Shown here: positions 1 to 64,000 of the stretch, piece after piece | Numbering within the stretch: position 1 is the first letter of the stretch | Layout: each line of letters begins with the position of its first letter | From: Fischerella sp. CENA71 | GTDB lineage: Bacteria; Cyanobacteriota; Cyanobacteriia; Cyanobacteriales; Nostocaceae | Direction: 5' to 3' | Length of the DNA stretch: 64,000 bases | Assembly: GCA_024239075.1 (NCBI GenBank) | Contig: JANBVI010000074.1 | Coordinates: forward strand, 153,343-217,342 | Notes under the pieces: generated by a model | What the model was told of the DNA's origin: nothing | Databases searched by the model: none | The model's input: the letters and a program-made list of their open reading frames with translations, nothing else | Translations under genes and position numbers: made by a program

Positions 1-1
1 C

Positions 2-709
2 CACAATCTCGCTACTGATGCACCCATGTCCAAAATAGACCTGCTTGTGTGTCGCAATGTCCTGATTTATTTACACTTCCAAACCCAAGCAAGTGTTTTA
101 GTTCGCTTTCATTTTGCTTTGGCAGAGAAAGGCTTTCTCTTTCTGGGTAGCGCAGAAAGCTTTAGCAACACCAAACATCTGTTTATTCCTGTCAGTTTGA
201 AACATCATGTTTTTGCTAAAGGAGAGAATCTGACTTTGGAAGATCACTTGCTGCTCCAATCCAAGACTGGCAAGAAAAAAGCTGTTAATCCTTTAAACGC
301 TCAGATTCGCATCTGGCAAACTGCCTTTGAATTTAGTCCATTTCCTCAGCTAGTAGTGGATCACAGGGGCCGTTTATTTATGGCTAATCAACAGGGTTAC
401 ACTTTGTTTGGTTTGAAGAACAACAATTTAGGTGCGCGAGTGCAAGATTTAGAAATCGGGCAAATTGTAAATTCATTCGCTTTAATGAGACAGCTTCATT
501 GCGATCGCTGCCCGATCAATCTGAAGAATGTAGAATGGACAAGCGAGCGCGGCACAATTTATCTAGACATCTACATTACACCAATATCAGATCCAAATGG
601 TAGCCTGATTGGCGCAAACTTCACTTATGTTGACGTGACTCATTATACAGAATCTCAGAATGAAATATTCATACACACTCAAAAATGCCAAGGTTTAATC
701 AGGAAATAA
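2..709 (+). CDS. CheR-type methyltransferase C-terminus plus PAS domain, 5' end off window, probably truncated
   Basis: The frame is open from base 2, so the start lies upstream of the window. The visible protein opens with the end of a CheR-like SAM-dependent methyltransferase (motif SKIDLLVCRNVLIYL, then FLFLGSAES), followed by a PAS domain (about FEFSPFPQLVVDHRGRLF to FTYVDVTHYTE). Relatives are long CheB-CheR-PAS-histidine kinase fusions in which a coiled coil of repeated NEELQ-type segments follows the PAS. Here the protein stops about 15 residues after the PAS with an unrelated tail and no kinase. I infer a truncated signalling protein. The domain call is firm; whether it still functions is unknown. 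Confidence 0.75.
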   Translation, partial: HNLATDAPMSKIDLLVCRNVLIYLHFQTQASVLVRFHFALAEKGFLFLGSAESFSNTKHLFIPVSLKHHVFAKGENLTLEDHLLLQSKTGKKKAVNPLNAQIRIWQTAFEFSPFPQLVVDHRGRLFMANQQGYTLFGLKNNNLGARVQDLEIGQIVNSFALMRQLHCDRCPINLKNVEWTSERGTIYLDIYITPISDPNGSLIGANFTYVDVTHYTESQNEIFIHTQKCQGLIRK

Positions 710-1013
710 TTTTTTTGGGGATTGGGGATCGGATACAAGGAGACGCTCAGTACACTTCCTGTTCCTTATTTCCTATTCCCTGACCTCCACGAATGAATTT
801 AATTTTGCCTAATACCAATTCTTCGTGAAGCTGCATAGAATTTTACCCCTCCCCAACCCTCCCCAAGGCATCGAGGAGGGTGCGCGTTAGCGCGGGTGGG
901 GTCTTTGTATGCGTCTTCAGATTAAATTGGTATAACTACTTATATGTATACAACGTATTCGTCTTATGATGATCATCATAGAAACATCATAGAAAAATCT
1001 CTTTGTTAGCAAA
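710..1013. other. Intergenic region with G-rich repeat text
   Basis: No gene is seen. It holds a short G-rich run (ggggattggggatcgg) followed by C/T-rich text (ttcctattccctgacc), a pattern recurring near 17.5 and 20.9 kb. Just before the next gene a partly palindromic stretch (gatgatcatcatag, then acatcatag) could be an operator, but this is only a suggestion. Confidence 0.4.
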
Positions 1014-1970
1014 ATGTCAGAGCGTAGTTACGCCATTCTAGGAACTGGTGCATTAGGTGGCTTTTATGGTGCCAAACTGCAAAAAGCTGGTTTAGATGTC
1101 CACTTTTTGCTGAAGAGTGATTATGAATATGTCAGTAAATCTGGTTTGGTTATTGAGTCGAAAGATGGTGATTTCACCCTTCCTCAAGTCAATGCCTACA
1201 ATGATGTAGAAAAAATGCCACAATGCGATGTGGTGGTGATAGCACTAAAGACGACACAAAACCATTTATTGCCGCAGATGTTACCGCCTGTCATCAGGGA
1301 TGATGGGGTAGTGTTGGTATTGCAAAATGGACTGGCGATGGAAGAAGAAGTTGCCAAAATAGTTAGCAATGTCAGTATTATTGGTGGGTTGTGTTTTCTC
1401 TGTTCCAATAAAGTCGGACCAGGACATATCCACCACCTCGACTATGGACAAATTACTCTAGGAGAATATGCTTCTGGCTATGATCCTACTGGGATTACAG
1501 ATAAGATGCGGCAAATTGCCGATGACTTGGAGAATGCTAGTATCTCAATAGAATTAACTGAAGACTTATTACTAGGGCGATGGAAAAAATTGGTGTGGAA
1601 TATTCCCTATAATGGACTGTCTGTAATTCTCAACGCCAGAACAGATGAATTAATGTCCTATGTTCACACCCGCAAATTAGTTGAACAGTTGATGTGTGAA
1701 GTTGCAGCAGGAGCCAAAAGTTGCGGACGCATCATTGATGATAGCTTCATTCAAACAATGCTGGATTACACCCTGAAAATGAAGCCTTATCGTACCAGCA
1801 TGAAAATTGACTACGACGAAAGGCGGCCTTTGGAAGTAGAAGCAATTTTTGGGAACCCATTACGGAAAGCGCATTCTAGGGGTGTGGATTTACCGCAGAT
1901 TAACTGTATATACCAGCAGTTAAAGTTTTTGGATGAGAAAATAAGAGTGGAAGATCGGGAAAATGCTTAA
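1014..1970 (+). CDS. Ketopantoate reductase family oxidoreductase (PanE/ApbA-like)
   Basis: This 318-residue protein matches the ketopantoate reductase family in length and layout. The N-terminus is a Rossmann fold with the NADP-binding glycine motif ILGTGALGGFYGA (residues 8-20). The C-terminal helical domain carries RWKKLVWNIPYNGLS (about 189-203), which holds the conserved Lys and Asn residues used in PanE for substrate binding and catalysis. The family reduces 2-dehydropantoate to pantoate in pantothenate and CoA synthesis, but many paralogues act on other 2-oxo acids. No other pantothenate gene is nearby, so the substrate is unproven. It appears monocistronic. Confidence 0.8.
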   Translation: MSERSYAILGTGALGGFYGAKLQKAGLDVHFLLKSDYEYVSKSGLVIESKDGDFTLPQVNAYNDVEKMPQCDVVVIALKTTQNHLLPQMLPPVIRDDGVVLVLQNGLAMEEEVAKIVSNVSIIGGLCFLCSNKVGPGHIHHLDYGQITLGEYASGYDPTGITDKMRQIADDLENASISIELTEDLLLGRWKKLVWNIPYNGLSVILNARTDELMSYVHTRKLVEQLMCEVAAGAKSCGRIIDDSFIQTMLDYTLKMKPYRTSMKIDYDERRPLEVEAIFGNPLRKAHSRGVDLPQINCIYQQLKFLDEKIRVEDRENA

Positions 1971-1974
1971 TTCC

Positions 1975-2147
1975 TTACATCAAATTTCCAAAAGTTTTTC
2001 TAGCAAATTCTTCTAACTCCGATGCAGTAAGCTGTTGATTTTTGACAACAATCACACCGTGTTCCCATAGAGATTGTTTTAATTGATGTCTTTGTAAATC
2101 TGTGAGATGAAGTAAGTTACATCCTTGGGGAGCATCCCAATTCTTTC
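1975..2147 (-). pseudogene. Remnant of a TauD/TfdA-type dioxygenase N-terminus
   Basis: Read on the minus strand, about 55 codons ending in TAA at 1975-1977 spell a peptide with QSLWEHGVIVVKNQQLT and EEFARKTFG. This is the hallmark N-terminal region of Fe(II)/2-oxoglutarate TauD/TfdA dioxygenases (the 'llehGvvvfRgq...fa+rfG' block). The frame is closed upstream by TGA, no start codon is present, and the catalytic domain is missing. It is a short gene relic. Confidence 0.55.
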
Positions 2148-2179
2148 AAAACACAAAATGAAGTAGCTGTGCTTAACGC

Positions 2180-2300
2180 TCTGCGCTCCCACCGAAGCTT
2201 TGAGCCTCGCTGGCGCGAGGAGCTACGCTAACGGAGGAAACCTCCGCACCCTTACAGGAAGTCGCGATCGCGCCTACAAACTTCTCTCTGCGTTTAAACA
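2180..2300. repeat. Dispersed GC-rich palindromic repeat
   Basis: The stretch contains nested inverted motifs (gcctcgctggcgcgagg; ggaggaaacctcc) and ends in a HIP1-containing segment. It resembles the short dispersed palindromic repeats of Nostoc-type genomes. A short open frame runs through it but has no protein-like character. Confidence 0.45.
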
Positions 2301-2407
2301 TAAATCTTCAAGCGGACATAATATTTGTTTTTGCAAAAAATTTGGAAACTGGCAATTTTCTTTTGTAGCTGAATATCGTAGCATCTATACTTAAAAGTAT
2401 AATCACC

Positions 2408-4420
2408 ATGACTCGTAATATCTACGCCTTACTAGTTGGCATTGACGAGTATATCAGTCCCGTCCCTCCACTCAAGGGCTGTGTGAATGACATCATGGCT
2501 GTCAAAGAGTATTTGCAACAGCGTGTAAGTGAAGATGGATATCAGCTACATTTACGCACAATATTAAATCAGAATGCTACCCGTCAGGCAATTATTGATG
2601 GTTTCCGTCAGCATCTATGCCAAGCTAATAGTGAAGATGTGACATTTTTTTACTTTGCAGGGCATGGTAGTCAAGAAGAAGCCCCACAAGAGTTTTGGAG
2701 TTTGGAACCAGACAGGCTAAATGAAACTTTGGTTTGTTACGACAGCCGTAGTCCGGGGGGTTGGGACTTGGCAGATAAAGAATTGGCAAAACTAATAGCA
2801 GAAGTAGCTGTAAACAATCCCCATATTGCCATGATTATGGACTGTTGCCACTCTGGTTCTGGGACTCGTGGTGATTTAGAAGCAGAAACAGCAGTTCGTA
2901 AAGCGCCTATCGACAGACGCAAGCGGCCTTTAAACAGCTTTATTTTTTCCCTAGCAGAAGCTAGTCAACTTTCTGCTTCCCGCAGTTTAGAAGCAAATCC
3001 CACTGGCTGGAATTTTCCTAGAGGAAAACATATTTTCCTAGCAGCGTGTCTGGATAGTGAGTTAGCTAAAGAGTATAACGGAGATGGGCAACCAAGAGGC
3101 GTGTTTTCTTACTTTTTGCTGGATACATTAAAGAAAGCCAATGGTAGTTTGACTTATCGAGACTTATTTAAACGCACTCATGCCCTGGTTCGTAGTAAAG
3201 TTACAGATCAATCTCCGCAAATAGAAGCAACTATTTTAAGTGAATTAGATCAACCATTTTTAGGAGGAGCGATCGCTCAACATAATCCCTACTTTACTGT
3301 ATATTATCATCCACAGTACGACTGGGTAATTGACGGTGGTGCTATACACGGGCTTCCTCAACCTGCTGGGAATGAGACAACCTTGTTAGCCTTGTTTCCT
3401 TTTGACACTCCTAATGAGCAACTAAGACAATTATCAGCAGCTATCGGTGAAGCTCAAGTATTAGAAATCATGCCGCAACTCAGTAAAGTTCAAATTAGCG
3501 GTATTGACAACTTAACACCAGAAATAACTTTTAAAGCAGTAGTCATCAGTTTACCTCTACCACCCAAAGGTGTATTAATGTCAGGAGAAGCAGCAGGATT
3601 AGAACTTGTTCGCACTAAATTGCTGAGTGCAAGTTCCGCAAACCAACCTTCTTTATATATTCGTGAAGTTGCTACACCAGAAACTGCTGAGTTTAAGTTA
3701 CTTGCCCATGACGGTAAATATTTAATCACCCGCCCAGCCGATGATCGTCCCTTAGTGGCTTCTATCCAAGGTTACACAGATGCTACAGCCTTGCAGGTGA
3801 TTCAACGCTTAGAACATATTACCCGTTGGACAAATATTGTTGAACTCTCCAGCCCCGCTACCAGTCGTATTCAACCGGATGCGGTGCAAATGTTCATTTA
3901 TCAAGAGGGACAACAACTGCAAGATACTCAAATTCGGCTTGAGTACCGACAAGAAAATGGCAAATGGAAAAGTCCCACTTTTAAAGTCAAACTCAAAAAT
4001 ACAAGTCAAGAACCTCTGTACTGCGCCCTGTTGGATTTGACAGAACGCTACGCAGTCAGTGCAGGTTTATTTGATGGCGGAGGCGTTTGGTTACAGCCAC
4101 AACAAGAAGCTTGGGCATTAGGCGGTAGAGAAATCTATGCCACAGTACCAGAAAAACTGTGGAGACAGGGAATGACACAGATGAAAGATGTTCTTAAACT
4201 AATTGTCAGCACCGCCGAATTTGATGCTACTTTACTTGAACAAGAAGAACTGGATTTGCCTTCTCGTTTAGTTAAACAAGCAAGCCGAGGTAAAGGAACT
4301 CTTAACCGTTTAATGAACCGAGTTCTATCTCGCAATCTTGTAGCCATGCCAGAAGAAGAAGAACTTTATGATGATTGGATTGCAAGTCAAATTGTGATTA
4401 CAACTGTGCGTCCACAATAG
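2408..4420 (+). CDS. Caspase-fold protease (orthocaspase/metacaspase type)
   Basis: The 670-residue protein begins with a peptidase C14 caspase domain. The start context ALLVGIDEY (residues 7-15) is typical; the catalytic His lies in FYFAGHGSQ (His86) and the catalytic Cys in IMDCCHSGSG (Cys147). Bacterial orthocaspases cleave after Arg or Lys and are plentiful in filamentous cyanobacteria, where roles in cell death or stress are proposed. The C-terminal half (about 300-670) is a beta-rich region found in cyanobacterial caspase proteins, whose function I cannot name. There is no signal peptide or membrane segment. The ATG start gives the standard N-terminus. A second caspase protein lies at 11.9 kb. 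Confidence 0.87.
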   Translation: MTRNIYALLVGIDEYISPVPPLKGCVNDIMAVKEYLQQRVSEDGYQLHLRTILNQNATRQAIIDGFRQHLCQANSEDVTFFYFAGHGSQEEAPQEFWSLEPDRLNETLVCYDSRSPGGWDLADKELAKLIAEVAVNNPHIAMIMDCCHSGSGTRGDLEAETAVRKAPIDRRKRPLNSFIFSLAEASQLSASRSLEANPTGWNFPRGKHIFLAACLDSELAKEYNGDGQPRGVFSYFLLDTLKKANGSLTYRDLFKRTHALVRSKVTDQSPQIEATILSELDQPFLGGAIAQHNPYFTVYYHPQYDWVIDGGAIHGLPQPAGNETTLLALFPFDTPNEQLRQLSAAIGEAQVLEIMPQLSKVQISGIDNLTPEITFKAVVISLPLPPKGVLMSGEAAGLELVRTKLLSASSANQPSLYIREVATPETAEFKLLAHDGKYLITRPADDRPLVASIQGYTDATALQVIQRLEHITRWTNIVELSSPATSRIQPDAVQMFIYQEGQQLQDTQIRLEYRQENGKWKSPTFKVKLKNTSQEPLYCALLDLTERYAVSAGLFDGGGVWLQPQQEAWALGGREIYATVPEKLWRQGMTQMKDVLKLIVSTAEFDATLLEQEELDLPSRLVKQASRGKGTLNRLMNRVLSRNLVAMPEEEELYDDWIASQIVITTVRPQ

Positions 4421-4693
4421 ACTTCAAAACCTCATAAGAACAGCCTCTCCTCAGTAAGGAGAGTGGGTTCGATTACCAACCTCACAAAAAACACTGTCAC
4501 TGGCGATGAAAATCCAATGGCTGGTGTATATGTTGTTTTGATGAACTTTAAGCTTGACAAAAAATAGCGGTAATGATTCCAATGGAAATCAATTACTGCT
4601 ACTGTGATCGCTCTTTCGGGAAACATTCGGAGCGATCGCTTACAAAAATCAAACAATGCGCTTTTGAAAACAGGCGATCGTTGTTTACATTCC

Positions 4694-4901
4694 CTGTAGC
4701 AGCTTCTGCCTTCTTTGCAGGAACTTCCGCCCTCACGTTTGCGTGTTTCGCGCAGTCTGTAGCAACTTCCGTCTTCTTTGCAGGAACTTCCGCCTTCACG
4801 TTTGCGTGTTTCGCGCAGCCTGTAGCAACTTCCGTCTTCCTTGCAGGAACTTCCGCCTTCACGTTTGCGTGTTTCGCGCAGCCTGTAGCAGCTTCTGCCT
4901 T
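4694..4901. repeat. 63-bp tandem repeat array 1
   Basis: About three copies of a 63-bp unit, for example from cctgtagcaacttccgtctt to the next cctgtagc, lie in the 586-bp gap after the caspase gene. Because 63 is a multiple of three, several frames stay open. One minus-strand frame would encode a Cys/Lys/Arg-rich 21-residue repeat (core YRLRETRKREGG). The same unit with consistent differences forms a second array at 25941-26135. I favour a noncoding repeat family over a gene. Confidence 0.75.
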
Positions 4902-5006
4902 GACGAGAAATAGACTTGTGAGGGATAACAGGTAGATTATGTATAAGGCTGGGCAATTTTGTCTAATTGTTTTTGAACCCCTACATGACGTAGGTGGCTC
5001 TTAATT

Positions 5007-6128
5007 TTATGGAGCCGGAACCGCGACTCGATTGCCGGGAACAATCTGTGGCTGATATGAAAACACCTCTCGACTACGGGGATCGACACTTACCTTGATC
5101 CACTGTACATCGTTGGTGCCGTTGCCCTGATTATCGCCAAATGTCTCAACACGAGTGAAGTTTTCAAGTCGTCTGCCTTGAGCATCTAGAAATGGCTTGT
5201 CAATGCGGAAGTAGTGCGAGTCGCCATGTACATAAGCAATCGGTTTACCGAAAGCGATTACCTGATCGCGCAACGCCAATAAAAAGTCCTTGAAGCCATC
5301 AGGCTGCCCATCAGTTTGCACGAGCGTCTTCGCATCACGCAAAGGCGCTCTGGTTGAGTCGCTCTGATCCCACCCTGGATTAGCTTGGGAGATCAACATC
5401 ACCGCCGCCGAGTTGCGTTCCTTTGCTACTTTAAAGGTCTCCTTCATCCATGCAATATTGGCTGCGTTCCGCGCCGCGTACTCCTTTGGGTCAGGCGCAG
5501 TGTCGCATAGGTTATTGCACGAACCCTGGATGTTGAGTGTCGCATAGGTAACTCTGCCAACTGTCCAGCGACGATTCTCGACACAGGGTACTGCACCGTT
5601 AACACCGAGGCACAGGGGTGACGTCTGCACTTCCTGAGTTAGCCGACGCTGCCCCAGAGTAAAATTCGTGCTGAAGAATAGTTGACGCTCGTAGTCGAGG
5701 CGTTCGAGTGATTTGAATCCACCATTTGAAGGGCGATCGCAGTCAGTCCAATCGTTGTCACCCGGCGTGAAGGCTGCTGGTGCTTCTAGGGTGTTAAAGT
5801 AGCCGAGTGCTTTGGCGTACAGTTCGTTGTTGCAAAGGCTATTAGAACCAGCCTTGAGATCGCCATCATGGACGGTGAAAGAAAGTTTTTGCGAATTCAT
5901 ATCATCGATTAGTTTTGTTACGCCAACCTCCTGCGCGTCCGAGTAGGGTAAATCACCCCAAAGTCCGATCTCGTAAGGTGAGTTCGCGTTTTCCTCTGTG
6001 GCAAACACCAGACTGGTCATGGTGGAGAGAAGGAACGGTAAACTCACGGACACTGAACACATTTTACGCAGCAAATGTGCAGTATTGACGCATCGAAACA
6101 CCGAGTACCCAAGCTTTTTCACCATCAT
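5007..6128 (-). CDS. Secreted calcineurin-like metallophosphoesterase
   Basis: The 373-residue protein has a hydrophobic N-terminal segment with Ala-rich end (about residues 25-43), likely a signal peptide. The metal-binding motifs of calcineurin-like phosphoesterases follow in order: GLWGDLPYS, HDGDLKAG, TPGDNDWTDC and YVHGDSHYF. These coordinate the di-metal centre and hydrolyse phosphate esters. The presence of six or more Cys suggests disulfides in an exported protein. The double ATG start sits behind GAGG. It lies alone, convergent with the caspase gene. The true substrate cannot be read from the sequence. Confidence 0.75.
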   Translation of the reverse strand: MMVKKLGYSVFRCVNTAHLLRKMCSVSVSLPFLLSTMTSLVFATEENANSPYEIGLWGDLPYSDAQEVGVTKLIDDMNSQKLSFTVHDGDLKAGSNSLCNNELYAKALGYFNTLEAPAAFTPGDNDWTDCDRPSNGGFKSLERLDYERQLFFSTNFTLGQRRLTQEVQTSPLCLGVNGAVPCVENRRWTVGRVTYATLNIQGSCNNLCDTAPDPKEYAARNAANIAWMKETFKVAKERNSAAVMLISQANPGWDQSDSTRAPLRDAKTLVQTDGQPDGFKDFLLALRDQVIAFGKPIAYVHGDSHYFRIDKPFLDAQGRRLENFTRVETFGDNQGNGTNDVQWIKVSVDPRSREVFSYQPQIVPGNRVAVPAP

Positions 6129-6544
6129 ATCCTCGATTATTTTTCAAATCGTGAGTGCATTTTGGACAAGTAGCTTTTGCTCACGCTATTGGAGCCAGTA
6201 ATTTAGACTACCGGATGTTGATGAAAGATTAGTTATGAATAGGTTATGAGTGGATAGCTCTATTAAGGTGTTTTGATGAGAGATTGTAGATGAGGCTCAG
6301 TTTAGAACATGATCTGCTGAACATTTATGGTCGCAATTCATACGACGTCATTGAAGCGCTAAATCATTAGACCTCTTGCATGAATCCTAAAAACCCCCCG
6401 TGAACGCAGGGCTGTTTCATTCCAGTTTTAATCAGAAAATTCTCAAATGTGATTTTCATAAAAATCAACAATTTCACGTATGACAAATTTTTCAAAAATT
6501 GTCCACTATAGAGTTATCAGTAATTGGAAAAAAAAGTATTAATT
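6129..6544. other. Intergenic region, no gene seen
   Basis: The region separates two divergent genes and must hold both promoters. A short inverted motif (aaccccccgtgaacgcagggctg) is visible near 6393-6415, and AT-rich sequence precedes the downstream gene. I see no protein-like frame or RNA gene. Confidence 0.4.
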
Positions 6545-6904
6545 ATGGCAAGACAAAAACGCAGTTCACGTACTCTTGGCAAAGCTGAAGTACGTCTAGC
6601 CAGCATTAAATCTATCAGTCCGACTCTCGATGTCGGAGAAGGGTTAACAGTCGAAAATTATACTGAAAAAATTCAAAGTCTCAGACAATCTCTAGAAGCA
6701 TACAATACCACCCTCTCCACTATTGATGTCTTACTAACTCAGATCATCAAAAATGAACAAGATTTGGCAGAATATTCTGAAAAAATTTTACGTGGCATTG
6801 CTTATAAATTTGGTAGTAATAGCTATGAGTATCAGATGGCTGGAGGTACTCGCAAAAGCGATCGCAAACGTACTGTAAGTAAAAGCGTAGTTTTGTCGAA
6901 TTAA
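6545..6904 (+). CDS. Small basic coiled-coil protein of unknown function
   Basis: I chose ATG at 6545, giving 119 residues (MARQKRSSRTLG...). An in-frame TTG 21 bases upstream is less likely. The basic N-terminus is followed by a helical region (about residues 35-85) with heptad-like hydrophobic spacing, then a basic tail (TRKSDRKR). It looks like conserved hypothetical proteins of filamentous cyanobacteria, but I do not recognise a family. It is monocistronic, with an AT-rich upstream region. Confidence 0.6.
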   Translation: MARQKRSSRTLGKAEVRLASIKSISPTLDVGEGLTVENYTEKIQSLRQSLEAYNTTLSTIDVLLTQIIKNEQDLAEYSEKILRGIAYKFGSNSYEYQMAGGTRKSDRKRTVSKSVVLSN

Positions 6905-7110
6905 GTAGGCGCGATTTAACTGTAGACGCGCAGCGGTGAGACAGCGCGGTCTTGGGGGTTTCCCCCATGTAGACGCCCGTGAGGGCGACTTCCCGCAGGG
7001 TGCGACTGCGTTCGCGTAGACGCGGAGCGGCTTCCGCAGGTAGCGTCCCGGAGGGAACTACCCGAAGGGCTTCTCGGAGAGTAGTATGTAAATTTATGTA
7101 GGGGTAAAGG
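6905..7110. repeat. Cluster of dispersed short repeats
   Basis: Tightly packed GC-rich repeat text of the type gtagacgcggagcggcttcc and cccggagggaactacccgaa fills this spacer. Variants of the same motif occur at 32.9 and 34.0 kb. Such repeats are a known feature of Nostoc-type genomes and contain small hairpins. No gene is present. The rest of the gap, to 7263, is AT-rich with one HIP1 site. Confidence 0.6.
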
Positions 7111-7263
7111 TTTTCTCTTTTACCCTTGTTAAAATACTGCGATCGCAGTGATTCAGCACGCCTATTAAATCCATGTTCCTAATGCGTTTGGAAAACTTAA
7201 AAGGTAAGTAATGCTACGTAACTCTTTTGCTCAGAACTAGCTCAACAAACCGTTATGGCTTGA

Positions 7264-10200
7264 TCAATTGAGCTTTTGAGTTAAACTCACGATCGCTTGT
7301 ACAAGTGTCTCTGCCTCGATTGGTTTAGAAATATGCTTTTGAAATCCGGCTGATAGTGCCAGAGAGCGATCAATCTCTCCAGCATAGGCAGTAAGGGCAA
7401 CTGCCGGAATTTGCTTACCTTGTTCTATTGCCCGAATTTGGCGCATGAGCATATAACCATCCACTTCTGGCATTCCAATGTCACTAACTAGCACATCGAA
7501 TTTTGACTGGGTGATAACTGACAATGCAGCCAGAGCCGATGGCACAGAAGTGACGATCGCTCCAGCTTGCTCTAGAGCAAAGACGACGAACTCACGAGTG
7601 TCTATTTCATCGTCAACGACAAGCACCCTCACATTTAATAGCGGTAAGGTAACAGATATCAACGATACATGAGTCTGTTCATCAGCAGTCCCATATTCTT
7701 TACTTTTGAGCAACGGCAATTTAATAATAAATGTTGCCCCCTGTTCCTCACCTGGACTTGAAGCAGCAATCGTGCCGCCGTGCAGTTCAACAATTTGCTG
7801 TGCGATCGCCAGCCCCAACCCCAATCCGCCAAATTTACGAGTTGTTGCTCCATCTTCTTGCCGGAAATGTTCAAAAATATGGGGTAGAAAGTCAGGATTA
7901 ATGCCTTTCCCACTGTCGCTTACTTCTATTTGGGCAAGATTTTCAGCTATTGTTAATGAAACTGTAATCTGACCTCCAGTAGGCGTAAACTTGACTGCAT
8001 TCGATAAAATATTACACAGCACCTGCTGCAAGCGTCCTTGATCTCCGCTAACTGTGGCAACCTTTGGTAAAAGTGTCGTCTGAATTTGCAGTGACTTGGC
8101 TTGTGCTGCTAATTGAACGTTTTCTAAGGCAGCTTTGATCACTCCATTCAGATCGACGGGCATGAGATTCAAACTCAGTTTGCCGCTTAGAATGCGAGAA
8201 ACATCAAGCAAATCCTCAATTAATTGCACCTGTAGCTTGGTATTGCGCTCAATGCTTTCTAGTGCATGAGCAGTTTTGACAGCATCCAATCTGCCCTTGC
8301 GAAGTAAGCTTGTCCAACCCAAGATAGGATTAAGGGGCGATCGCAACTCATGGGATAGCACTGCCAAGAACTCGTCTTTCATTCGGTTGGCGCTTTCAGC
8401 TTCAGTACGTGCAATTTGTTCTCGTTGTAGCAGCCGTTCGCGTTCGGATTCAGCAAGCTTTTGCTTGGTGATGTCCCTTGAGATGACAACCAGTTGAACA
8501 ACGTGTCCTGACTCATCTCGAATCGGTGAAATCACGCTATCCCACCATTTTGCCTTACCCTTCATAGTGGGGAAGTAGCCTTGAAATTGTCCCATACTGC
8601 CCGCTTTGGCAGCCGCGATCGCGGCTAATGCATTCTCATAGTCTTCTCCTTGCCAAAAATTCACCCAATTTACGTTCAGAATAGACGTTAAATCGTCAAT
8701 TTCCAAAAGAAATCGCCCTCCTTCACTGACGTAAAGGATTTCGCCGTTGAGCGCTAAAACTTTGATGCAGTCTTGACTGCTCTCTAAGATGCGTTGCTTT
8801 AACTCCTCGCTCTCTCGTAGGGCTTGTTCTGCTTGTTTCCGTTCGATTAGTGCTGCGGCTTGCCGAGCGTACAAATCGAGGAGGCGTAATTCGTGTTCAG
8901 AAGAACGATGCGGTTGGCAAAAATGTGTGGAAAGTACCCCAAGTGGTTCCCCCCGCTGCCCGAATAGAGGTGTTGACTGCACTGCCCGATATCCTGCTGT
9001 TTTGGCAATCGAGCGCAGCGATTCAAAGCGTGGATCGGTTTCCATATCCTCAACAATGACTCGCTGACGTTCCCGGATAGAAGTGCCGCAAGGTGCCTGT
9101 CCAACCATTTCCGTGTGGAAAAAGTCGATAAATTCTTGGTTCAAGCCAGATTGAGCAACAAACTTCAGCGTTTGAGTTTGGGGGTCATAGATTTGCAGGT
9201 TGCCCATATCTGCGTGTAGCAGCGCCATCGCTGCTTCCAAAATCTCTTGCAGCAATGGCTCCAATTCCCGATCTGCTAATAGCTGAGTGCTGACCTCATG
9301 CAGTCGTGTCATATCAGCGAGGTCATGGGCCAGTTGCTCTCTTAAAGCGGCTAATTCGGCTTCTCTGTGCTTTTGCTCGGTAATATCTCGTGAGATTGAC
9401 AACAGTTGTCCGATCTGTCCTGATGCGTCTCGAATTGGCGTAATAAGAACATCCCACCATTTCGGCGTACCCTTTGCTGTAGGACAATAGCCTTGAAATC
9501 GACCGACATCACCGACTTTAGCTGCGTTAATCGCTGCTTTTGCGTTCTCCTGGTCTTTTCCCACCCAGAAACTCAACCACTCGGCGTTTAGTAAAGACGT
9601 TGGATCATCGACTTCAAAAAGATAGTTTCCGCCTGTATTCATGAACAAGAGTCGCCCGTCTAGCGTTAGAACTTTTATGCAGTCGTTGCTGCTCTCTAGA
9701 ATGCGTTGCTTGAGTTCTTCACTTTCTCGCAGAACAAGAATTGAGCGATCGCGCTCAAACACGATACTGGCGATATGCGTACCGAACTCGGCTAGTTGGT
9801 ATTCCCAATCAGTTGGCATCCGTGCTTCGTCGAAGCAAAGCATCAAAGATCCCAGAGGCAGACCGTCCACACCTAGCACTGGTACAGAATGGCACGCCAG
9901 AATTCCATGTGCTACACATAAATTTCGCCATCCAATAGACCAGTGATCGTCGTTGGCAATGTCTGGGCAGGTGACGGGCTGACCGCAATACACGGCTGTG
10001 CCGCAGGTACCAATGGCAAGCTCATTAATGGGAGCGCCTTTGAGTCCTTCTCCAAACGATGGTTCAAAGTCTGGGGTAATCGAACTCTTAAATGCTGATC
10101 GTTGATCATTGGGCAGCAATACGCAGGCGCGAACACGAGGATTAAGCCTGGAAATCGAGGCACACAGGGAAGAGAGGCATTCATCGAGTGGGTGTCCTGA

Positions 10201-11226
10201 TGCTGTGAACTCCAACACTTTCTTCTGCTCAAACAGTAGGAGTTCCGCCTGTTTGCGTTGAGTGATATCAATTAGCAATCCATCCCAGACTGCTCCATCG
10301 GCTGTTTGTACCGCACTCGACCTGCCCTGAATCCACTTAAGTTGCCCGGATGGGGTGGTAATTCTGCCTTCCCAGTTCCACGGCAGAAAGTTCTCAACGG
10401 CTGCCGCAACCGATGCTTGAAACGAAAAGCGATCATCGGGGTGAATCTGGCTTAAAATTGAGCCTGCGTCCTGTAATATTTCTTCTGGCTCAACTTCAAA
10501 TAGGTCACGGCAACCCGAATTCACAAGAGTAAAGCGATCGCCACCATCAGCACAGGGGCTATAGCGATACACCATCCCTGGCATATTTGTAATCAATGCC
10601 TGCATTTGTGCTTGGCTCTGGTGTAGTGTCTGTTGCGTCGATTGAGCCGCTTGACAAAGACGACTACTTTGTAAAGCCGCAGCGGTAAAGTCTGCGAGGC
10701 TTGTCAAAATCCGCACATCTTCGCCATCAAACTGCCGTTGCTCGTTATGTGATGCAATCCAAATTGTGCCTAGTGCTTGCCCTTCTAACAGGAGCGGCAC
10801 TACTAGCCCCTCAACAATAGGAGGGTCTGCTTGCTGTAAGCTGGAAAAATAGCGTTCTGGGTAATGATACAATTGCGGACAACCTCGGCTCAAACAGATT
10901 CCACAGGGACTGTGTTTCCGATCCGTAGTGCAGCCCTCATAGGGTTCATAAACCCCTGCTAGAGCAACCCAACGGAATACTTCTTCTCCACTCGGCAGGG
11001 TTTCTATTAAACTGACCCCGGCTGTTTCGGCTTGACACAAATTAACGGCTGCTTCCACAAGGTACTTGAGAATTGTTTGTGGAGGGCGGGTTAGCTGTTG
11101 CCCTAATGCCCTGAAAATTTGAACTTCGGCTTCCAGGTTGATCGGTCTGCTAGGGCGCTGATACAGTTCATTAGTAATCAAAATAGCAGATTCAGAAAGA
11201 CTCCCAACAGATGTGTTTTTGCTCAT
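7264..11226 (-). CDS. Hybrid sensor histidine kinase, GAF-PAS-GAF-PAS-GAF-PAS-HisKA-HATPase-REC
   Basis: The only ATG near the 5' end (MSKNTSVG) gives 1320 residues. Domains in order: GAF (about 45-190, Cys-rich with SPCGICLSRGC), PAS (205-330), GAF (335-500), PAS (505-625), GAF (640-805), PAS (810-935), HisKA with the phospho-accepting His in FLAVLSHELRSPLNP, an HATPase domain with FGGLGLGLAI, and a C-terminal receiver with the phospho-acceptor Asp in VLVSDIGMPEVDGY. There is no membrane span, so it is a cytoplasmic sensor. The two later PAS units are clear duplicates (both follow ESEELKQRILESS). Ligands are unknown and no DNA-binding output is adjacent. Confidence 0.9.
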   Translation of the reverse strand: MSKNTSVGSLSESAILITNELYQRPSRPINLEAEVQIFRALGQQLTRPPQTILKYLVEAAVNLCQAETAGVSLIETLPSGEEVFRWVALAGVYEPYEGCTTDRKHSPCGICLSRGCPQLYHYPERYFSSLQQADPPIVEGLVVPLLLEGQALGTIWIASHNEQRQFDGEDVRILTSLADFTAAALQSSRLCQAAQSTQQTLHQSQAQMQALITNMPGMVYRYSPCADGGDRFTLVNSGCRDLFEVEPEEILQDAGSILSQIHPDDRFSFQASVAAAVENFLPWNWEGRITTPSGQLKWIQGRSSAVQTADGAVWDGLLIDITQRKQAELLLFEQKKVLEFTASGHPLDECLSSLCASISRLNPRVRACVLLPNDQRSAFKSSITPDFEPSFGEGLKGAPINELAIGTCGTAVYCGQPVTCPDIANDDHWSIGWRNLCVAHGILACHSVPVLGVDGLPLGSLMLCFDEARMPTDWEYQLAEFGTHIASIVFERDRSILVLRESEELKQRILESSNDCIKVLTLDGRLLFMNTGGNYLFEVDDPTSLLNAEWLSFWVGKDQENAKAAINAAKVGDVGRFQGYCPTAKGTPKWWDVLITPIRDASGQIGQLLSISRDITEQKHREAELAALREQLAHDLADMTRLHEVSTQLLADRELEPLLQEILEAAMALLHADMGNLQIYDPQTQTLKFVAQSGLNQEFIDFFHTEMVGQAPCGTSIRERQRVIVEDMETDPRFESLRSIAKTAGYRAVQSTPLFGQRGEPLGVLSTHFCQPHRSSEHELRLLDLYARQAAALIERKQAEQALRESEELKQRILESSQDCIKVLALNGEILYVSEGGRFLLEIDDLTSILNVNWVNFWQGEDYENALAAIAAAKAGSMGQFQGYFPTMKGKAKWWDSVISPIRDESGHVVQLVVISRDITKQKLAESERERLLQREQIARTEAESANRMKDEFLAVLSHELRSPLNPILGWTSLLRKGRLDAVKTAHALESIERNTKLQVQLIEDLLDVSRILSGKLSLNLMPVDLNGVIKAALENVQLAAQAKSLQIQTTLLPKVATVSGDQGRLQQVLCNILSNAVKFTPTGGQITVSLTIAENLAQIEVSDSGKGINPDFLPHIFEHFRQEDGATTRKFGGLGLGLAIAQQIVELHGGTIAASSPGEEQGATFIIKLPLLKSKEYGTADEQTHVSLISVTLPLLNVRVLVVDDEIDTREFVVFALEQAGAIVTSVPSALAALSVITQSKFDVLVSDIGMPEVDGYMLMRQIRAIEQGKQIPAVALTAYAGEIDRSLALSAGFQKHISKPIEAETLVQAIVSLTQKLN

Positions 11227-11861
11227 AGGAAACCGTTTCTTAAAGTAAGGGGGCGTTACCGTAGTAGCAGTGAGGTGCTTTTCGTTAGAAACAGTGTCAT
11301 CTACATGGCATTTGAACAAGAGTTAGGAAAATTCTTTTTATTGGCTAGCAGCACCGAAGCGCAGAGCAGCAAAGGTCAAGAAATTTTTCTTTTGAGATTT
11401 TATCAAATTATTATTTTGACACCGTTTCTCTTAATTGTAGAGTCAAGGACAATTCGCTCATCTTGACTGTTTACAAATCGTGCATACTTAGTATGAACTG
11501 TAACTACTACTTCTCTCAATATACAAGGGATGAACTCATCATCGCGTTTACTCTTTGGGTAACAGATATTTCCGCGATCGCCAACTCAAAACTATTGGTA
11601 TAAAAGTGCGATCGCATTCCTCAGTTTATCTTTAGTTAAAAATTTGTGCGATCGCTCATATTCTACATGATTGACTAAAACTTTCTCGATACAATTAAAA
11701 AAAATTTTTGTCAAATAGTCGAGAGCGATCGCTATTAATCCCTTCGATAAAACTGCATAAGTTGCGCCTGGTTTCACCCATTTATAAAATAAGTAGACTT
11801 GTAAAAATAGATTGAACTTGACTTACTGAACACTTTGTGTATACAAAGGAGCCAGGGTGCT
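11227..11861. other. 635-bp divergent intergenic region rich in HIP1 sites
   Basis: The spacer lies between two divergent large genes. Four HIP1-type sites (gcgatcgc or close variants) fall between 11570 and 11735, a local excess. Open frames here are short and lack protein character. An AAGGAG ribosome-binding site at 11847-11852 precedes the next start. Confidence 0.45.
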
Positions 11862-14800
11862 ATGTCTGAGTTCTCGCGCAATATGGCATTTGTGATTGGG
11901 ATTAACAACTACGGTAACGGCATTTCTTCTCTGCAAACAGCTGTCAATGATGCCAAAAAACTCATAGAAATTCTACGTACAAAGCATAGTTATCAAGTAT
12001 GGGTATGCTTGGATGAAGTAGCCATCCTCAGCAATCTAAAAAAATTCCTCGAACAAACTTTACCACAACAAGTTAAACCAGATGACCGCTTGTTATTTTA
12101 CTTTGCCGGACACGGAGTCGCCCTCAATGGTGACGATGGTCCACAAGGTTATTTAATTCCCCAAGATGCCAAATTAGGAGATAGCAAAACCTATCTACCA
12201 ATGACCTATTTGCAGGAGTACTTGAGTAATTTACCCTGTCGTCATTTTTTGGGAATCTTTGATTGCTGCTTTGCTGGTGCTTTTCGTTGGTCGAGTACCA
12301 GAGATTTATTAGCTGCACCAGAAGTGATTCACAAAGAACGTTATGACCGTTTTATTACTGACCCAGCTTGGCAGATCATAACTAGTGCTGCCTATGACCA
12401 AAAAGCCTTAGATGCTTTTAATTTAAATACAGAACGTGGTCAAATTGGCAACCATTCGCCCTTTGCTGCGGCTTTACTAGAAGCGTTGGAAGGTGGAGCA
12501 GATATATATCCTCCAGCGACACACGGAAATCCTCAAGGAGATGGGGTAATAACGGCTACTGAATTATACTTATATTTACGGGATGCAGTTGAACCAGCAA
12601 CTCAAGAAAATCGCCGACGTCAAACCCCTGGTATTTGGCCTCTGAAAAAACACGACAAAGGCGAGTATATTTTTCTGACACCAGGGCATCTACTAAATTT
12701 ACCACCAGCGCCACCTCTAGATGAATCTCAAAATCCCTATCGCGGTTTAGAATCTTTTAACGAAGAACACAGTCAGTTGTTTTTTGGCAGACAAGCATTA
12801 ACCGAACAGTTATTTACACAAATTTCTCAGCAACCGTTGACCATAGTTTTAGGGGCTTCAGGTACGGGAAAATCAAGCTTGGTGAAGGCGGGATTAATTG
12901 CTTACATAAAAAAGTTAGACCCAACTCACCAACAGTGGCATATTCTAGCGCCAATGCGTCCGGGTGAGTCTCCATTACGAGCTTTAAATCATACATTAAC
13001 ATCAGAGAATTCTTTGCTCTCTGCAATTACCAGTCTGCCTATTAGTGATAAAGTAGAAAATCTTTTCGCCAAATTGACAACTTGGATGGAGTCAAATCCT
13101 CAGTTAAAATTATTACTTGTAATTGATCAGTTTGAAGAACTGATCACTCTCTGCAAAGACGAACAAGAGCGAAAACTATTTCTCAATTTTTTAGCGAAAA
13201 CAGTAAAAAATTATCCCCAACAATTGCGGTTGGTACTGACGCTACGTTTGGATTTTGAATCTCAATTTAGAGATAGTGCATTAAAGCAATATTGGATAGG
13301 TGCGCGATTTATTGTGCCACCAATGACGCGGACAGATTTGCGCCAAGCAATAGAAGAACCTGCATCTGCCAAGGTGATGTATTTTAAATCGGATGATCCC
13401 AATTATCCTTTGATCGATCGCCTGATTGATGAGGTTGTCAATATGCCCGGTGCGCTGCCTCTGTTATCTTTTACACTGAGTGAGCTTTATCTTAAATATC
13501 TCAAACGGCAGAGAATTGCTCAACAACGGGGTGAAACTATTGATCGAGCCATCACTGAGACAGATTATCAAGAACTGGGTGGAGTGATACCAAGTCTCAC
13601 CCAAAGAGCCGACAGTGAATATGACGAGTTAGTCAAACAAGATGAAGCCTATGAGCAGACAATCCCCAATGTCATGTTGCGAATGGTAGCAGTTGATGGT
13701 GAATTGGCACGCAGACGAGTAGCATTATCTGAATTGGACTACCCAGAACCAGAAAACGCCAGAGTGATGGAGGTAATTAGGCGATTTTCGGTAGCGCGCC
13801 TACTTGTACAAGGACAAGATATAGAAGGACAACCCTATGTTGAACCTGCTCATGATGCTTTAGTGCAGGAATGGCAAAAACTGGCGATGTGGAAACATAA
13901 TGCAGAGGACAATTTAATTTTGCAACGACGGCTGACTCCAGCAGCACAAGAGTGGAAAAATATTAAAAGCAACGAACAATCATCAAAAGCGATCGCCAAG
14001 CTTGAACCTGTTCTAGATTGGCTTGATCGTGGTTTTGACTTTGTTGAAAACTTGTTTAATAAAATAAATCATCAATTTGTGCGATCGCAGCAACAAACAT
14101 CAGATAATCAAGAGCGATCGCGTGATCAACCACAACAGTTTCTTTGGAATGCAAATCCCTATCTGGAAGTACTGCATGAAAAACTCAACTCTCCAGACAA
14201 CTGGTTTAACCAATTAGAAGCTGAATTTGTGCAGCAAAGCTTTAGACAAAAACAAAGAAACATTCATCTACGCTGGAGCATTGCGATTGGGGTAATCTTG
14301 GGTTTAAGCGGGTTTGCTACTATCGCTTTAATTGGTCAGAGAGGTCAGCTAATTGGTCAGATCGGTGCTTTGAGACAAGCTGCTGAACTCAACTTGGATC
14401 AGAATCAAACTTTAGATGGAACGATCCAGAGTTTACAGGCAGGAAACATTTTTAAGCAACCACTTTTGCAGCTATTTCCTCCAGATTCTCAACTCAAAGA
14501 ACAAGTGAGAGGAACGCTACAAAAAGCAGTTTATACAGTTAAAGAAACCAACCGCTTAGTCGAGTATGAACGCCCAATCAGAAGTGTCAGTTTTAGCCCC
14601 GATGGTGAGCGATTAGCTACTGGTGGAGATAACGGTATTGTTCATGTGCGGAACTTGCAAGATCAACTATTAACAAAATTGCAGGGACACCAAGGTTCAA
14701 TTAGAAGTGTTAGTTTTAGCCCTGATAATCAGCTACTGGCTAGCGCTGGAGATGACGGTACTATTCGGATATGGAACTTGTTGGGTCAGTTGTTAGCAAA

Positions 14801-16373
14801 ATTGCAAGGTCATCAAGGTTCAGTTAGAAGTGTTAGTTTTAGCCCTGATAATCAGTTACTGGCTAGCGGCGGAGATGACGGTATTATTCGTGTGTGGGAC
14901 ATGCGGGGTCAGTTGTTAGTAAAATTGCAGGGACACCAAGGTTCAATTAAAAGTGTTAGTTTTAGTCCCAATGGTCAGCTACTAGCTAGCGGCGGAGATG
15001 ACAAAATTGTCCGCGTGTGGAATTTGCAGAATCAGCAAGCAACAGAATTGAAAGGACACCAAACCTCAATCACTGGTGTCAGTTTTAGCCCAAATGGTCA
15101 GTTAATAGCCAGCACTGATGAGGGTGATACTGCTCGCTTGTGGAACTTACAAGGTCAGCAGTTGCAAAAATGGGAAACGCGACAAATTAAGCCTTGGGAT
15201 GTAGCGTTTAGCCCAGATGGTCAGCAATTGGCTACCGCCGGAGGTGATGGTACTCTCCGTTTCTGGGACTTAAAAGGTAACGAATTGGAGAGATTTGTCG
15301 GTCATCAAGGCCCAATCAGAAGCCTGAGTTTTAGACGGGATGGTCAGCTAATAGCTAGCGCTGGAGATGACCTCACCGTTAGACTTTGGAATTTGCGAGG
15401 TCAACAATTGGCAGAATCAACAGACCATCAACAGTCTGTTAACGGTGTCAGTTTGAGCAAGGATGGTCGCCGAATTGTCAGTGCTGGCAATGATGGTACT
15501 TTTTTGTGGAACTTACAAGGTCAGCAGTTAACAGGTTCAAGAATAGATCAAAGCTCGTTTAATAGTGTTAGTTTTAGTCCCGATGGTCAGCGATGGGCTG
15601 CTGCTGGTCAAGATGGTGTAATTCGCATCTGGAATTTACAGGGTCAGTTGGTAGCAGAATTGAAAGGACATATAGGCTTAATCAACAGTGTCAATTTTAG
15701 TCCAGATGGTCAAAAGTTGGTTAGTGCAGGAAATGACGATACTATCCGCTTATGGAATCTGCAAAATCAGCCTGATTCCCAACAACAGCCTTTAGTTTGG
15801 CAAGCACAGCAACAAGGAGTTAACAGTGTCAGTTTTAGTGGGGATGGAAAATTAATTGTGAGTGCTGGCAAAAATAGTACTGTTCGCGTTTGGAACTTAC
15901 AGGGTAATCTGCAAAATAATTTTCCTGGTCATTTAGGGGCTGTTTATAGCTCAGTATTTAGCCCAGATGGCAAACAGGTGGCTAGTGGTGGAGATGATGG
16001 TACTATTCGCTTTTGGAACTTGCAGGGTGAACCGATTGGGGGATTATTTCAACTATATGGGCCGCAAGTGATGTCATTGGTATTCAGCCGTGATGGCAAA
16101 AGAATTATCAGTGGTAATAGTTTGGGCAGAGTACAGTTGTGGGATGTGCTCACGAAAGCTCCGTTGCCTTTAGCAGCGTGGAATACTGAGCAATCATCGG
16201 TAAACAGTGTTGCTTTGAATCAGGATGATAAGTTACTAGCTACCGCCGGAAAAGACGGTAGTGTTAAGGTGTGGCAGATTGAATCTTTTGACGAGTTGAT
16301 GAATCGAGCTTGCTCGCGCCTAGATGATTATCTGAAAAATCATCCAAGCGATCGCCATCTTTGTGATAATTAG
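11862..16373 (+). CDS. Caspase-STAND NTPase-WD40 giant protein
   Basis: ATG at 11862 gives 1503 residues; an in-frame TTG nine codons upstream is less likely because AAGGAG lies between. The N-terminal caspase domain has His84 (FYFAGHGVA) and Cys136 (GIFDCCFAGA). A STAND-type NTPase follows, with Walker A GASGTGKSSLVKAG and Walker B LLLVIDQFEEL. A hydrophobic segment near IAIGVILGLSGFATIALIG may be a membrane anchor. The C-terminus has 14 WD40 repeats (SFSPDGQLLASGGDDG...W type), enough for two seven-bladed propellers. I infer a sensor-switch-protease chain: WD40 senses, STAND oligomerises, caspase cuts. The stop is 3 bases before the next start, so the two are probably co-transcribed. Confidence 0.9.
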   Translation: MSEFSRNMAFVIGINNYGNGISSLQTAVNDAKKLIEILRTKHSYQVWVCLDEVAILSNLKKFLEQTLPQQVKPDDRLLFYFAGHGVALNGDDGPQGYLIPQDAKLGDSKTYLPMTYLQEYLSNLPCRHFLGIFDCCFAGAFRWSSTRDLLAAPEVIHKERYDRFITDPAWQIITSAAYDQKALDAFNLNTERGQIGNHSPFAAALLEALEGGADIYPPATHGNPQGDGVITATELYLYLRDAVEPATQENRRRQTPGIWPLKKHDKGEYIFLTPGHLLNLPPAPPLDESQNPYRGLESFNEEHSQLFFGRQALTEQLFTQISQQPLTIVLGASGTGKSSLVKAGLIAYIKKLDPTHQQWHILAPMRPGESPLRALNHTLTSENSLLSAITSLPISDKVENLFAKLTTWMESNPQLKLLLVIDQFEELITLCKDEQERKLFLNFLAKTVKNYPQQLRLVLTLRLDFESQFRDSALKQYWIGARFIVPPMTRTDLRQAIEEPASAKVMYFKSDDPNYPLIDRLIDEVVNMPGALPLLSFTLSELYLKYLKRQRIAQQRGETIDRAITETDYQELGGVIPSLTQRADSEYDELVKQDEAYEQTIPNVMLRMVAVDGELARRRVALSELDYPEPENARVMEVIRRFSVARLLVQGQDIEGQPYVEPAHDALVQEWQKLAMWKHNAEDNLILQRRLTPAAQEWKNIKSNEQSSKAIAKLEPVLDWLDRGFDFVENLFNKINHQFVRSQQQTSDNQERSRDQPQQFLWNANPYLEVLHEKLNSPDNWFNQLEAEFVQQSFRQKQRNIHLRWSIAIGVILGLSGFATIALIGQRGQLIGQIGALRQAAELNLDQNQTLDGTIQSLQAGNIFKQPLLQLFPPDSQLKEQVRGTLQKAVYTVKETNRLVEYERPIRSVSFSPDGERLATGGDNGIVHVRNLQDQLLTKLQGHQGSIRSVSFSPDNQLLASAGDDGTIRIWNLLGQLLAKLQGHQGSVRSVSFSPDNQLLASGGDDGIIRVWDMRGQLLVKLQGHQGSIKSVSFSPNGQLLASGGDDKIVRVWNLQNQQATELKGHQTSITGVSFSPNGQLIASTDEGDTARLWNLQGQQLQKWETRQIKPWDVAFSPDGQQLATAGGDGTLRFWDLKGNELERFVGHQGPIRSLSFRRDGQLIASAGDDLTVRLWNLRGQQLAESTDHQQSVNGVSLSKDGRRIVSAGNDGTFLWNLQGQQLTGSRIDQSSFNSVSFSPDGQRWAAAGQDGVIRIWNLQGQLVAELKGHIGLINSVNFSPDGQKLVSAGNDDTIRLWNLQNQPDSQQQPLVWQAQQQGVNSVSFSGDGKLIVSAGKNSTVRVWNLQGNLQNNFPGHLGAVYSSVFSPDGKQVASGGDDGTIRFWNLQGEPIGGLFQLYGPQVMSLVFSRDGKRIISGNSLGRVQLWDVLTKAPLPLAAWNTEQSSVNSVALNQDDKLLATAGKDGSVKVWQIESFDELMNRACSRLDDYLKNHPSDRHLCDN

Positions 16374-16376
16374 CTT

Positions 16377-17486
16377 ATGAAAGCTAATGGTTTGACGATC
16401 AAAGAACTAACTGAGGTAGTAGGTGGTGGAATCACGCCCCGAATGGTACGACATTACCATCAGTTAGGATTATTACCCCAACCGATGCGATCGCACAGCA
16501 ATTATCGTCTCTACACAGATACAGATGTCATTCGCTTGCAGCGAATTGTGGCATTAAAACAACAGGGTTTTCAACTTAACCATATTCGCCAAATTCTGGA
16601 AGTCGAACCACCAAACAATCCTGATGCAAATTTGATGCTGCAACTACAACAGCAATATCGAACTGTCATGCAGCAAATTTCCCAATTGCGACAAACTGCG
16701 TCTGCATTAGAGGGTTTGTTAGGACGCGATCGCGATTGTCAAATTATACAGGCTGAAGTTCTTGCCCAACTCAAGTTAATCGAAGTAGAAACAAAAGTCG
16801 GATTAGGGGAGTTAGAAAAACTCTGGAGTGGTTTAGATGCTGAAATTCATGCTCACCCAGAAGATTTTCACGAATCTTTACAACATTTATTACCTGATTT
16901 ATCGGCACGTTCTGAGATTGAACAACACCTGATTTCTCAATTAGTCTTAGCTTGCGGAGATGTGAGTTTAGTCTCGTTTGTCAAATTGAGTCAGGGAGCG
17001 ATCGCCAAAAGTCGAGAAGCTCTGAAGTTAGGATGTGAAGTGATTGCAGATATTCCCACGGTTGCAGCAGCTATTGATCAAACGCGACTAGCTCATTTGG
17101 GATGTCGTCTCGAAACTTTGATTGACAATCCTCACGTTACTACAGCTATTGAAGCAGAACAAGCTTTTTGGCAGCATCAACAATGGCGAGATAAATTAAA
17201 ACAAGTAACAAAAGGTTGCATTTTAGTAGTAGGTTATGCACCTTCAGTCTTATTATCAATCTGCCAAGCGATCGAACAACAACAAATTCAACCAGCATTA
17301 GTCATTGGTATGCCGATTGGCTTTAGCCATGCACCCGCCGCTAAACGACACCTGATGCAAACAAACACTGCCTGGATTGTGGTGGAAGGAACTGTCGGAG
17401 GTGGTTTGTTAGCAGCTACTGCACTCAATGCTTTGGTTGAGTCAATGATTGAGAAGCCCGATTGTCATTGTTATCTGAATCATTGA
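16377..17486 (+). CDS. coaR: CoaR-like MerR regulator with precorrin-8X methylmutase-like sensor domain
   Basis: The 369-residue protein starts with a MerR helix-turn-helix (residues 1-75), then a coiled coil and a CbiC/CobH-like domain (about 155-350) with PALVIGMPIGF and VEGTVGGGLLAATALNAL. The same architecture defines Synechocystis CoaR, which activates the cobalt exporter gene coaT. The C-terminus carries Cys363-His364-Cys365, as expected for the CoaR cobalt-sensing motif. The isomerase catalytic His, expected in a V-H-A-C-G context, is Leu191 here, so the domain probably binds ligand without catalysis. No coaT gene is adjacent; the gene directly follows the caspase-STAND gene. Confidence 0.8.
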   Translation: MKANGLTIKELTEVVGGGITPRMVRHYHQLGLLPQPMRSHSNYRLYTDTDVIRLQRIVALKQQGFQLNHIRQILEVEPPNNPDANLMLQLQQQYRTVMQQISQLRQTASALEGLLGRDRDCQIIQAEVLAQLKLIEVETKVGLGELEKLWSGLDAEIHAHPEDFHESLQHLLPDLSARSEIEQHLISQLVLACGDVSLVSFVKLSQGAIAKSREALKLGCEVIADIPTVAAAIDQTRLAHLGCRLETLIDNPHVTTAIEAEQAFWQHQQWRDKLKQVTKGCILVVGYAPSVLLSICQAIEQQQIQPALVIGMPIGFSHAPAAKRHLMQTNTAWIVVEGTVGGGLLAATALNALVESMIEKPDCHCYLNH

Positions 17487-17530
17487 GGGTGTAGGGGTGT
17501 AGGAGTATAAAGGTATAGGGGTATAGGGGG
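17484..17530. repeat. Short G-rich tandem repeat (STRR type)
   Basis: Several imperfect copies of a 7-9 base unit (gtataggggt, gtgtaggagt) follow the MerR stop. Such short tandemly repeated sequences are a Nostocales signature. No coding role is seen. Confidence 0.6.
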
Positions 17531-17741
17531 ATTTTGGCATAAAGTTGACAAAGTATGATTTTTAGCCAAGAATCTGTTTTAACATGCCAGTTATAAATTA
17601 TTGCAGTAAAAATTTATCTTTATAGGAGAACATCTCAACTAAAATACTATCCAAAAATTATGTTAAACAACATGTGATTAAAACCGACTTTTTTGTCGTT
17701 TACTCTACTTAATTTCCTCTAACTTGTTGATCAGAGGGCAT

Positions 17742-20700
17742 ATGTGGCAAAAAGAAAAAAAAGATAACTCAATAGTCAGTTTGGCGTTGTTATTAGCATT
17801 AGCAACAACGCCCATGGCAGTTTCTATTGTGGTGTCAGACTTTGCACTGGCGCAATCTACCAATGTTCCGTCTTTTCCGTTACTCAAAGAAGTGCCAAGT
17901 GGGACTAGTGTGCGGATTGATGGTTCAAATAGCATGAACATGATTAATCAAACCATGAAAACACGGTTTGAAAATCAGTTTCCTGGTGTGAAGGTGGAAG
18001 TTGCTACTAATGGTGCAGATAAGGCGCTGCAAGCTTTGCAAGCAGGAGAAATAGATATAGCCGCGATTAGTCGTGGTTTAACGCCAGAAGAAAAAAACCA
18101 AGGTTTAGAACAGTTCCGCCTACGTCGAGAAAAGATTGCGATCATAGTTGGTAAAGATAATCCTTTCAAAGGAAACCTGACTAACCAAGAATTTGCGAAA
18201 ATTTTTCGAGGAGAAATTACAGATTGGTCAGAAGTTGGAGGAGCTAAGGGTAAAATCCGGGTTATTGATCGTCCAGCTAATAGCGATGTCCGTCAGGCTT
18301 TTCGCAGTTACCCAGCTTTCGAGAAAGCCAAATTTACAACTGGTGCAACTGCAACTCAGCTAAACGAAGATAGTACAGTTGAAGTCGTCAAACAGTTGGG
18401 TAAAAACGGTATTAGCTATGTTTTGGCTAATCAGGTATCGAAACTTGAAGGTGTGCGATCGCTCAAGGTTGATCGAACTTTACCCAGCAATTCTAGATAT
18501 CCTTTTTCACAGCCTTTAGTATACGTCTATAAGAAAAATCCCAGTCTCAATGTCGCTTCTTTTCTTGGCTTCGTCACAAATACCCCAGGTGAAGATGCAG
18601 TAGAAGCAGCCAGAAAAATCGAAGCAGACGCGATCGCAGCTATAGTATCTGCTGACTCCCAAACAGCAACTACAACCACTAGCGCCACCACTCCACCTAG
18701 CACAGATACTACATCTGCTGCTAATGTCTCACCAACAACAGTTGAAAACAATATCACCACAGTTCAAGCAGATACTACAAATAGTTCTACGTTAACTTCT
18801 CCTGTCGAGAGCAATCAAACAAACCCAGAACAACAAGTTTTATTTTGGTCACTTTTGGCACTCCTACTTGGAGCTAGTGCCGGATTTTTACTGTGGTTTT
18901 TACGAAGAGGACGCCCAGCCGTTGCAGATGCCAAAGTACAAACAGCAGACGTGACTATTGACTCTACTCCTCCTGCTTCCTCTTCAGATGTCACCACGAT
19001 GTTATCACAGACGACAAATGTCAACTCTGCGACTCAGACAACATCTGGTGATGTGACACAAGATGCAAATAGCATCCCATCTGAGCAAAATACAGCCAAG
19101 GATTTAACTCCTACTGTTGCTGCTAGCATTGCTGGTGCTACTGCAATTGGAACAGGAAGCACATTAGTATCAAAATGGTCTGAGAAAAATGCAGAAATCA
19201 CTGTCAAAGATCAGGATGTTGCTAATGATCAAGATGTGCAAACAGTAGTTACAGACATCAATCATTCATCTTCTTCTGTACAAATACCAGCAGCTGATAA
19301 TTCGGGATTAGACTTAGAAGCGCCTGTGACTGTTGTCAATTCCTCCTATCCTCAAGTGTCGCCAAATGGTCAGATTCCATCTGAGCCACAACCAACATTA
19401 GTACAAGACAATACTCAGATACTATCTGCTCAACACTCAGATGTTACAGAGCAAATGCTATCAAATGGTGATGACACTGAAGTAAAAGTACCGACACAAG
19501 CACCATCGGTAAATATTTATTCTCCCTTACCAGATGTTTGGGAAGATGCAACCATAATACAAACACCATTACCATCACCATCTCAGGTAACAGAAGTTAC
19601 ATCTACGCAAGAAACGCCGACTGTTCCTCAGCAGTCGGAATTAGAGTTGCTAGATGTCACAGACGTTACATCTACGCAGGATACGCCAACTGTTCTTCAA
19701 CAGCCGGAATTAGAGTTGCTAGATGTCACAGAAGCTACATCTATGCAGGAAACGCCGACTGTTCTTCAGCAGCCGGAATTAGAGTTGCCAGATGTCACAG
19801 AAGCTACATCTACGCAGGAAACGCCAACTGTTCTTCAGCAGCCGGAACTAGACTTGCCAGATGTCACAGAAGCTACATCTACGCAGGAAACCCCGACGCT
19901 TCTGCAACAGCCTGACACAAATCAGCAACCTTTAGATTTGCAAACGCCATCAATAGTTATTAATACCGAACTTCCTCATTTACCTGATGTTTGGGAAAGT
20001 ACATCTATTCCACAAGATAGTACTGTTGACTCAGAGATAGAAACTGCTCCACAGCAACCAGGAGTATCCAAGGATTTATTAGATAAAGTCGCAGATACAG
20101 CCGAACCAAGCGTTAATGTCACAGAAGCAGTAGCCCAAACTACCCCAACACCAGATCCCTCTGCAACTACCTCTCATCCCACAGAGGAAGTCTCATCGAC
20201 AGTTGTAGGAATTGGTTCTTGGGCTAGTATTTATGGGATTAGCAACAATCAAAACCAGAATCCTAACTCAGCACAAACTCAGATTGGGGATAACACTAAT
20301 CCAGTAACCACAGCATCGGCTACACCCGAAAATGTAGAATCAGAAAATATTATTGTCCTCACATCACGTACTCCGAAATGGGCTTACGTTTCTTGGCAAG
20401 TATCTGATGAAGCCAAACAAGCACTGCGATCGCAAGGTGGTTCTCAGCTTACACTACGCCTATATGATGTCACTGATATTGACCTGAGTTATCAAAATCC
20501 TGTGTTGGTGCAGCAGTACGAATGTGAAGAGACTACAGAAGATCGCTATGTAGCTATCCCGACAGGCGATCGCAATTATATGGCTGAAATTGGTTATACC
20601 ACAGCAGATAATAACTGGTTATCACTTGCACGTTCCGCACCTGCTCGTGTTTTTAGTCGCCCAGAAAAAGATTTCTGGTTTATTGCTGATGCAGAGTTAA

Positions 20701-20900
20701 TTATTCACGGAGCTACTGAACCGGGTTCAAGTGTTGCTGTTGCTGGTCATACCATTAAACTGAAACCAGATGGTACTTTCCACCTGCGTATTCCCTTTAC
20801 AGACAGTTTAATTGATTATGTTATGACCGCAACAAATGCTAATGGTGAGCGAGCTAAAACCATTCGTATGCACTTTTCTCAGGAAAATCCCGAAGAATAG
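17742..20900 (+). CDS. PstS-like substrate-binding protein fused by a membrane span to a DUF4912-type domain
   Basis: ATG at 17742 gives 1052 residues. A signal peptide (to about ...DFALAQ) precedes a phosphate-binding-protein-like domain (about 40-290, with GSNSMN, NGADKALQALQ and IDIAAISRGL). A transmembrane helix (about 370-392, WSLLALLLGASAGFLLWFL) ends in Arg residues, then comes a long Ser/Thr/Pro/Gln-rich linker with tandem repeats. The C-terminal 180 residues resemble DUF4912 (LTSRTPKWAYVSWQV, RLYDVTDIDL, ARSAPARVFSRP). I infer a periplasmic binding domain tethered to a cytoplasmic module. The ligand is not known, and no ABC phosphate transporter gene is near. Confidence 0.78.
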   Translation: MWQKEKKDNSIVSLALLLALATTPMAVSIVVSDFALAQSTNVPSFPLLKEVPSGTSVRIDGSNSMNMINQTMKTRFENQFPGVKVEVATNGADKALQALQAGEIDIAAISRGLTPEEKNQGLEQFRLRREKIAIIVGKDNPFKGNLTNQEFAKIFRGEITDWSEVGGAKGKIRVIDRPANSDVRQAFRSYPAFEKAKFTTGATATQLNEDSTVEVVKQLGKNGISYVLANQVSKLEGVRSLKVDRTLPSNSRYPFSQPLVYVYKKNPSLNVASFLGFVTNTPGEDAVEAARKIEADAIAAIVSADSQTATTTTSATTPPSTDTTSAANVSPTTVENNITTVQADTTNSSTLTSPVESNQTNPEQQVLFWSLLALLLGASAGFLLWFLRRGRPAVADAKVQTADVTIDSTPPASSSDVTTMLSQTTNVNSATQTTSGDVTQDANSIPSEQNTAKDLTPTVAASIAGATAIGTGSTLVSKWSEKNAEITVKDQDVANDQDVQTVVTDINHSSSSVQIPAADNSGLDLEAPVTVVNSSYPQVSPNGQIPSEPQPTLVQDNTQILSAQHSDVTEQMLSNGDDTEVKVPTQAPSVNIYSPLPDVWEDATIIQTPLPSPSQVTEVTSTQETPTVPQQSELELLDVTDVTSTQDTPTVLQQPELELLDVTEATSMQETPTVLQQPELELPDVTEATSTQETPTVLQQPELDLPDVTEATSTQETPTLLQQPDTNQQPLDLQTPSIVINTELPHLPDVWESTSIPQDSTVDSEIETAPQQPGVSKDLLDKVADTAEPSVNVTEAVAQTTPTPDPSATTSHPTEEVSSTVVGIGSWASIYGISNNQNQNPNSAQTQIGDNTNPVTTASATPENVESENIIVLTSRTPKWAYVSWQVSDEAKQALRSQGGSQLTLRLYDVTDIDLSYQNPVLVQQYECEETTEDRYVAIPTGDRNYMAEIGYTTADNNWLSLARSAPARVFSRPEKDFWFIADAELIIHGATEPGSSVAVAGHTIKLKPDGTFHLRIPFTDSLIDYVMTATNANGERAKTIRMHFSQENPEE
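19590..19915 (+). repeat. 69-bp in-frame tandem repeats in the linker
   Basis: About five copies of a 69-bp unit encode a 23-residue repeat (core DVTEATSTQETPTVLQQPE). The copies are close to identical at DNA level, so they are recent or kept alike by recombination. Copy number probably varies between strains and changes only linker length. Confidence 0.75.
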
Positions 20901-21012
20901 GGAACAGGGATTGGGGATCGGGGATTGGAGATTGGGAATTGGGAACTAGAATAGATTCTTAACTAATACCTTCAATCCCTGCTCCCTGCTCCCTGCTCCC
21001 TATTCTCTGTTC
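20891..21012. terminator. Inverted repeat between convergent genes
   Basis: A gggaacaggg motif at the end of the upstream gene pairs with ctgttccc at the end of the downstream gene. Between them lie ggggattggagattggg and repeated ccctgctccctgctccc text. The inverted repeat spans the gap between convergent stops and could act as a bidirectional terminator. It belongs to the same G-rich repeat class as the elements at 54-60 kb. Confidence 0.45.
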
Positions 21013-21896
21013 CCGGTTAATTCCAGATAAATATGTTCCAATCTAATTGGTTGCCGTGAGATAGAGTCAATATTAATACCATCAAAACGCGTGATAATAT
21101 CCTTTAACTCTAAATGCTCCGGCAACCAAAATGCTAAATCGCTACCATAACGCCGGGGTGTAAAACCACATGTAATACCCCGTGCGATCGCTTTTTCTGC
21201 TTCTGGAGTTTGTACTACTAAAATTTCTGTAGCTGGAATAAAGGTACGTAATTGTTCTAAACTACCTTCAGCTAAAATCTGTCCATTTTTTAAAATACCA
21301 ATTTTATTACACAGACGCTCTGCTTCATCTAATAAATGAGTAGTTAATAAAATAGTAATTCCTTGATTTTTTAATTGTTTAATTAATTCCCAAATCTCAT
21401 ATCGGGCTTCAATATCTAAACCTGTAGTTGGTTCATCTAAAATAACTAACTTCGGCTGATGTACCAAAGCTACAGCAATATTTAAGCGTCGCTGCATTCC
21501 GCCACTGAGGGTTTCTACCGGACTTTTAGCTCTATCTAATAAATTTACAGCTTGTAAGGTTGCTTGAATTTGTTTCTGTCTTTGGGTTTTATCTAAACCA
21601 TAAATTTTGGCAAAAAATTGGATGTTTTCTTCACAAGAAAGACCTCTATATAATAAATTTTCTTGGGGAGCAATCCCAATGAGTTTTTTAGTTGCTTCTG
21701 AAACGAACTGATGATTAACTTTGACTACACCGCTATCCGCTTTTAATAAATTACAGATAATATTAATTGTAGTAGTTTTTCCTGCTCCATTTGCACCTAG
21801 TAAACCATATATTTCTCCAGGAGCTACATAGAATGTTAAATCCTGAAGAACTTGCCTGTTTTTAAAAGACTTATTGAGCTTTTCTATATGAAGCAT
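21000..21896 (-). CDS. ABC transporter ATP-binding protein (DrrA/NatA type)
   Basis: ATG at 21896 gives 298 residues. Walker A is LLGANGAGKTTT, the signature is VETLSGGMQRRLNIAVAL, Walker B is KLVILDEPTTGLD, and the H-loop is LLTTHLLDEAERL. This is the ATPase of an ABC-2 type exporter. The C-terminal extension (about 220-298) is typical of DrrA-like subunits. It lies 121 bases downstream of its permease on the same strand and is probably transcribed with it. The substrate is unknown. Confidence 0.9.
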   Translation of the reverse strand: MLHIEKLNKSFKNRQVLQDLTFYVAPGEIYGLLGANGAGKTTTINIICNLLKADSGVVKVNHQFVSEATKKLIGIAPQENLLYRGLSCEENIQFFAKIYGLDKTQRQKQIQATLQAVNLLDRAKSPVETLSGGMQRRLNIAVALVHQPKLVILDEPTTGLDIEARYEIWELIKQLKNQGITILLTTHLLDEAERLCNKIGILKNGQILAEGSLEQLRTFIPATEILVVQTPEAEKAIARGITCGFTPRRYGSDLAFWLPEHLELKDIITRFDGINIDSISRQPIRLEHIYLELTGNRE

Positions 21897-22017
21897 ATTT
21901 AATAAATAGATACGCACAAATTAAAGATAATTAGTTAGGGTCGTGATTTGTTATTTTTAATTACCAATTACCCATTACCAATTACCAAATTCCTCGCTCA
22001 CAAAGAGATGAGGAATT

Positions 22018-22791
22018 TTAAAGTCTTCTTTCTAGCATTACCATTCTGCGATAAGAGAACCATCCACCCAAAATCATGATCAAAGTAAACCCTGATAAGA
22101 ACTGGAAGTTAGACGCAATATCTTCTATATTGTTCCCCTGTGTTGAGACTGCTAAAAGAGCTTGATTCATGTGATAAATAGGGTTGATTTTGGCAAGATC
22201 AAGTAATGCTTTTGGTAAAAAACGAATTGGAAAAAAAGCTCCACCCAAAATCAATAAAGGAACACCAAAAGCAGCTACCAGGGAGTTTACATCTTCAGTA
22301 CGACGCGCTAATTGAGTACCCAAAATAAAGCCTAAGCCAACATAAGCCACAATACTCATAAATATAATAATTGCACCCAGAAAGACGGAACCTTTAAACG
22401 TAGCACCCCAAAAAGCAGCAATAGTATAAATAATTAATGTTTGCCCAAAACCAATACAACTATGAGCTAAAAAAATCCCCACAAAATAGGATGTTCCACT
22501 CAAAGGTGAAATAAATAAACGTTTGAGTGTTTGCTGTTCTCTTTCTGAGACGACAGTTGCGACACTACCACCCAAACAGCTAAAAAATAGTGCTGCTCCC
22601 ACCAAAGTTGAAGGTGCAGCATATTCAAAACCTTGCTCTGTTGATAGTTTCATGCTTTCTGCTAACACAAATCCGTTGATCAGCAGAATAGAAATAGGAA
22701 AAATAATCCAAAAAATCAGGCTACGTCTTCGCCGTAATAGTTCAATTAAAATACGCTGAGTTACAGCGATCGCTTCACACCATAATTTCAT
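22018..22791 (-). CDS. ABC-2 type transporter permease
   Basis: The 257-residue protein has six predicted hydrophobic segments (for example IFWIIFPISILLINGFVLA and VPLLILGGAFFPIRFLP) in the ABC-2 permease layout. The loop with ERGQQTLKRL-like sequence (EREQQTLKRLFISPLSG) matches the family. It works with the ATPase encoded just downstream. Such two-gene exporters move drugs, lipids or polysaccharides; nothing here identifies the cargo. Confidence 0.85.
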   Translation of the reverse strand: MKLWCEAIAVTQRILIELLRRRRSLIFWIIFPISILLINGFVLAESMKLSTEQGFEYAAPSTLVGAALFFSCLGGSVATVVSEREQQTLKRLFISPLSGTSYFVGIFLAHSCIGFGQTLIIYTIAAFWGATFKGSVFLGAIIIFMSIVAYVGLGFILGTQLARRTEDVNSLVAAFGVPLLILGGAFFPIRFLPKALLDLAKINPIYHMNQALLAVSTQGNNIEDIASNFQFLSGFTLIMILGGWFSYRRMVMLERRL

Positions 22792-22938
22792 TTTGTTAAT
22801 TTATTTACAACTTTAAGTGTAAGTATTGTGAACAATACGACTAAGTAATCTGGCTTTGGTAAGCCAAAGATACCTTAAAGTTAGCACAAATGTTAAGTAA
22901 TGTTGCGGAGAAACGGCGTAAAGCTGTACGTTAATAAA

Positions 22939-22968
22939 AAGCCCGATCGCATGGAAGTGATCGGGCTT
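22939..22968 (-). terminator. Rho-independent terminator
   Basis: A perfect 10-bp stem (aagcccgatc / gatcgggctt) with a 10-base loop is followed on the minus strand by ctttttatta. It sits just after the stop of the minus-strand membrane protein gene at 23014 and probably ends that transcript. On the plus strand the T-run (cttcttttct) is weaker. Confidence 0.8.
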
Positions 22969-23013
22969 CTTTTCTCAGACCAAAAAAGTAAATAATCCTA
23001 AAATGAATTAGAT

Positions 23014-23388
23014 TCACTTTAAAGTATCTAAATCAAGAGATTGCATTCCTTGTCGTTGTACAAAAGCCATCATACTTCCCAACTGTAACCAAACTAAAAG
23101 CGAAGTCAAAATAGTTACAGGTACACCGACTGCATAAGCAAGCAAAGGTGGAAAACCAAATATTTCAAAACCAGAACACATAAATAATATGACACCGCCA
23201 GTTATTCCTAGAAATGGCACAGATAGTTGTTTAATCGACAACTGAGAATTGGATTTTTCTGCTCCATCACTCCGCCATTTGTTCACAATGATCTTTAGTG
23301 TTCCAGCTAATGCTACACCAGAGGTTAATGCAGCAAACAGACCAATAATTAATAGTAAATATGGCGGATGTGAAGGGTAGTAGTACAT
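23014..23388 (-). CDS. Small conserved membrane protein of unknown function
   Basis: The 124-residue protein has three hydrophobic segments (about 10-32, 55-72 and 78-105), separated by a basic loop (NKWRSDGAEK). GGAG lies 9 bases before the ATG. It resembles hypothetical membrane proteins of cyanobacteria, but I cannot assign a function. A strong terminator follows, so it is an independent unit. Confidence 0.65.
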   Translation of the reverse strand: MYYYPSHPPYLLLIIGLFAALTSGVALAGTLKIIVNKWRSDGAEKSNSQLSIKQLSVPFLGITGGVILFMCSGFEIFGFPPLLAYAVGVPVTILTSLLVWLQLGSMMAFVQRQGMQSLDLDTLK

Positions 23389-23583
23389 GAAAACTCCTGA
23401 TTGGTATGAATTTTGAAAAATGATTTTCCGATGTGTAGAAAGGTTGCATTACAACGTCTCTACAATTATTTCGCTGCGAAAATTATCTTAACATCAAGTG
23501 TATTAATCATTCTTTGAAGTATGTTGAAACCGACTTCAGTTCTGAGCCTGAAACTTTAGTTCCAGGCTTACTGTATCAAGGTT

Positions 23584-25296
23584 TCAAGGCTTCATACCAA
23601 AATTGGCGATCGCAGTTACCGAAGGTAATATTGCTGCAACTCTCTGTTTAGATAAGTCGCTCAAAACTCCGATTGCGACATCGAACAATCGATTTGGTTG
23701 TAAATCATCCTTGACTAAGTTCCACAAACGTTGGACTTCTTCGGTATGCAGGCGATCATCTTCAGTGAGAGCTAATACCAACTGTCGCCAGAGATATTTA
23801 CCTTCATCAGATAGAAGATATTCTAGTCCGAGTTTGGCTGTCGGTAAAACATCAAAATTATCATCACTACGAGCGATCGCAATCAAATTCTCTAACCGTT
23901 GCCATTGGAATTTACCATCTTTGAATAGCACTTCTAATAACCGTCGGCGCAATTGTGGAGATTCGCCGGTTAATAGACGTCTTGCTACGTAGGGATAAGC
24001 GACTTCCACAATTTTAAAGTTGGGGTTGAGGCTCAGAGCAATACCTTCTTGAGTCACCAAGGAACGAATAATTAAAGCAAACTTGGCGGGGACTCGGAAG
24101 GGATAATCATACATCAGTTGTGAGAACTGATCAGTGATGGTTTTGAAGTTAAAATCCCCAACGTTTTTGTTAATTGCATCGCCTAATGTTGCTTCTAGGG
24201 CAGGTACAATCGGACAAATATCTGTATCTGGGGTTAAAAATCCCAGCTTAACAAAGTCTGCGGCTAAGTCGTTGTAATCTTTGTTAACTAGATGTACCAG
24301 TGCATCTACTAGAGTTTCCTTAGTAGTTTCATTTAGCTGATCCATCATCCCAAAGTCAATGTAACCCATTTTACCATCGGGCATGGCAAATAAATTCCCA
24401 GGATGGGGGTCAGCATGGAAGAAACCATATTCTAATAGCTGTTGTAGACCTGAAGTCACGCCGATTTCGATGATTGCTTCCGGATCTAAACCCACTTCCT
24501 TGACTTTTTTGGTGTCGGTGAGCTTAAATCCATTCAGCCATTCTAAAGTTAAAACCCGTGTGGAAGTATAGCGCCAATAAATAGCTGGAACTTTCACACA
24601 TGGATCATTACGGAAGTTTGTAGCAAATTTTTCGGCGTTGCGACCCTCATTGAGGTAATCTATTTCCTCAAATAATTTGGTTCCGAACTCATCTACAATC
24701 AAACTCAGATCGTGACCTAGATTTAGAGGTAGCCAAGGAGCTAGCCAACCCGCAGCCCATCGCATTAAATAAAGATCGAGGGTAATCACTGGGCGGAGAT
24801 TTGGGCGTTGTACTTTGACTGCGACTTCTTCGCCACTGTGCAAACGACCGCGGTATACTTGACCCAAGCTAGCAGCAGCAACGGGACTAGGTGATAGTTC
24901 GCTGTAGATTTCCTCGACGGAACGACCTAGTTCGGTTTCAATGAGTCGGTAGGCGATCGCATTATCGAAGGGTGGTAACTGGTCTTGCAATTTTACCAGT
25001 TCTTCTAAGAAATCTTTACGTATTAAATCCGGTCGCGTTGATAAAGCTTGACCTACTTTAATAAAAGTCGGCCCCAAACGTGTTAATAACTCCCGTAGTT
25101 GAGCAGCTCGTTTGAGTTTGTTTTGCTCGACTTGATTTTGCCACTCATCCCACTTCAAACTCAAGATAAATGTGGCAAAAGACCAAATAATCCTTAGCGC
25201 CCGTCTCCAAGCAAGCCAAGGACGATAGCGGTAAAACTTTGCGATCTCATCAGGATCGTAGCGTCGATTATTTTGTTTAGGGGTTTGCAGGCTCAC
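23584..25296 (-). CDS. UbiB/AarF (ABC1) family protein kinase-like protein
   Basis: The 570-residue protein has all ABC1/UbiB motifs: LGPTFIKVGQALSTRPDL (KxGQ), ASLGQVYRGRL (Ala-rich loop replacing the Gly loop), VAVKVQRP (ATP-binding Lys), FHADPHPGNLF and GYIDFGMMDQL. The family are atypical kinases/ATPases tied to quinone and prenyl-lipid metabolism; cyanobacteria hold several copies. The start appears to be GTG at 25296, since no in-frame ATG fits the conserved N-terminus. It is monocistronic. Confidence 0.87.
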   Translation of the reverse strand: MSLQTPKQNNRRYDPDEIAKFYRYRPWLAWRRALRIIWSFATFILSLKWDEWQNQVEQNKLKRAAQLRELLTRLGPTFIKVGQALSTRPDLIRKDFLEELVKLQDQLPPFDNAIAYRLIETELGRSVEEIYSELSPSPVAAASLGQVYRGRLHSGEEVAVKVQRPNLRPVITLDLYLMRWAAGWLAPWLPLNLGHDLSLIVDEFGTKLFEEIDYLNEGRNAEKFATNFRNDPCVKVPAIYWRYTSTRVLTLEWLNGFKLTDTKKVKEVGLDPEAIIEIGVTSGLQQLLEYGFFHADPHPGNLFAMPDGKMGYIDFGMMDQLNETTKETLVDALVHLVNKDYNDLAADFVKLGFLTPDTDICPIVPALEATLGDAINKNVGDFNFKTITDQFSQLMYDYPFRVPAKFALIIRSLVTQEGIALSLNPNFKIVEVAYPYVARRLLTGESPQLRRRLLEVLFKDGKFQWQRLENLIAIARSDDNFDVLPTAKLGLEYLLSDEGKYLWRQLVLALTEDDRLHTEEVQRLWNLVKDDLQPNRLFDVAIGVLSDLSKQRVAAILPSVTAIANFGMKP

Positions 25297-25940
25297 TCCC
25301 TTATTTACCTCTTCATTTAAAATAAGAATTTGCTTTCTGTAAACCGGATATGGTTTCCTTCCAGCTCAACAAATACTTACCTGACTATTTCTCTGTAGCT
25401 TTGTAGAATTTAGTCAAGCTTTACTAAAAGTTACTTTGTTATCTTTTATTTTATATTAATACATAAAAGTATATATACTTATGACCAGAGAGATAATTTT
25501 TTGATGTTAGCCATCTCAACTATCTATCCAGTATTAATTTTATCGTGTAGTTCAGTCTGTCGTCATGAGAAAAACGCTTCAGTTTGCTTAGTTTTAGATT
25601 AAAATCTTTATCAAAGGGTTGAGTATAATTTAAAACTTTATAATAATCAAGTGAGTACTTGCACTTATGTATTAGGAAGATAAAACAAATTGAGATTTCC
25701 TGATCCCTGAATTTAGGGGCTTAAGGGATCAAAGTTAAACTTATCGCTCTCAAATTAATCTAACTAGCTATTTGATGAGAATTCCAGCGTTTTTAAAACA
25801 CGGGCGATCGCTTGTATCTTAGCTACGAGCATCACAATAGATTTACGAAGTTAAATCATATTTTTAAAGTTTTATTTAGAAAGATTATGAATTGCAAAAT
25901 AAGTAGATTTTGTTTAGTAATTGTGATGTTTATTTAGACT
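25297..25940. other. AT-rich intergenic region, no gene seen
   Basis: This 640-bp stretch is AT-rich with one HIP1 site near 25805. A short hairpin (tccctgaatttaggggcttaaggga) is visible at 25703-25729. No protein-like frame occurs on either strand. Confidence 0.4.
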
Positions 25941-26135
25941 CCTTGCAGCAACATCCGCCTCCACGTTTGGATGTTTCGCGCAGCCTGTAGCAACATCCAC
26001 CTTCCTTGCAGCAACATCCGCCTTCACGTTTAGGTGTTTCGCGCAGCCTGTAGCAACATCCGCCTTCCTTGCAGCAACATCCGCCTTCACGTTTAGGTGT
26101 TTCGCGCAGCCTGTAGCAACATCCGCCTTCACGTT
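25941..26135. repeat. 63-bp tandem repeat array 2
   Basis: Three copies of the 63-bp unit seen at 4694-4901 recur here in the same orientation with array-specific changes (aacatccgcc replaces aacttccgcc). On the minus strand one frame would encode a 21-residue Cys-rich repeat (GGCCYRLRETPKREGGCCCKE differs from array 1 by SS/CC changes), but that frame is bounded by a stop and has no start. The array lies about 290 bp beyond the DGR template repeat. Confidence 0.75.
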
Positions 26136-26422
26136 ATGTGTAAATTAAATTACAATAAGGTAGGTTGAAAACCCTTAACCTAAAGGCATGTCCATCCACC
26201 ACACTGGCTCACCTATCAAAATCAATTTGGTGAACTACTACTATTGCCAGGAGCCTGCAATTTTGTTTGTAGAGTTGAGCAACTGTTCGGCTTACACCTA
26301 CCAAGCTACCCAACTCAGGTTTATTTTCGGATACTGTTACCAGTATCACAGGAATAGGTCTGGACTCTTCTTCGGCACGCTCGACGCATTCCCATACGCC
26401 GACTCTGGCACAGAAGAGCGCT

Positions 26423-26548
26423 CGCAGCGGAAACAACAACCCGAAACCCGATGTTGTTGTTCCTATTGTCCGGATTGTCGTTGTTGTTACGACACGCAGA
26501 ACGGCAATTCCTTGGATTGTTGTTCCAGGAACCACCGCGCAGCATCCG
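26423..26548 (-). repeat. DGR template repeat (TR)
   Basis: The 126-bp block is a near copy of 28145-28270. Read on the minus strand it would encode [19 protein letters not shown] and then [11 protein letters not shown], with Asn (AAC/AAT) codons where the variable gene has diverse residues. All 19 mismatches to the variable repeat fall on template adenines; the other 95 non-A positions are identical. Of 31 template adenines, 19 are changed. The block begins 18 bases after the reverse transcriptase stop. This is the sequence that is transcribed and copied mutagenically in DGRs. The 235 bases beyond it (26188-26422) hold no gene I can support. Confidence 0.95.
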
Positions 26549-26566
26549 GAAGTGCCTACCCCTTCT

Positions 26567-27625
26567 TCACCCTCTCGTAAATACAAGAGATGCGAATATC
26601 TTTTGACGTAGCTGCCAACTATCTCCATGAGCAAGGTGAGCTTGCCAACTTTGAATTGAGCAATCCACGTCTTGAAATTCGATTTTACCTTGAGCATAGT
26701 CCCTTTGGAGCTGCTGTAATCTCCGCCGTCCCCTTCGCAAGTTCTCAGAACGTACTCGGATTGTATTTGGCAGAATACGAAATCCTAGAAAACTTGCCCC
26801 GTGTCGGGTTTCAAATAATTGGCTTTTCACTGGATGAAGCTTTAGCCTGAGATTAACCAAGTATTCTTCTATTGCTACTCGTGCTTCACTGAGAAATCCA
26901 TAATCATCTGCAAACAAAGCAAAATCATCAACGTAGCGGACATATTTTTTTGCTTTGAGTTGCTCTTTAATAAAGTGGTCTAAACTATTGAGGTAGACAT
27001 TCGCGAAGAATTGACTACTAAGGTTGCCTATTGGTAATCCTTTTCGGCGTTGTAAAGGTGATAATAAATTATCGCCAAGAAAATGTTCCATCACAGATTC
27101 TTGAGGATTACTCCTATTGATAATCGTATCTATTAACCACAAAGTATCGTCACATTTGATTTTGCGACGCAAAAGGGATTTGAGAATTTCATGGTCAATA
27201 CTGGGAAAATATTTCTTAATATCGCACTGCAAAATATAGCGACTAGAACGAGCAAAGCTAGTAAAGCGACGCAAAGCTTTGTGAGTACCAAAACCTAAAC
27301 GATTAGCATAGGAATCAGCAATAAAAGTTCTCTCGAAAATTGGAACTATGATATTGCACAAAGCATGATGTACTACTCTGTCTCGGTACGGTGCAGCAGA
27401 AATCAGGCGAGGTTTGGGTTCACAAATTTCAAAAGTTTTATAGCGTCCTGGGTGGTAAGTTTTTGATTCTAATTCACTCTTGATTTTTGCTAGTTTTGCT
27501 TCCCGGTTATAATTAAATTTCAAAATCTTCTCGCGAAATCGTTTCCCTCTTTGCGCCTGATGTGCTGCTAACACTAAATTGGCAAAATCTGTAATTTGTG
27601 GGTAAAGATTTCCGTATCGTTTCAT
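26567..27625 (-). CDS. DGR reverse transcriptase
   Basis: The 352-residue enzyme shows the retron/group II-like fingers-palm: [11 protein letters not shown] (catalytic Asp135), [16 protein letters not shown] (the DGR-type I/L-G-x-x-x-S-Q motif, residues 198-213) and [11 protein letters not shown] (catalytic Asp pair at 233-234). It has no N-terminal nuclease or maturase X domain. It would copy the TR RNA with adenine-specific errors. Its ATG overlaps the Avd stop by 4 bases (ATGA), so translation is coupled. TR follows directly. Confidence 0.95.
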
Positions 27626-27969
27626 CTGTTACCCTTTTGGCGTTGTTGTCTCATCCAACCACCCAGTTCATTACCAATTTCATTGATCAGTTGACCAGCA
27701 TATTCATATCGTCGCTCATCGAATTGTTGGAAATCAAATAATAATCTGGTTTGATGACGCAAGGTGTCTAACTTAGCGTTTAACAATTCGAGTTGAGGCA
27801 ACTTTTCTTGAGTGTATCGTGCTAAAATCAAGCCTTCCAGCAGGTCATAAAGTCCCGCTATCATTCTGTCCCCTAAAGTAAATTTATGTTTTCTGGGCAG
27901 ACGATTTAAAATCGGCACATACCATTTAATCAGGTCATAGGTCTTTTGAATAATCGGTAAATCTTGCAT
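27622..27969 (-). CDS. avd: DGR accessory variability determinant (Avd), four-helix bundle
   Basis: The 115-residue helical, basic-tailed protein lies between target gene and reverse transcriptase, as Avd does in many DGRs. Motifs [14 protein letters not shown] and [13 protein letters not shown] match the bAvd/four-helix-bundle family. Avd forms a pentamer that binds the RT and template RNA and is needed for mutagenic retrohoming. It overlaps the RT start. The gene is separated from the target by 166 bases that include a hairpin with a T-run. Confidence 0.9.
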
Positions 27970-28045
27970 TTTGTCAAAAACAAATTTTTAGTCTGTATAA
28001 TTGTCTTGACAAAATTTACCACTTCTTAGATACTATTGATAGTCG

Positions 28046-28081
28046 TGCAAAAATTAAAAAATTATCGACCGCCTTCGGCGG
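28046..28081 (-). terminator. Possible attenuator between DGR target and avd-RT
   Basis: On the minus strand the hairpin ccgcc-gaa-ggcgg is followed by tcgataattttttaattttt. It looks like a weak intrinsic terminator placed between the diversified gene and avd. It could lower avd/RT expression relative to the target. The stem is only 5 bp, so the call is tentative. Confidence 0.5.
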
Positions 28082-28135
28082 AGGGTAAGAGTAAAAGAAA
28101 AAGGGTAGAGAGCTAAAGGGCAAAAGTGTAAAGAA

Positions 28136-29692
28136 TTATGTCCCCGCAGCGGAAACAACAACCCGAAACCCGATGAGGCCGTCCCCACCGTCCGGATAGC
28201 CGTTGAAGTAACGACACGCAGAACGGCAATACCCCGGATTGAAGCTCCAGGAACCACCGCGCAGCATCCGTGCATAATTATGCCTATCATTAGTATTAAT
28301 ATCTATCCAAGCACTACCATCTTTTGGGGCGTACTCGTAACTGCTGTGCCAATGGTCAGCACACCATTCCCAGACTAACCCGTGCATATCAAACAAACCA
28401 AAGGTATTCGCTACTTTAAAGCTGCCTACTGATGTTGTCTGATTCCTGGACTTACCTTTAGGACTATCACCGTAGGTTACTTCAGCATTGTAATTTGCTA
28501 AATTAGATGTGATAGTTCCCCCAAAGTGAAACGGAGTTGTCGTGCCTGCTCTACAAGCGTACTCCCACTCAGCTTCACTAGGAAGTCGGTAGTGTTTTCC
28601 CGTATGTTTGGATAGTCTATCACAAAACTCCACCGCTTCATACCAAGAAATTTGTTCTACTGGTAAATTATCGCCTTTAAAGTGTGATGGGTCGGGGTCA
28701 AGTTCTCGGTTGATTTGCTCTAGAGCAGCCACAACCTGCCATTGTGCCTGGGTTATGGGATATTTACCCATAAAAAAAGATGGAACAGTCACTTCATGCT
28801 GGGGACTTTCGTTATGGTAACGTTCCGCTTCAGTTTCCGGTGAACCCATCATAAATGTACCACCTGGGATGGACACCATTTCTAAAGTGATATTATTACC
28901 AAGGTTTTCGGTGAAGTATTTTGCTTGTTTAGTCTCGCGTTTAGTTATTTTTCCTTTGGCGTTAACAGTGACAACCTCAAATGTAAAAGTTTGAGCAGGA
29001 ATAAAAGAAAAAGTCACCTCAGCAATCGTCGGCGAATTTCCTAGTTGATGACGTAGCTTGTTCAGTTGTGCTTTTGCGCCTGAGTAATCACCACGAGCTG
29101 ATTGTCCCATGCTTTGAGCTAAGGTTAATAAAGGCTCAAAGCCCGCATTTTCTAAAGGTTTTTCTAAAGTTTCCACCAAAAATGCTATTTGTGGCCAGTC
29201 ATCTTGGTGTCGCTGCTGGAGCATTTTGGCTAATTTTTCGGTAATTTGTTTAGCTGCTTGGGTTGGTTCAACATAAGATAAAGCAGTCCATTTTTGAGCT
29301 TGAATTAGATTGTGATCTCCATGATTAATTTGTAGTTCAATATAATTCAGCAAAAAATTGGATAGTTGTTTTAAACGCTCGGAAGCGAGATGACTTAACA
29401 GCACTTGTCGCACTGTAATATCTATTTCATAAAGCTCTTGACCCACCTCATAGCAAAAACCAGACAAAAGCAAATCCGTTACCGCTACCCAAGGAACTTG
29501 CAGCTTCAATTCAGTAATTAAATAATCGCGTAAACGATACAGTAAATCAGGAGTCAAAGCCAAAGGAAAAGCCGCATGACGAGCAAATTCTAGGTGTGCA
29601 GGGGTAACGTGTCTACTCTGACTCCAAGCATCGATACGTTCTTTTGCTGCTTGAATTTTCGGGTCTGGTTCTAGTGAGGTTGAGTGAATCAT
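28136..29692 (-). CDS. DGR-diversified target protein with C-terminal FGE/C-type-lectin domain
   Basis: The 518-residue protein has an alpha-helical N-terminal half (about 1-245) and a C-terminal formylglycine-generating-enzyme/sulfatase-modifying domain (about 268-516), with GGTFMMGSPETE, YPITQAQW, RLPSEAEWEYACRAG, GLFDMHGLVWEWCAD and MLRGGSWS. This domain has the C-type lectin fold used by most DGR target proteins to display variable residues. The variable segment is residues 475-516. Its ATG overlaps the stop of the vWA-like gene (ATGA). I infer a diversifiable recognition component of an AAA/vWA ternary conflict-type system. The ligand is unknown. Confidence 0.92.
   Translation of the reverse strand: MIHSTSLEPDPKIQAAKERIDAWSQSRHVTPAHLEFARHAAFPLALTPDLLYRLRDYLITELKLQVPWVAVTDLLLSGFCYEVGQELYEIDITVRQVLLSHLASERLKQLSNFLLNYIELQINHGDHNLIQAQKWTALSYVEPTQAAKQITEKLAKMLQQRHQDDWPQIAFLVETLEKPLENAGFEPLLTLAQSMGQSARGDYSGAKAQLNKLRHQLGNSPTIAEVTFSFIPAQTFTFEVVTVNAKGKITKRETKQAKYFTENLGNNITLEMVSIPGGTFMMGSPETEAERYHNESPQHEVTVPSFFMGKYPITQAQWQVVAALEQINRELDPDPSHFKGDNLPVEQISWYEAVEFCDRLSKHTGKHYRLPSEAEWEYACRAGTTTPFHFGGTITSNLANYNAEVTYGDSPKGKSRNQTTSVGSFKVANTFGLFDMHGLVWEWCADHWHSSYEYAPKDGSAWIDINTNDRHNYARMLRGGSWSFNPGYCRSACRYFNGYPDGGDGLIGFRVVVSAAGT
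28145..28270 (-). repeat. DGR variable repeat (VR)
   Basis: This 126-bp 3' end of the target gene matches the TR with 19 substitutions, all at template adenines: on the coding strand 10 A-to-G, 8 A-to-T and 1 A-to-C. The result converts the Asn-rich template into W-SFN-PGY and CR-YFNGY-PDGGDGL. The 30 bases at the 3' side of the coding strand are unchanged and would include the region where mutagenic homology begins. The stop codon follows 7 bases beyond. Confidence 0.95.
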
Positions 29693-30828
29693 CGTAATAC
29701 TCTCAGAGCATTTTCAAACCCAGATAAATCAGCAGGAAACATTTGAATTATATTGGCAATAGCTTCAGAAGTTGTATTTTGCCAATAAATTTTTGGCAGG
29801 GGATTTATCCAAACTAAAGCTTTACATCGCTGTCGTAAATTTTGCAATAATTCTTGCGTTTTATCAATTCTTTTCATCATGAAATTACCACGGGCTGCTC
29901 CCCCATCACTAAAAATTAAGATAATTGTGCGATGAGGATGAAAATCTTGAATTACCTGATTCACAGGTATTTCAGTTTCAAATTGGGGGTCACAATAAAA
30001 CATACGCCTGGGATAATTATTGAAGTAATAACAATTGTTTGTGTCTACACACCCAATTTCCCTAGCGGTTTCGACTAATAAACCTGATAAAACATGAAAA
30101 GGCTGCATAGAGCCTTTTTGATCAATTAATAAGACAAGTTTACCGGATTTGAGTAAACGAGGTCTTTGTACGGGATGAAAAAATTTCCCGTGCTTTTTAA
30201 TTTGCTCTATAGTAGCAGCCACATCTAACTCTCGCCTCAGTCCTTGTCGCGTCAGACGATGTAAACTATCCCAACCTTGCTGCATTTGTTGTTTGGTTAC
30301 AGGTAAATACTCTTTAAGTAAACCAGAAGGTTTGAAAGTAGATAATTCTTGGGCTTTTCCGATTCGTACTGCTTGAACAATTTTCTCAGCATCACCAGTA
30401 TTTGTATCTATACTTGTATCTATAGGAGGAGGAAAGAAGAAGTATTCAGGTTCATTGTCAGAATATTGAGGTGGTTTATCAGGTGGTTTATTGTTAATTG
30501 GTTCTGGAAGTAAATTATCTGGTTTTTTGAAAATAGGTTCGGGTTTCTCTTTGACTAATGTTTTTCTAGTAAAAACATCATCAAAAATATCATCAAAAAT
30601 GACTGAAAACTCCAGTCGTTGACTAGCAGATTTCACCCATAAAAGTTTACATAATTGTTTGAGACTGTCTCGACTAGGAACTCCTAAACTAAAAACTGAT
30701 GCTTCGGAACTGTCATAATCATGTAATAATACCTGTAACAATAAATTATAATCATCCACACCAATCGGAAATTTTGCCTCCCGCAATCGGATGAATAATT
30801 TATAGAGAGGTAAGTTACATTCATTCAT
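29689..30828 (-). CDS. vWA-like (SAV_2336/CoxE-type) component of an AAA-vWA system
   Basis: The 379-residue protein has an N-terminal helical domain (NLPLYKLFIRLREAKFPIG), a Pro-rich low-complexity linker (about 92-145) and a C-terminal von Willebrand A-like domain (about 225-379). The metal-site motif reads LVLLIDQKGSMQPF, so the usual D-x-S-x-S has Lys at the first Ser; metal binding may be altered. It overlaps the AAA gene by 8 bases and the target gene by 4, so the three form one translationally coupled operon. MoxR/AAA plus vWA pairs act as ATP-driven remodelling partners. Confidence 0.72.
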   Translation of the reverse strand: MNECNLPLYKLFIRLREAKFPIGVDDYNLLLQVLLHDYDSSEASVFSLGVPSRDSLKQLCKLLWVKSASQRLEFSVIFDDIFDDVFTRKTLVKEKPEPIFKKPDNLLPEPINNKPPDKPPQYSDNEPEYFFFPPPIDTSIDTNTGDAEKIVQAVRIGKAQELSTFKPSGLLKEYLPVTKQQMQQGWDSLHRLTRQGLRRELDVAATIEQIKKHGKFFHPVQRPRLLKSGKLVLLIDQKGSMQPFHVLSGLLVETAREIGCVDTNNCYYFNNYPRRMFYCDPQFETEIPVNQVIQDFHPHRTIILIFSDGGAARGNFMMKRIDKTQELLQNLRQRCKALVWINPLPKIYWQNTTSEAIANIIQMFPADLSGFENALRVLR

Positions 30829-31295
30829 GACCTAATTCCCCAGCAAACTCACAGTCATCTCGACTTTTAAACAATGTATTGGGGTAAGGTATTTGTTCTT
30901 GCAAAAGCAAAGTTTCTAAATCTTTAGCATTATTTGAATTTAATTCCAGTGCATTTAACCAATCTATAAATTCACTCGTACTAACTTTTTTCCCAAACTC
31001 CCCTTTATATTCCTCCATTTTTTGACGAACATCACAAAACCTGCTAACAGATGTCTCTATGATTTGTTTTGTCCATTTTCTTCTGTTACCAAAACGTGCT
31101 GTAACAATTTCTTGTAATTTATCTGGCTTCGGAAACTCTATATAGCAATAAATACACCGCCTCAAAAAAGCATCTGATAATTTTCTTTGACCATTACTAG
31201 TAATAAAAATAATTGGTTGATAATCTGGATTAACTCTAATTTCTTCTCCAGTTTCTTTAACAAAAAACCGTTTTTCTTCCAGTTCTAAGAGGGTG
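30821..31295 (-). pseudogene. C-terminal fragment of MoxR-like AAA ATPase, 5' end lost to an IS
   Basis: About 158 codons encode the second half of an AAA ATPase: LLELEEKRFFVKE, then IIFITSNGQRKLSDAFLRRC (sensor 1 and Arg-finger region) and YIEFPKPDKLQEIV. Walker A and B are absent. The reading frame runs on to 31318 only through IS-end sequence. The junction falls at the terminal repeat of an IS5-like remnant (caaacaccctc). The missing N-terminal half is not elsewhere in the window. Without Walker motifs it cannot hydrolyse ATP, so the ternary system may be disabled here or served by another AAA protein. Confidence 0.8.
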
Positions 31296-31432
31296 TTTGA
31301 AAAGTTTTGATGGGTCAAAATTTATGCTAATCGCCTCAGCATGATGCGAATCATGGCAAGGTAGATAAACGTCTCTGATGTTTCGGGTAATAACTCATAG
31401 TCTCTAATCTTCCAAATAAATGCGCTTACGCG
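31296..31432 (-). mobile_element. Remnant of an IS5-like insertion sequence (transposase C-terminus plus end)
   Basis: Minus-strand codons encode FIWKIRDYELLPETSE and LAMIRIMLRRLA followed by TAA (31322-31324), a typical transposase C-terminus. It is followed by an IS-end-like sequence reading gagggtgtttgaaaagtttt from the AAA side. The rest of the element is missing. It marks the breakpoint in the AAA gene. Confidence 0.7.
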
Positions 31433-31477
31433 TTAGAGCGCAATGAAATTAATACCTTAACAGGGCGAGTCCGCAGC

Positions 31478-31690
31478 ATGAAGAATACTTTAGTTTTACC
31501 TAAGTGGTTAGACTATACTACTTGGGATAGTCCGCGTTGGAAAACAGCGATCGCCCGTAAGTCCATGTCGATGCCAATGCGAATGGCACGCGAAGCCTCT
31601 GTGATTACAACAGCCACCTCCGTCTTAGATATGGGCTGTGGTCGCGGCAACGATGTCGATTTCTTGAGACAACAAAAGATCCAAAAAGGC
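31478..31690 (+). pseudogene. N-terminal fragment of a SAM-dependent methyltransferase (phosphorothioation-associated type)
   Basis: The start of this frame encodes KTAIARKSMSMPMRMA and then SVLDMGCGRGNDVDFL, the SAM-binding glycine motif. The combination resembles the putative methyltransferase that accompanies DNA phosphorothioation (dpt/dnd) islands. After about 70 codons it fuses in frame to a Tn3-type transposase fragment, so the original gene is destroyed. The reading frame is also open for some codons upstream of the ATG. No dnd/dpt genes are in the window. Confidence 0.6.
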
Positions 31691-32690
31691 TACCGCAGCC
31701 ATCAACGTCAAGTGCAAATTCTCTTGGGGTATCGCCGTGCATCACCTTTGGATCTTCTAGCCTTAGAGCAATGGCTGTTAGAGCGGGCCCTAGAACATGA
31801 TAAGCCAATGCTGCTTTTTGAAATGACTTGCCAGCATCTCCAGCACAATAAAATTGTTCGCATTGGAACCACGCGAATCGCTAAAATGGTTTCGACGGCT
31901 CGGCAGCAAGCTCAAGAATTCATTTATCAGACACTCAGTCCCTTGCTTAGTCAAGAGCTATGCAATATTTTGGATAAGTTACTTGAGGTGGACGATACCT
32001 TGAAGCGAACTCGCTTGTCCTGGTTGCAGCGAACACCTAATTTGATCTGCTGGGACTGCAATTCTCGCCCCGGATTCGCGACCTGCCAGACCAACAGCTT
32101 TATCGCACAAGCCAGATTCAGTTAGATAATTACCCAAAACTCAAAAGTTATTTCCAAGAAGTCATTAATTTTGAGCGTATCCTGACGCACTGGGATGAAA
32201 TGCTTCGATTAGCTGGCTCATTAAAAATGGGATGGGTTACTGCTTCACTTATAGTGCAAAAGCTTCAAGCTTATCCACGACAACATCCACTCACTCGCGC
32301 ACTTATTGAATATGGCAGGCTAATTAAAACTATTCACATTTTACGTTGGTATGCCTCGGAAGTAAATCGACGCAGAATCAATCGGCAACTCAATAAAGGG
32401 GAAGCTTTGCATAGCTTACGCTCTCATCTGTGCTATGCCAACTCTGGCGAAATTCGGGGACAATCTGATGAGCAACTCCGATTGGCAGGTAGGCTGCTTA
32501 AACCTCGTTACCAATGCGATCATCATTTGGAACACAGTCTACATTGAGAGAGTCATGCAGCAGCTTCAACAAGAGGGATGGATTCTTAACAACGAAGACT
32601 TAATGCACATTTGGCCAACCCGTCATGCTCATATCAATGTTTATGGGAAATATCATTTTGAGCTTGAGTATGTTGGAAAGAAACGTCCTT
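31685..32690 (+). pseudogene. Decayed Tn3-family transposase
   Basis: Three frames in succession carry Tn3 transposase segments. They are SHQRQVQILLGYR and ALEQWLLERALEHDKP (N-terminal domain); LLGLQFSPRIRDLPDQQLYR, GWVTASLIVQKLQAYPRQ and RQLNKGEALHSLRSHL (C-terminal domain); and NAIIIWNTVYIE with LMHIWPTRHAHINVYGKYHF (the end). The centre is deleted and there are at least two frameshifts (near 32045 and 32455). No terminal inverted repeats or resolvase were recognised. Confidence 0.8.
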
Positions 32691-32699
32691 TCAGAACCC

Positions 32700-32890
32700 T
32701 GTCCCAGTCTGCTTTCTAGGCTTAGCGACCAAAATTTCTCCATTGCTATACAAAGGCGTTAATCGACGCGACAACGTGGAGTGATCTGGAACTTGTAGCT
32801 CAATCCCCATGAGCATGAATAGCGACTCCAAAAACCCCTCGGCTTGCCGCCCAGGTAAATGAAACACCCCTTGGATTGTCCCCATTGTCG
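32700..32890 (-). mobile_element. Fragment of an IS5-family transposase
   Basis: Minus-strand codons encode FHLPGRQAEGFLESLFMLMG and VPDHSTLSRRL, the N-terminal signature of IS5-type transposases. The frame runs into foreign sequence at both sides. It separates the Tn3 relic from the next IS relic. Confidence 0.65.
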
Positions 32891-33894
32891 CGTAGACGCT
32901 CTTAGCGGCTTGTCGTCAGACATCGCCACATCAGAGTAATAATTTAAATCTTCTGCACGCATTAATTCTAAGTGTGTAAAAGCTCGAATTGCGCTAAAAA
33001 AATGAGTTTTTATTGCTTCAGTCGTTCTGACCATAAATTGACCAATACCACATAGTTGTTTAATAGCTCTGTGGTAACACTCAATTCCCCAATGAATAGA
33101 ATGTAGTTCCTTAAATTCTGTTCTTGAAATTGACTTTAGTGTATCTTTTTCAGGAGTATACATGATGTAATATCTGGAAGTTTCGTTTTTGAAACTTCTC
33201 TGAAATACCCTTACTTGACCAAAATTTTTCAGATACACTATTAAACCATCTTCGGGAATTTCTAAATTTTGGACTTGGGTAAAATTTTTACCATCAACCG
33301 AACACGAGCGATTTCTAGCACACCAGTTAAAAACCCTAATTGCTTGTTTTTCAGTAACTTCAGGTTTTCTTGGCTGGAATACCAAGCATCAGTAGTGACT
33401 GTTTTCGGCTTTAAACCCCACTCCAAAACTTCATTAATCATCTCTCGTAAATAGTCATTTTTTGTTTTCCCCTCCTGTTTGTTATAAATGCGATAATTTA
33501 CAGGTACAGATTTACCTGACGAATCCGTGTAGTACAAGGTGATTAACTGAATTCCTTTGACGGCACGGTGATGTCTACCTGAATGATAGTAACCAATTAA
33601 TTCTGTGATTTTTGGATCACTATGAGGCTTATCAATTACCGTATCATCTCCGCTTAAAGTACCTCCAATTAAATTGATATTTGGCTTAATTTCTTCAAAT
33701 AAGTCCTTAGGTTCGTATCGCTCACGCAGTAAAAATCTGTTGACGCTATCATGAGATATATCTTCCATTATCTCGGCCAGACGTGTGCAACCTTGATACT
33801 TTGATTCTGCCAGTAGAAACAGAGTATAAGTGTTCAAGTCACATTTAGCGGTTGATGGTTTAGTAATTGCTCTGATTGTCCGAACCCTAAACAT
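32890..33894 (-). pseudogene. Frameshifted DDE transposase (IS701/IS4-like)
   Basis: Two overlapping minus-strand frames make one transposase. The first starts at ATG 33894 and has LAESKYQGCTRLAEIMEDIS, GGTLSGDDTVIDKP and TVTTDAWYSS (two catalytic Asp). The second continues from about 33310 with CSVDGKNFTQVQ and HWGIECYHRAIKQLCG (catalytic Glu region). A single-base-type frameshift near 33300 (within LGFLTGV/ARNRSCSV) separates them. The 3' end runs into a dispersed repeat (gcgtagacgctcttagcggc). Family assignment is from memory of motif style and is approximate. Confidence 0.7.
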
Positions 33895-34255
33895 AGTCAA
33901 GTAAATTATCTGTTTTTCACGCCTCTGGTAACTGGCGAACGCTGGTTTTTTTCTGCATTTTTCTTATACACTTTTTGTCTTGCTTGTCAATGCGTAATAT
34001 CACCGCTGCGCGTCTACAATAAGTTAAGCTTTTTGGCGATTTTTGCATAAGTCCTGAATGAAGAGTTTCAGCAACTCTTGCATTGAATGAGTTAAAGTAC
34101 TCATCCGAACCGTATTGCATCTACCTAAACCTTTCAGATGATGAAATTAAGCAAATAATAATTCCTTCTTAAACTTCTAGTGAGATTTATGGAGTCAGGA
34201 AAAAGCAATGTTGCGTAAGTAACTTAAATTGACTTCTACTGATCCTGGAGGCTTA
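33895..34255. other. Intergenic region upstream of IS relic and nuclease gene
   Basis: It holds the 5' flank of the IS relic, a piece of dispersed repeat (accgctgcgcgtctac), and the promoter region of the nuclease gene. A strong GGAGG lies 8 bases before the nuclease ATG. No gene is seen. Confidence 0.4.
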
Positions 34256-37200
34256 ATGGCTAATTTGTTCTTCTCAGAATATATAGAAGGAAGCAGTAAT
34301 AATAAAGCACTAGAAATTTATAACGGTACTGGTGCTGCCATTGACTTGAGTTTAGAAGGCTACGTGATCCAAATGTATTTTAACGGTAGCACTTCTGCTG
34401 GTTTGACAATTAATCTAACTGGTACAGTCGCAGATAACGATGTCTTCGTGCTTGCTCAAAGTAGCGCCAGTGCAGTAATTCTTGGTCAAGCAGATCAAAC
34501 CAATGGCGCAGGATGGTTCAATGGTGATGATGCGATCGTCCTGCGTCAAGGTGGTGTTAATGGCGCAATCATTGATTCTATTGGTCAAATTGGTTTTGAC
34601 CCAGGTACTGAGTGGGGAAGTGGACTAACTAGTACAGCAGATAATACCCTGCGTCGCAAAAGTGGTTTGATCAATGGTGATACTAATCCCTTTGATGTTT
34701 TTGATCCAACTTTGGAATGGGATGGTTACGCTACTGATACCTTCGATAATTTAGGATTTTACACAACAAATGGTGGTGGAACACCGTCGCTAAGTTTGAG
34801 TGTTTTTCCCACTAGCTTTTCAGAAGCAGCAGGAAACAATGCGGCGATTGGTACAGTTACTCGTACGGGAAGCACAGATAACGCTCTGAGTGTGACTTTA
34901 ACTAGCAATGATATTAGTGAGGCAACTGTTCCCACAACAGTAGAAATTGCGGCTGGACAAACTTCAGCAACATTTAATATTACTGCTGTGGATGATGCGA
35001 TCGCAGATGGTTCACAAACCGTCACTCTTACCACCACTGCATCTGGATTTACCAACGGTACAACCACCGTCACCGTCACAGATAATGAAGTCACGGCTGG
35101 GAATATCCGTATCCATGATATCCAAGGTGCTAGCCACATTTCACCCCTAGTTGGTCAAACAGTTAGCAATGTTCCTGGTATTGTCACAGCAGTTGTTTCT
35201 AATGGCTTTTATTTACAAGATCCCAATCCTGACAACAATGATGCGACTTCCGAAGGGATTTTTGTCTTCACTTCTTCTGCACCCACACTCACCGTTGGCG
35301 CTTCGATTTTAGTTAGTGGTACAGTAACAGAGTTTCGTCCTGGTGGTTCTGGCGGTACTAACAATCTTTCGATCACCGAAATTAGCAACAATCCAACTAT
35401 CACTGTACTGTCAAACGGTAACTCTTTACCCACAGCGACAATTCTGGGTGACGGTGGACGAACAATTCCCACAAAGGTGATAGAAGACGATGCAACTGGT
35501 AATGTAGAAACTAGCGGCACTTTTGATCCGTCCCAAGATGGGATTGACTTCTACGAAAGTGTAGAAGGAATGCGAGTGCAGGTGAATAATCCAGTAGCAG
35601 TCGGCCCTACTAATGATTTTGGTGAAATCCCTGTACTTGCTGATAATGGTGTCAATGCTAACACCCGTACAAGTCGTGGCGGAATTGTCATTCAGCCTGG
35701 AGATTTTAACCCAGAACGCATTATTATTGATGATGTCATCATTACTAATGAACCAAAAGTAAATGTGGGCGATCGCTTTAATGGTTCAGTTACGGGTGTA
35801 ATCGATTACAGCTTTGGTAACTTTAAGCTCTTAAATACCACATCTTTACCAAGTGTAACTCCTAGTGGTCTGACTCGCGAGACAACAACAATTACAGCCA
35901 GTGAAGATAAACTAACCGTTGCCACCTTCAACGTTGAAAACCTCGATCCTGGTGATGGTAGTGACAAGTTTACTAGCTTGGCAAATGCGATTGTTAACAA
36001 TCTCAAGTCACCAGATATCATCAGTTTAGAAGAGGTGCAAGACAACAACGGCGCTACAAATGACTCTGTTGTTGATGCAAATTTAACTTACCAAACTTTA
36101 ATTAATGCGATCGCAGCTGCTGGTGGCCCTACTTACGAGTACCGTCAAATTAATCCGGTGGATGACCAAGATGGCGGTGAGCCAGGTGGTAATATTCGTG
36201 TTGGTTTTTTATATAATCCCAACCGCGTAGATTTTGTAAATCGTCCAGGTGGGACATCGACGACTAATACAACAGTCGTGAATGGCGAACTTTCAGCTAG
36301 TCCTGGTCGTCTGATTGACACCGACCTCTCAGATGGTGATGCTTTTGCTAATAGCCGTAAGCCTTTGGTGGGTGAGTTTGTCTTCAATGGCAATACAGTA
36401 TTTGTAGTAGCCAACCACTTTAATTCTAAAGGTGGCGACCAACCCTTATTCGGACGCTTCCAACCGCCAACACTCAGTTCTGAAGCACAACGCACACAAC
36501 AAGCCCAAATTGTCAATAATTTTGTAGACAGCGTTTTAGCAGCAGACCCCAACGCTAATGTTGTGGTCATGGGTGATCTCAACGACTTCCAGTTTTCCAA
36601 TCCCATTACAACCTTGAAAGGTGGTGTCCTGACTGACTTAGTTGATACTCTGCCAGTAAATGAACAGTACACTTACGTCTTTGACGGTAACTCCCAAGTA
36701 CTTGACCACATTTTGGTGAGTAACAATTTAGTCAGTGGATCTGGATTCGATGTTGTGCATATTAACTCTGAGTTTGCTGATCAAGTCAGCGACCATGATC
36801 CGGTGATGGCAAGCTTTAAACTATCTCAGGTATACAACGAAATTGTTGGTACACCAGGCAATGATAATCTCGTCGGAACAGCCGCAAGCGATCGCATTCG
36901 GGGTTTAGAAAAAAATGATACTCTCACAGGCTTAGGTGGTAACGATCTTTTAGAAGGTGATGAAGGCAACGACACCATCTATGGTGGTGATGGTAATGAT
37001 ACTATTTACGGTGGTGAAAGCAATGATCAGCTGTATGGCGAAGCTGGGAATGACACCATTTATGGTGGAGATGGCAACGATCAAATAGAGGGTGGTGACG
37101 GTAACGATATTATCTATGCTGGTCAAGGCAATGATCAAATTTCCACTGGCAATGGTAATGACATAATTTATGCTGAAGCTGGTAATAATAAAATTGACTC

Positions 37201-37474
37201 AGGTTCAGGCTTCGATAAAGTATTTAGTGGCAGTGGTCGTGATACCTTGGTGCTAACTGCTGGCGAAGGATTTGATCAGATTGAAAACTTCGTATTCACA
37301 GAAGATCGAATCGAGTTAAGTGGCTTAAATTTTGCAGACATCACAATTACCCAAGGTACTGGCGCAGATGCAAATAACACACTGATCAGTGTGACGAGTA
37401 CTGGTGATCTGTTAGCTTCTCTGATTGGAGTACAAGCAAACACGCTCACAAGTTCTGTCTTCAGCGCAAATTAA
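34256..37474 (+). CDS. Secreted ExeM/NucH-like nuclease with lamin-tail domain and RTX repeats
   Basis: ATG at 34256, with GGAGG upstream, gives 1072 residues. Domains: lamin-tail-like domain (1-150, LFFSEYIEGSSNNKALEIYN), Calx-beta-like region (about 180-280), an OB-like/NucH central part, and an endonuclease/exonuclease/phosphatase domain (about 550-865) with TVATFNVENLDPGD, ISLEEVQDNNG, VVMGDLNDFQ and VSDHDPVMASF. The C-terminus has GGxGxDxxx calcium-binding repeats (GGDGNDTIYGG type). RTX repeats and the absence of a signal peptide point to type I secretion. It probably degrades extracellular DNA. No T1SS genes are nearby. Confidence 0.88.
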   Translation: MANLFFSEYIEGSSNNKALEIYNGTGAAIDLSLEGYVIQMYFNGSTSAGLTINLTGTVADNDVFVLAQSSASAVILGQADQTNGAGWFNGDDAIVLRQGGVNGAIIDSIGQIGFDPGTEWGSGLTSTADNTLRRKSGLINGDTNPFDVFDPTLEWDGYATDTFDNLGFYTTNGGGTPSLSLSVFPTSFSEAAGNNAAIGTVTRTGSTDNALSVTLTSNDISEATVPTTVEIAAGQTSATFNITAVDDAIADGSQTVTLTTTASGFTNGTTTVTVTDNEVTAGNIRIHDIQGASHISPLVGQTVSNVPGIVTAVVSNGFYLQDPNPDNNDATSEGIFVFTSSAPTLTVGASILVSGTVTEFRPGGSGGTNNLSITEISNNPTITVLSNGNSLPTATILGDGGRTIPTKVIEDDATGNVETSGTFDPSQDGIDFYESVEGMRVQVNNPVAVGPTNDFGEIPVLADNGVNANTRTSRGGIVIQPGDFNPERIIIDDVIITNEPKVNVGDRFNGSVTGVIDYSFGNFKLLNTTSLPSVTPSGLTRETTTITASEDKLTVATFNVENLDPGDGSDKFTSLANAIVNNLKSPDIISLEEVQDNNGATNDSVVDANLTYQTLINAIAAAGGPTYEYRQINPVDDQDGGEPGGNIRVGFLYNPNRVDFVNRPGGTSTTNTTVVNGELSASPGRLIDTDLSDGDAFANSRKPLVGEFVFNGNTVFVVANHFNSKGGDQPLFGRFQPPTLSSEAQRTQQAQIVNNFVDSVLAADPNANVVVMGDLNDFQFSNPITTLKGGVLTDLVDTLPVNEQYTYVFDGNSQVLDHILVSNNLVSGSGFDVVHINSEFADQVSDHDPVMASFKLSQVYNEIVGTPGNDNLVGTAASDRIRGLEKNDTLTGLGGNDLLEGDEGNDTIYGGDGNDTIYGGESNDQLYGEAGNDTIYGGDGNDQIEGGDGNDIIYAGQGNDQISTGNGNDIIYAEAGNNKIDSGSGFDKVFSGSGRDTLVLTAGEGFDQIENFVFTEDRIELSGLNFADITITQGTGADANNTLISVTSTGDLLASLIGVQANTLTSSVFSAN

Positions 37475-37530
37475 GTAAGTAGGGGAGGCAAAAAGCGGCG
37501 TGGAGGTTCCTCCCGCTTTATCCGCCCTTC

Positions 37531-37596
37531 GGGCAAGGCAGAGGGCAGGAGGCAGAAGGAAAGAAAAGTTTTAAGGTATGCCTTTTTGCCTTGCCC
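37531..37596. repeat. Imperfect palindromic repeat (gggcaaggca type)
   Basis: Ends gggcaaggca and tgccttgccc are inverted copies around G/A-rich text (gagggcaggaggcagaagg). A related element lies at 58355-58442. It may also help terminate the nuclease transcript. Confidence 0.6.
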
Positions 37597-37639
37597 ACTT
37601 GGGTTGAATGGCACTAAGAAAAGCGGAAAGGCTTATCAA

Positions 37640-37785
37640 TTAAGCAGTTTGTAATTGTTGGCGTAATTTGTGCCGGGGTTTAGTCATAAAGGGGTAAGCT
37701 TTGGGTCGGCGTTTAGTCTGAACTTCCCCAATTGACAAAAGGCGTATGCTGTGAATAATAAAGCTTTTGAAGATTTCCGTTCTCG
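37640..37785 (-). pseudogene. C-terminal remnant of an IS4-like transposase
   Basis: Minus-strand codons ending in TAA (37640-37642) encode LLSIGEVQTKRRPKAYPFM then TKPRHKLRQQL, a typical IS4-group C-terminus. The remnant abuts the 3' end of the IS1634 transposase gene, suggesting that element inserted beside or into it. Confidence 0.6.
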
Positions 37786-37787
37786 GT

Positions 37788-39527
37788 TTACTGGGTACAA
37801 ATTAGGGAAACACCAAGCAAATTTAAAGCCTTTTGTTGCACTCTTGTAGGTTCAGTAATCTTATCAAAAACGAAACTGGCACCTTCAATAGTTGATTGAA
37901 TTCGGTTTAGAGCAATAGTCCCTAAATCTGCTAATAAAGTTTGGAAACTATGAACGGGTAAATTATCCGAATTCCTCTTAGTTCTAGCTTTAGCTTCAGC
38001 AGCATCACTTAAAGCTGCACATACAACCGATTTTTGTTTGAGTCGAGCCGACTCCCAATCATCCTCATCAAAAAGAATTGGGGCTAATACTGAGCGCATA
38101 TGCCATTCAACATAATAGGCTAACATGCATAAAAATACATGTGCCTTAACTCGTTCGCTTGTATGATGATAAATCGGTCGAATTTTTAAATCTACGGTTT
38201 TAAAACTACGAAAAGCTTGTTCAACTTGAGAAAGACTCTTATAAGCTTTAACAGTTTGTTGTGGTGATAAAACTTCTTGTTCAACCGAAGTACGAATCAC
38301 ATACAAACCATCTAGTGCCGCTTCACGTTCAATACTTTTTTGGTTTCGCTCATAGTGAAAGCTATCTGCTTGAATATCCAAGTGAAAATGCTTACCAACT
38401 TGATAACGATTGAGGACCTCTCCCACCTTGAGAGCGATATTAGACTCTCCCTTTAAACGGCGTTTTTCTCTAGTTGTGGCAGCAACAATTTTATCTAATT
38501 CTTTTTCCGTCGCTGCTAATAATTCTTCCCTTGTTTTTGCCCTATCCGCAGCCAACATGGGATTACGGCAAGCAATTAACCTTTCTTGTGGATAATCATC
38601 AGACGATATTTCAGCGATGTTTTGCTCATCAAATAAAGATAATTGAATACACTCTTGTTCAACCAGGGAGCGGATTTGCGAAGAACGTAATGCACTAATC
38701 CAATCAAGAGAACCAACTTGTTTAAAGTGTTTTTTTATCGTTGTTGAGGAAATTATTCCCCGGTCTCCAACCCAAATTATTTGTTTGATACCGAATCGGG
38801 AAGTTAGTTTTTCAATTTGATTTGTTAACGTTGTCGGGTCAGCAGTATTACCCTCAAATACTTCCACTGCAATTGGGCAACCTTTCTCATTGCAAAGCAA
38901 CCCAAATACTATCTGTAATTTTCCTTTCTTACCATCACGATTATAACCATATCGAGCTAATGGACAAGATTTACCCTCAAAATAACTACTTGATACATCG
39001 TAAAGGACTAATGTCGATGATGCTAAATGTTTAGCTGCCAGACTATTTTCAATTTTTTGTTGTCTTGATAACAACCAATCCATTGCCAGATATAATTCAT
39101 CTTCATCCGCACTATTAAGTCCTAATGTTTCCCCAATACTTGAAAAACATGTTTCATCACTTAGTCCTCTGGCTGTGGCCAATTTTGAGCGTGGGTCGAT
39201 AATACGCGCTATTATCATTGCCAATACTAATCTTCTTTCTCTACTATTTTCCTCACTAATTAGGTTATGCAAACCAGTATTTTTGAGACTTCCTAATACT
39301 GCTGCAACATGACCGTGTGGGCGAGAGCGAGTTATCTTAAAAGAGTTCGGTAAGCTTTCGATTGTTACCCCACCTTTTAACAATGATTGTAGCCCATCAA
39401 CTGCATGGTCGGGCAATTTTGATAAGTTTGCCAGGGTGCGTTTACGCACTTTTCCACCTTCGCGATAGGATTCGCGCAGCAGTACAGCAGGGGGAGAGTT
39501 TCTGTTAGGGACACGTTCTACATACAT
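37788..39527 (-). mobile_element. IS1634-family transposase, apparently intact
   Basis: ATG at 39527 (MYVERVPNRNSPP) gives 579 residues, a normal length. Features include LRESYREGGKVRKRTLANLS at the N-terminus, the GDRG motif (IWVGDRGIISS), and a C-terminal region YKSLSQVEQAFRSFKTVDLK with YHHTSERVKAHVFLCMLAYY, which holds the catalytic Glu helix. No frameshift or stop is seen. Inverted terminal repeats could not be defined with confidence; the element lies between an IS4-like relic and a damaged TPR gene. Confidence 0.85.
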
Positions 39528-39642
39528 GTCTACAATTATCTCATTTTTCACCTCACACAAATTTAAATAAAATCTTAAATTACATGGGTACGACGATTCG
39601 ACTTTCAAAGCCTGTATTCTTCTCTATACAAGCTTTTGAATA

Positions 39643-40050
39643 CTATTTAGTACATTTGCACCGGGGGAAGTTCAGTTTAATACGTGCGACACCTCGGTTA
39701 TTATACGCTTCTGCAAAATTCGGATTCGTCACTTACATTTGGCTTAGGAACAAGGGCAGGCTTGAGACCTCCACCATTTTCTGTGGGCCAATTGGAATAT
39801 TCAATTGAAGCCTGCCCTTGTTCTTGCCTTCGCCCCTCATCACTGCGTTATCAAATAGTTGAATCGCCTGAGAGAATCTTTCTATTTGAAGCTGTATCAT
39901 TCCTATTTGATTATGAACTTCTGCAAAATTAGGGTTGAGTTTTAATGCTTGCTCGAAACATTCTATTACTCCATCCAAATTCCCTGATTTCAAGTGTTCA
40001 AGCCCTTGATTATAGTAGACTTGCGCTTGTTCTAAATTAGCTGTATCCAT
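39643..40050 (-). pseudogene. TPR protein interrupted by a palindromic element, 3' end cut by IS1634
   Basis: The gene starts ATG at 40050 and encodes TPR units (YYNQGLEHLKSGNLDGVIE, ALKLNPNFAEVHNQIGMIQ). After DNAV it is interrupted by the element at 39734-39839. The same frame then continues with TNPNFAEAYNNRGVARI, the next TPR, and ends at TAG 39643-39645 in foreign sequence. The insert adds 111 bases, so the frame is kept, but the element brings a TAA. Ignoring that stop, the gene is a TPR protein truncated near the IS1634 edge. Confidence 0.75.
39734..39839. mobile_element. Palindromic element A (106 bp, 5-bp direct repeats)
   Basis: Direct repeats TCACT flank it (39729-39733 and 39840-39844). 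Removing the element plus one repeat (111 bases) rejoins DNAV to TNPNF of the TPR gene. Inverted arms aggaacaagggcaggctt (39746-39763) and aagcctgcccttgttctt (39808-39825) pair with one mismatch. Outer sequence tacatttggctta at the left and ccttcgcccctca at the right recur in elements at 45.5 and 56.2 kb. No protein is encoded, so it would need help in trans to move. Confidence 0.8.
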
Positions 40051-40110
40051 AATTTCTCAGTAAATAACAAATACTTCTTTGTGCAGAGTAGCTGATTTTT
40101 ATAGCGATCG

Positions 40111-42258
40111 CTATAAGATTGATTGTTCTTGCTCTAAACTCTTTTTTTGTGTTGAAACTGTCTTTTGGATTGTAGTTTCCATCTGGGGTAAATTGCGCCG
40201 CTCAAACTCTCCAGTCTCTGGAATATACGCTACTACAGCTTTTCCTAAAGAACTAGCATAGTCAATGATTGGGGCTGTTTCTATACTATCGATGCCAATA
40301 ACTATATCGTTCGGCTGCTCCAAAAGTTGCATTGCATTTTTTACAGACGTTGCAGCAGATAACTCAATCTTGATATCGCGACGCGATCGCGCTACCTCTG
40401 AAATTGTCTTTACAACAACAGAGGGGCTATCTGACTTGTACGGCGAAGCATCTACGAAATGGACTGTATCATAACCCTGCTCAACTGCGCGGTTAATGGC
40501 ACGTTTAACCATATTACACATTACCTGTTCGGTTCTCTGGTGAAGCGATCGCTCGACGGGTGCTTCAAAAAATACAACAGTGGCGACTCGTTTCTGCTCT
40601 TTTTGACCAACCTGCTGTTGTGTGCTTTCAACATCTGAATACTTGACAGTAGTTGGGTCAATGACTATATCAGCATAACTAGCAGGAGCATGATTAACAG
40701 TACCCGTGAAAGTAAAGCCGTGAAGTTGTCTGCCTATCTCTGCTAGTCTCTGTTGTAAAAAAGTTACTGATTGCTTATTCAAAATTCCCAATACTTTGTC
40801 TCCTACCAAAGCAAATACTTTCGGTGGTTGACGTGGATTAGTCTGTCGCAAGTCAATAGTTATATTAGTTTTCTCTCCTTGCCATTGACGATTCGCAAAA
40901 GCATATTTATCAACACCATCAATCTGTAACTTATTCTCAGGATTTTTCAAGCTGGTAATAACAACGCTAGTACTAGCACAAGAACTAACAGTTGCGCGAG
41001 CTTCACATCCAGGCAATAAATGGGGAGAACGAGTATCAAGTGTACCAAACTTTTTACCTTCTACTATTACCCAACGAGCAGTTTGACTCGGCTCACGGGG
41101 ATGAGGGCCATTCTCAAACTTAATTGCAACTTTTTCACCTTTAAAATTTCTGTTGGCATACTCATTAAATTGAGTACCAATTACCTTCATCTGAGTAAAT
41201 TGCAACTGCTTTAGTTGATTTTCTACCGTCTCCGGGAAAACAGTGAACGCTACACCAGCCCGGCGCATCCCATATTTTTCTTCAGTGTGGCTCACATCAT
41301 GAATAGCCGCTGCTAGCTGCAACCTTTCTGCTTCTGGAGTATTATTTTTTACTGATTCTAGATATTCTTTAGTTTGCTGTTTCAAGGCATCTATCATGCC
41401 ATCACTAATGCCAAAATGAAATTCTACCTTACCCTGTTTAATTGACATTCCAGGTTTGAGGTCATGTTCGGACATAGACTTCATGCTAATTGTGCCAATA
41501 GGAATATCTATCTCTTTACCATCTGGAGTTTGAAATTTGGCTTGAGCAAATAGAGGATGGGGAATTTTTTTAGTTGGTTCTCTCGATAAAATTTTAATAC
41601 TGAGTTCTGAATGATTCCAAAATGTTGGATCTTTTGCTATATCGTAATTAATTAAATTAGTAATTTCTAACTTTTTACCACTTAGTGGAGAAGTAATGAT
41701 CATGTAAGGGCCAGGTTCTAACTTTTTTCTTGACTCCAGTTCAATACGTTGCTTGACAATAGAGTTATAATTTTTCTTTATTTCTTGAGCATATTCTTTC
41801 TGTGAGGAAGTAAACTCTAATTCCGGATAAAAGCTTCTAAATTGTTCAATAGGTCTGGCTATTAGTTTGCACTGCTCAAAGATTTGATTTGTTTGCTTAA
41901 TCATTAAATCAATAGGGCTATAGCCATTGGTCTTCATACCCCTATCTGTAAAAGCTTCTGAATTTTTCTTATCATTCAGCCACTCTACTTCTTTGTAAGC
42001 TGTTATAGCCTGACAGTATTGGATAATTGAATCATCAGGTCGCAATGCACTTTTAGGCCCATCGGTAGCTACTTGTAGTTCATTCCCAAGTTCAGCTACA
42101 CAATCTTTCAATAATTTTTTAAACGACTGCAATTGTTGTTCTATTTGATTCTCATCCTTAGTCCGCACTTGGGTAATCTTATATATTTGGTCTAATATCT
42201 TATTCGGTATTTGCAATTTACCTGTTTCATGTCTGACTAGCACCTTACCTAAATGCAC
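40111..42258 (-). CDS. Large plasmid protein, downstream part of an RNA-polymerase-like gene
   Basis: The open part is 715 codons. I recognise no family over most of it. The C-terminal 170 residues look like an alpha/beta fold (VATVVFFEAPVER, YDTVHFVDASPYKSD, NDIVIGIDSIET, GKAVVAYIPETGE). Reading the same frame upstream gives AEKPDYLKKVLVHLGK, then TAA (42292-42294), then NKIGIIANDIQKNVALQCEID and TAG (42367-42369), then the DFDGD-containing part. So this is very probably the downstream part of one gene with in-frame stops. It is the last gene of a minus-strand plasmid operon. Confidence 0.6.
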   Translation of the reverse strand: MHLGKVLVRHETGKLQIPNKILDQIYKITQVRTKDENQIEQQLQSFKKLLKDCVAELGNELQVATDGPKSALRPDDSIIQYCQAITAYKEVEWLNDKKNSEAFTDRGMKTNGYSPIDLMIKQTNQIFEQCKLIARPIEQFRSFYPELEFTSSQKEYAQEIKKNYNSIVKQRIELESRKKLEPGPYMIITSPLSGKKLEITNLINYDIAKDPTFWNHSELSIKILSREPTKKIPHPLFAQAKFQTPDGKEIDIPIGTISMKSMSEHDLKPGMSIKQGKVEFHFGISDGMIDALKQQTKEYLESVKNNTPEAERLQLAAAIHDVSHTEEKYGMRRAGVAFTVFPETVENQLKQLQFTQMKVIGTQFNEYANRNFKGEKVAIKFENGPHPREPSQTARWVIVEGKKFGTLDTRSPHLLPGCEARATVSSCASTSVVITSLKNPENKLQIDGVDKYAFANRQWQGEKTNITIDLRQTNPRQPPKVFALVGDKVLGILNKQSVTFLQQRLAEIGRQLHGFTFTGTVNHAPASYADIVIDPTTVKYSDVESTQQQVGQKEQKRVATVVFFEAPVERSLHQRTEQVMCNMVKRAINRAVEQGYDTVHFVDASPYKSDSPSVVVKTISEVARSRRDIKIELSAATSVKNAMQLLEQPNDIVIGIDSIETAPIIDYASSLGKAVVAYIPETGEFERRNLPQMETTIQKTVSTQKKSLEQEQSIL

Positions 42259-42366
42259 TAATACTTTTTTGAGATAATCAGGTTTTTCTGCTTAAGGCAT
42301 TGCATCAATTTCACATTGCAGTGCAACATTTTTTTGAATATCATTGGCAATGATTCCAATTTTATT

Positions 42367-42948
42367 CTACATTGCTGATACAGCAATTTCTTCAAATGTC
42401 CCTTGATAAGGAACTTTAGTTTTTTTGACTATATCAGGATAACGATTTGATGGTAAAATTTTCTCTTTAACTTCTGCTGCCAGTTTTGAAAAATCTTCAC
42501 TTGGAGCAAAAGCTAGGAGATCGCCATCAAAATCACACTGCATATTATCCATTGCAGTTTTCGGATGTATGTAAACACATCCATTTAACATTTCTGATAG
42601 ATGTTTGTTTTTTAAAGTAATCACGCCATTTGAGTTAATTAATGGCGAACGAGTCACTATAATTTCTTCTCCCTCTGCTATATAAGGTATACAAATTTCG
42701 TCCAACTCTAAGTCTAAACTTGGTTGAGCAAGACCAGATGTAAACTTAATAGAGCGTCCAGTAGCAATTTCTACCCATTGTTTTCGGGCAAATTCTTGAA
42801 GTTCAGCTACAATTTTGGGATGTTCGATTAGCTGACAATAACCTAACAAATCAGCGCAATCTTCCAGGTTTTCTTTGAAATGGTAAATTGATTCTGGGTA
42901 AGGTATTCTCTGCTAGTCAGATGCAAATCTGATGTTTTTCTTAATCAT
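42367..42948 (-). pseudogene. Upstream part of the RNA-polymerase-like gene, with DFDGD motif and in-frame stops
   Basis: From ATG at 42946-42948 the frame reads 11 codons, meets TAG (42913-42915), and then continues open to TAG at 42367. It includes RIPYPESIYHF, TRSPLINSNGVI, GCVYIHPKTAMD and MQCDFDGDLLAF (42520-42534). The last motif and its setting (R-x-P..., then IHP..., then DFDGD) match the double-psi beta-barrel active-site loop of RNA polymerase beta-prime (NADFDGD). The frame joins the 715-codon frame without shift. It is either a pseudogene with three nonsense codons or a recoded gene. Confidence 0.6.
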
Positions 42949-42963
42949 TTAAACTGTCTCACG

Positions 42964-43188
42964 TTAAGCAGAATATTGGTTTATATACCCAATTGATTTA
43001 CCATTACATGACACATAATTTTTATTGTAATTACCATCAAATGTATATCCAGAAAACTGAGGTGATTCACAATATTTTTTGAACCATTCTTTAGCTGACT
43101 CATCAGTATTAAAAGTTTGGTTGTTTGCCTGTTCTGGAGACAGCTGACAAACTTCTTTACTATACAAACTACATATATATTTTGGCAT
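42964..43188 (-). CDS. Small protein of unknown function in plasmid operon
   Basis: The 74-residue protein (MPKYICSLYSKEVCQLS...) has a good ribosome site (aaggag, 9 bases before ATG) and sits between two same-strand plasmid genes. It has four Cys and many aromatic residues, with FDGNYNKNYVSCNGKSIGY near the end. I do not recognise a family. Confidence 0.6.
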   Translation of the reverse strand: MPKYICSLYSKEVCQLSPEQANNQTFNTDESAKEWFKKYCESPQFSGYTFDGNYNKNYVSCNGKSIGYINQYSA

Positions 43189-43206
43189 TGGCTATTTCTC
43201 CTTAGA

Positions 43207-43926
43207 TTACGGCTCAACAAACTTGCGCTTTTCGGGCGGAACAGCCCAAATTAAACAATGTCCAGACTTAGCTTTGCGTCCATAGTAGGAAAGAACAACA
43301 CCTAACTTTTGGGTGTCCTTAATACAGTTTCCATTATCTAGATACCCCCTGTTCCAATCAATCAAATCTTTGGCGAACTTCCCTTCCTTTGACGTCGCCC
43401 ACTTCAGAGCCTCCAACTCCTTCCAAGTTAAGGAGCTTGACTGCACCTGTGTATATCCCCCACCCAACATTCCCATAATCGGACTAGTAATCCAACTAGG
43501 CACAACCAAGCCCATTATGAAGCCAAAGCCCAAGATTAACAACAACAAGATAGTAGCGGGAGTCACGCTTGTCAGAATATTCTTACCTTCTTGTAATAGC
43601 GTTTTGTGAATTAAAGCATAGGCAGAACGCTCGATCGCTACTTTCTGTCGCTCGACAGTTACTTGTTCCACTAGTTCTAGGGTTTTAACTAAGTCTTGGT
43701 TCCAATGCTGGAAAAGCGCCTGCAAAGTGTCCGGCGCATTTTCTAACATTGCTTCTAGCTTTCCGGTAGCAATCAATATCAAAAATAACGGGTCATCTTG
43801 AGACAGCCCACAACTAAAAGCAAAATCCACTACCCGTCGCTTGAAAGCTTCACTTTTTCCCTCTAACGCTTCGGCTAGCAATTCATTCGTGGCATGAAAG
43901 TTTTTATCTATTTTAGTCTCACTCAT
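43207..43926 (-). CDS. DUF6753-like plasmid membrane protein
   Basis: The 239-residue protein has a soluble N-terminal helical half (SCGLSQDDPLFLILIATGKL), a coiled coil (about 80-110), one long hydrophobic segment (about 122-143, TPATILLLLILGFGFIMGLV) and a C-terminal domain with WKELEALKWATSKEGKFA and LGVVLSYYGRKAKSGHC. This layout recalls DUF6753 proteins of cyanobacterial plasmids; I am not certain of the number. It lies 34 bases downstream of the ParA/MobD-like gene in the same operon, and its product probably sits in the membrane. Confidence 0.6.
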   Translation of the reverse strand: MSETKIDKNFHATNELLAEALEGKSEAFKRRVVDFAFSCGLSQDDPLFLILIATGKLEAMLENAPDTLQALFQHWNQDLVKTLELVEQVTVERQKVAIERSAYALIHKTLLQEGKNILTSVTPATILLLLILGFGFIMGLVVPSWITSPIMGMLGGGYTQVQSSSLTWKELEALKWATSKEGKFAKDLIDWNRGYLDNGNCIKDTQKLGVVLSYYGRKAKSGHCLIWAVPPEKRKFVEP

Positions 43927-43960
43927 TTACATTGTCCCATTTTTTCTACGTGTCAGACTC

Positions 43961-45079
43961 TCATTTAACCAAACCTGTTTCCTTAAACGCTGCATATGCT
44001 TGTTTGAGAAAATTCTTCACCCTCTGCTTTGATACCACCCCCAACTCATGGTGAGCTAGAGCATCCTCAAAAGTTGCTCCCAACCTATCAACCTGGTTAC
44101 GCTCCCAGAAGGGAAACTTGGGTAAGTCCATCACAGTGAAATTATATTTAGTTTTAGCTGCTATAAACTCTGGCATTTCATCTATATACTTCCAGTCGTC
44201 GCACATACCCCAATTTCTTACGAATACATGGAGCATCTGATTTCCTAAATCTTCCAAAGACTCCAGAAAGAAATTTACCGAATCAACCCCACCAGTACAC
44301 ACAAACCATTTCACAAAAGTAATTGAATTCTCCTTACCCAACTCAATCAAATCATTGCGTTGTATCCATTGAGTTACATTCGTGTAAACCTGAGCAGGTA
44401 GATTCACAATCACCGATTTTTCAAAAGCCAAGTCAAATATTTTGTCTGCTTGTTGAGCTTGCTTTTCATCATCACTAAAAAAAGCAGTCTCAACACCAGA
44501 ATAAATTTTGCTAATGTCCTTGTTGCTGATATCTGCATCTACAATTGCTGTATCTAACCCTATCGAAATACAATACTCGATAAATGCTCTTGACAAGAAC
44601 GACTTCCCACAACCTCCTTTTTCACCATCTACAAGGTGGATAGTTGTAGATTGTTTTATAGATGTTGGTATTACCTTCCCAGAGGCTAGTTCTTTCTTGA
44701 CAGACAAGTCAACTTTTGTTAGAGAAGCAGGTTCTATTGGTTCATCCAGATTCTTTTTGTCATCTCCATTTGATATCGATTCATTAGAAGATGTTGGTTC
44801 TTTCGTAACAGATAATTCAGCTTCTATTAAGAGAGTAGGCTCTATTTGTTCATTTTGAGTTGATTCAATTTCAAGTTCAACTTCCGAATTATTAAGTTCA
44901 ACTTCAACATCATCACCCGTTATTCTTTCCTCTGTTTCTGCTGTTGAGTTAGAAAAAGAATTGATTCGTGAGTGCATTTTTCTCAATAGTCCTTCTTGAG
45001 CCTTATGTATACGAACGGAAGGTTTATTAGTCTTTTTTTTCGGTCTACCTCTTTTTCTTTTCCTGCGTATAAATTTCAT
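43961..45079 (-). CDS. ParA/MobD-like P-loop ATPase with AT-hook-like N-terminus
   Basis: I start at ATG 45079 (MKFIRRKRKRGRPKKK), 13 bases after the parR stop, giving 372 residues. The basic start carries an AT-hook-like KRGRPKKK, followed by an acidic, low-complexity linker (about 40-150). The C-terminal domain is a deviant Walker ATPase (TIHLVDGEKGGCGKSFLSRA, then TAIVDADISN). This architecture resembles MobD/VirC1/TraL-type plasmid ATPases that assist mobilisation or partition. Its place between parMR and membrane-protein genes agrees. Confidence 0.7.
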   Translation of the reverse strand: MKFIRRKRKRGRPKKKTNKPSVRIHKAQEGLLRKMHSRINSFSNSTAETEERITGDDVEVELNNSEVELEIESTQNEQIEPTLLIEAELSVTKEPTSSNESISNGDDKKNLDEPIEPASLTKVDLSVKKELASGKVIPTSIKQSTTIHLVDGEKGGCGKSFLSRAFIEYCISIGLDTAIVDADISNKDISKIYSGVETAFFSDDEKQAQQADKIFDLAFEKSVIVNLPAQVYTNVTQWIQRNDLIELGKENSITFVKWFVCTGGVDSVNFFLESLEDLGNQMLHVFVRNWGMCDDWKYIDEMPEFIAAKTKYNFTVMDLPKFPFWERNQVDRLGATFEDALAHHELGVVSKQRVKNFLKQAYAAFKETGLVK

Positions 45080-45092
45080 GTTTTCGGAATTT

Positions 45093-46052
45093 CTACAAAA
45101 AATCAACCAATCCTGTATCGTCGTAAGCATACTCTCCAGCAAGATGGCGAAGAGTATCAAGGGACGGCGTACTTGATTGAGGTGTTTTGGAACAAGGCAA
45201 TGATATTGCTATGGGGGGAGATTGAATTGTTTGTGGAGCATCTTCTAAGCCAACTAACTCCAAAATATCTTTTACTTGTCTTCTTAAAACCTGTACCGCA
45301 GAATGTGCTACGCCCCGCATCTGTTCGGAGTCACTAGAACTATCTTCCACTAAAGCATAAGGTAGCCAAAATGACCGTAAAGCCAACAGTAACATCTCAG
45401 TCTTACTGCTGATTTGATTGTCTTGGATGTATTGCATCAAACGTACATCATATTGGTTTCGTGGCTGGTAACGCCAGTAAAAGGAAAACATACTTGAGTG
45501 AGATGTTTTGCAACAAGGCAATGATGTTGCCGCATTTGGCTTGGGAAACAGAGCCGGACTTCGTTGTATTGTTGAGTTGCACCCTTGGCGTGTCGCTAGG
45601 TCTATAAAGTCCGGCTCTGTTTCTGACCTTCGCCTCGCAGGTATAGTTGAAAAGCCCGCTTTGTTTATCGCGGAGGCGATTTCGCCCGACTCCATCTCTT
45701 TTATTCGCCTCGTTGCTATGGGAGGAGACTGAATTGTTTGTGGAGCATCTTCTAAGCCAACTAACTCCAAAATATCTTTTACTTGTCTTCTTAAAACCTG
45801 TACCGCAGAATGTGTTACGCCCCGCATCTGTTCGGAGTCACTAGAGCAATCTTCTACTAAAGCATAAGGTAGCCAAAATGACCGCAAAGCCAAGAGTAAC
45901 ATCTCAGTCTTGCTACTAACTTGATTGTCTTTGATATACTGCATTAAACGTACATCATGTTGGTTTCGTGGCTGGTAACGCCAGATAAAATTTATTCTGA
46001 CTGACATGAAATTGCACCTGTACCAATCATGTTCTGTTGAGGCTGAAATCAT
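45093..46052 (-). CDS. parR: ParR-like partition protein with internal tandem duplication and an in-frame palindromic insertion
   Basis: The ATG overlaps the parM stop (ATGA), as in ParMR operons. The 319-residue product contains the same ~107-residue module twice (RYQPRNQ-DVRLMQYI, SSKTEMLLLALRSFWLPYAL, LRRQVKDILELVGLEDAP). ParR is normally one such RHH-type DNA-binding module that links centromere DNA to ParM filaments. Between QSPPIA and SLPC of the first module lie 62 extra residues encoded by element B; the second module has the uninterrupted junction. The identification rests mainly on gene context and size. Confidence 0.7.
   Translation of the reverse strand: MISASTEHDWYRCNFMSVRINFIWRYQPRNQHDVRLMQYIKDNQVSSKTEMLLLALRSFWLPYALVEDCSSDSEQMRGVTHSAVQVLRRQVKDILELVGLEDAPQTIQSPPIATRRIKEMESGEIASAINKAGFSTIPARRRSETEPDFIDLATRQGCNSTIQRSPALFPKPNAATSLPCCKTSHSSMFSFYWRYQPRNQYDVRLMQYIQDNQISSKTEMLLLALRSFWLPYALVEDSSSDSEQMRGVAHSAVQVLRRQVKDILELVGLEDAPQTIQSPPIAISLPCSKTPQSSTPSLDTLRHLAGEYAYDDTGLVDFL
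45531..45712. mobile_element. Palindromic element B (182 bp) inserted in frame in parR
   Basis: TTGC flanks the element on both sides (45527-45530 and 45713-45716), while the empty homologous site in the second parR module reads gatattgctatg. Net gain is 186 bases (62 codons). A perfect 17-bp inverted pair is gaaacagagccggactt (45545-45561) with aagtccggctctgtttc (45607-45623). Left end cgcatttggcttggg and the motif ccttcgcctcg recur in other copies. The right third (from about 45638) is extra sequence ending in a second ttcgcctcg. Confidence 0.85.
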
Positions 46053-47176
46053 TTTTGTACCTGTTGGGAAAAATACAAAAACACACTATAGACATCAGCT
46101 AGTCTACTTCCCAAAGAAAACTTATCAACTTGTTTGGGTATATCAGCACCCACTCCCCATAAACAGGGTGTTCCGGGATAGTGTGAATTCAATTCTTTTC
46201 TCAAGTAATCTGCTGTTCCACCGCAGAAAAGAATTTCATCTACTATGCTTCTATTAATCACCTGATCCAGCCAACTTGTGAGTGCAGCAGTATACTCCCT
46301 TCTGGCAAGCTTGACCGCCTTTTGGAGAAGCTGTAACTCGTTTTGTCTATTAGTGTTAACAGTGCTTCTCAACAATCGAATAAAGGGTGTGGTAGATATA
46401 TCGCTTCCTGCTGCTACTATTGCTGGAGCAAGCTCACAAGCTGTTTGTCCCGAAGTTTTTGCTACTACTGTTTCTAAAAGTCGAATCATCCCCAAATCCG
46501 AAGTCTTGCCATTAGCTTTCAATCTACCCTTATCGCTGATCAATACACTTGCGTTTCGATAACCCACCATTAAAAGAGCGATCACTTTTGTTTTGAGAGT
46601 CTCTCCTACCTTCTTTTGGTATGCCAGGTATATTCCTGCTCCCTCTGGTAAGCATTTGAATTCTACCAATTCCACCTCCATTCTTCCTGTTGGTGTTGTG
46701 TAATTAGCAAGTACTGTTTGAAGTTGATGCAGAAAACTTTCTTTGTTTTCTAACTCCCCTGGTGGTAACAAACAAGCAAGCGCCAGTTGAAATCTTGCTC
46801 CTAATCTCAGCTTTTGTGATATTGCCCAAACCGCTGCTAGGGTTTTAGCGATCGCTCGTTCGTACTTTAACTCTTTCAAACCAGCATTGGCGTAATAGTT
46901 ATTTTTCGCCAAATAACCCACAGCAAAGGTGTCATGTGCATAGCTTACCCATGCGATATTTTCCGGTTCTGTAGTACCCAAAGTCTCTGTTGAATGGGAA
47001 GCAACTGACTCAAACGGTACTTTTAATACTTCCGGTTCCATCACCAACAATCCCGGATTATTTTGGTGTAATTTAGTGTAAATTCCTTTGGTTGTACTCC
47101 CACCAAAATCTAAAGTCAAAATCAATAGGGAACTAGATTTTTTTTCGGTTCTTACTTTTTGGCTACTGTCAGTCAT
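46049..47176 (-). CDS. parM: ParM/StbA-like actin-family plasmid segregation ATPase
   Basis: The 375-residue protein has actin-fold motifs: phosphate 1 loop LTLDFGGSTTKGIY, phosphate 2 region VIALLMVGYRNASVLI and adenosine motif ILFCGGTADYLRKEL. Plasmid ParM polymerises between ParR-bound parC sites and pushes plasmid copies apart. It is first in the operon; parR overlaps its stop. Direct repeats resembling parC lie just upstream (47215-47305). This is a type II partition system and marks the region as plasmid-derived. Confidence 0.82.
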   Translation of the reverse strand: MTDSSQKVRTEKKSSSLLILTLDFGGSTTKGIYTKLHQNNPGLLVMEPEVLKVPFESVASHSTETLGTTEPENIAWVSYAHDTFAVGYLAKNNYYANAGLKELKYERAIAKTLAAVWAISQKLRLGARFQLALACLLPPGELENKESFLHQLQTVLANYTTPTGRMEVELVEFKCLPEGAGIYLAYQKKVGETLKTKVIALLMVGYRNASVLISDKGRLKANGKTSDLGMIRLLETVVAKTSGQTACELAPAIVAAGSDISTTPFIRLLRSTVNTNRQNELQLLQKAVKLARREYTAALTSWLDQVINRSIVDEILFCGGTADYLRKELNSHYPGTPCLWGVGADIPKQVDKFSLGSRLADVYSVFLYFSQQVQK

Positions 47177-47705
47177 AAAAGTATAAAAAAAATGAACTCA
47201 TGTATGAAATACCTGGAGCAATTTGGAGCAAAATGGAGTCGATTCATTAGCGTAGCTTATTGTTTTTTGAGTAATTTTTCGCCAAATCTTGCTCCAAATT
47301 GCTCCACACCAAAATTCATTCTTAAACAATGGCTGAAAAACCTTGCTCATAAAGCTTACAGACTTTTTACTCAGTGTTTTTTCGTGAATATAATCATTAC
47401 CAATCTCTGGAAACATCCTTTTTTTCTCAAACTTATAAGCGCGTTGATTTTTTCACTTTGTGAAACTTACTACACATTTACTCAAAATTATTGTCTGAAA
47501 AATGATTTCGGGGATATTTTTTCCCTCCTGTTAACAGAATAAAAATAGACATTATCTCTATTTATTAATTTATAATCTTATCATCAATTACAAAACACGT
47601 AGAACAAAAAGAGACAAAAATGTATTTTCAATTACACTAATTTTTCCGCAATTCTATCCCAAAATCTACTCAACTAATCAAGCAATAATACGCACTCTTC
47701 GTTCC
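47177..47705. other. Intergenic region between divergent parM and relaxase genes
   Basis: This 529-bp spacer holds the parC-like repeats in its first 130 bases, then an AT-rich stretch. The location between parM and a MobV relaxase makes it a candidate for both partition centromere and origin of transfer. No protein-like frame is seen. Confidence 0.5.
47215..47305. promoter_or_regulatory. parC-like repeats upstream of parM
   Basis: Three direct 10-bp units stand in a row (ggagcaattt, ggagcaaaat, ggagtcgatt; 47215-47244). A 17-bp exact inverted copy of the first, ttgctccaaattgctcc, lies at 47289-47305. In ParMR systems arrays of 10-11 bp direct repeats ahead of parM form the centromere and autoregulatory operator bound by ParR. 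Position 38 bases ahead of the parM start fits. Confidence 0.7.
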
Positions 47706-49352
47706 ATGCCCTTTGCTATCTGTAGAATACAAAAAATCAAAGATTGGGGTTCTCTAAATGGTAATGAATCCCATACTGCAAGAATTAAAGACATACCCAA
47801 TGCCAACCCAAATGTCGATAATCTTCGACTCATTGGCACTCCTGATGACCCTAGCTTGGCAACCTTAGTTAAGAACAAAATCGGAGAGCAGAAAATTCGT
47901 TCCAATGCTGTTTTGGCAGTGGAATTATTATTGAGCGCTAGTCCCGATTTTTTTCGTCCTGATGACCCATCAAAGGCTAGTTACTACCTACCTGAGCGTT
48001 TAGAGGATTTTCAACAAGCTACCCGTTGTTGGCTGAATCAGACTTTTGGCGATCGCATAGTCCGAGCTGAATTGCACTTGGATGAATCGACCCCCCATAT
48101 CCACGCATATCTTGTCCCCTTAGATGAATATGGCAAACTCAACTGCCGGGGACTATTTGGTGGATATGAAAAACTTTACCAGCTGCAAGATAGCTATGCA
48201 GCAGCAATGGCATCTGTTGGATTGGAGCGCGGTATCAAAGGCAGTAGAGCCAAGCATACAAAGATAAACAAATATTATGCCGCTGTTAACCAAAGCTTTG
48301 AAACTCTTAATTTAGAAAGCTTCTTCCCACAAACCCAAGTTGGAGAATCAAGCGAATCTTATCGACAACGCACTATTGAACTTCTTCGTCCCCAGTTGGA
48401 AATGATTAATCATCAACTAGCAGATCGCACTCGCTTGCTCAGACAGAAAACACAATTAGAACAAACTGCAATAAATAGCGAAAAACTAAGGCAACAACTA
48501 GAGCGTGAATTACACTCAAGACTACAACAAACCAAGCAATTGCAGGACTTACCACCCGTACAAGTGGCTTATGAGTTGGGCTTGAATCATTCCCACCAAC
48601 CTCATGTTGATGCCCTTGACTTAGTAATGCAAATTAACCAATATACTTTCGACCAGGCGAGTGCTTGGTTATATGAGCGCTTTGGCACTGAAGGAATGCT
48701 ACAAGCTGTTATCCATCATGCTAGAACCCAAGCTTTAAATATTGCTCAATCTATTTGTTTTCAACCATTTGTCCCACCTCAACAAAACGCTGCTCACTGG
48801 TCAGAAGTCGAGCATTACCTTACACTCAAGCGCTGTCTTCCTCAAAAGTTAGTACAAGCTCTATACAAACATCGCTTAGTTTACGCAGACTCTTTTGGAA
48901 ATGGGGTGTTTACAGCACGTAATCTTGCTTTGGAGGTGACTGGAGCATACTTGCACCCCACCAATATCAATGAGAATGTTTTTAATTTGTATTCCACAAG
49001 CAGGCGATCGCAAGGTTGGTTTCATATCAGTATGGGCGGAACTAAAGACTCTCCTACAAAAACAGCAATAGTTGTCTCATCACCCATTGAGGCATTGTCT
49101 TTAGCAACGTTGAACGTTCCCCACAATCATCGGACACTATATCTGACTATTGATAGTGAGTACGCCAAAATTCCGGTTGAATTTCTGCAAAATGTACCAA
49201 CTGTGGTTATTGCTATGCCCACTACAGCCGCTCGCTCAGTTAAAAAAGTTTTACCACAGGCTATACATCTCAAGCCAAATACTACTTGGAACGAACAACT
49301 AAAGAATCAGAACTTCTATCATCAAAAACCAGTTGAGGAGATGGAAAGATGA
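47706..49352 (+). CDS. MobV-family relaxase fused to DUF3991/TOPRIM-like region
   Basis: The 548-residue protein begins with a MobV (Pre/Mob) relaxase: MPFAICRIQKIKDWGSLNG at the N-terminus and the metal/histidine motif ELHLDESTPHIHAYLVPLD (His124, Glu127, His131, His133). A coiled coil (about 215-290) follows. The C-terminal part has CLPQKLVQALYKHRLVYAD, GWFHISMGG and VSSPIEALSLATL, typical of DUF3991 plus a TOPRIM-like fold found in plasmid primase-like proteins. It probably nicks oriT for mobilisation and may also help start replication of the transferred strand. Its stop overlaps the next ATG. Confidence 0.85.
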   Translation: MPFAICRIQKIKDWGSLNGNESHTARIKDIPNANPNVDNLRLIGTPDDPSLATLVKNKIGEQKIRSNAVLAVELLLSASPDFFRPDDPSKASYYLPERLEDFQQATRCWLNQTFGDRIVRAELHLDESTPHIHAYLVPLDEYGKLNCRGLFGGYEKLYQLQDSYAAAMASVGLERGIKGSRAKHTKINKYYAAVNQSFETLNLESFFPQTQVGESSESYRQRTIELLRPQLEMINHQLADRTRLLRQKTQLEQTAINSEKLRQQLERELHSRLQQTKQLQDLPPVQVAYELGLNHSHQPHVDALDLVMQINQYTFDQASAWLYERFGTEGMLQAVIHHARTQALNIAQSICFQPFVPPQQNAAHWSEVEHYLTLKRCLPQKLVQALYKHRLVYADSFGNGVFTARNLALEVTGAYLHPTNINENVFNLYSTSRRSQGWFHISMGGTKDSPTKTAIVVSSPIEALSLATLNVPHNHRTLYLTIDSEYAKIPVEFLQNVPTVVIAMPTTAARSVKKVLPQAIHLKPNTTWNEQLKNQNFYHQKPVEEMER

Positions 49353-49890
49353 TCGGTTGTCCACATTGCAAATCAAATCAACTTCGATCTGTATCTGCTA
49401 TTTGGTCACGCATTTCTCTTTTTCACGCATTGGGCAACCCTCGCAAAGCGCCTGCTTAGGCGCTTTGCTCCCTCACAAATAAATTTTGGGACTTGTCGAA
49501 TAATCTAATAGGGTTGCCCAATGCGTGAACACATTGAATCCCTCGTCGGAGCAAACATATAATACAGAGCTTTCTCTTATGAGTTCTGTATTCTTTTCTA
49601 GACTCAGCGCAAGTGGAACAACCAGTTCTGCTTTAGCCCAAAGATTAGCTCCACCACAAAAGAAAAAACTCTCATGGTTTGTAATTATCCTCATTATTTT
49701 GTTGTTCAGTTTTATCAAACCAACATTTAGCTTGGGAACGGTAATTTTAATAGGATTAATAGTTATTGTGCCGATAAAAATTTGGTTTACATACTACAAC
49801 ACCATGATTTATCCAAAACAGATGAATAAATGGCGTTCTACCTGGTATTGTGCTACTTGCGGTGCTGTATCAGTCATTAGTCTTGACTAA
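49349..49890 (+). pseudogene. Zinc-ribbon membrane protein split by a hairpin element
   Basis: ATG at 49349 overlaps the relaxase stop and starts MIGCPHCKSNQLRSVSAIW. The frame then enters a hairpin element and stops at TAG (near 49456). After the element a different frame continues the same type of protein: SALAQRLAPPQKKKLSW, two hydrophobic segments and WYCATCGAVSVI. Intact relatives have N-terminal CxxC, a Ser/Thr-rich stretch, LAQRLAPPxKP and C-terminal CxxC. The insertion shifts the frame, so the gene is probably broken. Confidence 0.65.
49424..49527. mobile_element. 104-bp hairpin element with perfect 17-bp terminal inverted repeats
   Basis: Ends cacgcattgggcaaccc (49424-49440) and gggttgcccaatgcgtg (49511-49527) are exact inverted copies. 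A second hairpin, aaagcgcc-tgctta-ggcgcttt (49446-49467), lies inside. The element lies in the zinc-ribbon gene. It differs in sequence from the family at 39.7, 45.5 and 53.5 kb but shares the design. Confidence 0.75.
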
Positions 49891-49916
49891 ATTTCCATAT
49901 TTTTTAAGGAGAACAG

Positions 49917-50009
49917 ATGCTATTTTCGCTACAGAATTCAACCAGAAATAAAAAGGCAGAAGGCAGTCCCGATGAAAAAATTTCACAACCATACATGAAA
50001 ATGTGGTAG
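49917..50009 (+). CDS. Possible 30-residue peptide or cut gene start
   Basis: A clear AAGGAG lies 8 bases before ATG at 49917, and the frame encodes 30 residues (MLFSLQNSTRNKKAEG...). It ends at TAG just where the IS110-like region begins. It may be the start of a gene cut by that insertion. I do not recognise it. Confidence 0.3.
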   Translation: MLFSLQNSTRNKKAEGSPDEKISQPYMKMW

Positions 50010-50574
50010 CTTCCATTCAAGGCTGACACATTCATAGGTTGTTCCTCAGTAGAGCATCTTTAGCCTGAAAGGCAGTCGAACCCGGATACCCAGAGGCATA
50101 GCCAATTGTCGCTACTACACTCACAGCAGTTGCAGTAAGCACGCAAGTCAGAATCGACCAAAAGAGGTATCCACGTGCTAGCCCCCTATCAATTTGACGG
50201 TAAGTTGTAGGTCAAGAATATGCAGGTAGTCTACACCCGTTGTGCTGGCGAGCGATGTACATAAGAAGACCGTAGTTGCTTGTGTAATAACCCCTTCAGA
50301 ATCGGGAGAATGGCATAAGCAGATTCGTACATTTAGCACGATGACCAAAGACTTGTTAAATTTATCTGACTGGTTAACAAGTCATGATTGCAGCCATGTA
50401 GCAATGGAGAGTACTGGGGAATACTGGCGACCAGTATTCAACATCTTAGAAGGAAACTTTGAAGTCATGTTGGTGAATGCTCGCCACATGAAAGCAGTAC
50501 CAGGACGCAAAACAGACATCAAAGACAGTTTTAAGTTATGTAATTACTGCGGAGGATACATTGATGTCATGTAA
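50010..50574 (+). mobile_element. Remnant of an IS110-family element
   Basis: GTG at 50242 starts a 110-residue fragment of an IS110 recombinase N-terminus: LASDVHKKTVVACVITPSE, HVAMESTGEYWRPVFNIL and PGRKTDIKDS (RuvC-like DEDD residues). It stops after KDS with an unrelated tail, so most of the RuvC domain and the Tnp20 domain are missing. The ~230 bases ahead of the start (50010-50241) are noncoding; in IS110-group elements this region encodes the bridge RNA. Confidence 0.75.
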
Positions 50575-50603
50575 ACAATGTGAAATGAAATAACAGTAAT
50601 CGT

Positions 50604-50807
50604 TTATCCTGTTGTTGTTGTTCTTTTTGCATATTCCATATAATCCGCTATATTAGCTGAAATAGATGCTGCGGATCTTCTGATTTGCTGTACCATCCCA
50701 TACAACTCATATGAAGGAAATAGTTTAGTCAAAAAATAACACTTTTCGGCTATATCCATGCCTTTCTGCCAAATTTTTAAGTCTTTAAAATCATTTATTT
50801 CTGACAT
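50604..50807 (-). pseudogene. N-terminal fragment of a four-helix bundle (S23-type) protein
   Basis: The 67 residues show the start of the S23/four-helix-bundle family: DFKDLKIWQKGMDIAEKCY and MVQQIRRSAASISANIAD. Full-length relatives are about 120 residues and continue ANIAEG...; here the frame ends in YAKRTTTTG. The fold is shared with DGR Avd, but there is no reverse transcriptase nearby. Confidence 0.65.
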
Positions 50808-50868
50808 TTAAAAACCTCTTAATTTATTCATCTGTTCCCTGTTCCCTGTTCCCTATTCCCAGATGTAG

Positions 50869-52716
50869 TTACCAAATTTTTGAAATCCGTTCAAAGACTT
50901 GCTGTCGCCACAGAGTAACTTCTGGTAAACTTGAATTTAATATTAAGCAGGGTTCCCACGATAATTTAGCGTCATCAAGCTCACCTAATACTTCCTGAGT
51001 TCGCGCCAATAAACAATAACTATCTGCTCTTTGTGGGTCAAGTTCTATAGCTTTTTGTAAACTATTTTTCGCCTGAATATACAGCTTTTTTTCCAAAAGT
51101 GACCAACCTAAGTTCTTGTACAACGCTGCCTGTAACTGGGTATCAGAAGTTTTTTGTAAGCCTTTTAGGGCTAGAAGTTCGGCTTTAGTATATTCACCAT
51201 TTCTGTTCTCTAATCTGGAAAGATTATTCATAGCATGTACAGCGGCATTGCCACCTTCTTTTATAGCTAATAGATAATGTTGTGCAGCTTTTTCATATTT
51301 CCCTTGGTCATCATAGAAGCTTCCTATTCCATAGTGCGCTGACCAGTTAGAGGGCTGTAATTTCAATGCTGAAGAATAATTGCTCTCAGCACATTTAAAA
51401 TCGCTTAACTCCTGACATACTAACGCTAAATTATTATATGCATACACATCGCTTGGATTATATTTTATAGCCTTAGTATAGTATTTCTTAGCTATTTGGG
51501 GACGAGGCAGATTACGAGAAGCTTCACTAAAATAAAAAGCAGAGATTTCATAAGTTGCACTCTTGTTAAGCTTGATTGCTGTATCAAAGCTTTTTTGGGC
51601 ATCTGTAAACCGATTTTCAAGTTCTGCTTTTTTACCCTCACTTAAAAAATAATTTGCTACCCAAGGTAGTGATGCTCTATAAATACCAAAAATGCTTAAT
51701 ATACTTAATACAATTGCACTTATTTGAAATGGCTTCGCTTTGATTATACGATTGATCTTCGATTGCAGAGGTAAGCGTTCTAAACGTTGCAAAATTACCT
51801 GACAATTTGGTGGACGCTTTGCTGGAAATGGAGCCATCAAATCATCTAGTAAATCTGCAAGAGGTTTGTCGAGATGGGGGGCTTTATGTCTCCAAATGAG
51901 ATTTCCTGTTTCTGGATCTGTTTTTAATTTGATTAACTCTTCGCCTGTAATCAGGCGAACAAAAGTTCGACCTAGTGCGTAAAAATCAGACTGGGGTATA
52001 GCTTGCCCATTAATTTGTTCTAGTGGCGAGTACAGGGGCGTTCCTAAGCGAGTTGTTTGATATCTACTCTCGCTGCCTAACCCTGTAGAAGTTCCACCAT
52101 TGACACTAATTTTTGCCAAATAAGTATCAGTAATTTGTCTAGTTCCACCAAAATCTATTAAAGCTAGCTGTCCATGCTCTTGAACAATAATATTGCTAGG
52201 TTTAATATCGCGGTGAAAGAATGTCGAACGATGAACTGTATCCAGAATTTTCACCAATTGTTTTAGCCAATCAACAGCTAATGATTGAGATATTTTCCCA
52301 TAATTATTTATCCATGACTCTAAATTTTCTCCTGACATTTTTTGCATCACTAAACAATGCAATTCTATAGAGCTTTGATTAGGATAAAAAGTAAAATAAT
52401 CATCTATTGTCGAAGTAGGAACTCCTGGATGACGAATCACTTGCAATGCAAGAGCCTCCCTTTGTATCAACTCAACTCGCTTCGGCTCCGAAGCCCATTT
52501 CAACACCTTCATGAGCCGAATTTCTCTCACTGGATGCCATTTTGTTCCTAAATCTTCTACCTCAAAAATGTCAGTGTAGCTATAAGAGTCATCACGCAGT
52601 GGGCGAAGTAAGCGAATACGATTATTAATTAGTAAAGAAGTTCCACATGCTGAACACTGTTCAGCATCGTCCGGATTAGAACGCTCATTACAAAGTGGAT
52701 TGATACAATAGCTCAT
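50869..52716 (-). CDS. Ser/Thr protein kinase with N-terminal zinc ribbon and C-terminal TPRs
   Basis: The 615-residue protein begins with a zinc-ribbon (CxxxxC...CSACG, residues 4-25). A protein kinase domain follows (about 35-310) with FFHRDIKPSNIIV and LALIDFGGTRQ. A transmembrane segment (about 330-350, FQISAIVLSILSIFGIYRA) separates it from six or more TPRs (SYCLLARTQEVLGELDDAK type). This is the common cyanobacterial receptor-like kinase layout. It is monocistronic. Targets are unknown. Confidence 0.88.
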   Translation of the reverse strand: MSYCINPLCNERSNPDDAEQCSACGTSLLINNRIRLLRPLRDDSYSYTDIFEVEDLGTKWHPVREIRLMKVLKWASEPKRVELIQREALALQVIRHPGVPTSTIDDYFTFYPNQSSIELHCLVMQKMSGENLESWINNYGKISQSLAVDWLKQLVKILDTVHRSTFFHRDIKPSNIIVQEHGQLALIDFGGTRQITDTYLAKISVNGGTSTGLGSESRYQTTRLGTPLYSPLEQINGQAIPQSDFYALGRTFVRLITGEELIKLKTDPETGNLIWRHKAPHLDKPLADLLDDLMAPFPAKRPPNCQVILQRLERLPLQSKINRIIKAKPFQISAIVLSILSIFGIYRASLPWVANYFLSEGKKAELENRFTDAQKSFDTAIKLNKSATYEISAFYFSEASRNLPRPQIAKKYYTKAIKYNPSDVYAYNNLALVCQELSDFKCAESNYSSALKLQPSNWSAHYGIGSFYDDQGKYEKAAQHYLLAIKEGGNAAVHAMNNLSRLENRNGEYTKAELLALKGLQKTSDTQLQAALYKNLGWSLLEKKLYIQAKNSLQKAIELDPQRADSYCLLARTQEVLGELDDAKLSWEPCLILNSSLPEVTLWRQQVFERISKIW

Positions 52717-52862
52717 ACCAATTCAAAATTCAAAATTAAGAAAGTGAGACTCAGCATAGGTTTTAGAGTTTTAATCTGTATCATATTTTTCGTAAAATGG
52801 TATCATAGCAGTAGTTCAAAAACTTTCTATTATTAAAATAACTATTAAATTTTGGACTCATC

Positions 52863-52990
52863 AGGCCTTTCCAAAAAATAAAATGAAAGCGCCCTCGCGT
52901 TCCCACCTGGGTGGGAACGCTTACTAGTCCTTAGATTGAGCCACAATATATTTGATAGGGCTGGACATTTTATTTCTTTGAGATCCCTTA
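52863..52990. repeat. Family-2 hairpin element H
   Basis: The 399-bp gap after the kinase gene contains this element. Ends are ggcctttcc...aaataaaatg and cattttatttctttgagatccc. Inside is the perfect palindrome gcgttcccacctgggtgggaacgc in two halves (gcgttcccacc / ggtgggaacgc, 52897-52920). Elements with the same ends lie at 54106, 55797 and 57123. No gene is seen in the rest of the gap. Confidence 0.6.
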
Positions 52991-53115
52991 ACAGTTTCTT
53001 ACAATCAACAGATAAATCACATTATTCTTTCTATTAAGAGTTAAAAGTTTCCTGACTTGAAAAAGGCAGAACGCAGAAGGAAAGAAAGTTTTTCATTTGT
53101 TCTGGTGTACCCAGT

Positions 53116-54054
53116 TCATGATGGCTGTTCTTTATTCACATCAATTTTGAATACTTCGACCAACTGCTGCAAAGCGTTTGCTGCTTCTGTTCTTCTTTCT
53201 GAAGAGCTAAAATATTTATTTGATTGCAGCAAGTCTTGAGCAACCTGTTTAATTGTTAAACCTAGTATTTGCGAATTTTTTTGCTGAAATTCTAGCTCAA
53301 CAGAAATGGATTCCAATAGCTCATCCATTTGATTAGATGTGTCTACAATTTTTCTTAGTTCACATTGAGTTTGTTTTGTTATCTCAGTTTCTTCCAATAA
53401 TTCATGTATTGCTTGTTTACCAAAATTGACGATTTCCAATGTTTTTATATAAATATTTTCTACATTTTTTTCGATTTCTTTTGTTGATTGAGTTGCTTGA
53501 TTTGATCTAGCATGAAACCAAGAAAAAGAGCCAGGCTTTATATATATTGGACAAACCCACTGATTAATCGGTGTGGTGGCACGGCGCAAAGCTTTGCGCT
53601 GTGCAAAGCCTGGCTCTTTTTCTAATCGTTTTATCCCTGATAATAAAGTAATCTGTTCAGCTATTTTTGCAAAAGCCTGCCCTGATCTTCCTATACGAGA
53701 AGCCTCAACACTCGTGTTAACTGCTAAAACATTAATTTGCAGAGAAATTTGGTTGATTATTGAAATTATTGGAAAAATCTGTTGAGAAGATTCGTTCAGA
53801 AACTTTAACCTGTTAACTATTTGTGTCAGGCTGGAGTGCAATTTCAAATTATTAGAAACAGTGGATTCCATTGCCAAGCTAGATGCTTTGGCATCGCTAG
53901 AAGCAATTTTTGCAAGCGTTGCGGCTTGCTCTGCACTCTCTGCCACAGATTCAATAGACGCAACTATTTGATCTAGCGATTCCAAACAATTGGTCACTTG
54001 AATCGTTTGTTTGAGATTTTGATCTAATAATGCTGTTACTACGTTTTGAACCAT
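53116..54054 (-). CDS. Soluble chemoreceptor-like (MCP signalling) protein with in-frame palindromic insertion
   Basis: The 312-residue helical protein contains a divergent methyl-accepting signalling hairpin: IFPIISIINQISLQINVLAV then NTSVEASRIGRSGQAFAKIA, matching the conserved Q-x-N-x-L-A-x-N-A-x-x-E-A-x-R-A-G tip. There is no membrane span or ligand domain. Directly after EQITLLS, where the family continues with a helix, 45 codons from element C are inserted; the helix then resumes with NQATQSTKEIEKN. The insert keeps the frame, so a protein with a non-native loop could still be made. Function as a CheA partner is inferred. Confidence 0.7.
   Translation of the reverse strand: MVQNVVTALLDQNLKQTIQVTNCLESLDQIVASIESVAESAEQAATLAKIASSDAKASSLAMESTVSNNLKLHSSLTQIVNRLKFLNESSQQIFPIISIINQISLQINVLAVNTSVEASRIGRSGQAFAKIAEQITLLSGIKRLEKEPGFAQRKALRRATTPINQWVCPIYIKPGSFSWFHARSNQATQSTKEIEKNVENIYIKTLEIVNFGKQAIHELLEETEITKQTQCELRKIVDTSNQMDELLESISVELEFQQKNSQILGLTIKQVAQDLLQSNKYFSSSERRTEAANALQQLVEVFKIDVNKEQPS
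53507..53637. mobile_element. Palindromic element C (131 bp, TGAT direct repeats) in a chemoreceptor-like gene
   Basis: TGAT flanks it (53503-53506 and 53638-53641); removal of element plus one repeat (135 bases, 45 codons) restores LLS-NQATQ. The arms agaaaaagagccaggcttt (53521-53539) and aaagcctggctctttttct (53605-53623) are a perfect 19-bp inverted pair. An internal palindrome gcgcaaagctttgcgc lies at 53583-53598. It has no stop in the gene frame. Confidence 0.8.
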
Positions 54055-54105
54055 AGTTAAAAATTGTTATTGATTTGAAACAAGAGGCTCTGCACTTTCT
54101 TAAAG

Positions 54106-54224
54106 TACTCCAAATAATAAAATGCCCAGCCGTCGCTTTCGCCGTTTAGGCGAAAGCGCCTAAATCTTTAGGCTTGGCCAAAATATATTTAATACGGCGC
54201 TTGCTTTTATTACTTGGAAAGGCC
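54106..54224. repeat. Family-2 hairpin element I
   Basis: Located between two minus-strand genes. Left part ctccaaataataaaatgcc, right part acggcgcttgcttttattac then ttggaaaggcc. Internal inverted motif cgctttcgcc / ggcgaaagcg. Shares ends with elements at 52863, 55797 and 57123. Confidence 0.6.
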
Positions 54225-54227
54225 TTA

Positions 54228-55757
54228 CTACTTTTCATGCTCTTGATTGACTAGCTTTAAAGGATCTATCAACACATACTTCCTAACACCTGGCGCTAAA
54301 GTGTAGAAAACTTCAGATTTTGATTTCAATACTTTAATTAACTGTCGCCGTTCCAAATCTTCTAGTGCTGTAATTAGATTTGATACTGATGCCCCTAATT
54401 CTTTCACGAAATAATTCAATAGCTCAAAAAGTTTAACTCCCTTCGGGAGAGGGAACAGGGAATGGGCAACGGGCAACAGTTCGTCCGTTCGTTTCCTCTC
54501 CCCACCCTTGGGTTTGAATCCCCCGCCTACAGGCGGAAAGTTTTGGTGGGGGCTTAAATCCCCTACCACAGACAGTCCCTGTTCCCTGTTAAGAGTTAAG
54601 AGTTCCCCGTTAATTGAATCCGTTTTTTCTGATAATTTATTTGCTATATATATTAAGATTTCTCGTTGAAATGAGCTTAATACATCTGGCTGTGCAAATA
54701 TTTCGTTCAAAACATTTTGAAGATAATCACTTATAAAAGTTGTTTTGTACTCCCAGAATTTATTTATATCTCCACAAAAAAGATAATTAATTCGATTCGC
54801 TAGTGATTCAAGTTCTAGAGGATTTCCTCGATAAAATCTAATTAATTCAACTATTTGCGTTGATTCTTCCTCTACTTTTAGACCCTTCTCTCGAAATATA
54901 TTTATTGCTGCTCTGACATCTAGTCCTTCTATTTGTATACTTGAAACCGGCCGACTATTGCATAAAGCATTAAGTTCAGTAAAAGATTCTCGACTAGTTA
55001 TAATCAAGCGAATCCCATCTAACTCTTCCAGTAGGGACACAAAGAATCTTATATATTCCCTGCGTTGCTTGTAGTCTGCCGCCAACCCATCCAATATTAA
55101 TAAACAACTACGTGAGCGTAATTGAGCTAGGAAAGAAGAAATTTTTGTATTGTCTGGACTCAGATAACTGTCTTGTGGATTTAACATCTTATGCAAGCTT
55201 ACAACCAAGTCCTCTACCGATGGGCTATGAGCTACAGACTTCCAAAACAACAAATCAAACCCTTGGCTGATTTCAGTCCCTAGCAATTTTGTGATTAATG
55301 CTGATTTCCCTATTCCCGGCTCCCCAAATACATGAACTAAACGCTTTTGCACAATTTCTGCTTTTAAAACATCTAGTTCCGCCTCCCGCCCATAAAAATA
55401 AGGCACTACTGGTGGTTCTCCCAACAGTCGTACTAATATTTTTCTCGTTCCTTGTTGTACTAGTTTTTCTAAAAATTCACGTAAATTCTTCTTCCATACT
55501 CGTCCCCCATTTCCGACTATCTCCGATAGAAGCTCCCACAAATCAGGGGCGACTGTGTGTTGTAGGTACTTCTCCGCGTAAGAAGACTTTCGAGCCATTT
55601 CTCCATAACTTTGCCCGTACCAACCTCCCTTAATCACGTCGATTTCTGGTTCACTCAAATGCCTGCCTTTTAGTGATAAGGTAAGCTCGTCTACTAGTTT
55701 GATCGCTTTCGTTAATTTTTCTTCTTCTTGCATATTGAATTGTGGATCTTTTTGCAT
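54228..55757 (-). CDS. STAND (NB-ARC-like) ATPase with vMAP-type N-terminal domain
   Basis: ATG at 55757 gives 509 residues; an upstream frame extension is only hairpin-element sequence. The N-terminus (LTLSLKGRHLSEPEIDVIKG, SYGEMARKSSYAEKYLQ) is the winged-helix-like domain found ahead of cyanobacterial NB-ARC and vWA-MoxR-associated proteins. The NTPase has YFYGREAELDVLK, Walker A VFGEPGIGKSALI, Walker B CLLILDG and LIITSRE. A C-terminal helical region ends with ERRQLIKVLKSKSEVFYTL. About 50 residues of Gly/Pro-rich sequence near residues 385-440 come from an inserted repeat. No WD40 or TPR sensor is attached. A role in signalling or defence is inferred. Confidence 0.8.
   Translation of the reverse strand: MQKDPQFNMQEEEKLTKAIKLVDELTLSLKGRHLSEPEIDVIKGGWYGQSYGEMARKSSYAEKYLQHTVAPDLWELLSEIVGNGGRVWKKNLREFLEKLVQQGTRKILVRLLGEPPVVPYFYGREAELDVLKAEIVQKRLVHVFGEPGIGKSALITKLLGTEISQGFDLLFWKSVAHSPSVEDLVVSLHKMLNPQDSYLSPDNTKISSFLAQLRSRSCLLILDGLAADYKQRREYIRFFVSLLEELDGIRLIITSRESFTELNALCNSRPVSSIQIEGLDVRAAINIFREKGLKVEEESTQIVELIRFYRGNPLELESLANRINYLFCGDINKFWEYKTTFISDYLQNVLNEIFAQPDVLSSFQREILIYIANKLSEKTDSINGELLTLNREQGLSVVGDLSPHQNFPPVGGGFKPKGGERKRTDELLPVAHSLFPLPKGVKLFELLNYFVKELGASVSNLITALEDLERRQLIKVLKSKSEVFYTLAPGVRKYVLIDPLKLVNQEHEK
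54451..54586. repeat. G-rich inverted repeat inserted in frame in the STAND gene
   Basis: Ends gggaacaggga (54451-54461) and tccctgttccc (54576-54586) are inverted copies. The sequence between encodes unnatural Gly/Pro/Lys-rich peptide (PPVGGGFKPKGGERKR) compared with the surrounding helical protein. The gene frame is kept through it. An inner hairpin cccgcctacaggcggg-like motif is visible near 54521-54537. Confidence 0.6.
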
Positions 55758-55796
55758 ATTGTTTAAATAACCTCGCTGCTGCTTAAGGCTAATCCT

Positions 55797-55911
55797 CGAA
55801 ATAAAAGCAAGCGCCGTCGCTACGAGCAGAAGGGCGAAAGCACCGCTCATACTTGGTAAGGCACCAAAATATTTTTAATACGGCGCTTGCTTTTATTTTT
55901 TGGAGATCCCT
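55797..55911. repeat. Family-2 hairpin element J
   Basis: Perfect 18-bp arms aataaaagcaagcgccgt (55800-55817) and acggcgcttgcttttatt (55880-55897), with a right end ttggagatccc shared with element H. It lies just 5' of the STAND gene, so its transcript or DNA hairpin could influence that gene. Confidence 0.65.
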
Positions 55912-55997
55912 ATGAAAGAAAATCACACCTCATATCACTATTTTTAGTATTTTCAAAGCTACTATACTGGAAAGTTTTGTACAAGCATATTACCAAG

Positions 55998-56042
55998 AAA
56001 TAAAGCAAGCGCCTTGCGCTGTGCAAGGCGCTTGCTTTATTT
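55998..56042. repeat. 45-bp perfect hairpin K
   Basis: Perfect 19-bp arms aaataaagcaagcgccttg (55998-56016) and caaggcgcttgctttattt (56024-56042) with a 7-base loop. The arm is close to that of element J (ataaaagcaagcgcc), so it may be a deletion form of the same family. The long 55758-56695 gap otherwise holds elements J, D and E and a possible decayed minus-strand frame (REILNVGKIYKVAQFCTDLS). Confidence 0.7.
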
Positions 56043-56166
56043 TAGTTGGGTCGAAGGGGGGTATTATCCCAAGCTCATCCCACCCCTTGGATAAATCTGT
56101 GCAAAACTGGGCAACCTTATATATTTTGCCCACATTTAATATCTCTCGTGTCGGTGGCAGCAATCG

Positions 56167-56264
56167 CATTTGGCTTGGGAAAAAGAAGCAGGCTTGTATT
56201 GGTATTATCCGATTGGCCCAACGAATTGTCTTTGTTGAAGCCTGCTTCTTTTTCTTTCCTTCGC
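56167..56264. mobile_element. Palindromic element D
   Basis: Arms gaaaaagaagcaggctt (56179-56195) and aagcctgcttctttttc (56238-56254) pair perfectly over 17 bp. The left end cgcatttggcttggg and right end ccttcgcctc match element B. GCAA occurs on both sides and is a possible direct repeat. Confidence 0.75.
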
Positions 56265-56344
56265 CTCGCAAGGGGGTTTTGTAGTTTGGAATACAATTCA
56301 TCCGAGAATCTTACCCCCTTGCTGCAAAGGTGCGGGAGCCGAAA

Positions 56345-56430
56345 CCTAGAAATAGGGCAGGCTTAATAGACCAGACCCTAAGCACTATCAGCATATCGAC
56401 ATCACCCAGAAGCCTGCTCTATTTCTTTAG
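56345..56430. mobile_element. Palindromic element E
   Basis: Arms tagaaatagggcaggctt (56347-56364) and aagcctgctctatttctt (56410-56427) pair over 16 of 18 positions, one mismatch being compatible with G-U pairing. The arm sequence is a further variant of the family at 39.7, 45.5, 53.5 and 56.2 kb. It lies in noncoding sequence. Confidence 0.7.
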
Positions 56431-56695
56431 GCAATTTTCCAAGCCCAGTTTTGCATACTTTTTATGAAACCCCTGGAAGGAGTGGGCTTTCCCGCCGATT
56501 TTCTGTAATTGTCTTTACATTTCTTTATTTTTTCTGCTTGCTACGGATAGTCTAAATGCTGTATATAAAAAAAATACTGTTTATTTCAATCAGAGCTTAA
56601 ATATCTCCAACAACCTCTCAATTGTGTCATTCAAAACAGATACGTCGGAAAACTCCAGGGTGCAGTATCTCTATCAATGAAATACAGGGGTTTTC

Positions 56696-57120
56696 ATGAC
56701 AATTGCAACAATCACTGAACACAAGAGTTTTCAACAAGTTGACCAACAAGTTTGCTCTGTTGAGGAACTCCCAAATCAAGAATATCTTGAGCGCCTTCGT
56801 TTGGAGCAAACCTTGGAGGTTGTTCTAGAAAAAAAACCAAAGTTGTATTTCTATCAGGCTGGTCAAGCCTTGAATGAGCTGTTGAAGCGAAAGCTTTACC
56901 GTTCATCTCACACCAGTTTTGATCTCTATTGTCAGCAAACAATAGGCATTAGTCACAGCCAAGCTTGCGCATAAATAAGCTTCGTAATCGCGGCTATTTA
57001 GAAGAAGTTGCCACTAGTGTTCTCAAGCAGTTGGGTCGCATACAACGTCCTTATTTGATTCCCTTGGAAGAAAATCTATTAAGCACTTTAGAAAAAGCTC
57101 AAAACCAAAGTACAACTATA
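56696..57120 (+). pseudogene. Frameshifted small plasmid gene of unknown function
   Basis: ATG at 56696 begins 92 residues ending SFDLYCQQTIGISHSQACA. After a frameshift near 56965 a second frame continues with INKLRNRGYLEEVATSVLK and RIQRPYLIPLEENLLSTLEK, with the same codon style. It ends in hairpin element L (57123). I read it as one gene broken by a frameshift and cut by the element. Its product resembles helical, possibly DNA-binding, plasmid proteins, but I cannot name it. Confidence 0.5.
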
Positions 57121-57122
57121 CA

Positions 57123-57213
57123 TGGCCTTTCCAAATAATAATATGCCAGTGCCGTTGCTTTCTTCTGGCGAACGAAAGTGCTGCTCATACTTGCAGATCC
57201 CCAAGCACGACTC
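57123..57213. repeat. Family-2 hairpin element L, partial
   Basis: Left end ggcctttccaaataataatatgcc matches element I in reverse and H directly; right end agatccccaag matches H and J. The internal stem is eroded (gccgttgctttc / gaaagtgctgctc). Confidence 0.5.
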
Positions 57214-57278
57214 GATAAAAAAAATGCACCAGCCGAAATCAGGTGCAACAAATAAATCATAAACAATACCAATTTACC

Positions 57279-58475
57279 ATGTTAACTTTACAACCTGCGC
57301 CATTTTATTCAGATATCAATATTGCTCAATCCTACCAATCCCTAACCGATGGATTTGCACTGTTTGAACAAGCCAATGTTGCCTATATTCAGTTTGCTCG
57401 TTGGTTGAAACACCAGCAAGAAATTATGAAGCCTAAAGCATTTAAAGCTTTGCTTGCTGAATATGGGATGATTCGTCGGGAGGCGACAAAATTCATCAAG
57501 TTAGCTAAGGCGAGTGAACCGTTTGTACCACAAGAGCTAGCCAAGTTTGGATTGATGATGTTCTCACTGTTGACACCTCGCTACACGCCGCTTTGGGAAC
57601 AAATCTTAAACGAGCAACAATTGACCCAAACAAGCGTCGATGGTCTTAAAAAACAGATGTTTCCATCCAAAAAACGGGACAAAAGCCTTATTCATCATCA
57701 CAAGCAACAAACTCAACAACGATTAGAAACAATAGCTTCAAAACAAGGAGTTACGCCACAAAAGGCAGTAGATAAGGCACTTGAGTGTTATGAAGCCTTT
57801 GAACAAGGAAGACTAGTTTGGGCAGAAGGAGAAGAAGCAGGGTGCGGGGAGCTCTTAGCAGGGAGAGAAGAAGCTCTTGTGCAGGAGGCTCTTTGCAAGG
57901 GGGAAATTTTATCTCCCTGCTCAGAACTCCCTTCCCCCATGCCTGATTCTCTCCCTGCTCAGAACTCCCTGCCCCCTGCCTCTTCTCCCTTGCCTACTGA
58001 ACACTGGAGGCAAGGTTGGCAGCAAGGAGAGATTGTAGTTGCCAACTCAACTGTGGAGGACTTTGCAAAGTGGAGCAATGGTCAACCATTGCAAATTACA
58101 TCTGTCAGTGGATCAGTTGGCAGTATTCAAAGTATTACTGTAATCAACAGTGACTTCCAAGAATACTCTACTTTTGGTAACTGGATCGAACCAGCACCCA
58201 CTTACCTAGTCACTGGTACAAATGATGATTGGCAAGGCAAAATAGTCAAAATCACTTCGATTGGCAGAGTCTCCCACTGCATTCACCCTATTGATGATCA
58301 CAGCCACTCGACTAATATTAACCATCAGTTTCTGGTAAGTTTGACAAGCCCTTCGGGCAAGGTAGAAGGCAGGAGGCAGAGGGCAGAAGGTCGATGTGAT
58401 GGTTTATACGAGACTGGAAATGCCTTCTGCCCTGCCTTGCCCAAAACGGGTTCAAGCCCACAGATTCATCCGTAA
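57279..58475 (+). CDS. Plasmid-type protein of unknown function with repeat-derived insertions
   Basis: ATG at 57279 (MLTLQPAPFYSD) gives 398 residues. The N-terminal 180 residues are helical (QFARWLKHQQEIMKPKAFKA, YGMIRREATKFIKLAKASEP) and recur in cyanobacterial plasmid proteins of unknown role. Residues about 185-245 are Glu/Gly/Pro/Ser-rich and derive from a palindromic G-rich repeat. A beta-rich C-terminal domain follows (FAKWSNGQPLQITSV, YLVTGTNDDWQGKIVKI). The last 40 residues come from another repeat (58355-58442), so the natural C-terminus is replaced. Confidence 0.55.
   Translation: MLTLQPAPFYSDINIAQSYQSLTDGFALFEQANVAYIQFARWLKHQQEIMKPKAFKALLAEYGMIRREATKFIKLAKASEPFVPQELAKFGLMMFSLLTPRYTPLWEQILNEQQLTQTSVDGLKKQMFPSKKRDKSLIHHHKQQTQQRLETIASKQGVTPQKAVDKALECYEAFEQGRLVWAEGEEAGCGELLAGREEALVQEALCKGEILSPCSELPSPMPDSLPAQNSLPPASSPLPTEHWRQGWQQGEIVVANSTVEDFAKWSNGQPLQITSVSGSVGSIQSITVINSDFQEYSTFGNWIEPAPTYLVTGTNDDWQGKIVKITSIGRVSHCIHPIDDHSHSTNINHQFLVSLTSPSGKVEGRRQRAEGRCDGLYETGNAFCPALPKTGSSPQIHP
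57827..58004. repeat. G-rich palindromic insertion in frame
   Basis: Text gagaagaagcagggtgcgg followed by gagctcttagcagggag pairs with ctccctgctcagaactccct and gccccctgcctcttctccc at the other end. The insert encodes [11 protein letters not shown], a peptide also present in the replication protein from a similar insert. The reading frame is kept. Confidence 0.65.
58355..58442. repeat. Palindromic repeat F (gggcaagg type)
   Basis: Ends gggcaagg and ccttgccc, with inner gaaggcaggaggcagagggc against gccttctgccctgcc. It matches the element at 37531-37596 in design. It encodes the divergent C-terminus of the plus-strand gene. Confidence 0.6.
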
Positions 58476-58618
58476 CAAAAAAACAAAATCTGTTACGATA
58501 CGCCAAGCGCGACGAACAGGGCGTCCTTGCTTGAATCCCACGACAAGTGCACGTGGTTTCCTTCAGCATAAGTGCCCTCTGCCTTCTCAATAATGATGTT
58601 GCCAGCGAGCAAGGGAAA

Positions 58619-61600
58619 TTATAGCTCAAAGCGCTGCACCCAATCCGGGGCAATCGCTAGCAACTGACCAAATTTATCTGGGTAAGCCGATTCAAACTCA
58701 AATATCACACCCCAACGTTCATCGAGAGTTAGTCCACTGAGTAGTTCTAGTACTGTTTCAACTCCGTATTGAAGTCCTTCAGTTAGTAAACAAGCAAAGC
58801 CTTTGACCTTTTTCCACCAAGAATCTGACTGTTGGAAATCGGTGTCCACATCCCCCCCTAAATGTTCTCCAGTTAAATTAGGGGGGGATGTGGACACGGA
58901 AGAGGCAGGGAGCAGGGGGCAGGGTGCAGGGTGCAGGGAGTAGGGCGCAGGGAGTTCTGAGCAGGGGGATAAAATTTCCCCCTTGCTCCCTACACCCCGT
59001 TCCTCCGCCTCTTTCCCCCTGCCCCCTGCTCCCTGCTCCTCTGCCTCTTCTAGGCGGTACTGTGCAGCAATTGTAGCTTCTCGCCTGGACTGAGCCTGCT
59101 GGTCTAGTTGGCGTTTGCGCTCGCTTTGTTCTCGATTGAATTGACGGTAGGCTAATACTTGTTGCGCGAAAGCTAAATCCTCTTGATTGAGTGTATAATA
59201 ACTCACTCTGTTTGAGCGTGAACCAAGCCGCTTGCGAACAGTAGATAGCCCCAACTGCTCCAAGTACTTTCCTAAAATCCACATTGGGGATTTATCCAAA
59301 GGGATGGTGAGATTCAAAATCGCTTTAATGTGAGGTGACAAGCAATTAGAATGCGAGGCTATTGCTTGCATTCTTGGTTCATCGCCTCTTAGCTTTTGCC
59401 CAGCAAACAAGTCAATTAGTATTTCCCTTAGCCCTAGCCGATAACGCATCAGCCAATTGGTAGAGTGGTTCGCCCAATCGCTACAAATAGTTAATCTCTC
59501 TCGTTCAGAGATATCACGTTGTGCAACCATTGGTGGTGGTGTTGGGAATAATCGCCCTTGGTCGTCTGCGATCGCTTCTCCTGGTTGGGCTAAAATAGCT
59601 TCCAGGGCGACCAGCTTGCGGATTAGTCGGCCCCCATCATCTTTTTTTACCAGTTCTGGTGTGACTTGCATTCCATAGGCGTCTCTAATGCGGAATTTTT
59701 CACACTCATAAACTTCTTCTGGTTTGAGGTAATCCTGGTGTTGTCTAATTTCGTAGGTCAGACGGTCAATGTCTTTGGCATTGGCAACTTTGGTACAATG
59801 GAATGTATCGATTGCAACAGAAGCCGCCTTCATCCAGTCCGCAGCGTTGTCATCTACCCCACTACCCATAGGGATAATCGTATTGCCCATGTGTTCGAGC
59901 AGCCTACGCAGATCGGTTCTAAGATTATTGATTGACCAATTTCTTTGGGCTTCTATTTGACAGCTGGCTTCTAACGCCCAATCTTTCTCTGCTCCCCGTT
60001 TACCAGTTTCTCTGTCGATGCGGAGCAAAAAAGCGGTCATCTCATTTTTTTGGAGAATTTTTTCTTTAATCCGCCTAGCGTTGGTTTCGGCGTAGCCAAA
60101 TGGTGGGCGAGGAGCTACCCAAATATGCATTGGTAGATGATCACGAACACGCCATAACATCTGGGCGCATTCGGTTGCCGATTGGGACACAGCATGAAAT
60201 ACTCCGAAAATTACGTTAAAGTGTTTTGCACTAATGTCAACCCCTGTTCCTAAACTAGGAGTGGTAAAGAGTGCATCAACATAAGAAATTGCAGTGTTGA
60301 TTTCTTTAATAAATATGACATTCTCTTCACTGCCAGAATTTTCTGAGTGAATTGCCCAGATCCTCAGTCTGCGATCTGATTCTGGCTCAAGAAGAGGCGG
60401 AGGGGCTCTTAGCGGGGAGCAAGGGAGAGGAACTTCCCCCTGCAAAGAGCCCCCTGCACCCTTGCCTCTTCCTTCCCCTGCTTCAACTAGGGTGCGTTCA
60501 AGCTTCTTAATAAACCGCTTACTGTCAGATGCGACATAGCATCGTTGTCCTGCCATAACTGCGGCATGAATCTGTGCTACCAGGGAGCTACTGTTGCTAC
60601 CCTCGTACCAGTAAACTTGGCGTCCAGAAGATTTCCACTCATTTAAAATAATGTAGGGTTTCTCGCCCTGTGGACGCATCGCCCGGAAAAAGTCAATCGT
60701 TATGTCGTCCAGGTGGGCATCTGCTAGCACTACCAAAGAAGCCTGATAAACTAGAGATTCTAAAACCTCTAAAATCAGAGCGCGATGCTGTTTACATGTT
60801 TTTGATTTCAGCAGATGAGCTACATATTGGCAGGCTTCATCAATAAATATGCAATCGTAAGCTTGCAAATCGCTAGCCATTTTGTAGAGTGAATCAACAG
60901 TAATGCTCAGGGCATCCGCTTCACTTAACTTGCCACATGCGATCGCAGAATACATCTGTGTTTGTAGCCGCTCACTTAGGTTCTTGAGCAGGTTTACCCG
61001 ATGCCCGTTGTTTAAAAATCGCAGTTGCGGGTGCTGTTTTCGCCAGCGTGCTAAAAATTCGGTTTTACCCGTACCCATATCAGAAAGCAAGCATACTAGT
61101 CCTGTTGAGGGGAGTTTTTTTATGGCATCTGTGAGAAAGCGGCTGTTGACCTTAACATCAGGTTTATATTTCCTTAGTCCTCTGTTTTGATTGAGGAAAA
61201 ATGATTTTTGATATTCAGCGAGCGTGAAAGTATCGTCAATCAACATGCTCACAGCTTCAGCAGCTTTGTTGCCATTAGCTATCACCCAATCATCAATCCC
61301 TTTTTCTGGTCCTGGCAATTGTGCGACAGAGCAGCTACAACCAACAGCTTCAATTGCCTTGCCTGTACGAATGATCGCACTGTAAACTGACCAACGGGTT
61401 TTGGGTTTAGTCTCATAATCGAAGAGAATAATAAACTTGCGTCCCCGTTGCGCCAATGGCATTAAGTCAGGATGCAGGCGTTCGTCGAAGTCCTTGTTTC
61501 CTACACGTCCGTTCCAAATACCAGGTAGGGCTACAGCCACATACCCAAGACTTAACAAACAAGCGGCTTTTTTCTCGCCCTCACAAATTATTACGGGGAT

Positions 61601-62119
61601 TTCTGGATGTAACTGCACCCATTCCCAGAATAAGCGTGGATGCAATCTATCAAATAGACGCAGTGCCAGGGGAGAAAGATAGCGCTTGATGTTGTACTTT
61701 TGGGCAACTTTCTTCCATAAGTGTTCTGGGACATTAAAATAGGTGACGCGGTTGGGGGTCAGTGGTGGAGATTCGTATTTGACTGGTTTGTCTTTTTCAA
61801 AGTCAATCCGGGGATTATCAGGCTTCAACCGTCCCCATTCCATTATGTCCCAGTTGTTAAGTGGATCTAGTCCGCTTACCCACCATCCCCCAAATTCGAT
61901 GTGGGCATATTTTCTTAAATAGTAGTCTCGCAGTCGTCCATCATTACGTCTTGCTGTCTGGTCTAGGGCGTAAAGTAAATATTCATAAACTTCCTGACCA
62001 ATCACAGAACGAACATTTAATTGTGCAAGCTTATTGTCAACTGCTGAACCGAAGACCCATTCCTGCCAATGCTTTTGGATTAATGGGTTAAACACATTGT
62101 TTTCGCTGGTGTATTCCAT
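58619..62119 (-). CDS. Plasmid replication protein, CyRepA1-like (TOPRIM/DUF3854 plus helicase)
   Basis: The 1166-residue protein has an N-terminal TOPRIM-like DUF3854 region ([51 protein letters not shown]). A superfamily helicase follows (Walker [17 protein letters not shown], Walker [13 protein letters not shown], later [16 protein letters not shown] and [15 protein letters not shown]). This primase-helicase layout matches the CyRepA1 replication proteins of cyanobacterial plasmids. Two in-frame low-complexity inserts come from G-rich palindromic repeats (about residues 535-570 and 1023-1080). The product would start plasmid replication; its presence is the best evidence of a plasmid origin for this region. 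Confidence 0.85.
58889..59055. repeat. G-rich palindromic insertion 1 in the replication gene
   Basis: Left half ggaagaggcagggagcaggg pairs with right half ctccctgctcctctgcctct. The minus-strand gene reads through it in frame as Gly/Glu then Pro/Ala/Leu-rich peptide ([26 protein letters not shown]). It is not part of the conserved fold. Confidence 0.7.
60387..60490. repeat. G-rich palindromic insertion 2 in the replication gene
   Basis: Left half gaagaggcggaggggctctt pairs with right half aagagccccctgcacccttg and gcctcttcc. It lies inside the helicase region and is read in frame ([20 protein letters not shown]). The conserved helicase sequence resumes on both sides. Confidence 0.7.
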
Positions 62120-62613
62120 TTTTGTAACTCCGATGTGTGTTCATCGGGGCTACCCACAATCTTCAGCAATACTAGCGCTGCAACGCTTTCAAGTACTACG
62201 GCATTAGTTGACTTCGTAGCAGTTGTTTGGAAAGGGGGTAAAGGATGTATTTTCTCCTTCTTACAACAACTGCCAAAAACTAGATTTCTCTGAAATTTTT
62301 AGAAAGTCGTAGTAAAGATTTTAGTCAGTTGATGCCACTTGATTAGACTATGAGCTAGCTTTGCCTAAATCACACAGACATTGTTAAATTAAATTTGGTT
62401 GTTTTTAGTGGTTGGTTGCTTGAGTAGCAAACCATGTGCTTGGCGATTGCCAGTCTTGTGTCTGCCTGTGAGTAGCCAGCCGATTTCTTTTTACAAGGCA
62501 GTGATTTAAGTCCTTTCTCACAATCAGGGTAGACAAGAAATTGTAGAGCTAGACACTTTTTCAAAATTGAGCAAATTTTTTGAAAAAAAAGTCTGTTCTT
62601 CCCTTGCCCTTGT
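62120..62613. other. Upstream region of the replication gene, candidate origin
   Basis: No gene is seen. Inverted motifs gtagcagttgtttgg and caacaactgcc are present at about 62217-62275, and tagtactacgg-type text lies nearby. By position this is where a replication origin or rep promoter would be expected, but I found no clear iteron array. Confidence 0.35.
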
Positions 62614-62691
62614 ATGTTAATATTGCGTACAAAGGCAATGAAAAACGGGCAAAAGCATTATCGCTGTTGCCTAGATGTGATCAAGAGACAG

Positions 62692-62874
62692 GGTATCACC
62701 AAGATTAAGAATGGTGCTTCTTGTACTGGTAGCTACAACGCTCAAGTTTCTGGTCAAAATGTGGAACAAAACGGCGCTGCTGTTGGTACTGCTAATACCG
62801 TAGCCAACCAAGCTAGCCAAGGTGCTTTGCAAAACGCAACCGAAATTGCTAACGGTATCCACAACTGCTACTAA
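62692..62874 (+). pseudogene. 5'-truncated copy of the small secreted Asn/Gln-rich gene
   Basis: From 62692 the sequence matches the downstream copies (ITKIKNGASC, QNGAAVGTANTVANQASQ, ATEIANGIHNCY) but the signal peptide and first repeat are replaced by unrelated sequence. An ATG at 62638 or a TTG further up could be used in frame, yet the product would not be exported. I regard it as a decayed first member of the array. Confidence 0.7.
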
Positions 62875-62892
62875 GCTTCATTGAGTTCAGAA

Positions 62893-62923
62893 TTGGGATG
62901 ATGATAGTAAGAGCGCATCCCAA
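62893..62923. terminator. Hairpin after array copy 1
   Basis: Stem ttgggatg / catcccaa with a 15-base loop follows the stop. The same hairpin recurs after copy 3 (63799-63829), and a looser form (gggatgatg...ctcatccc) follows copy 2. It is part of the duplicated unit. No T-run follows, so it may stabilise mRNA rather than terminate. Confidence 0.55.
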
Positions 62924-62978
62924 CTGAAAACACAAAATACACAAATAACTCCCAATAAATAAAGAAAGGTCTAAAACA

Positions 62979-63329
62979 ATGTTGAAGAAATCTTTTGCTT
63001 TCGGTTTACTAGCTGCTGGTTTGATGATTGCTCCTGGTGCAGCTTTCGCTGATGTTCAAAGTAGCCAACAAAATGCGACTCAAAATGGTGCTGCTGTAGG
63101 TGTTGGTAACACCGTTGTGAATGACGCTACTCAAACAAATATCCAAGATATCACCAAAATTAAGAATGGTGCTTCTTGCCATGGTAGCTACAACGCTCAA
63201 ATTTCTGGTCAAAACTTGGAACAAAACGGTGCTGCTGTTGGTACTGCTAACACCGTAGTCAACCAAGCTAGCCAAGGTGCTTTGCAAAACGCAACCGAAA
63301 TTGCTAACGGTATCCACAACTGCTACTAA
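62979..63329 (+). CDS. Small secreted Asn/Gln/Ala-rich repeat protein, copy 2
   Basis: The 116-residue protein has a classic signal peptide (MLKKSFAFGLLAAGLMIAPG, cleaved after AAFA). The mature part holds two repeats of the form QNGAAVG-GNTV-N...Q (about 35-52 and 83-100), the spacing recalling curlin-like N/Q/G repeats. Two Cys (ASCHGS and HNCY) could form a disulfide. I infer an exported, possibly self-assembling surface or periplasmic protein; no curli secretion genes are seen. aaaggt lies 9 bases ahead of the ATG. Confidence 0.75.
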   Translation: MLKKSFAFGLLAAGLMIAPGAAFADVQSSQQNATQNGAAVGVGNTVVNDATQTNIQDITKIKNGASCHGSYNAQISGQNLEQNGAAVGTANTVVNQASQGALQNATEIANGIHNCY

Positions 63330-63429
63330 GTTCTACTAAATTTCAAGGGATGATGCAACAGATAGCTAGCTCATCCCCCACAAAAAATCACAACAAGCAA
63401 TACACACACAATTAATAAGGTCTACAAAA

Positions 63430-63780
63430 ATGTTGAAGAAATCTTTTGCTTTCGGTTTACTGGCTGCTGGTTTGATGATTGCTCCTGGTGCAGCTTTTGC
63501 TGATGTTCAAAGCAACCAACAAAATGCGACTCAAAATGGTGCTGCTGTAGGTGTTGGTAACACCGTTGTCAACAACGCTAATCAAACAGCGATCCAAGGT
63601 ATTACCAAGATTAAGAATGGTGCTTCTTGTCATGGTAGCTACAACGCTCAAGTTTCTGGTCAAAACATCGCACAAAACGGTGCTGCTGTTGGTACTGCTA
63701 ACACCGTAGCTAACGTTGGTAATCAAGCTGCTCTACAAAACGCAACCGAAATTGCTAACGGTATCCACAACTGCTACTAA
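63430..63780 (+). CDS. Small secreted Asn/Gln/Ala-rich repeat protein, copy 3
   Basis: This copy starts exactly 451 bases after the previous one and encodes 116 residues with an identical signal peptide. The mature part differs at a few positions (NNANQTAIQGI for NDATQTNIQDI; NVGNQAAL for NQASQGAL). Substitutions are mostly in the repeat arms while Cys and GAAVG motifs are fixed, suggesting selection on the fold. Same upstream spacing and hairpin as its neighbours. Confidence 0.75.
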   Translation: MLKKSFAFGLLAAGLMIAPGAAFADVQSNQQNATQNGAAVGVGNTVVNNANQTAIQGITKIKNGASCHGSYNAQVSGQNIAQNGAAVGTANTVANVGNQAALQNATEIANGIHNCY

Positions 63781-63798
63781 GTTTTATTGAATTCAGGA

Positions 63799-63829
63799 TT
63801 GGGATGATGGTAGTAAGAGCGCATCCCAA
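63799..63829. terminator. Hairpin after array copy 3
   Basis: Stem ttgggatg / catcccaa with a 15-base loop, a near copy of the hairpin at 62893-62923. It sits between copies 3 and 4. Confidence 0.5.
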
Positions 63830-63880
63830 CTGAAAACACAACATACACACATAACTCCCAATACACAAAGGTCTAAAAAA

Positions 63881-64000
63881 ATGTTGAAGAAATCTTTTGC
63901 TTTCGGTTTACTGGCTGCTGGTTTGATGATTGCTCCTGGTGCAGCTTTTGCTGATGTTCAAAGCAACCAACAAAATGCGACTCAAAATGGTGCAGCAGCA
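63881..64000 (+). CDS. Small secreted Asn/Gln/Ala-rich repeat protein, copy 4, cut by window end
   Basis: ATG at 63881 is exactly 451 bases after copy 3. The 40 visible codons repeat the signal peptide and VQSNQQNATQNGAA. The gene continues beyond the window, so the array has at least four members. Confidence 0.75.
   Translation, partial: MLKKSFAFGLLAAGLMIAPGAAFADVQSNQQNATQNGAAA

Follow-up and report, generated by a model that had tools for sequence, protein, structure and literature searches.

Evidence for a mobile palindromic insertion kept in frame in cyanobacterial genes, comparable to the palindromic elements of Rickettsia

Protein-coding mobile palindromes are, to our knowledge, known mainly from Rickettsia. 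The small dispersed repeats (SDR) of Nostoc punctiforme, said to have been described by Elhai et al. in 2008, are reportedly 21–27 nt long, occur in Nostocales, show compensatory changes and are nested in their own copies. The Rickettsia palindromic elements (RPE) are described as dispersed hairpin elements of about 105–150 bp that carry an open reading frame and lie in frame in unrelated genes, and coding palindromes have also been reported for Wolbachia and Methanocaldococcus jannaschii (available parts of PMC2229807, PMC10969869 and PMC2996958). In the parts of these sources that were available, the RPE are presented as selfish elements tolerated as a translated peptide (PMC2229807, PMC10969869), and their target duplications are entered as '?' in a table of PMC2229807. 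Palindromes in the coding genes of Magnusiomyces mitochondria are described as bypassed and untranslated, and the same source sets the coding palindromes in the mitochondria of Nematomorpha apart from other protein-coding structure elements (available part of PMC6649704). The nearest cyanobacterial mentions, in the available parts of the respective sources, are the PARCEL coding palindromes, tandem repeat domains recorded also in Prochlorococcus marinus, a cyanobacterium (PMC2996958), the MITEs of Anabaena sp. 90, which lie inside ORFs and are reported to cause pseudogenes (PMC3542288), and the ORFs within MITEb and MITEe of Anabaena PCC 7120 (PMC10969869). A literature search for a cyanobacterial description returned, in the accessible portions of the sources, none recognised as the element treated here, and an earlier mention is possible.

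The window, i.e., the whole stretch of 64,000 nucleotides from Fischerella sp. CENA71 that was analysed, carries in a parR-like gene an element which, like the RPE, is a dispersed palindrome of roughly 100–150 bp and is found as an in-frame, stop-free insertion in unrelated protein genes. The reading of a mobile palindromic insertion kept in frame and, by analogy, comparable to those of Rickettsia is supported.

The insertion in the parR-like gene

The insertion comprises 182 nt at 45531–45712 between two copies of TTGC, which brings its total to 186 nt, or 62 codons. Its parts and surroundings, in window coordinates, are:

45093–46052, minus strand: host gene, encoding a two-module parR-like protein of 319 aa, named from its actin-like neighbour
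46049–47176, minus strand: neighbouring actin-like (ParM/StbA-type) gene, from NCBIfam and plasmid record annotations
45202–45213, plus strand: empty site in the other parR-like module, reading gatattgctatg without the insert
45527–45530, plus strand: TTGC, left flanking direct repeat
45531–45637, plus strand: complete hairpin element of 107 bp, with left end CGCATTTGGCTTGGG, 17-bp stem, 45-nt loop and right end CTTCGCCTCG
45545–45561, plus strand: left arm of the perfect stem, 17 nt, 100% complementary
45607–45623, plus strand: right arm of the perfect stem, 17 nt
45638–45712, plus strand: right half of an apparently older element, with loop, right arm and right end ATTCGCCTCG, the left half missing
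45713–45716, plus strand: TTGC, right flanking direct repeat

The host reading frame is stop-free across the 186-nt insertion, which sits in the linker between the two modules, and these contain a 277-nt direct repeat that is 93% identical at a spacing of 507. The original prediction had proposed a 62-codon in-frame insertion between TTGC repeats, a module duplicated within parR, an empty site kept in the duplicate and perfect inverted arms of 17 bp, and the sequence agrees on all four, with the insertion at exactly the position given. Its 182-bp palindromic unit stands as a real insertion, but the palindrome extends over the first 107 nt only and the rest is the right half of a second element.

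No Pfam or NCBIfam family was assigned to the parR-like protein at curated cut-off, and the label parR is given by position only, beside the actin-like gene. The latter matches the NCBIfam FcmB model at E 1.9e-13, which is below cut-off, and seven plasmid records matching the region annotate it as ParM/StbA (three records) or as hypothetical (four). On the reverse strand the insertion folds at −62.4 kcal/mol, better than 200 of 200 dinucleotide shuffles (z −3.49), and an Rfam covariance search of window positions 40000–60000 gave no match inside 45531–45712 at E ≤ 5. The Rfam matches in the window were all below gathering scores and all concern hairpins other than the element studied. Two long G/C-rich hairpins of GCAGGGAG-type repeats, at 57817–57997 and 58868–59063, gave such matches to microRNA families.

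The segment 45531–45712 is a compound of two elements and not one palindrome. The complete element scores 103 bits with the covariance model R1, this copy being one of the 12 from which R1 was built, and 71 of the 74 nt at 45639–45712 are identical to the loop and right half of a simple element (L075) found at the corresponding site of the Pelatocladus maniniholoensis HA4357-MV3 MAG, which belongs to the same GTDB genus. In that genome the simple 107-bp element occupies the orthologous position between TTGC repeats as in the window and is spanned by an open frame of 304 codons. Module B of the gene lacks the insert in both genomes, and the nine other aligned parR-like homologues are single-module and lack it as well. 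Nested copies at one loop position were found with both junctions in L112 (the same as L142), with the left junction in L079 and with the right junction in L004. Given these loop-nested copies and the 71/74 match to the sister-genome element, the window copy is most simply read as an old element whose loop received a second one, followed by loss of the stretch between the near-identical left ends, the steps presumably having occurred in that order.

Dispersal, ends and flank duplications of the family

The hairpin element belongs to a dispersed family of the Nostocaceae (GTDB). Model R1 gave 33 matches in its own genome at E ≤ 0.01, both strands counted, and at E ≤ 1e-4 it matched at least 24 of 218 GTDB Nostocaceae genomes and at least 10 of 56 genera, both counts being lower bounds (17 candidates per genome scored, under stricter filters). 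The left-end pattern with one mismatch allowed occurs in 26 of 100 related genomes, partly through chance matches; the right end is absent from the four inspected outside the genus, G051 aside (L083–L086), and from three in the P. maniniholoensis MAG (L077–L079, of which L079 later proved part of a nested copy), and the match L072 sits in an ordinary gene. The both-end pattern picked out 21 stretches in the named genomes, 19 of them in Fischerella or Pelatocladus, and two both-end matches, in an alphaproteobacterial MAG (L120) and a Thermosynechococcaceae MAG (L121), were rejected as chance matches with no hairpin by eye. In Fischerella muscicola, 16 near-identical copies (L054–L069) lie within a larger dispersed repeat, flanked by ccttgaagccgctcttac...gagcgtctacgcgtctgtaca, and since they share one larger repeat the composite itself has multiplied. 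Six single-ended near-matches in the own genome (L008–L013, inspected for ORFs and over 140 nt each) lie in ordinary sequence, and no autonomous partner or transposase was found among them.

The elements are mostly 104–109 bp in size. The end motifs originally proposed are conserved as CGCATTTGGC...CGCCTCG in the subfamily of the window, but other subfamilies differ in their ends: those of other genera have CGCAT...C(T/C)CG in common, with an inner end helix varying between GGC/GCC, GTC/GAC and GCC/GGC (by eye). Both orientations of the loop relative to the ends are found, such as L073 versus L081 and L074 versus L082 (by eye). An unpaired CATTT is conserved near the left end and the hairpin is internal; the left end CGCATTTGGC was compared with the right end read inward, CGAGGCGAA, and the aligned copies showed by eye no terminal inverted repeat beyond CG...GGC.

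Covariation supports the stem: among 12 sequences, 12 of the 21 stem pairs have changed on both sides, stem cells are paired in 98.0% against 84.9% in shuffles, and both-side cells number 32 against 8.5. Of the five pair measures, that of further pair types does not stand out clearly from the shuffles (18 against 15.5, with 56 of 500 shuffles reaching the observed value). The perfect arms of 72 copies comprise 60 distinct sequences with a median of 17 nt (range 8–20), a perfection inflated by the search itself because R1 rewards paired stems. When 39 copies were aligned with MAFFT (A3), the stems were misplaced, and the model derived from it (R2, 7 pairs) was discarded.

Flank duplications occur above chance. 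After 27 rows with atypical ends and 8 repeats or near-identical copies were taken from 76 rows, 41 copies were left, and flanks match over at least 4 bp in 17 of them, against a permutation mean of 3.4 and a maximum of 11 in 2000; before the removal of two repeated insertions (L075, which is the window's, and L179, which is L177's) the count was 19 of 43. By eye, the duplicated sequences vary around GTNA, TTRC and TTAY, and since the terminal bases of the element are C and G, their exact length is ambiguous (3–5 bp). The other 24 of the 41 copies have no flank match of at least 4 bp, and many boundaries are therefore old or ambiguous. Further copies with direct repeats in other genomes, without which the original prediction would have fallen, are thus present. 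The window itself holds four more members:

39734–39837, plus strand: another copy, not flanked on both sides by long open frames, R1 match
53509–53633, plus strand: divergent relative with atypical ends (L154), in frame inside an MCP-like gene at 53116–54054 (minus strand), R1 E 1.3e-4, ORF open
56165–56268, plus strand: another copy, not flanked on both sides by long open frames, bordered by GCAAT and GCAAG with no exact duplication, one of the 12 in R1
56335–56439, minus strand: further copy with variant ends, R1 match

The MCPsignal match of the MCP-like gene stops just ahead of the insert at 53509–53633. A different, proline-rich in-frame hairpin segment with arms GGGAACAGGGA...CCCTGTTCCC lies at 54426–54611 inside the gene 54228–55850 (minus strand), which resembles a P-loop ATPase by eye, and this segment is perhaps another repeat family kept in frame.

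Reading frame and host genes

The frame test covered 76 full-length copies, the window's included, from the full-length R1 matches in the 218 genomes and further own-genome copies, with reverse-strand duplicates removed, the 16 F. muscicola composite copies reduced to one and the duplicate locus L207 left out. The longest open stretch on each side was taken with phase ignored, and the flanks had to reach at least 60 and at least 40 codons. Long open frames on both flanks were observed for 31 of the 76 rows, or 27 after removal of four repeated insertions (L075, L202, L187 and L216). The phase is the same across the element in 26 of these 27 (the exception is L222), which at a chance of one third has a probability of about 7e-12 by hand arithmetic, and 21 of the 27 are stop-free as well, 18 antisense and 3 sense to the element. 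A stop lies inside the element despite the kept frame in L003, L145, L192, L175 and L182, of which L145, L192 and L175 are probably not genes. The copy at L003 800–906, in frame by its length and with the stop inside, lies in a group II intron reverse transcriptase gene (by eye). Among the 45 rows without long open flanks on both sides, 18 are in phase and at least 5 are genic; the short-flank gene cases L074, L206, L174, L177 and L183 are in frame and open. L179 appears out of phase by the flank rule and is, on inspection, the in-frame insertion of L177 with a different gene end.

The insertion length modulo 3, a measure put forward originally, came out as predicted. Where the duplication spans 4 bp or more, the length is divisible by 3 in all 12 genic copies (111, 108 or 186 nt; genic status assigned by hand) and in 4 of the 8 remaining ones. 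Elements in genes have 58 of 174 frames open against 32.3 in shuffles, an excess that is partly circular and not an independent test, genic copies being partly recognised by openness, and those outside genes have 59 of 246 open against 39.7, which is 1.5-fold.

The hosts identified by Pfam or NCBIfam include a tyrosine integrase (L081); a DDE transposase (L073) and a DDE_Tnp_1-associated transposase (L174); TnpB-type proteins (L080, L183, L215 and L217); an IscB-type RRXRR/HNH gene (L206); DUF3854 (L151), DUF3987 (L185) and T5orf172 (L193) proteins; the plasmid replication protein CyRepA1 (L229, and L204 below cut-off); a DUF1392 protein (L177), an SLH/OprB porin (L213) and a CHAT-nSTAND1 protein (L186); and a TrbI-like protein (L076, below cut-off). 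IscB/TnpB-type proteins are RNA-guided nucleases. In L217 the element lies within the peptide of another element and both keep the TnpB frame (by eye). A copy was also observed at the start of an IscB-type RRXRR/HNH gene (L170). The family scan, which left out L201, L074, L003 and L182, gave no known family for the hosts L203, L209, L172 and L181 (Pfam and NCBIfam) and L197 (Pfam alone).

Empty sites were observed for three genes, the parR-like, the CHAT-nSTAND1 and the DUF1392 gene. The CHAT-nSTAND1 gene carries a 108-nt insert with flanking GTCA that is absent in three close homologues of sister species. The DUF1392 protein WP_146110973.1 of plasmid pNPM1 from Nostoc sp. 'Peltigera membranacea cyanobiont' N6 carries a 37-residue insert that is absent in three of four homologues, on pNsp_b of Nostoc sp. 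ATCC 53789 and on two plasmids of Nostoc sp. UHCC 0302; the fourth, on pNsp_c of ATCC 53789, carries a different insertion, with stops in it, at nearly this position, and this region therefore tolerates insertions generally. Homologues of the OprB porin of L213 do not align at the insertion.

Explanations and comparison with known systems

On the observed copies, flank duplications, empty sites, preserved frame, covarying stems and nesting, the element is very probably a non-autonomous mobile palindrome whose genic copies survive, as a translated extra peptide, when they land in frame; translation of the insert and selective loss of out-of-frame copies are what we infer. Such a palindrome, typically of 104–109 bp, would carry no gene for its own movement and would create a short target duplication of 3–5 bp, the two together usually amounting to 111 nt, or 37 codons, and in some cases to 108, with at least one frame often free of stops. 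In-frame copies would add a translated surface or linker peptide to the protein and so survive, and other genic insertions would be lost. In the window, a first element would have entered the linker between the parR-like modules, a second would then have inserted in its loop at the position known from L142, and recombination between the near-identical left ends would have removed the left half of the first, the remaining 182 bp being once more in frame.

This account overlaps with another, on which our judgement is evenly divided, namely that the element is an ordinary MITE of some insertion sequence and its in-frame genic copies are mere survivors with no suitability to coding sequence; the two part on the question of adaptation to genes. 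The non-genic lengths are mixed modulo 3 (4 of 8 are multiples), 45 of 76 rows have no long open flanks on both sides, though at least 5 of them are genic, the 16 F. muscicola copies sit in one larger dispersed repeat, and open frames outside genes exceed the shuffles by only 1.5-fold, all of which suits an ordinary MITE, but the missing terminal inverted repeat, the usual size of element plus duplication, which is a multiple of 3, and the small look at L008–L013, in which no partner transposase was found, speak against it. The hairpin might also be skipped by ribosomes, as in the 'byp' elements, which we take the Magnusiomyces palindromes to be, or be removed at the RNA or protein level, leaving the insert absent from the protein. 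Very stable hairpins within coding sequence would fit such skipping, as would the bypassed, untranslated palindromes of Magnusiomyces mitochondria (available part of PMC6649704), but skipped elements need neither frame nor openness, yet 26 of 27 are in frame and 21 of 27 are open in the frame of the host, against about 19% per frame from shuffles (32.3/174), and we consider skipping very improbable. That the 62 residues are an ancestral parR linker lost from the other module, the outcome under which the original prediction was to be given up, is hardly credible: an insert at the same site is common to two genomes, but it is contradicted as an ancestral domain by the nine single-module homologues without it, by the flanking direct repeat, by its length, which differs between the two genomes (107 bp in the sister copy versus 182 bp), and by the presence of the element in unrelated genes.

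The mobile palindrome kept in frame may, as a tentative extension that we hold to be possible but doubtful, belong to a Nostocales superfamily of gene-adapted mobile hairpins, with insertions whose overall length is mostly divisible by three, open frames, perfect stems of changing sequence and self-targeted nesting, which would go on supplying proteins of plasmids, transposons and the cell with new in-frame peptide segments; the stems would then stay perfect through pairing-templated repair or through movement as a folded single strand. In the cyanobacterial family target duplications can be demonstrated, named plasmids supply empty sites, and two related genomes have the simple and the compound form at a single site; mobility, translation and the effect on the host protein thereby become testable, and the family would offer a natural record of mobile DNA adding new protein segments.

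The element resembles MITEs (Correia/NEMIS, ERIC, RUP, Nezha and those of Anabaena sp. 90) in being small, non-autonomous and hairpin-forming, with target duplications (17 of 41 copies with at least 4 bp, and empty sites) and sometimes in-frame fusions, whereas it has no clear terminal inverted repeat and its hairpin is internal, Nezha being likened by description. It shares with the SDR the occurrence in Nostocales, the compensatory changes and the nesting in its own copies, features of the SDR as reportedly known, but at about 107 bp it is far from their reported 21–27 nt. PARCEL likewise consists of palindromic coding DNA; by its description in the available part of the source it differs from the element seen here, which is dispersed as single insertions, bears end motifs and is flanked by duplications. 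As far as the available part of the source describes them, the Magnusiomyces palindromes also lie in coding genes, whereas the frame here is kept and open, and those of Nematomorpha also form perfect stems in protein-coding sequence, but in animal mitochondria. The RPE agree with the cyanobacterial element in size, dispersal, open frame and in-frame insertion, a likeness that is functional and drawn from descriptions; the element differs in its cyanobacterial hosts, in its demonstrable target duplications, in using both orientations and several frames with a nested in-frame insertion, and in that many of its hosts are plasmid, IS or TnpB/IscB genes. By this analogy, the cyanobacterial element is best read as functionally like the Rickettsia palindromic elements.
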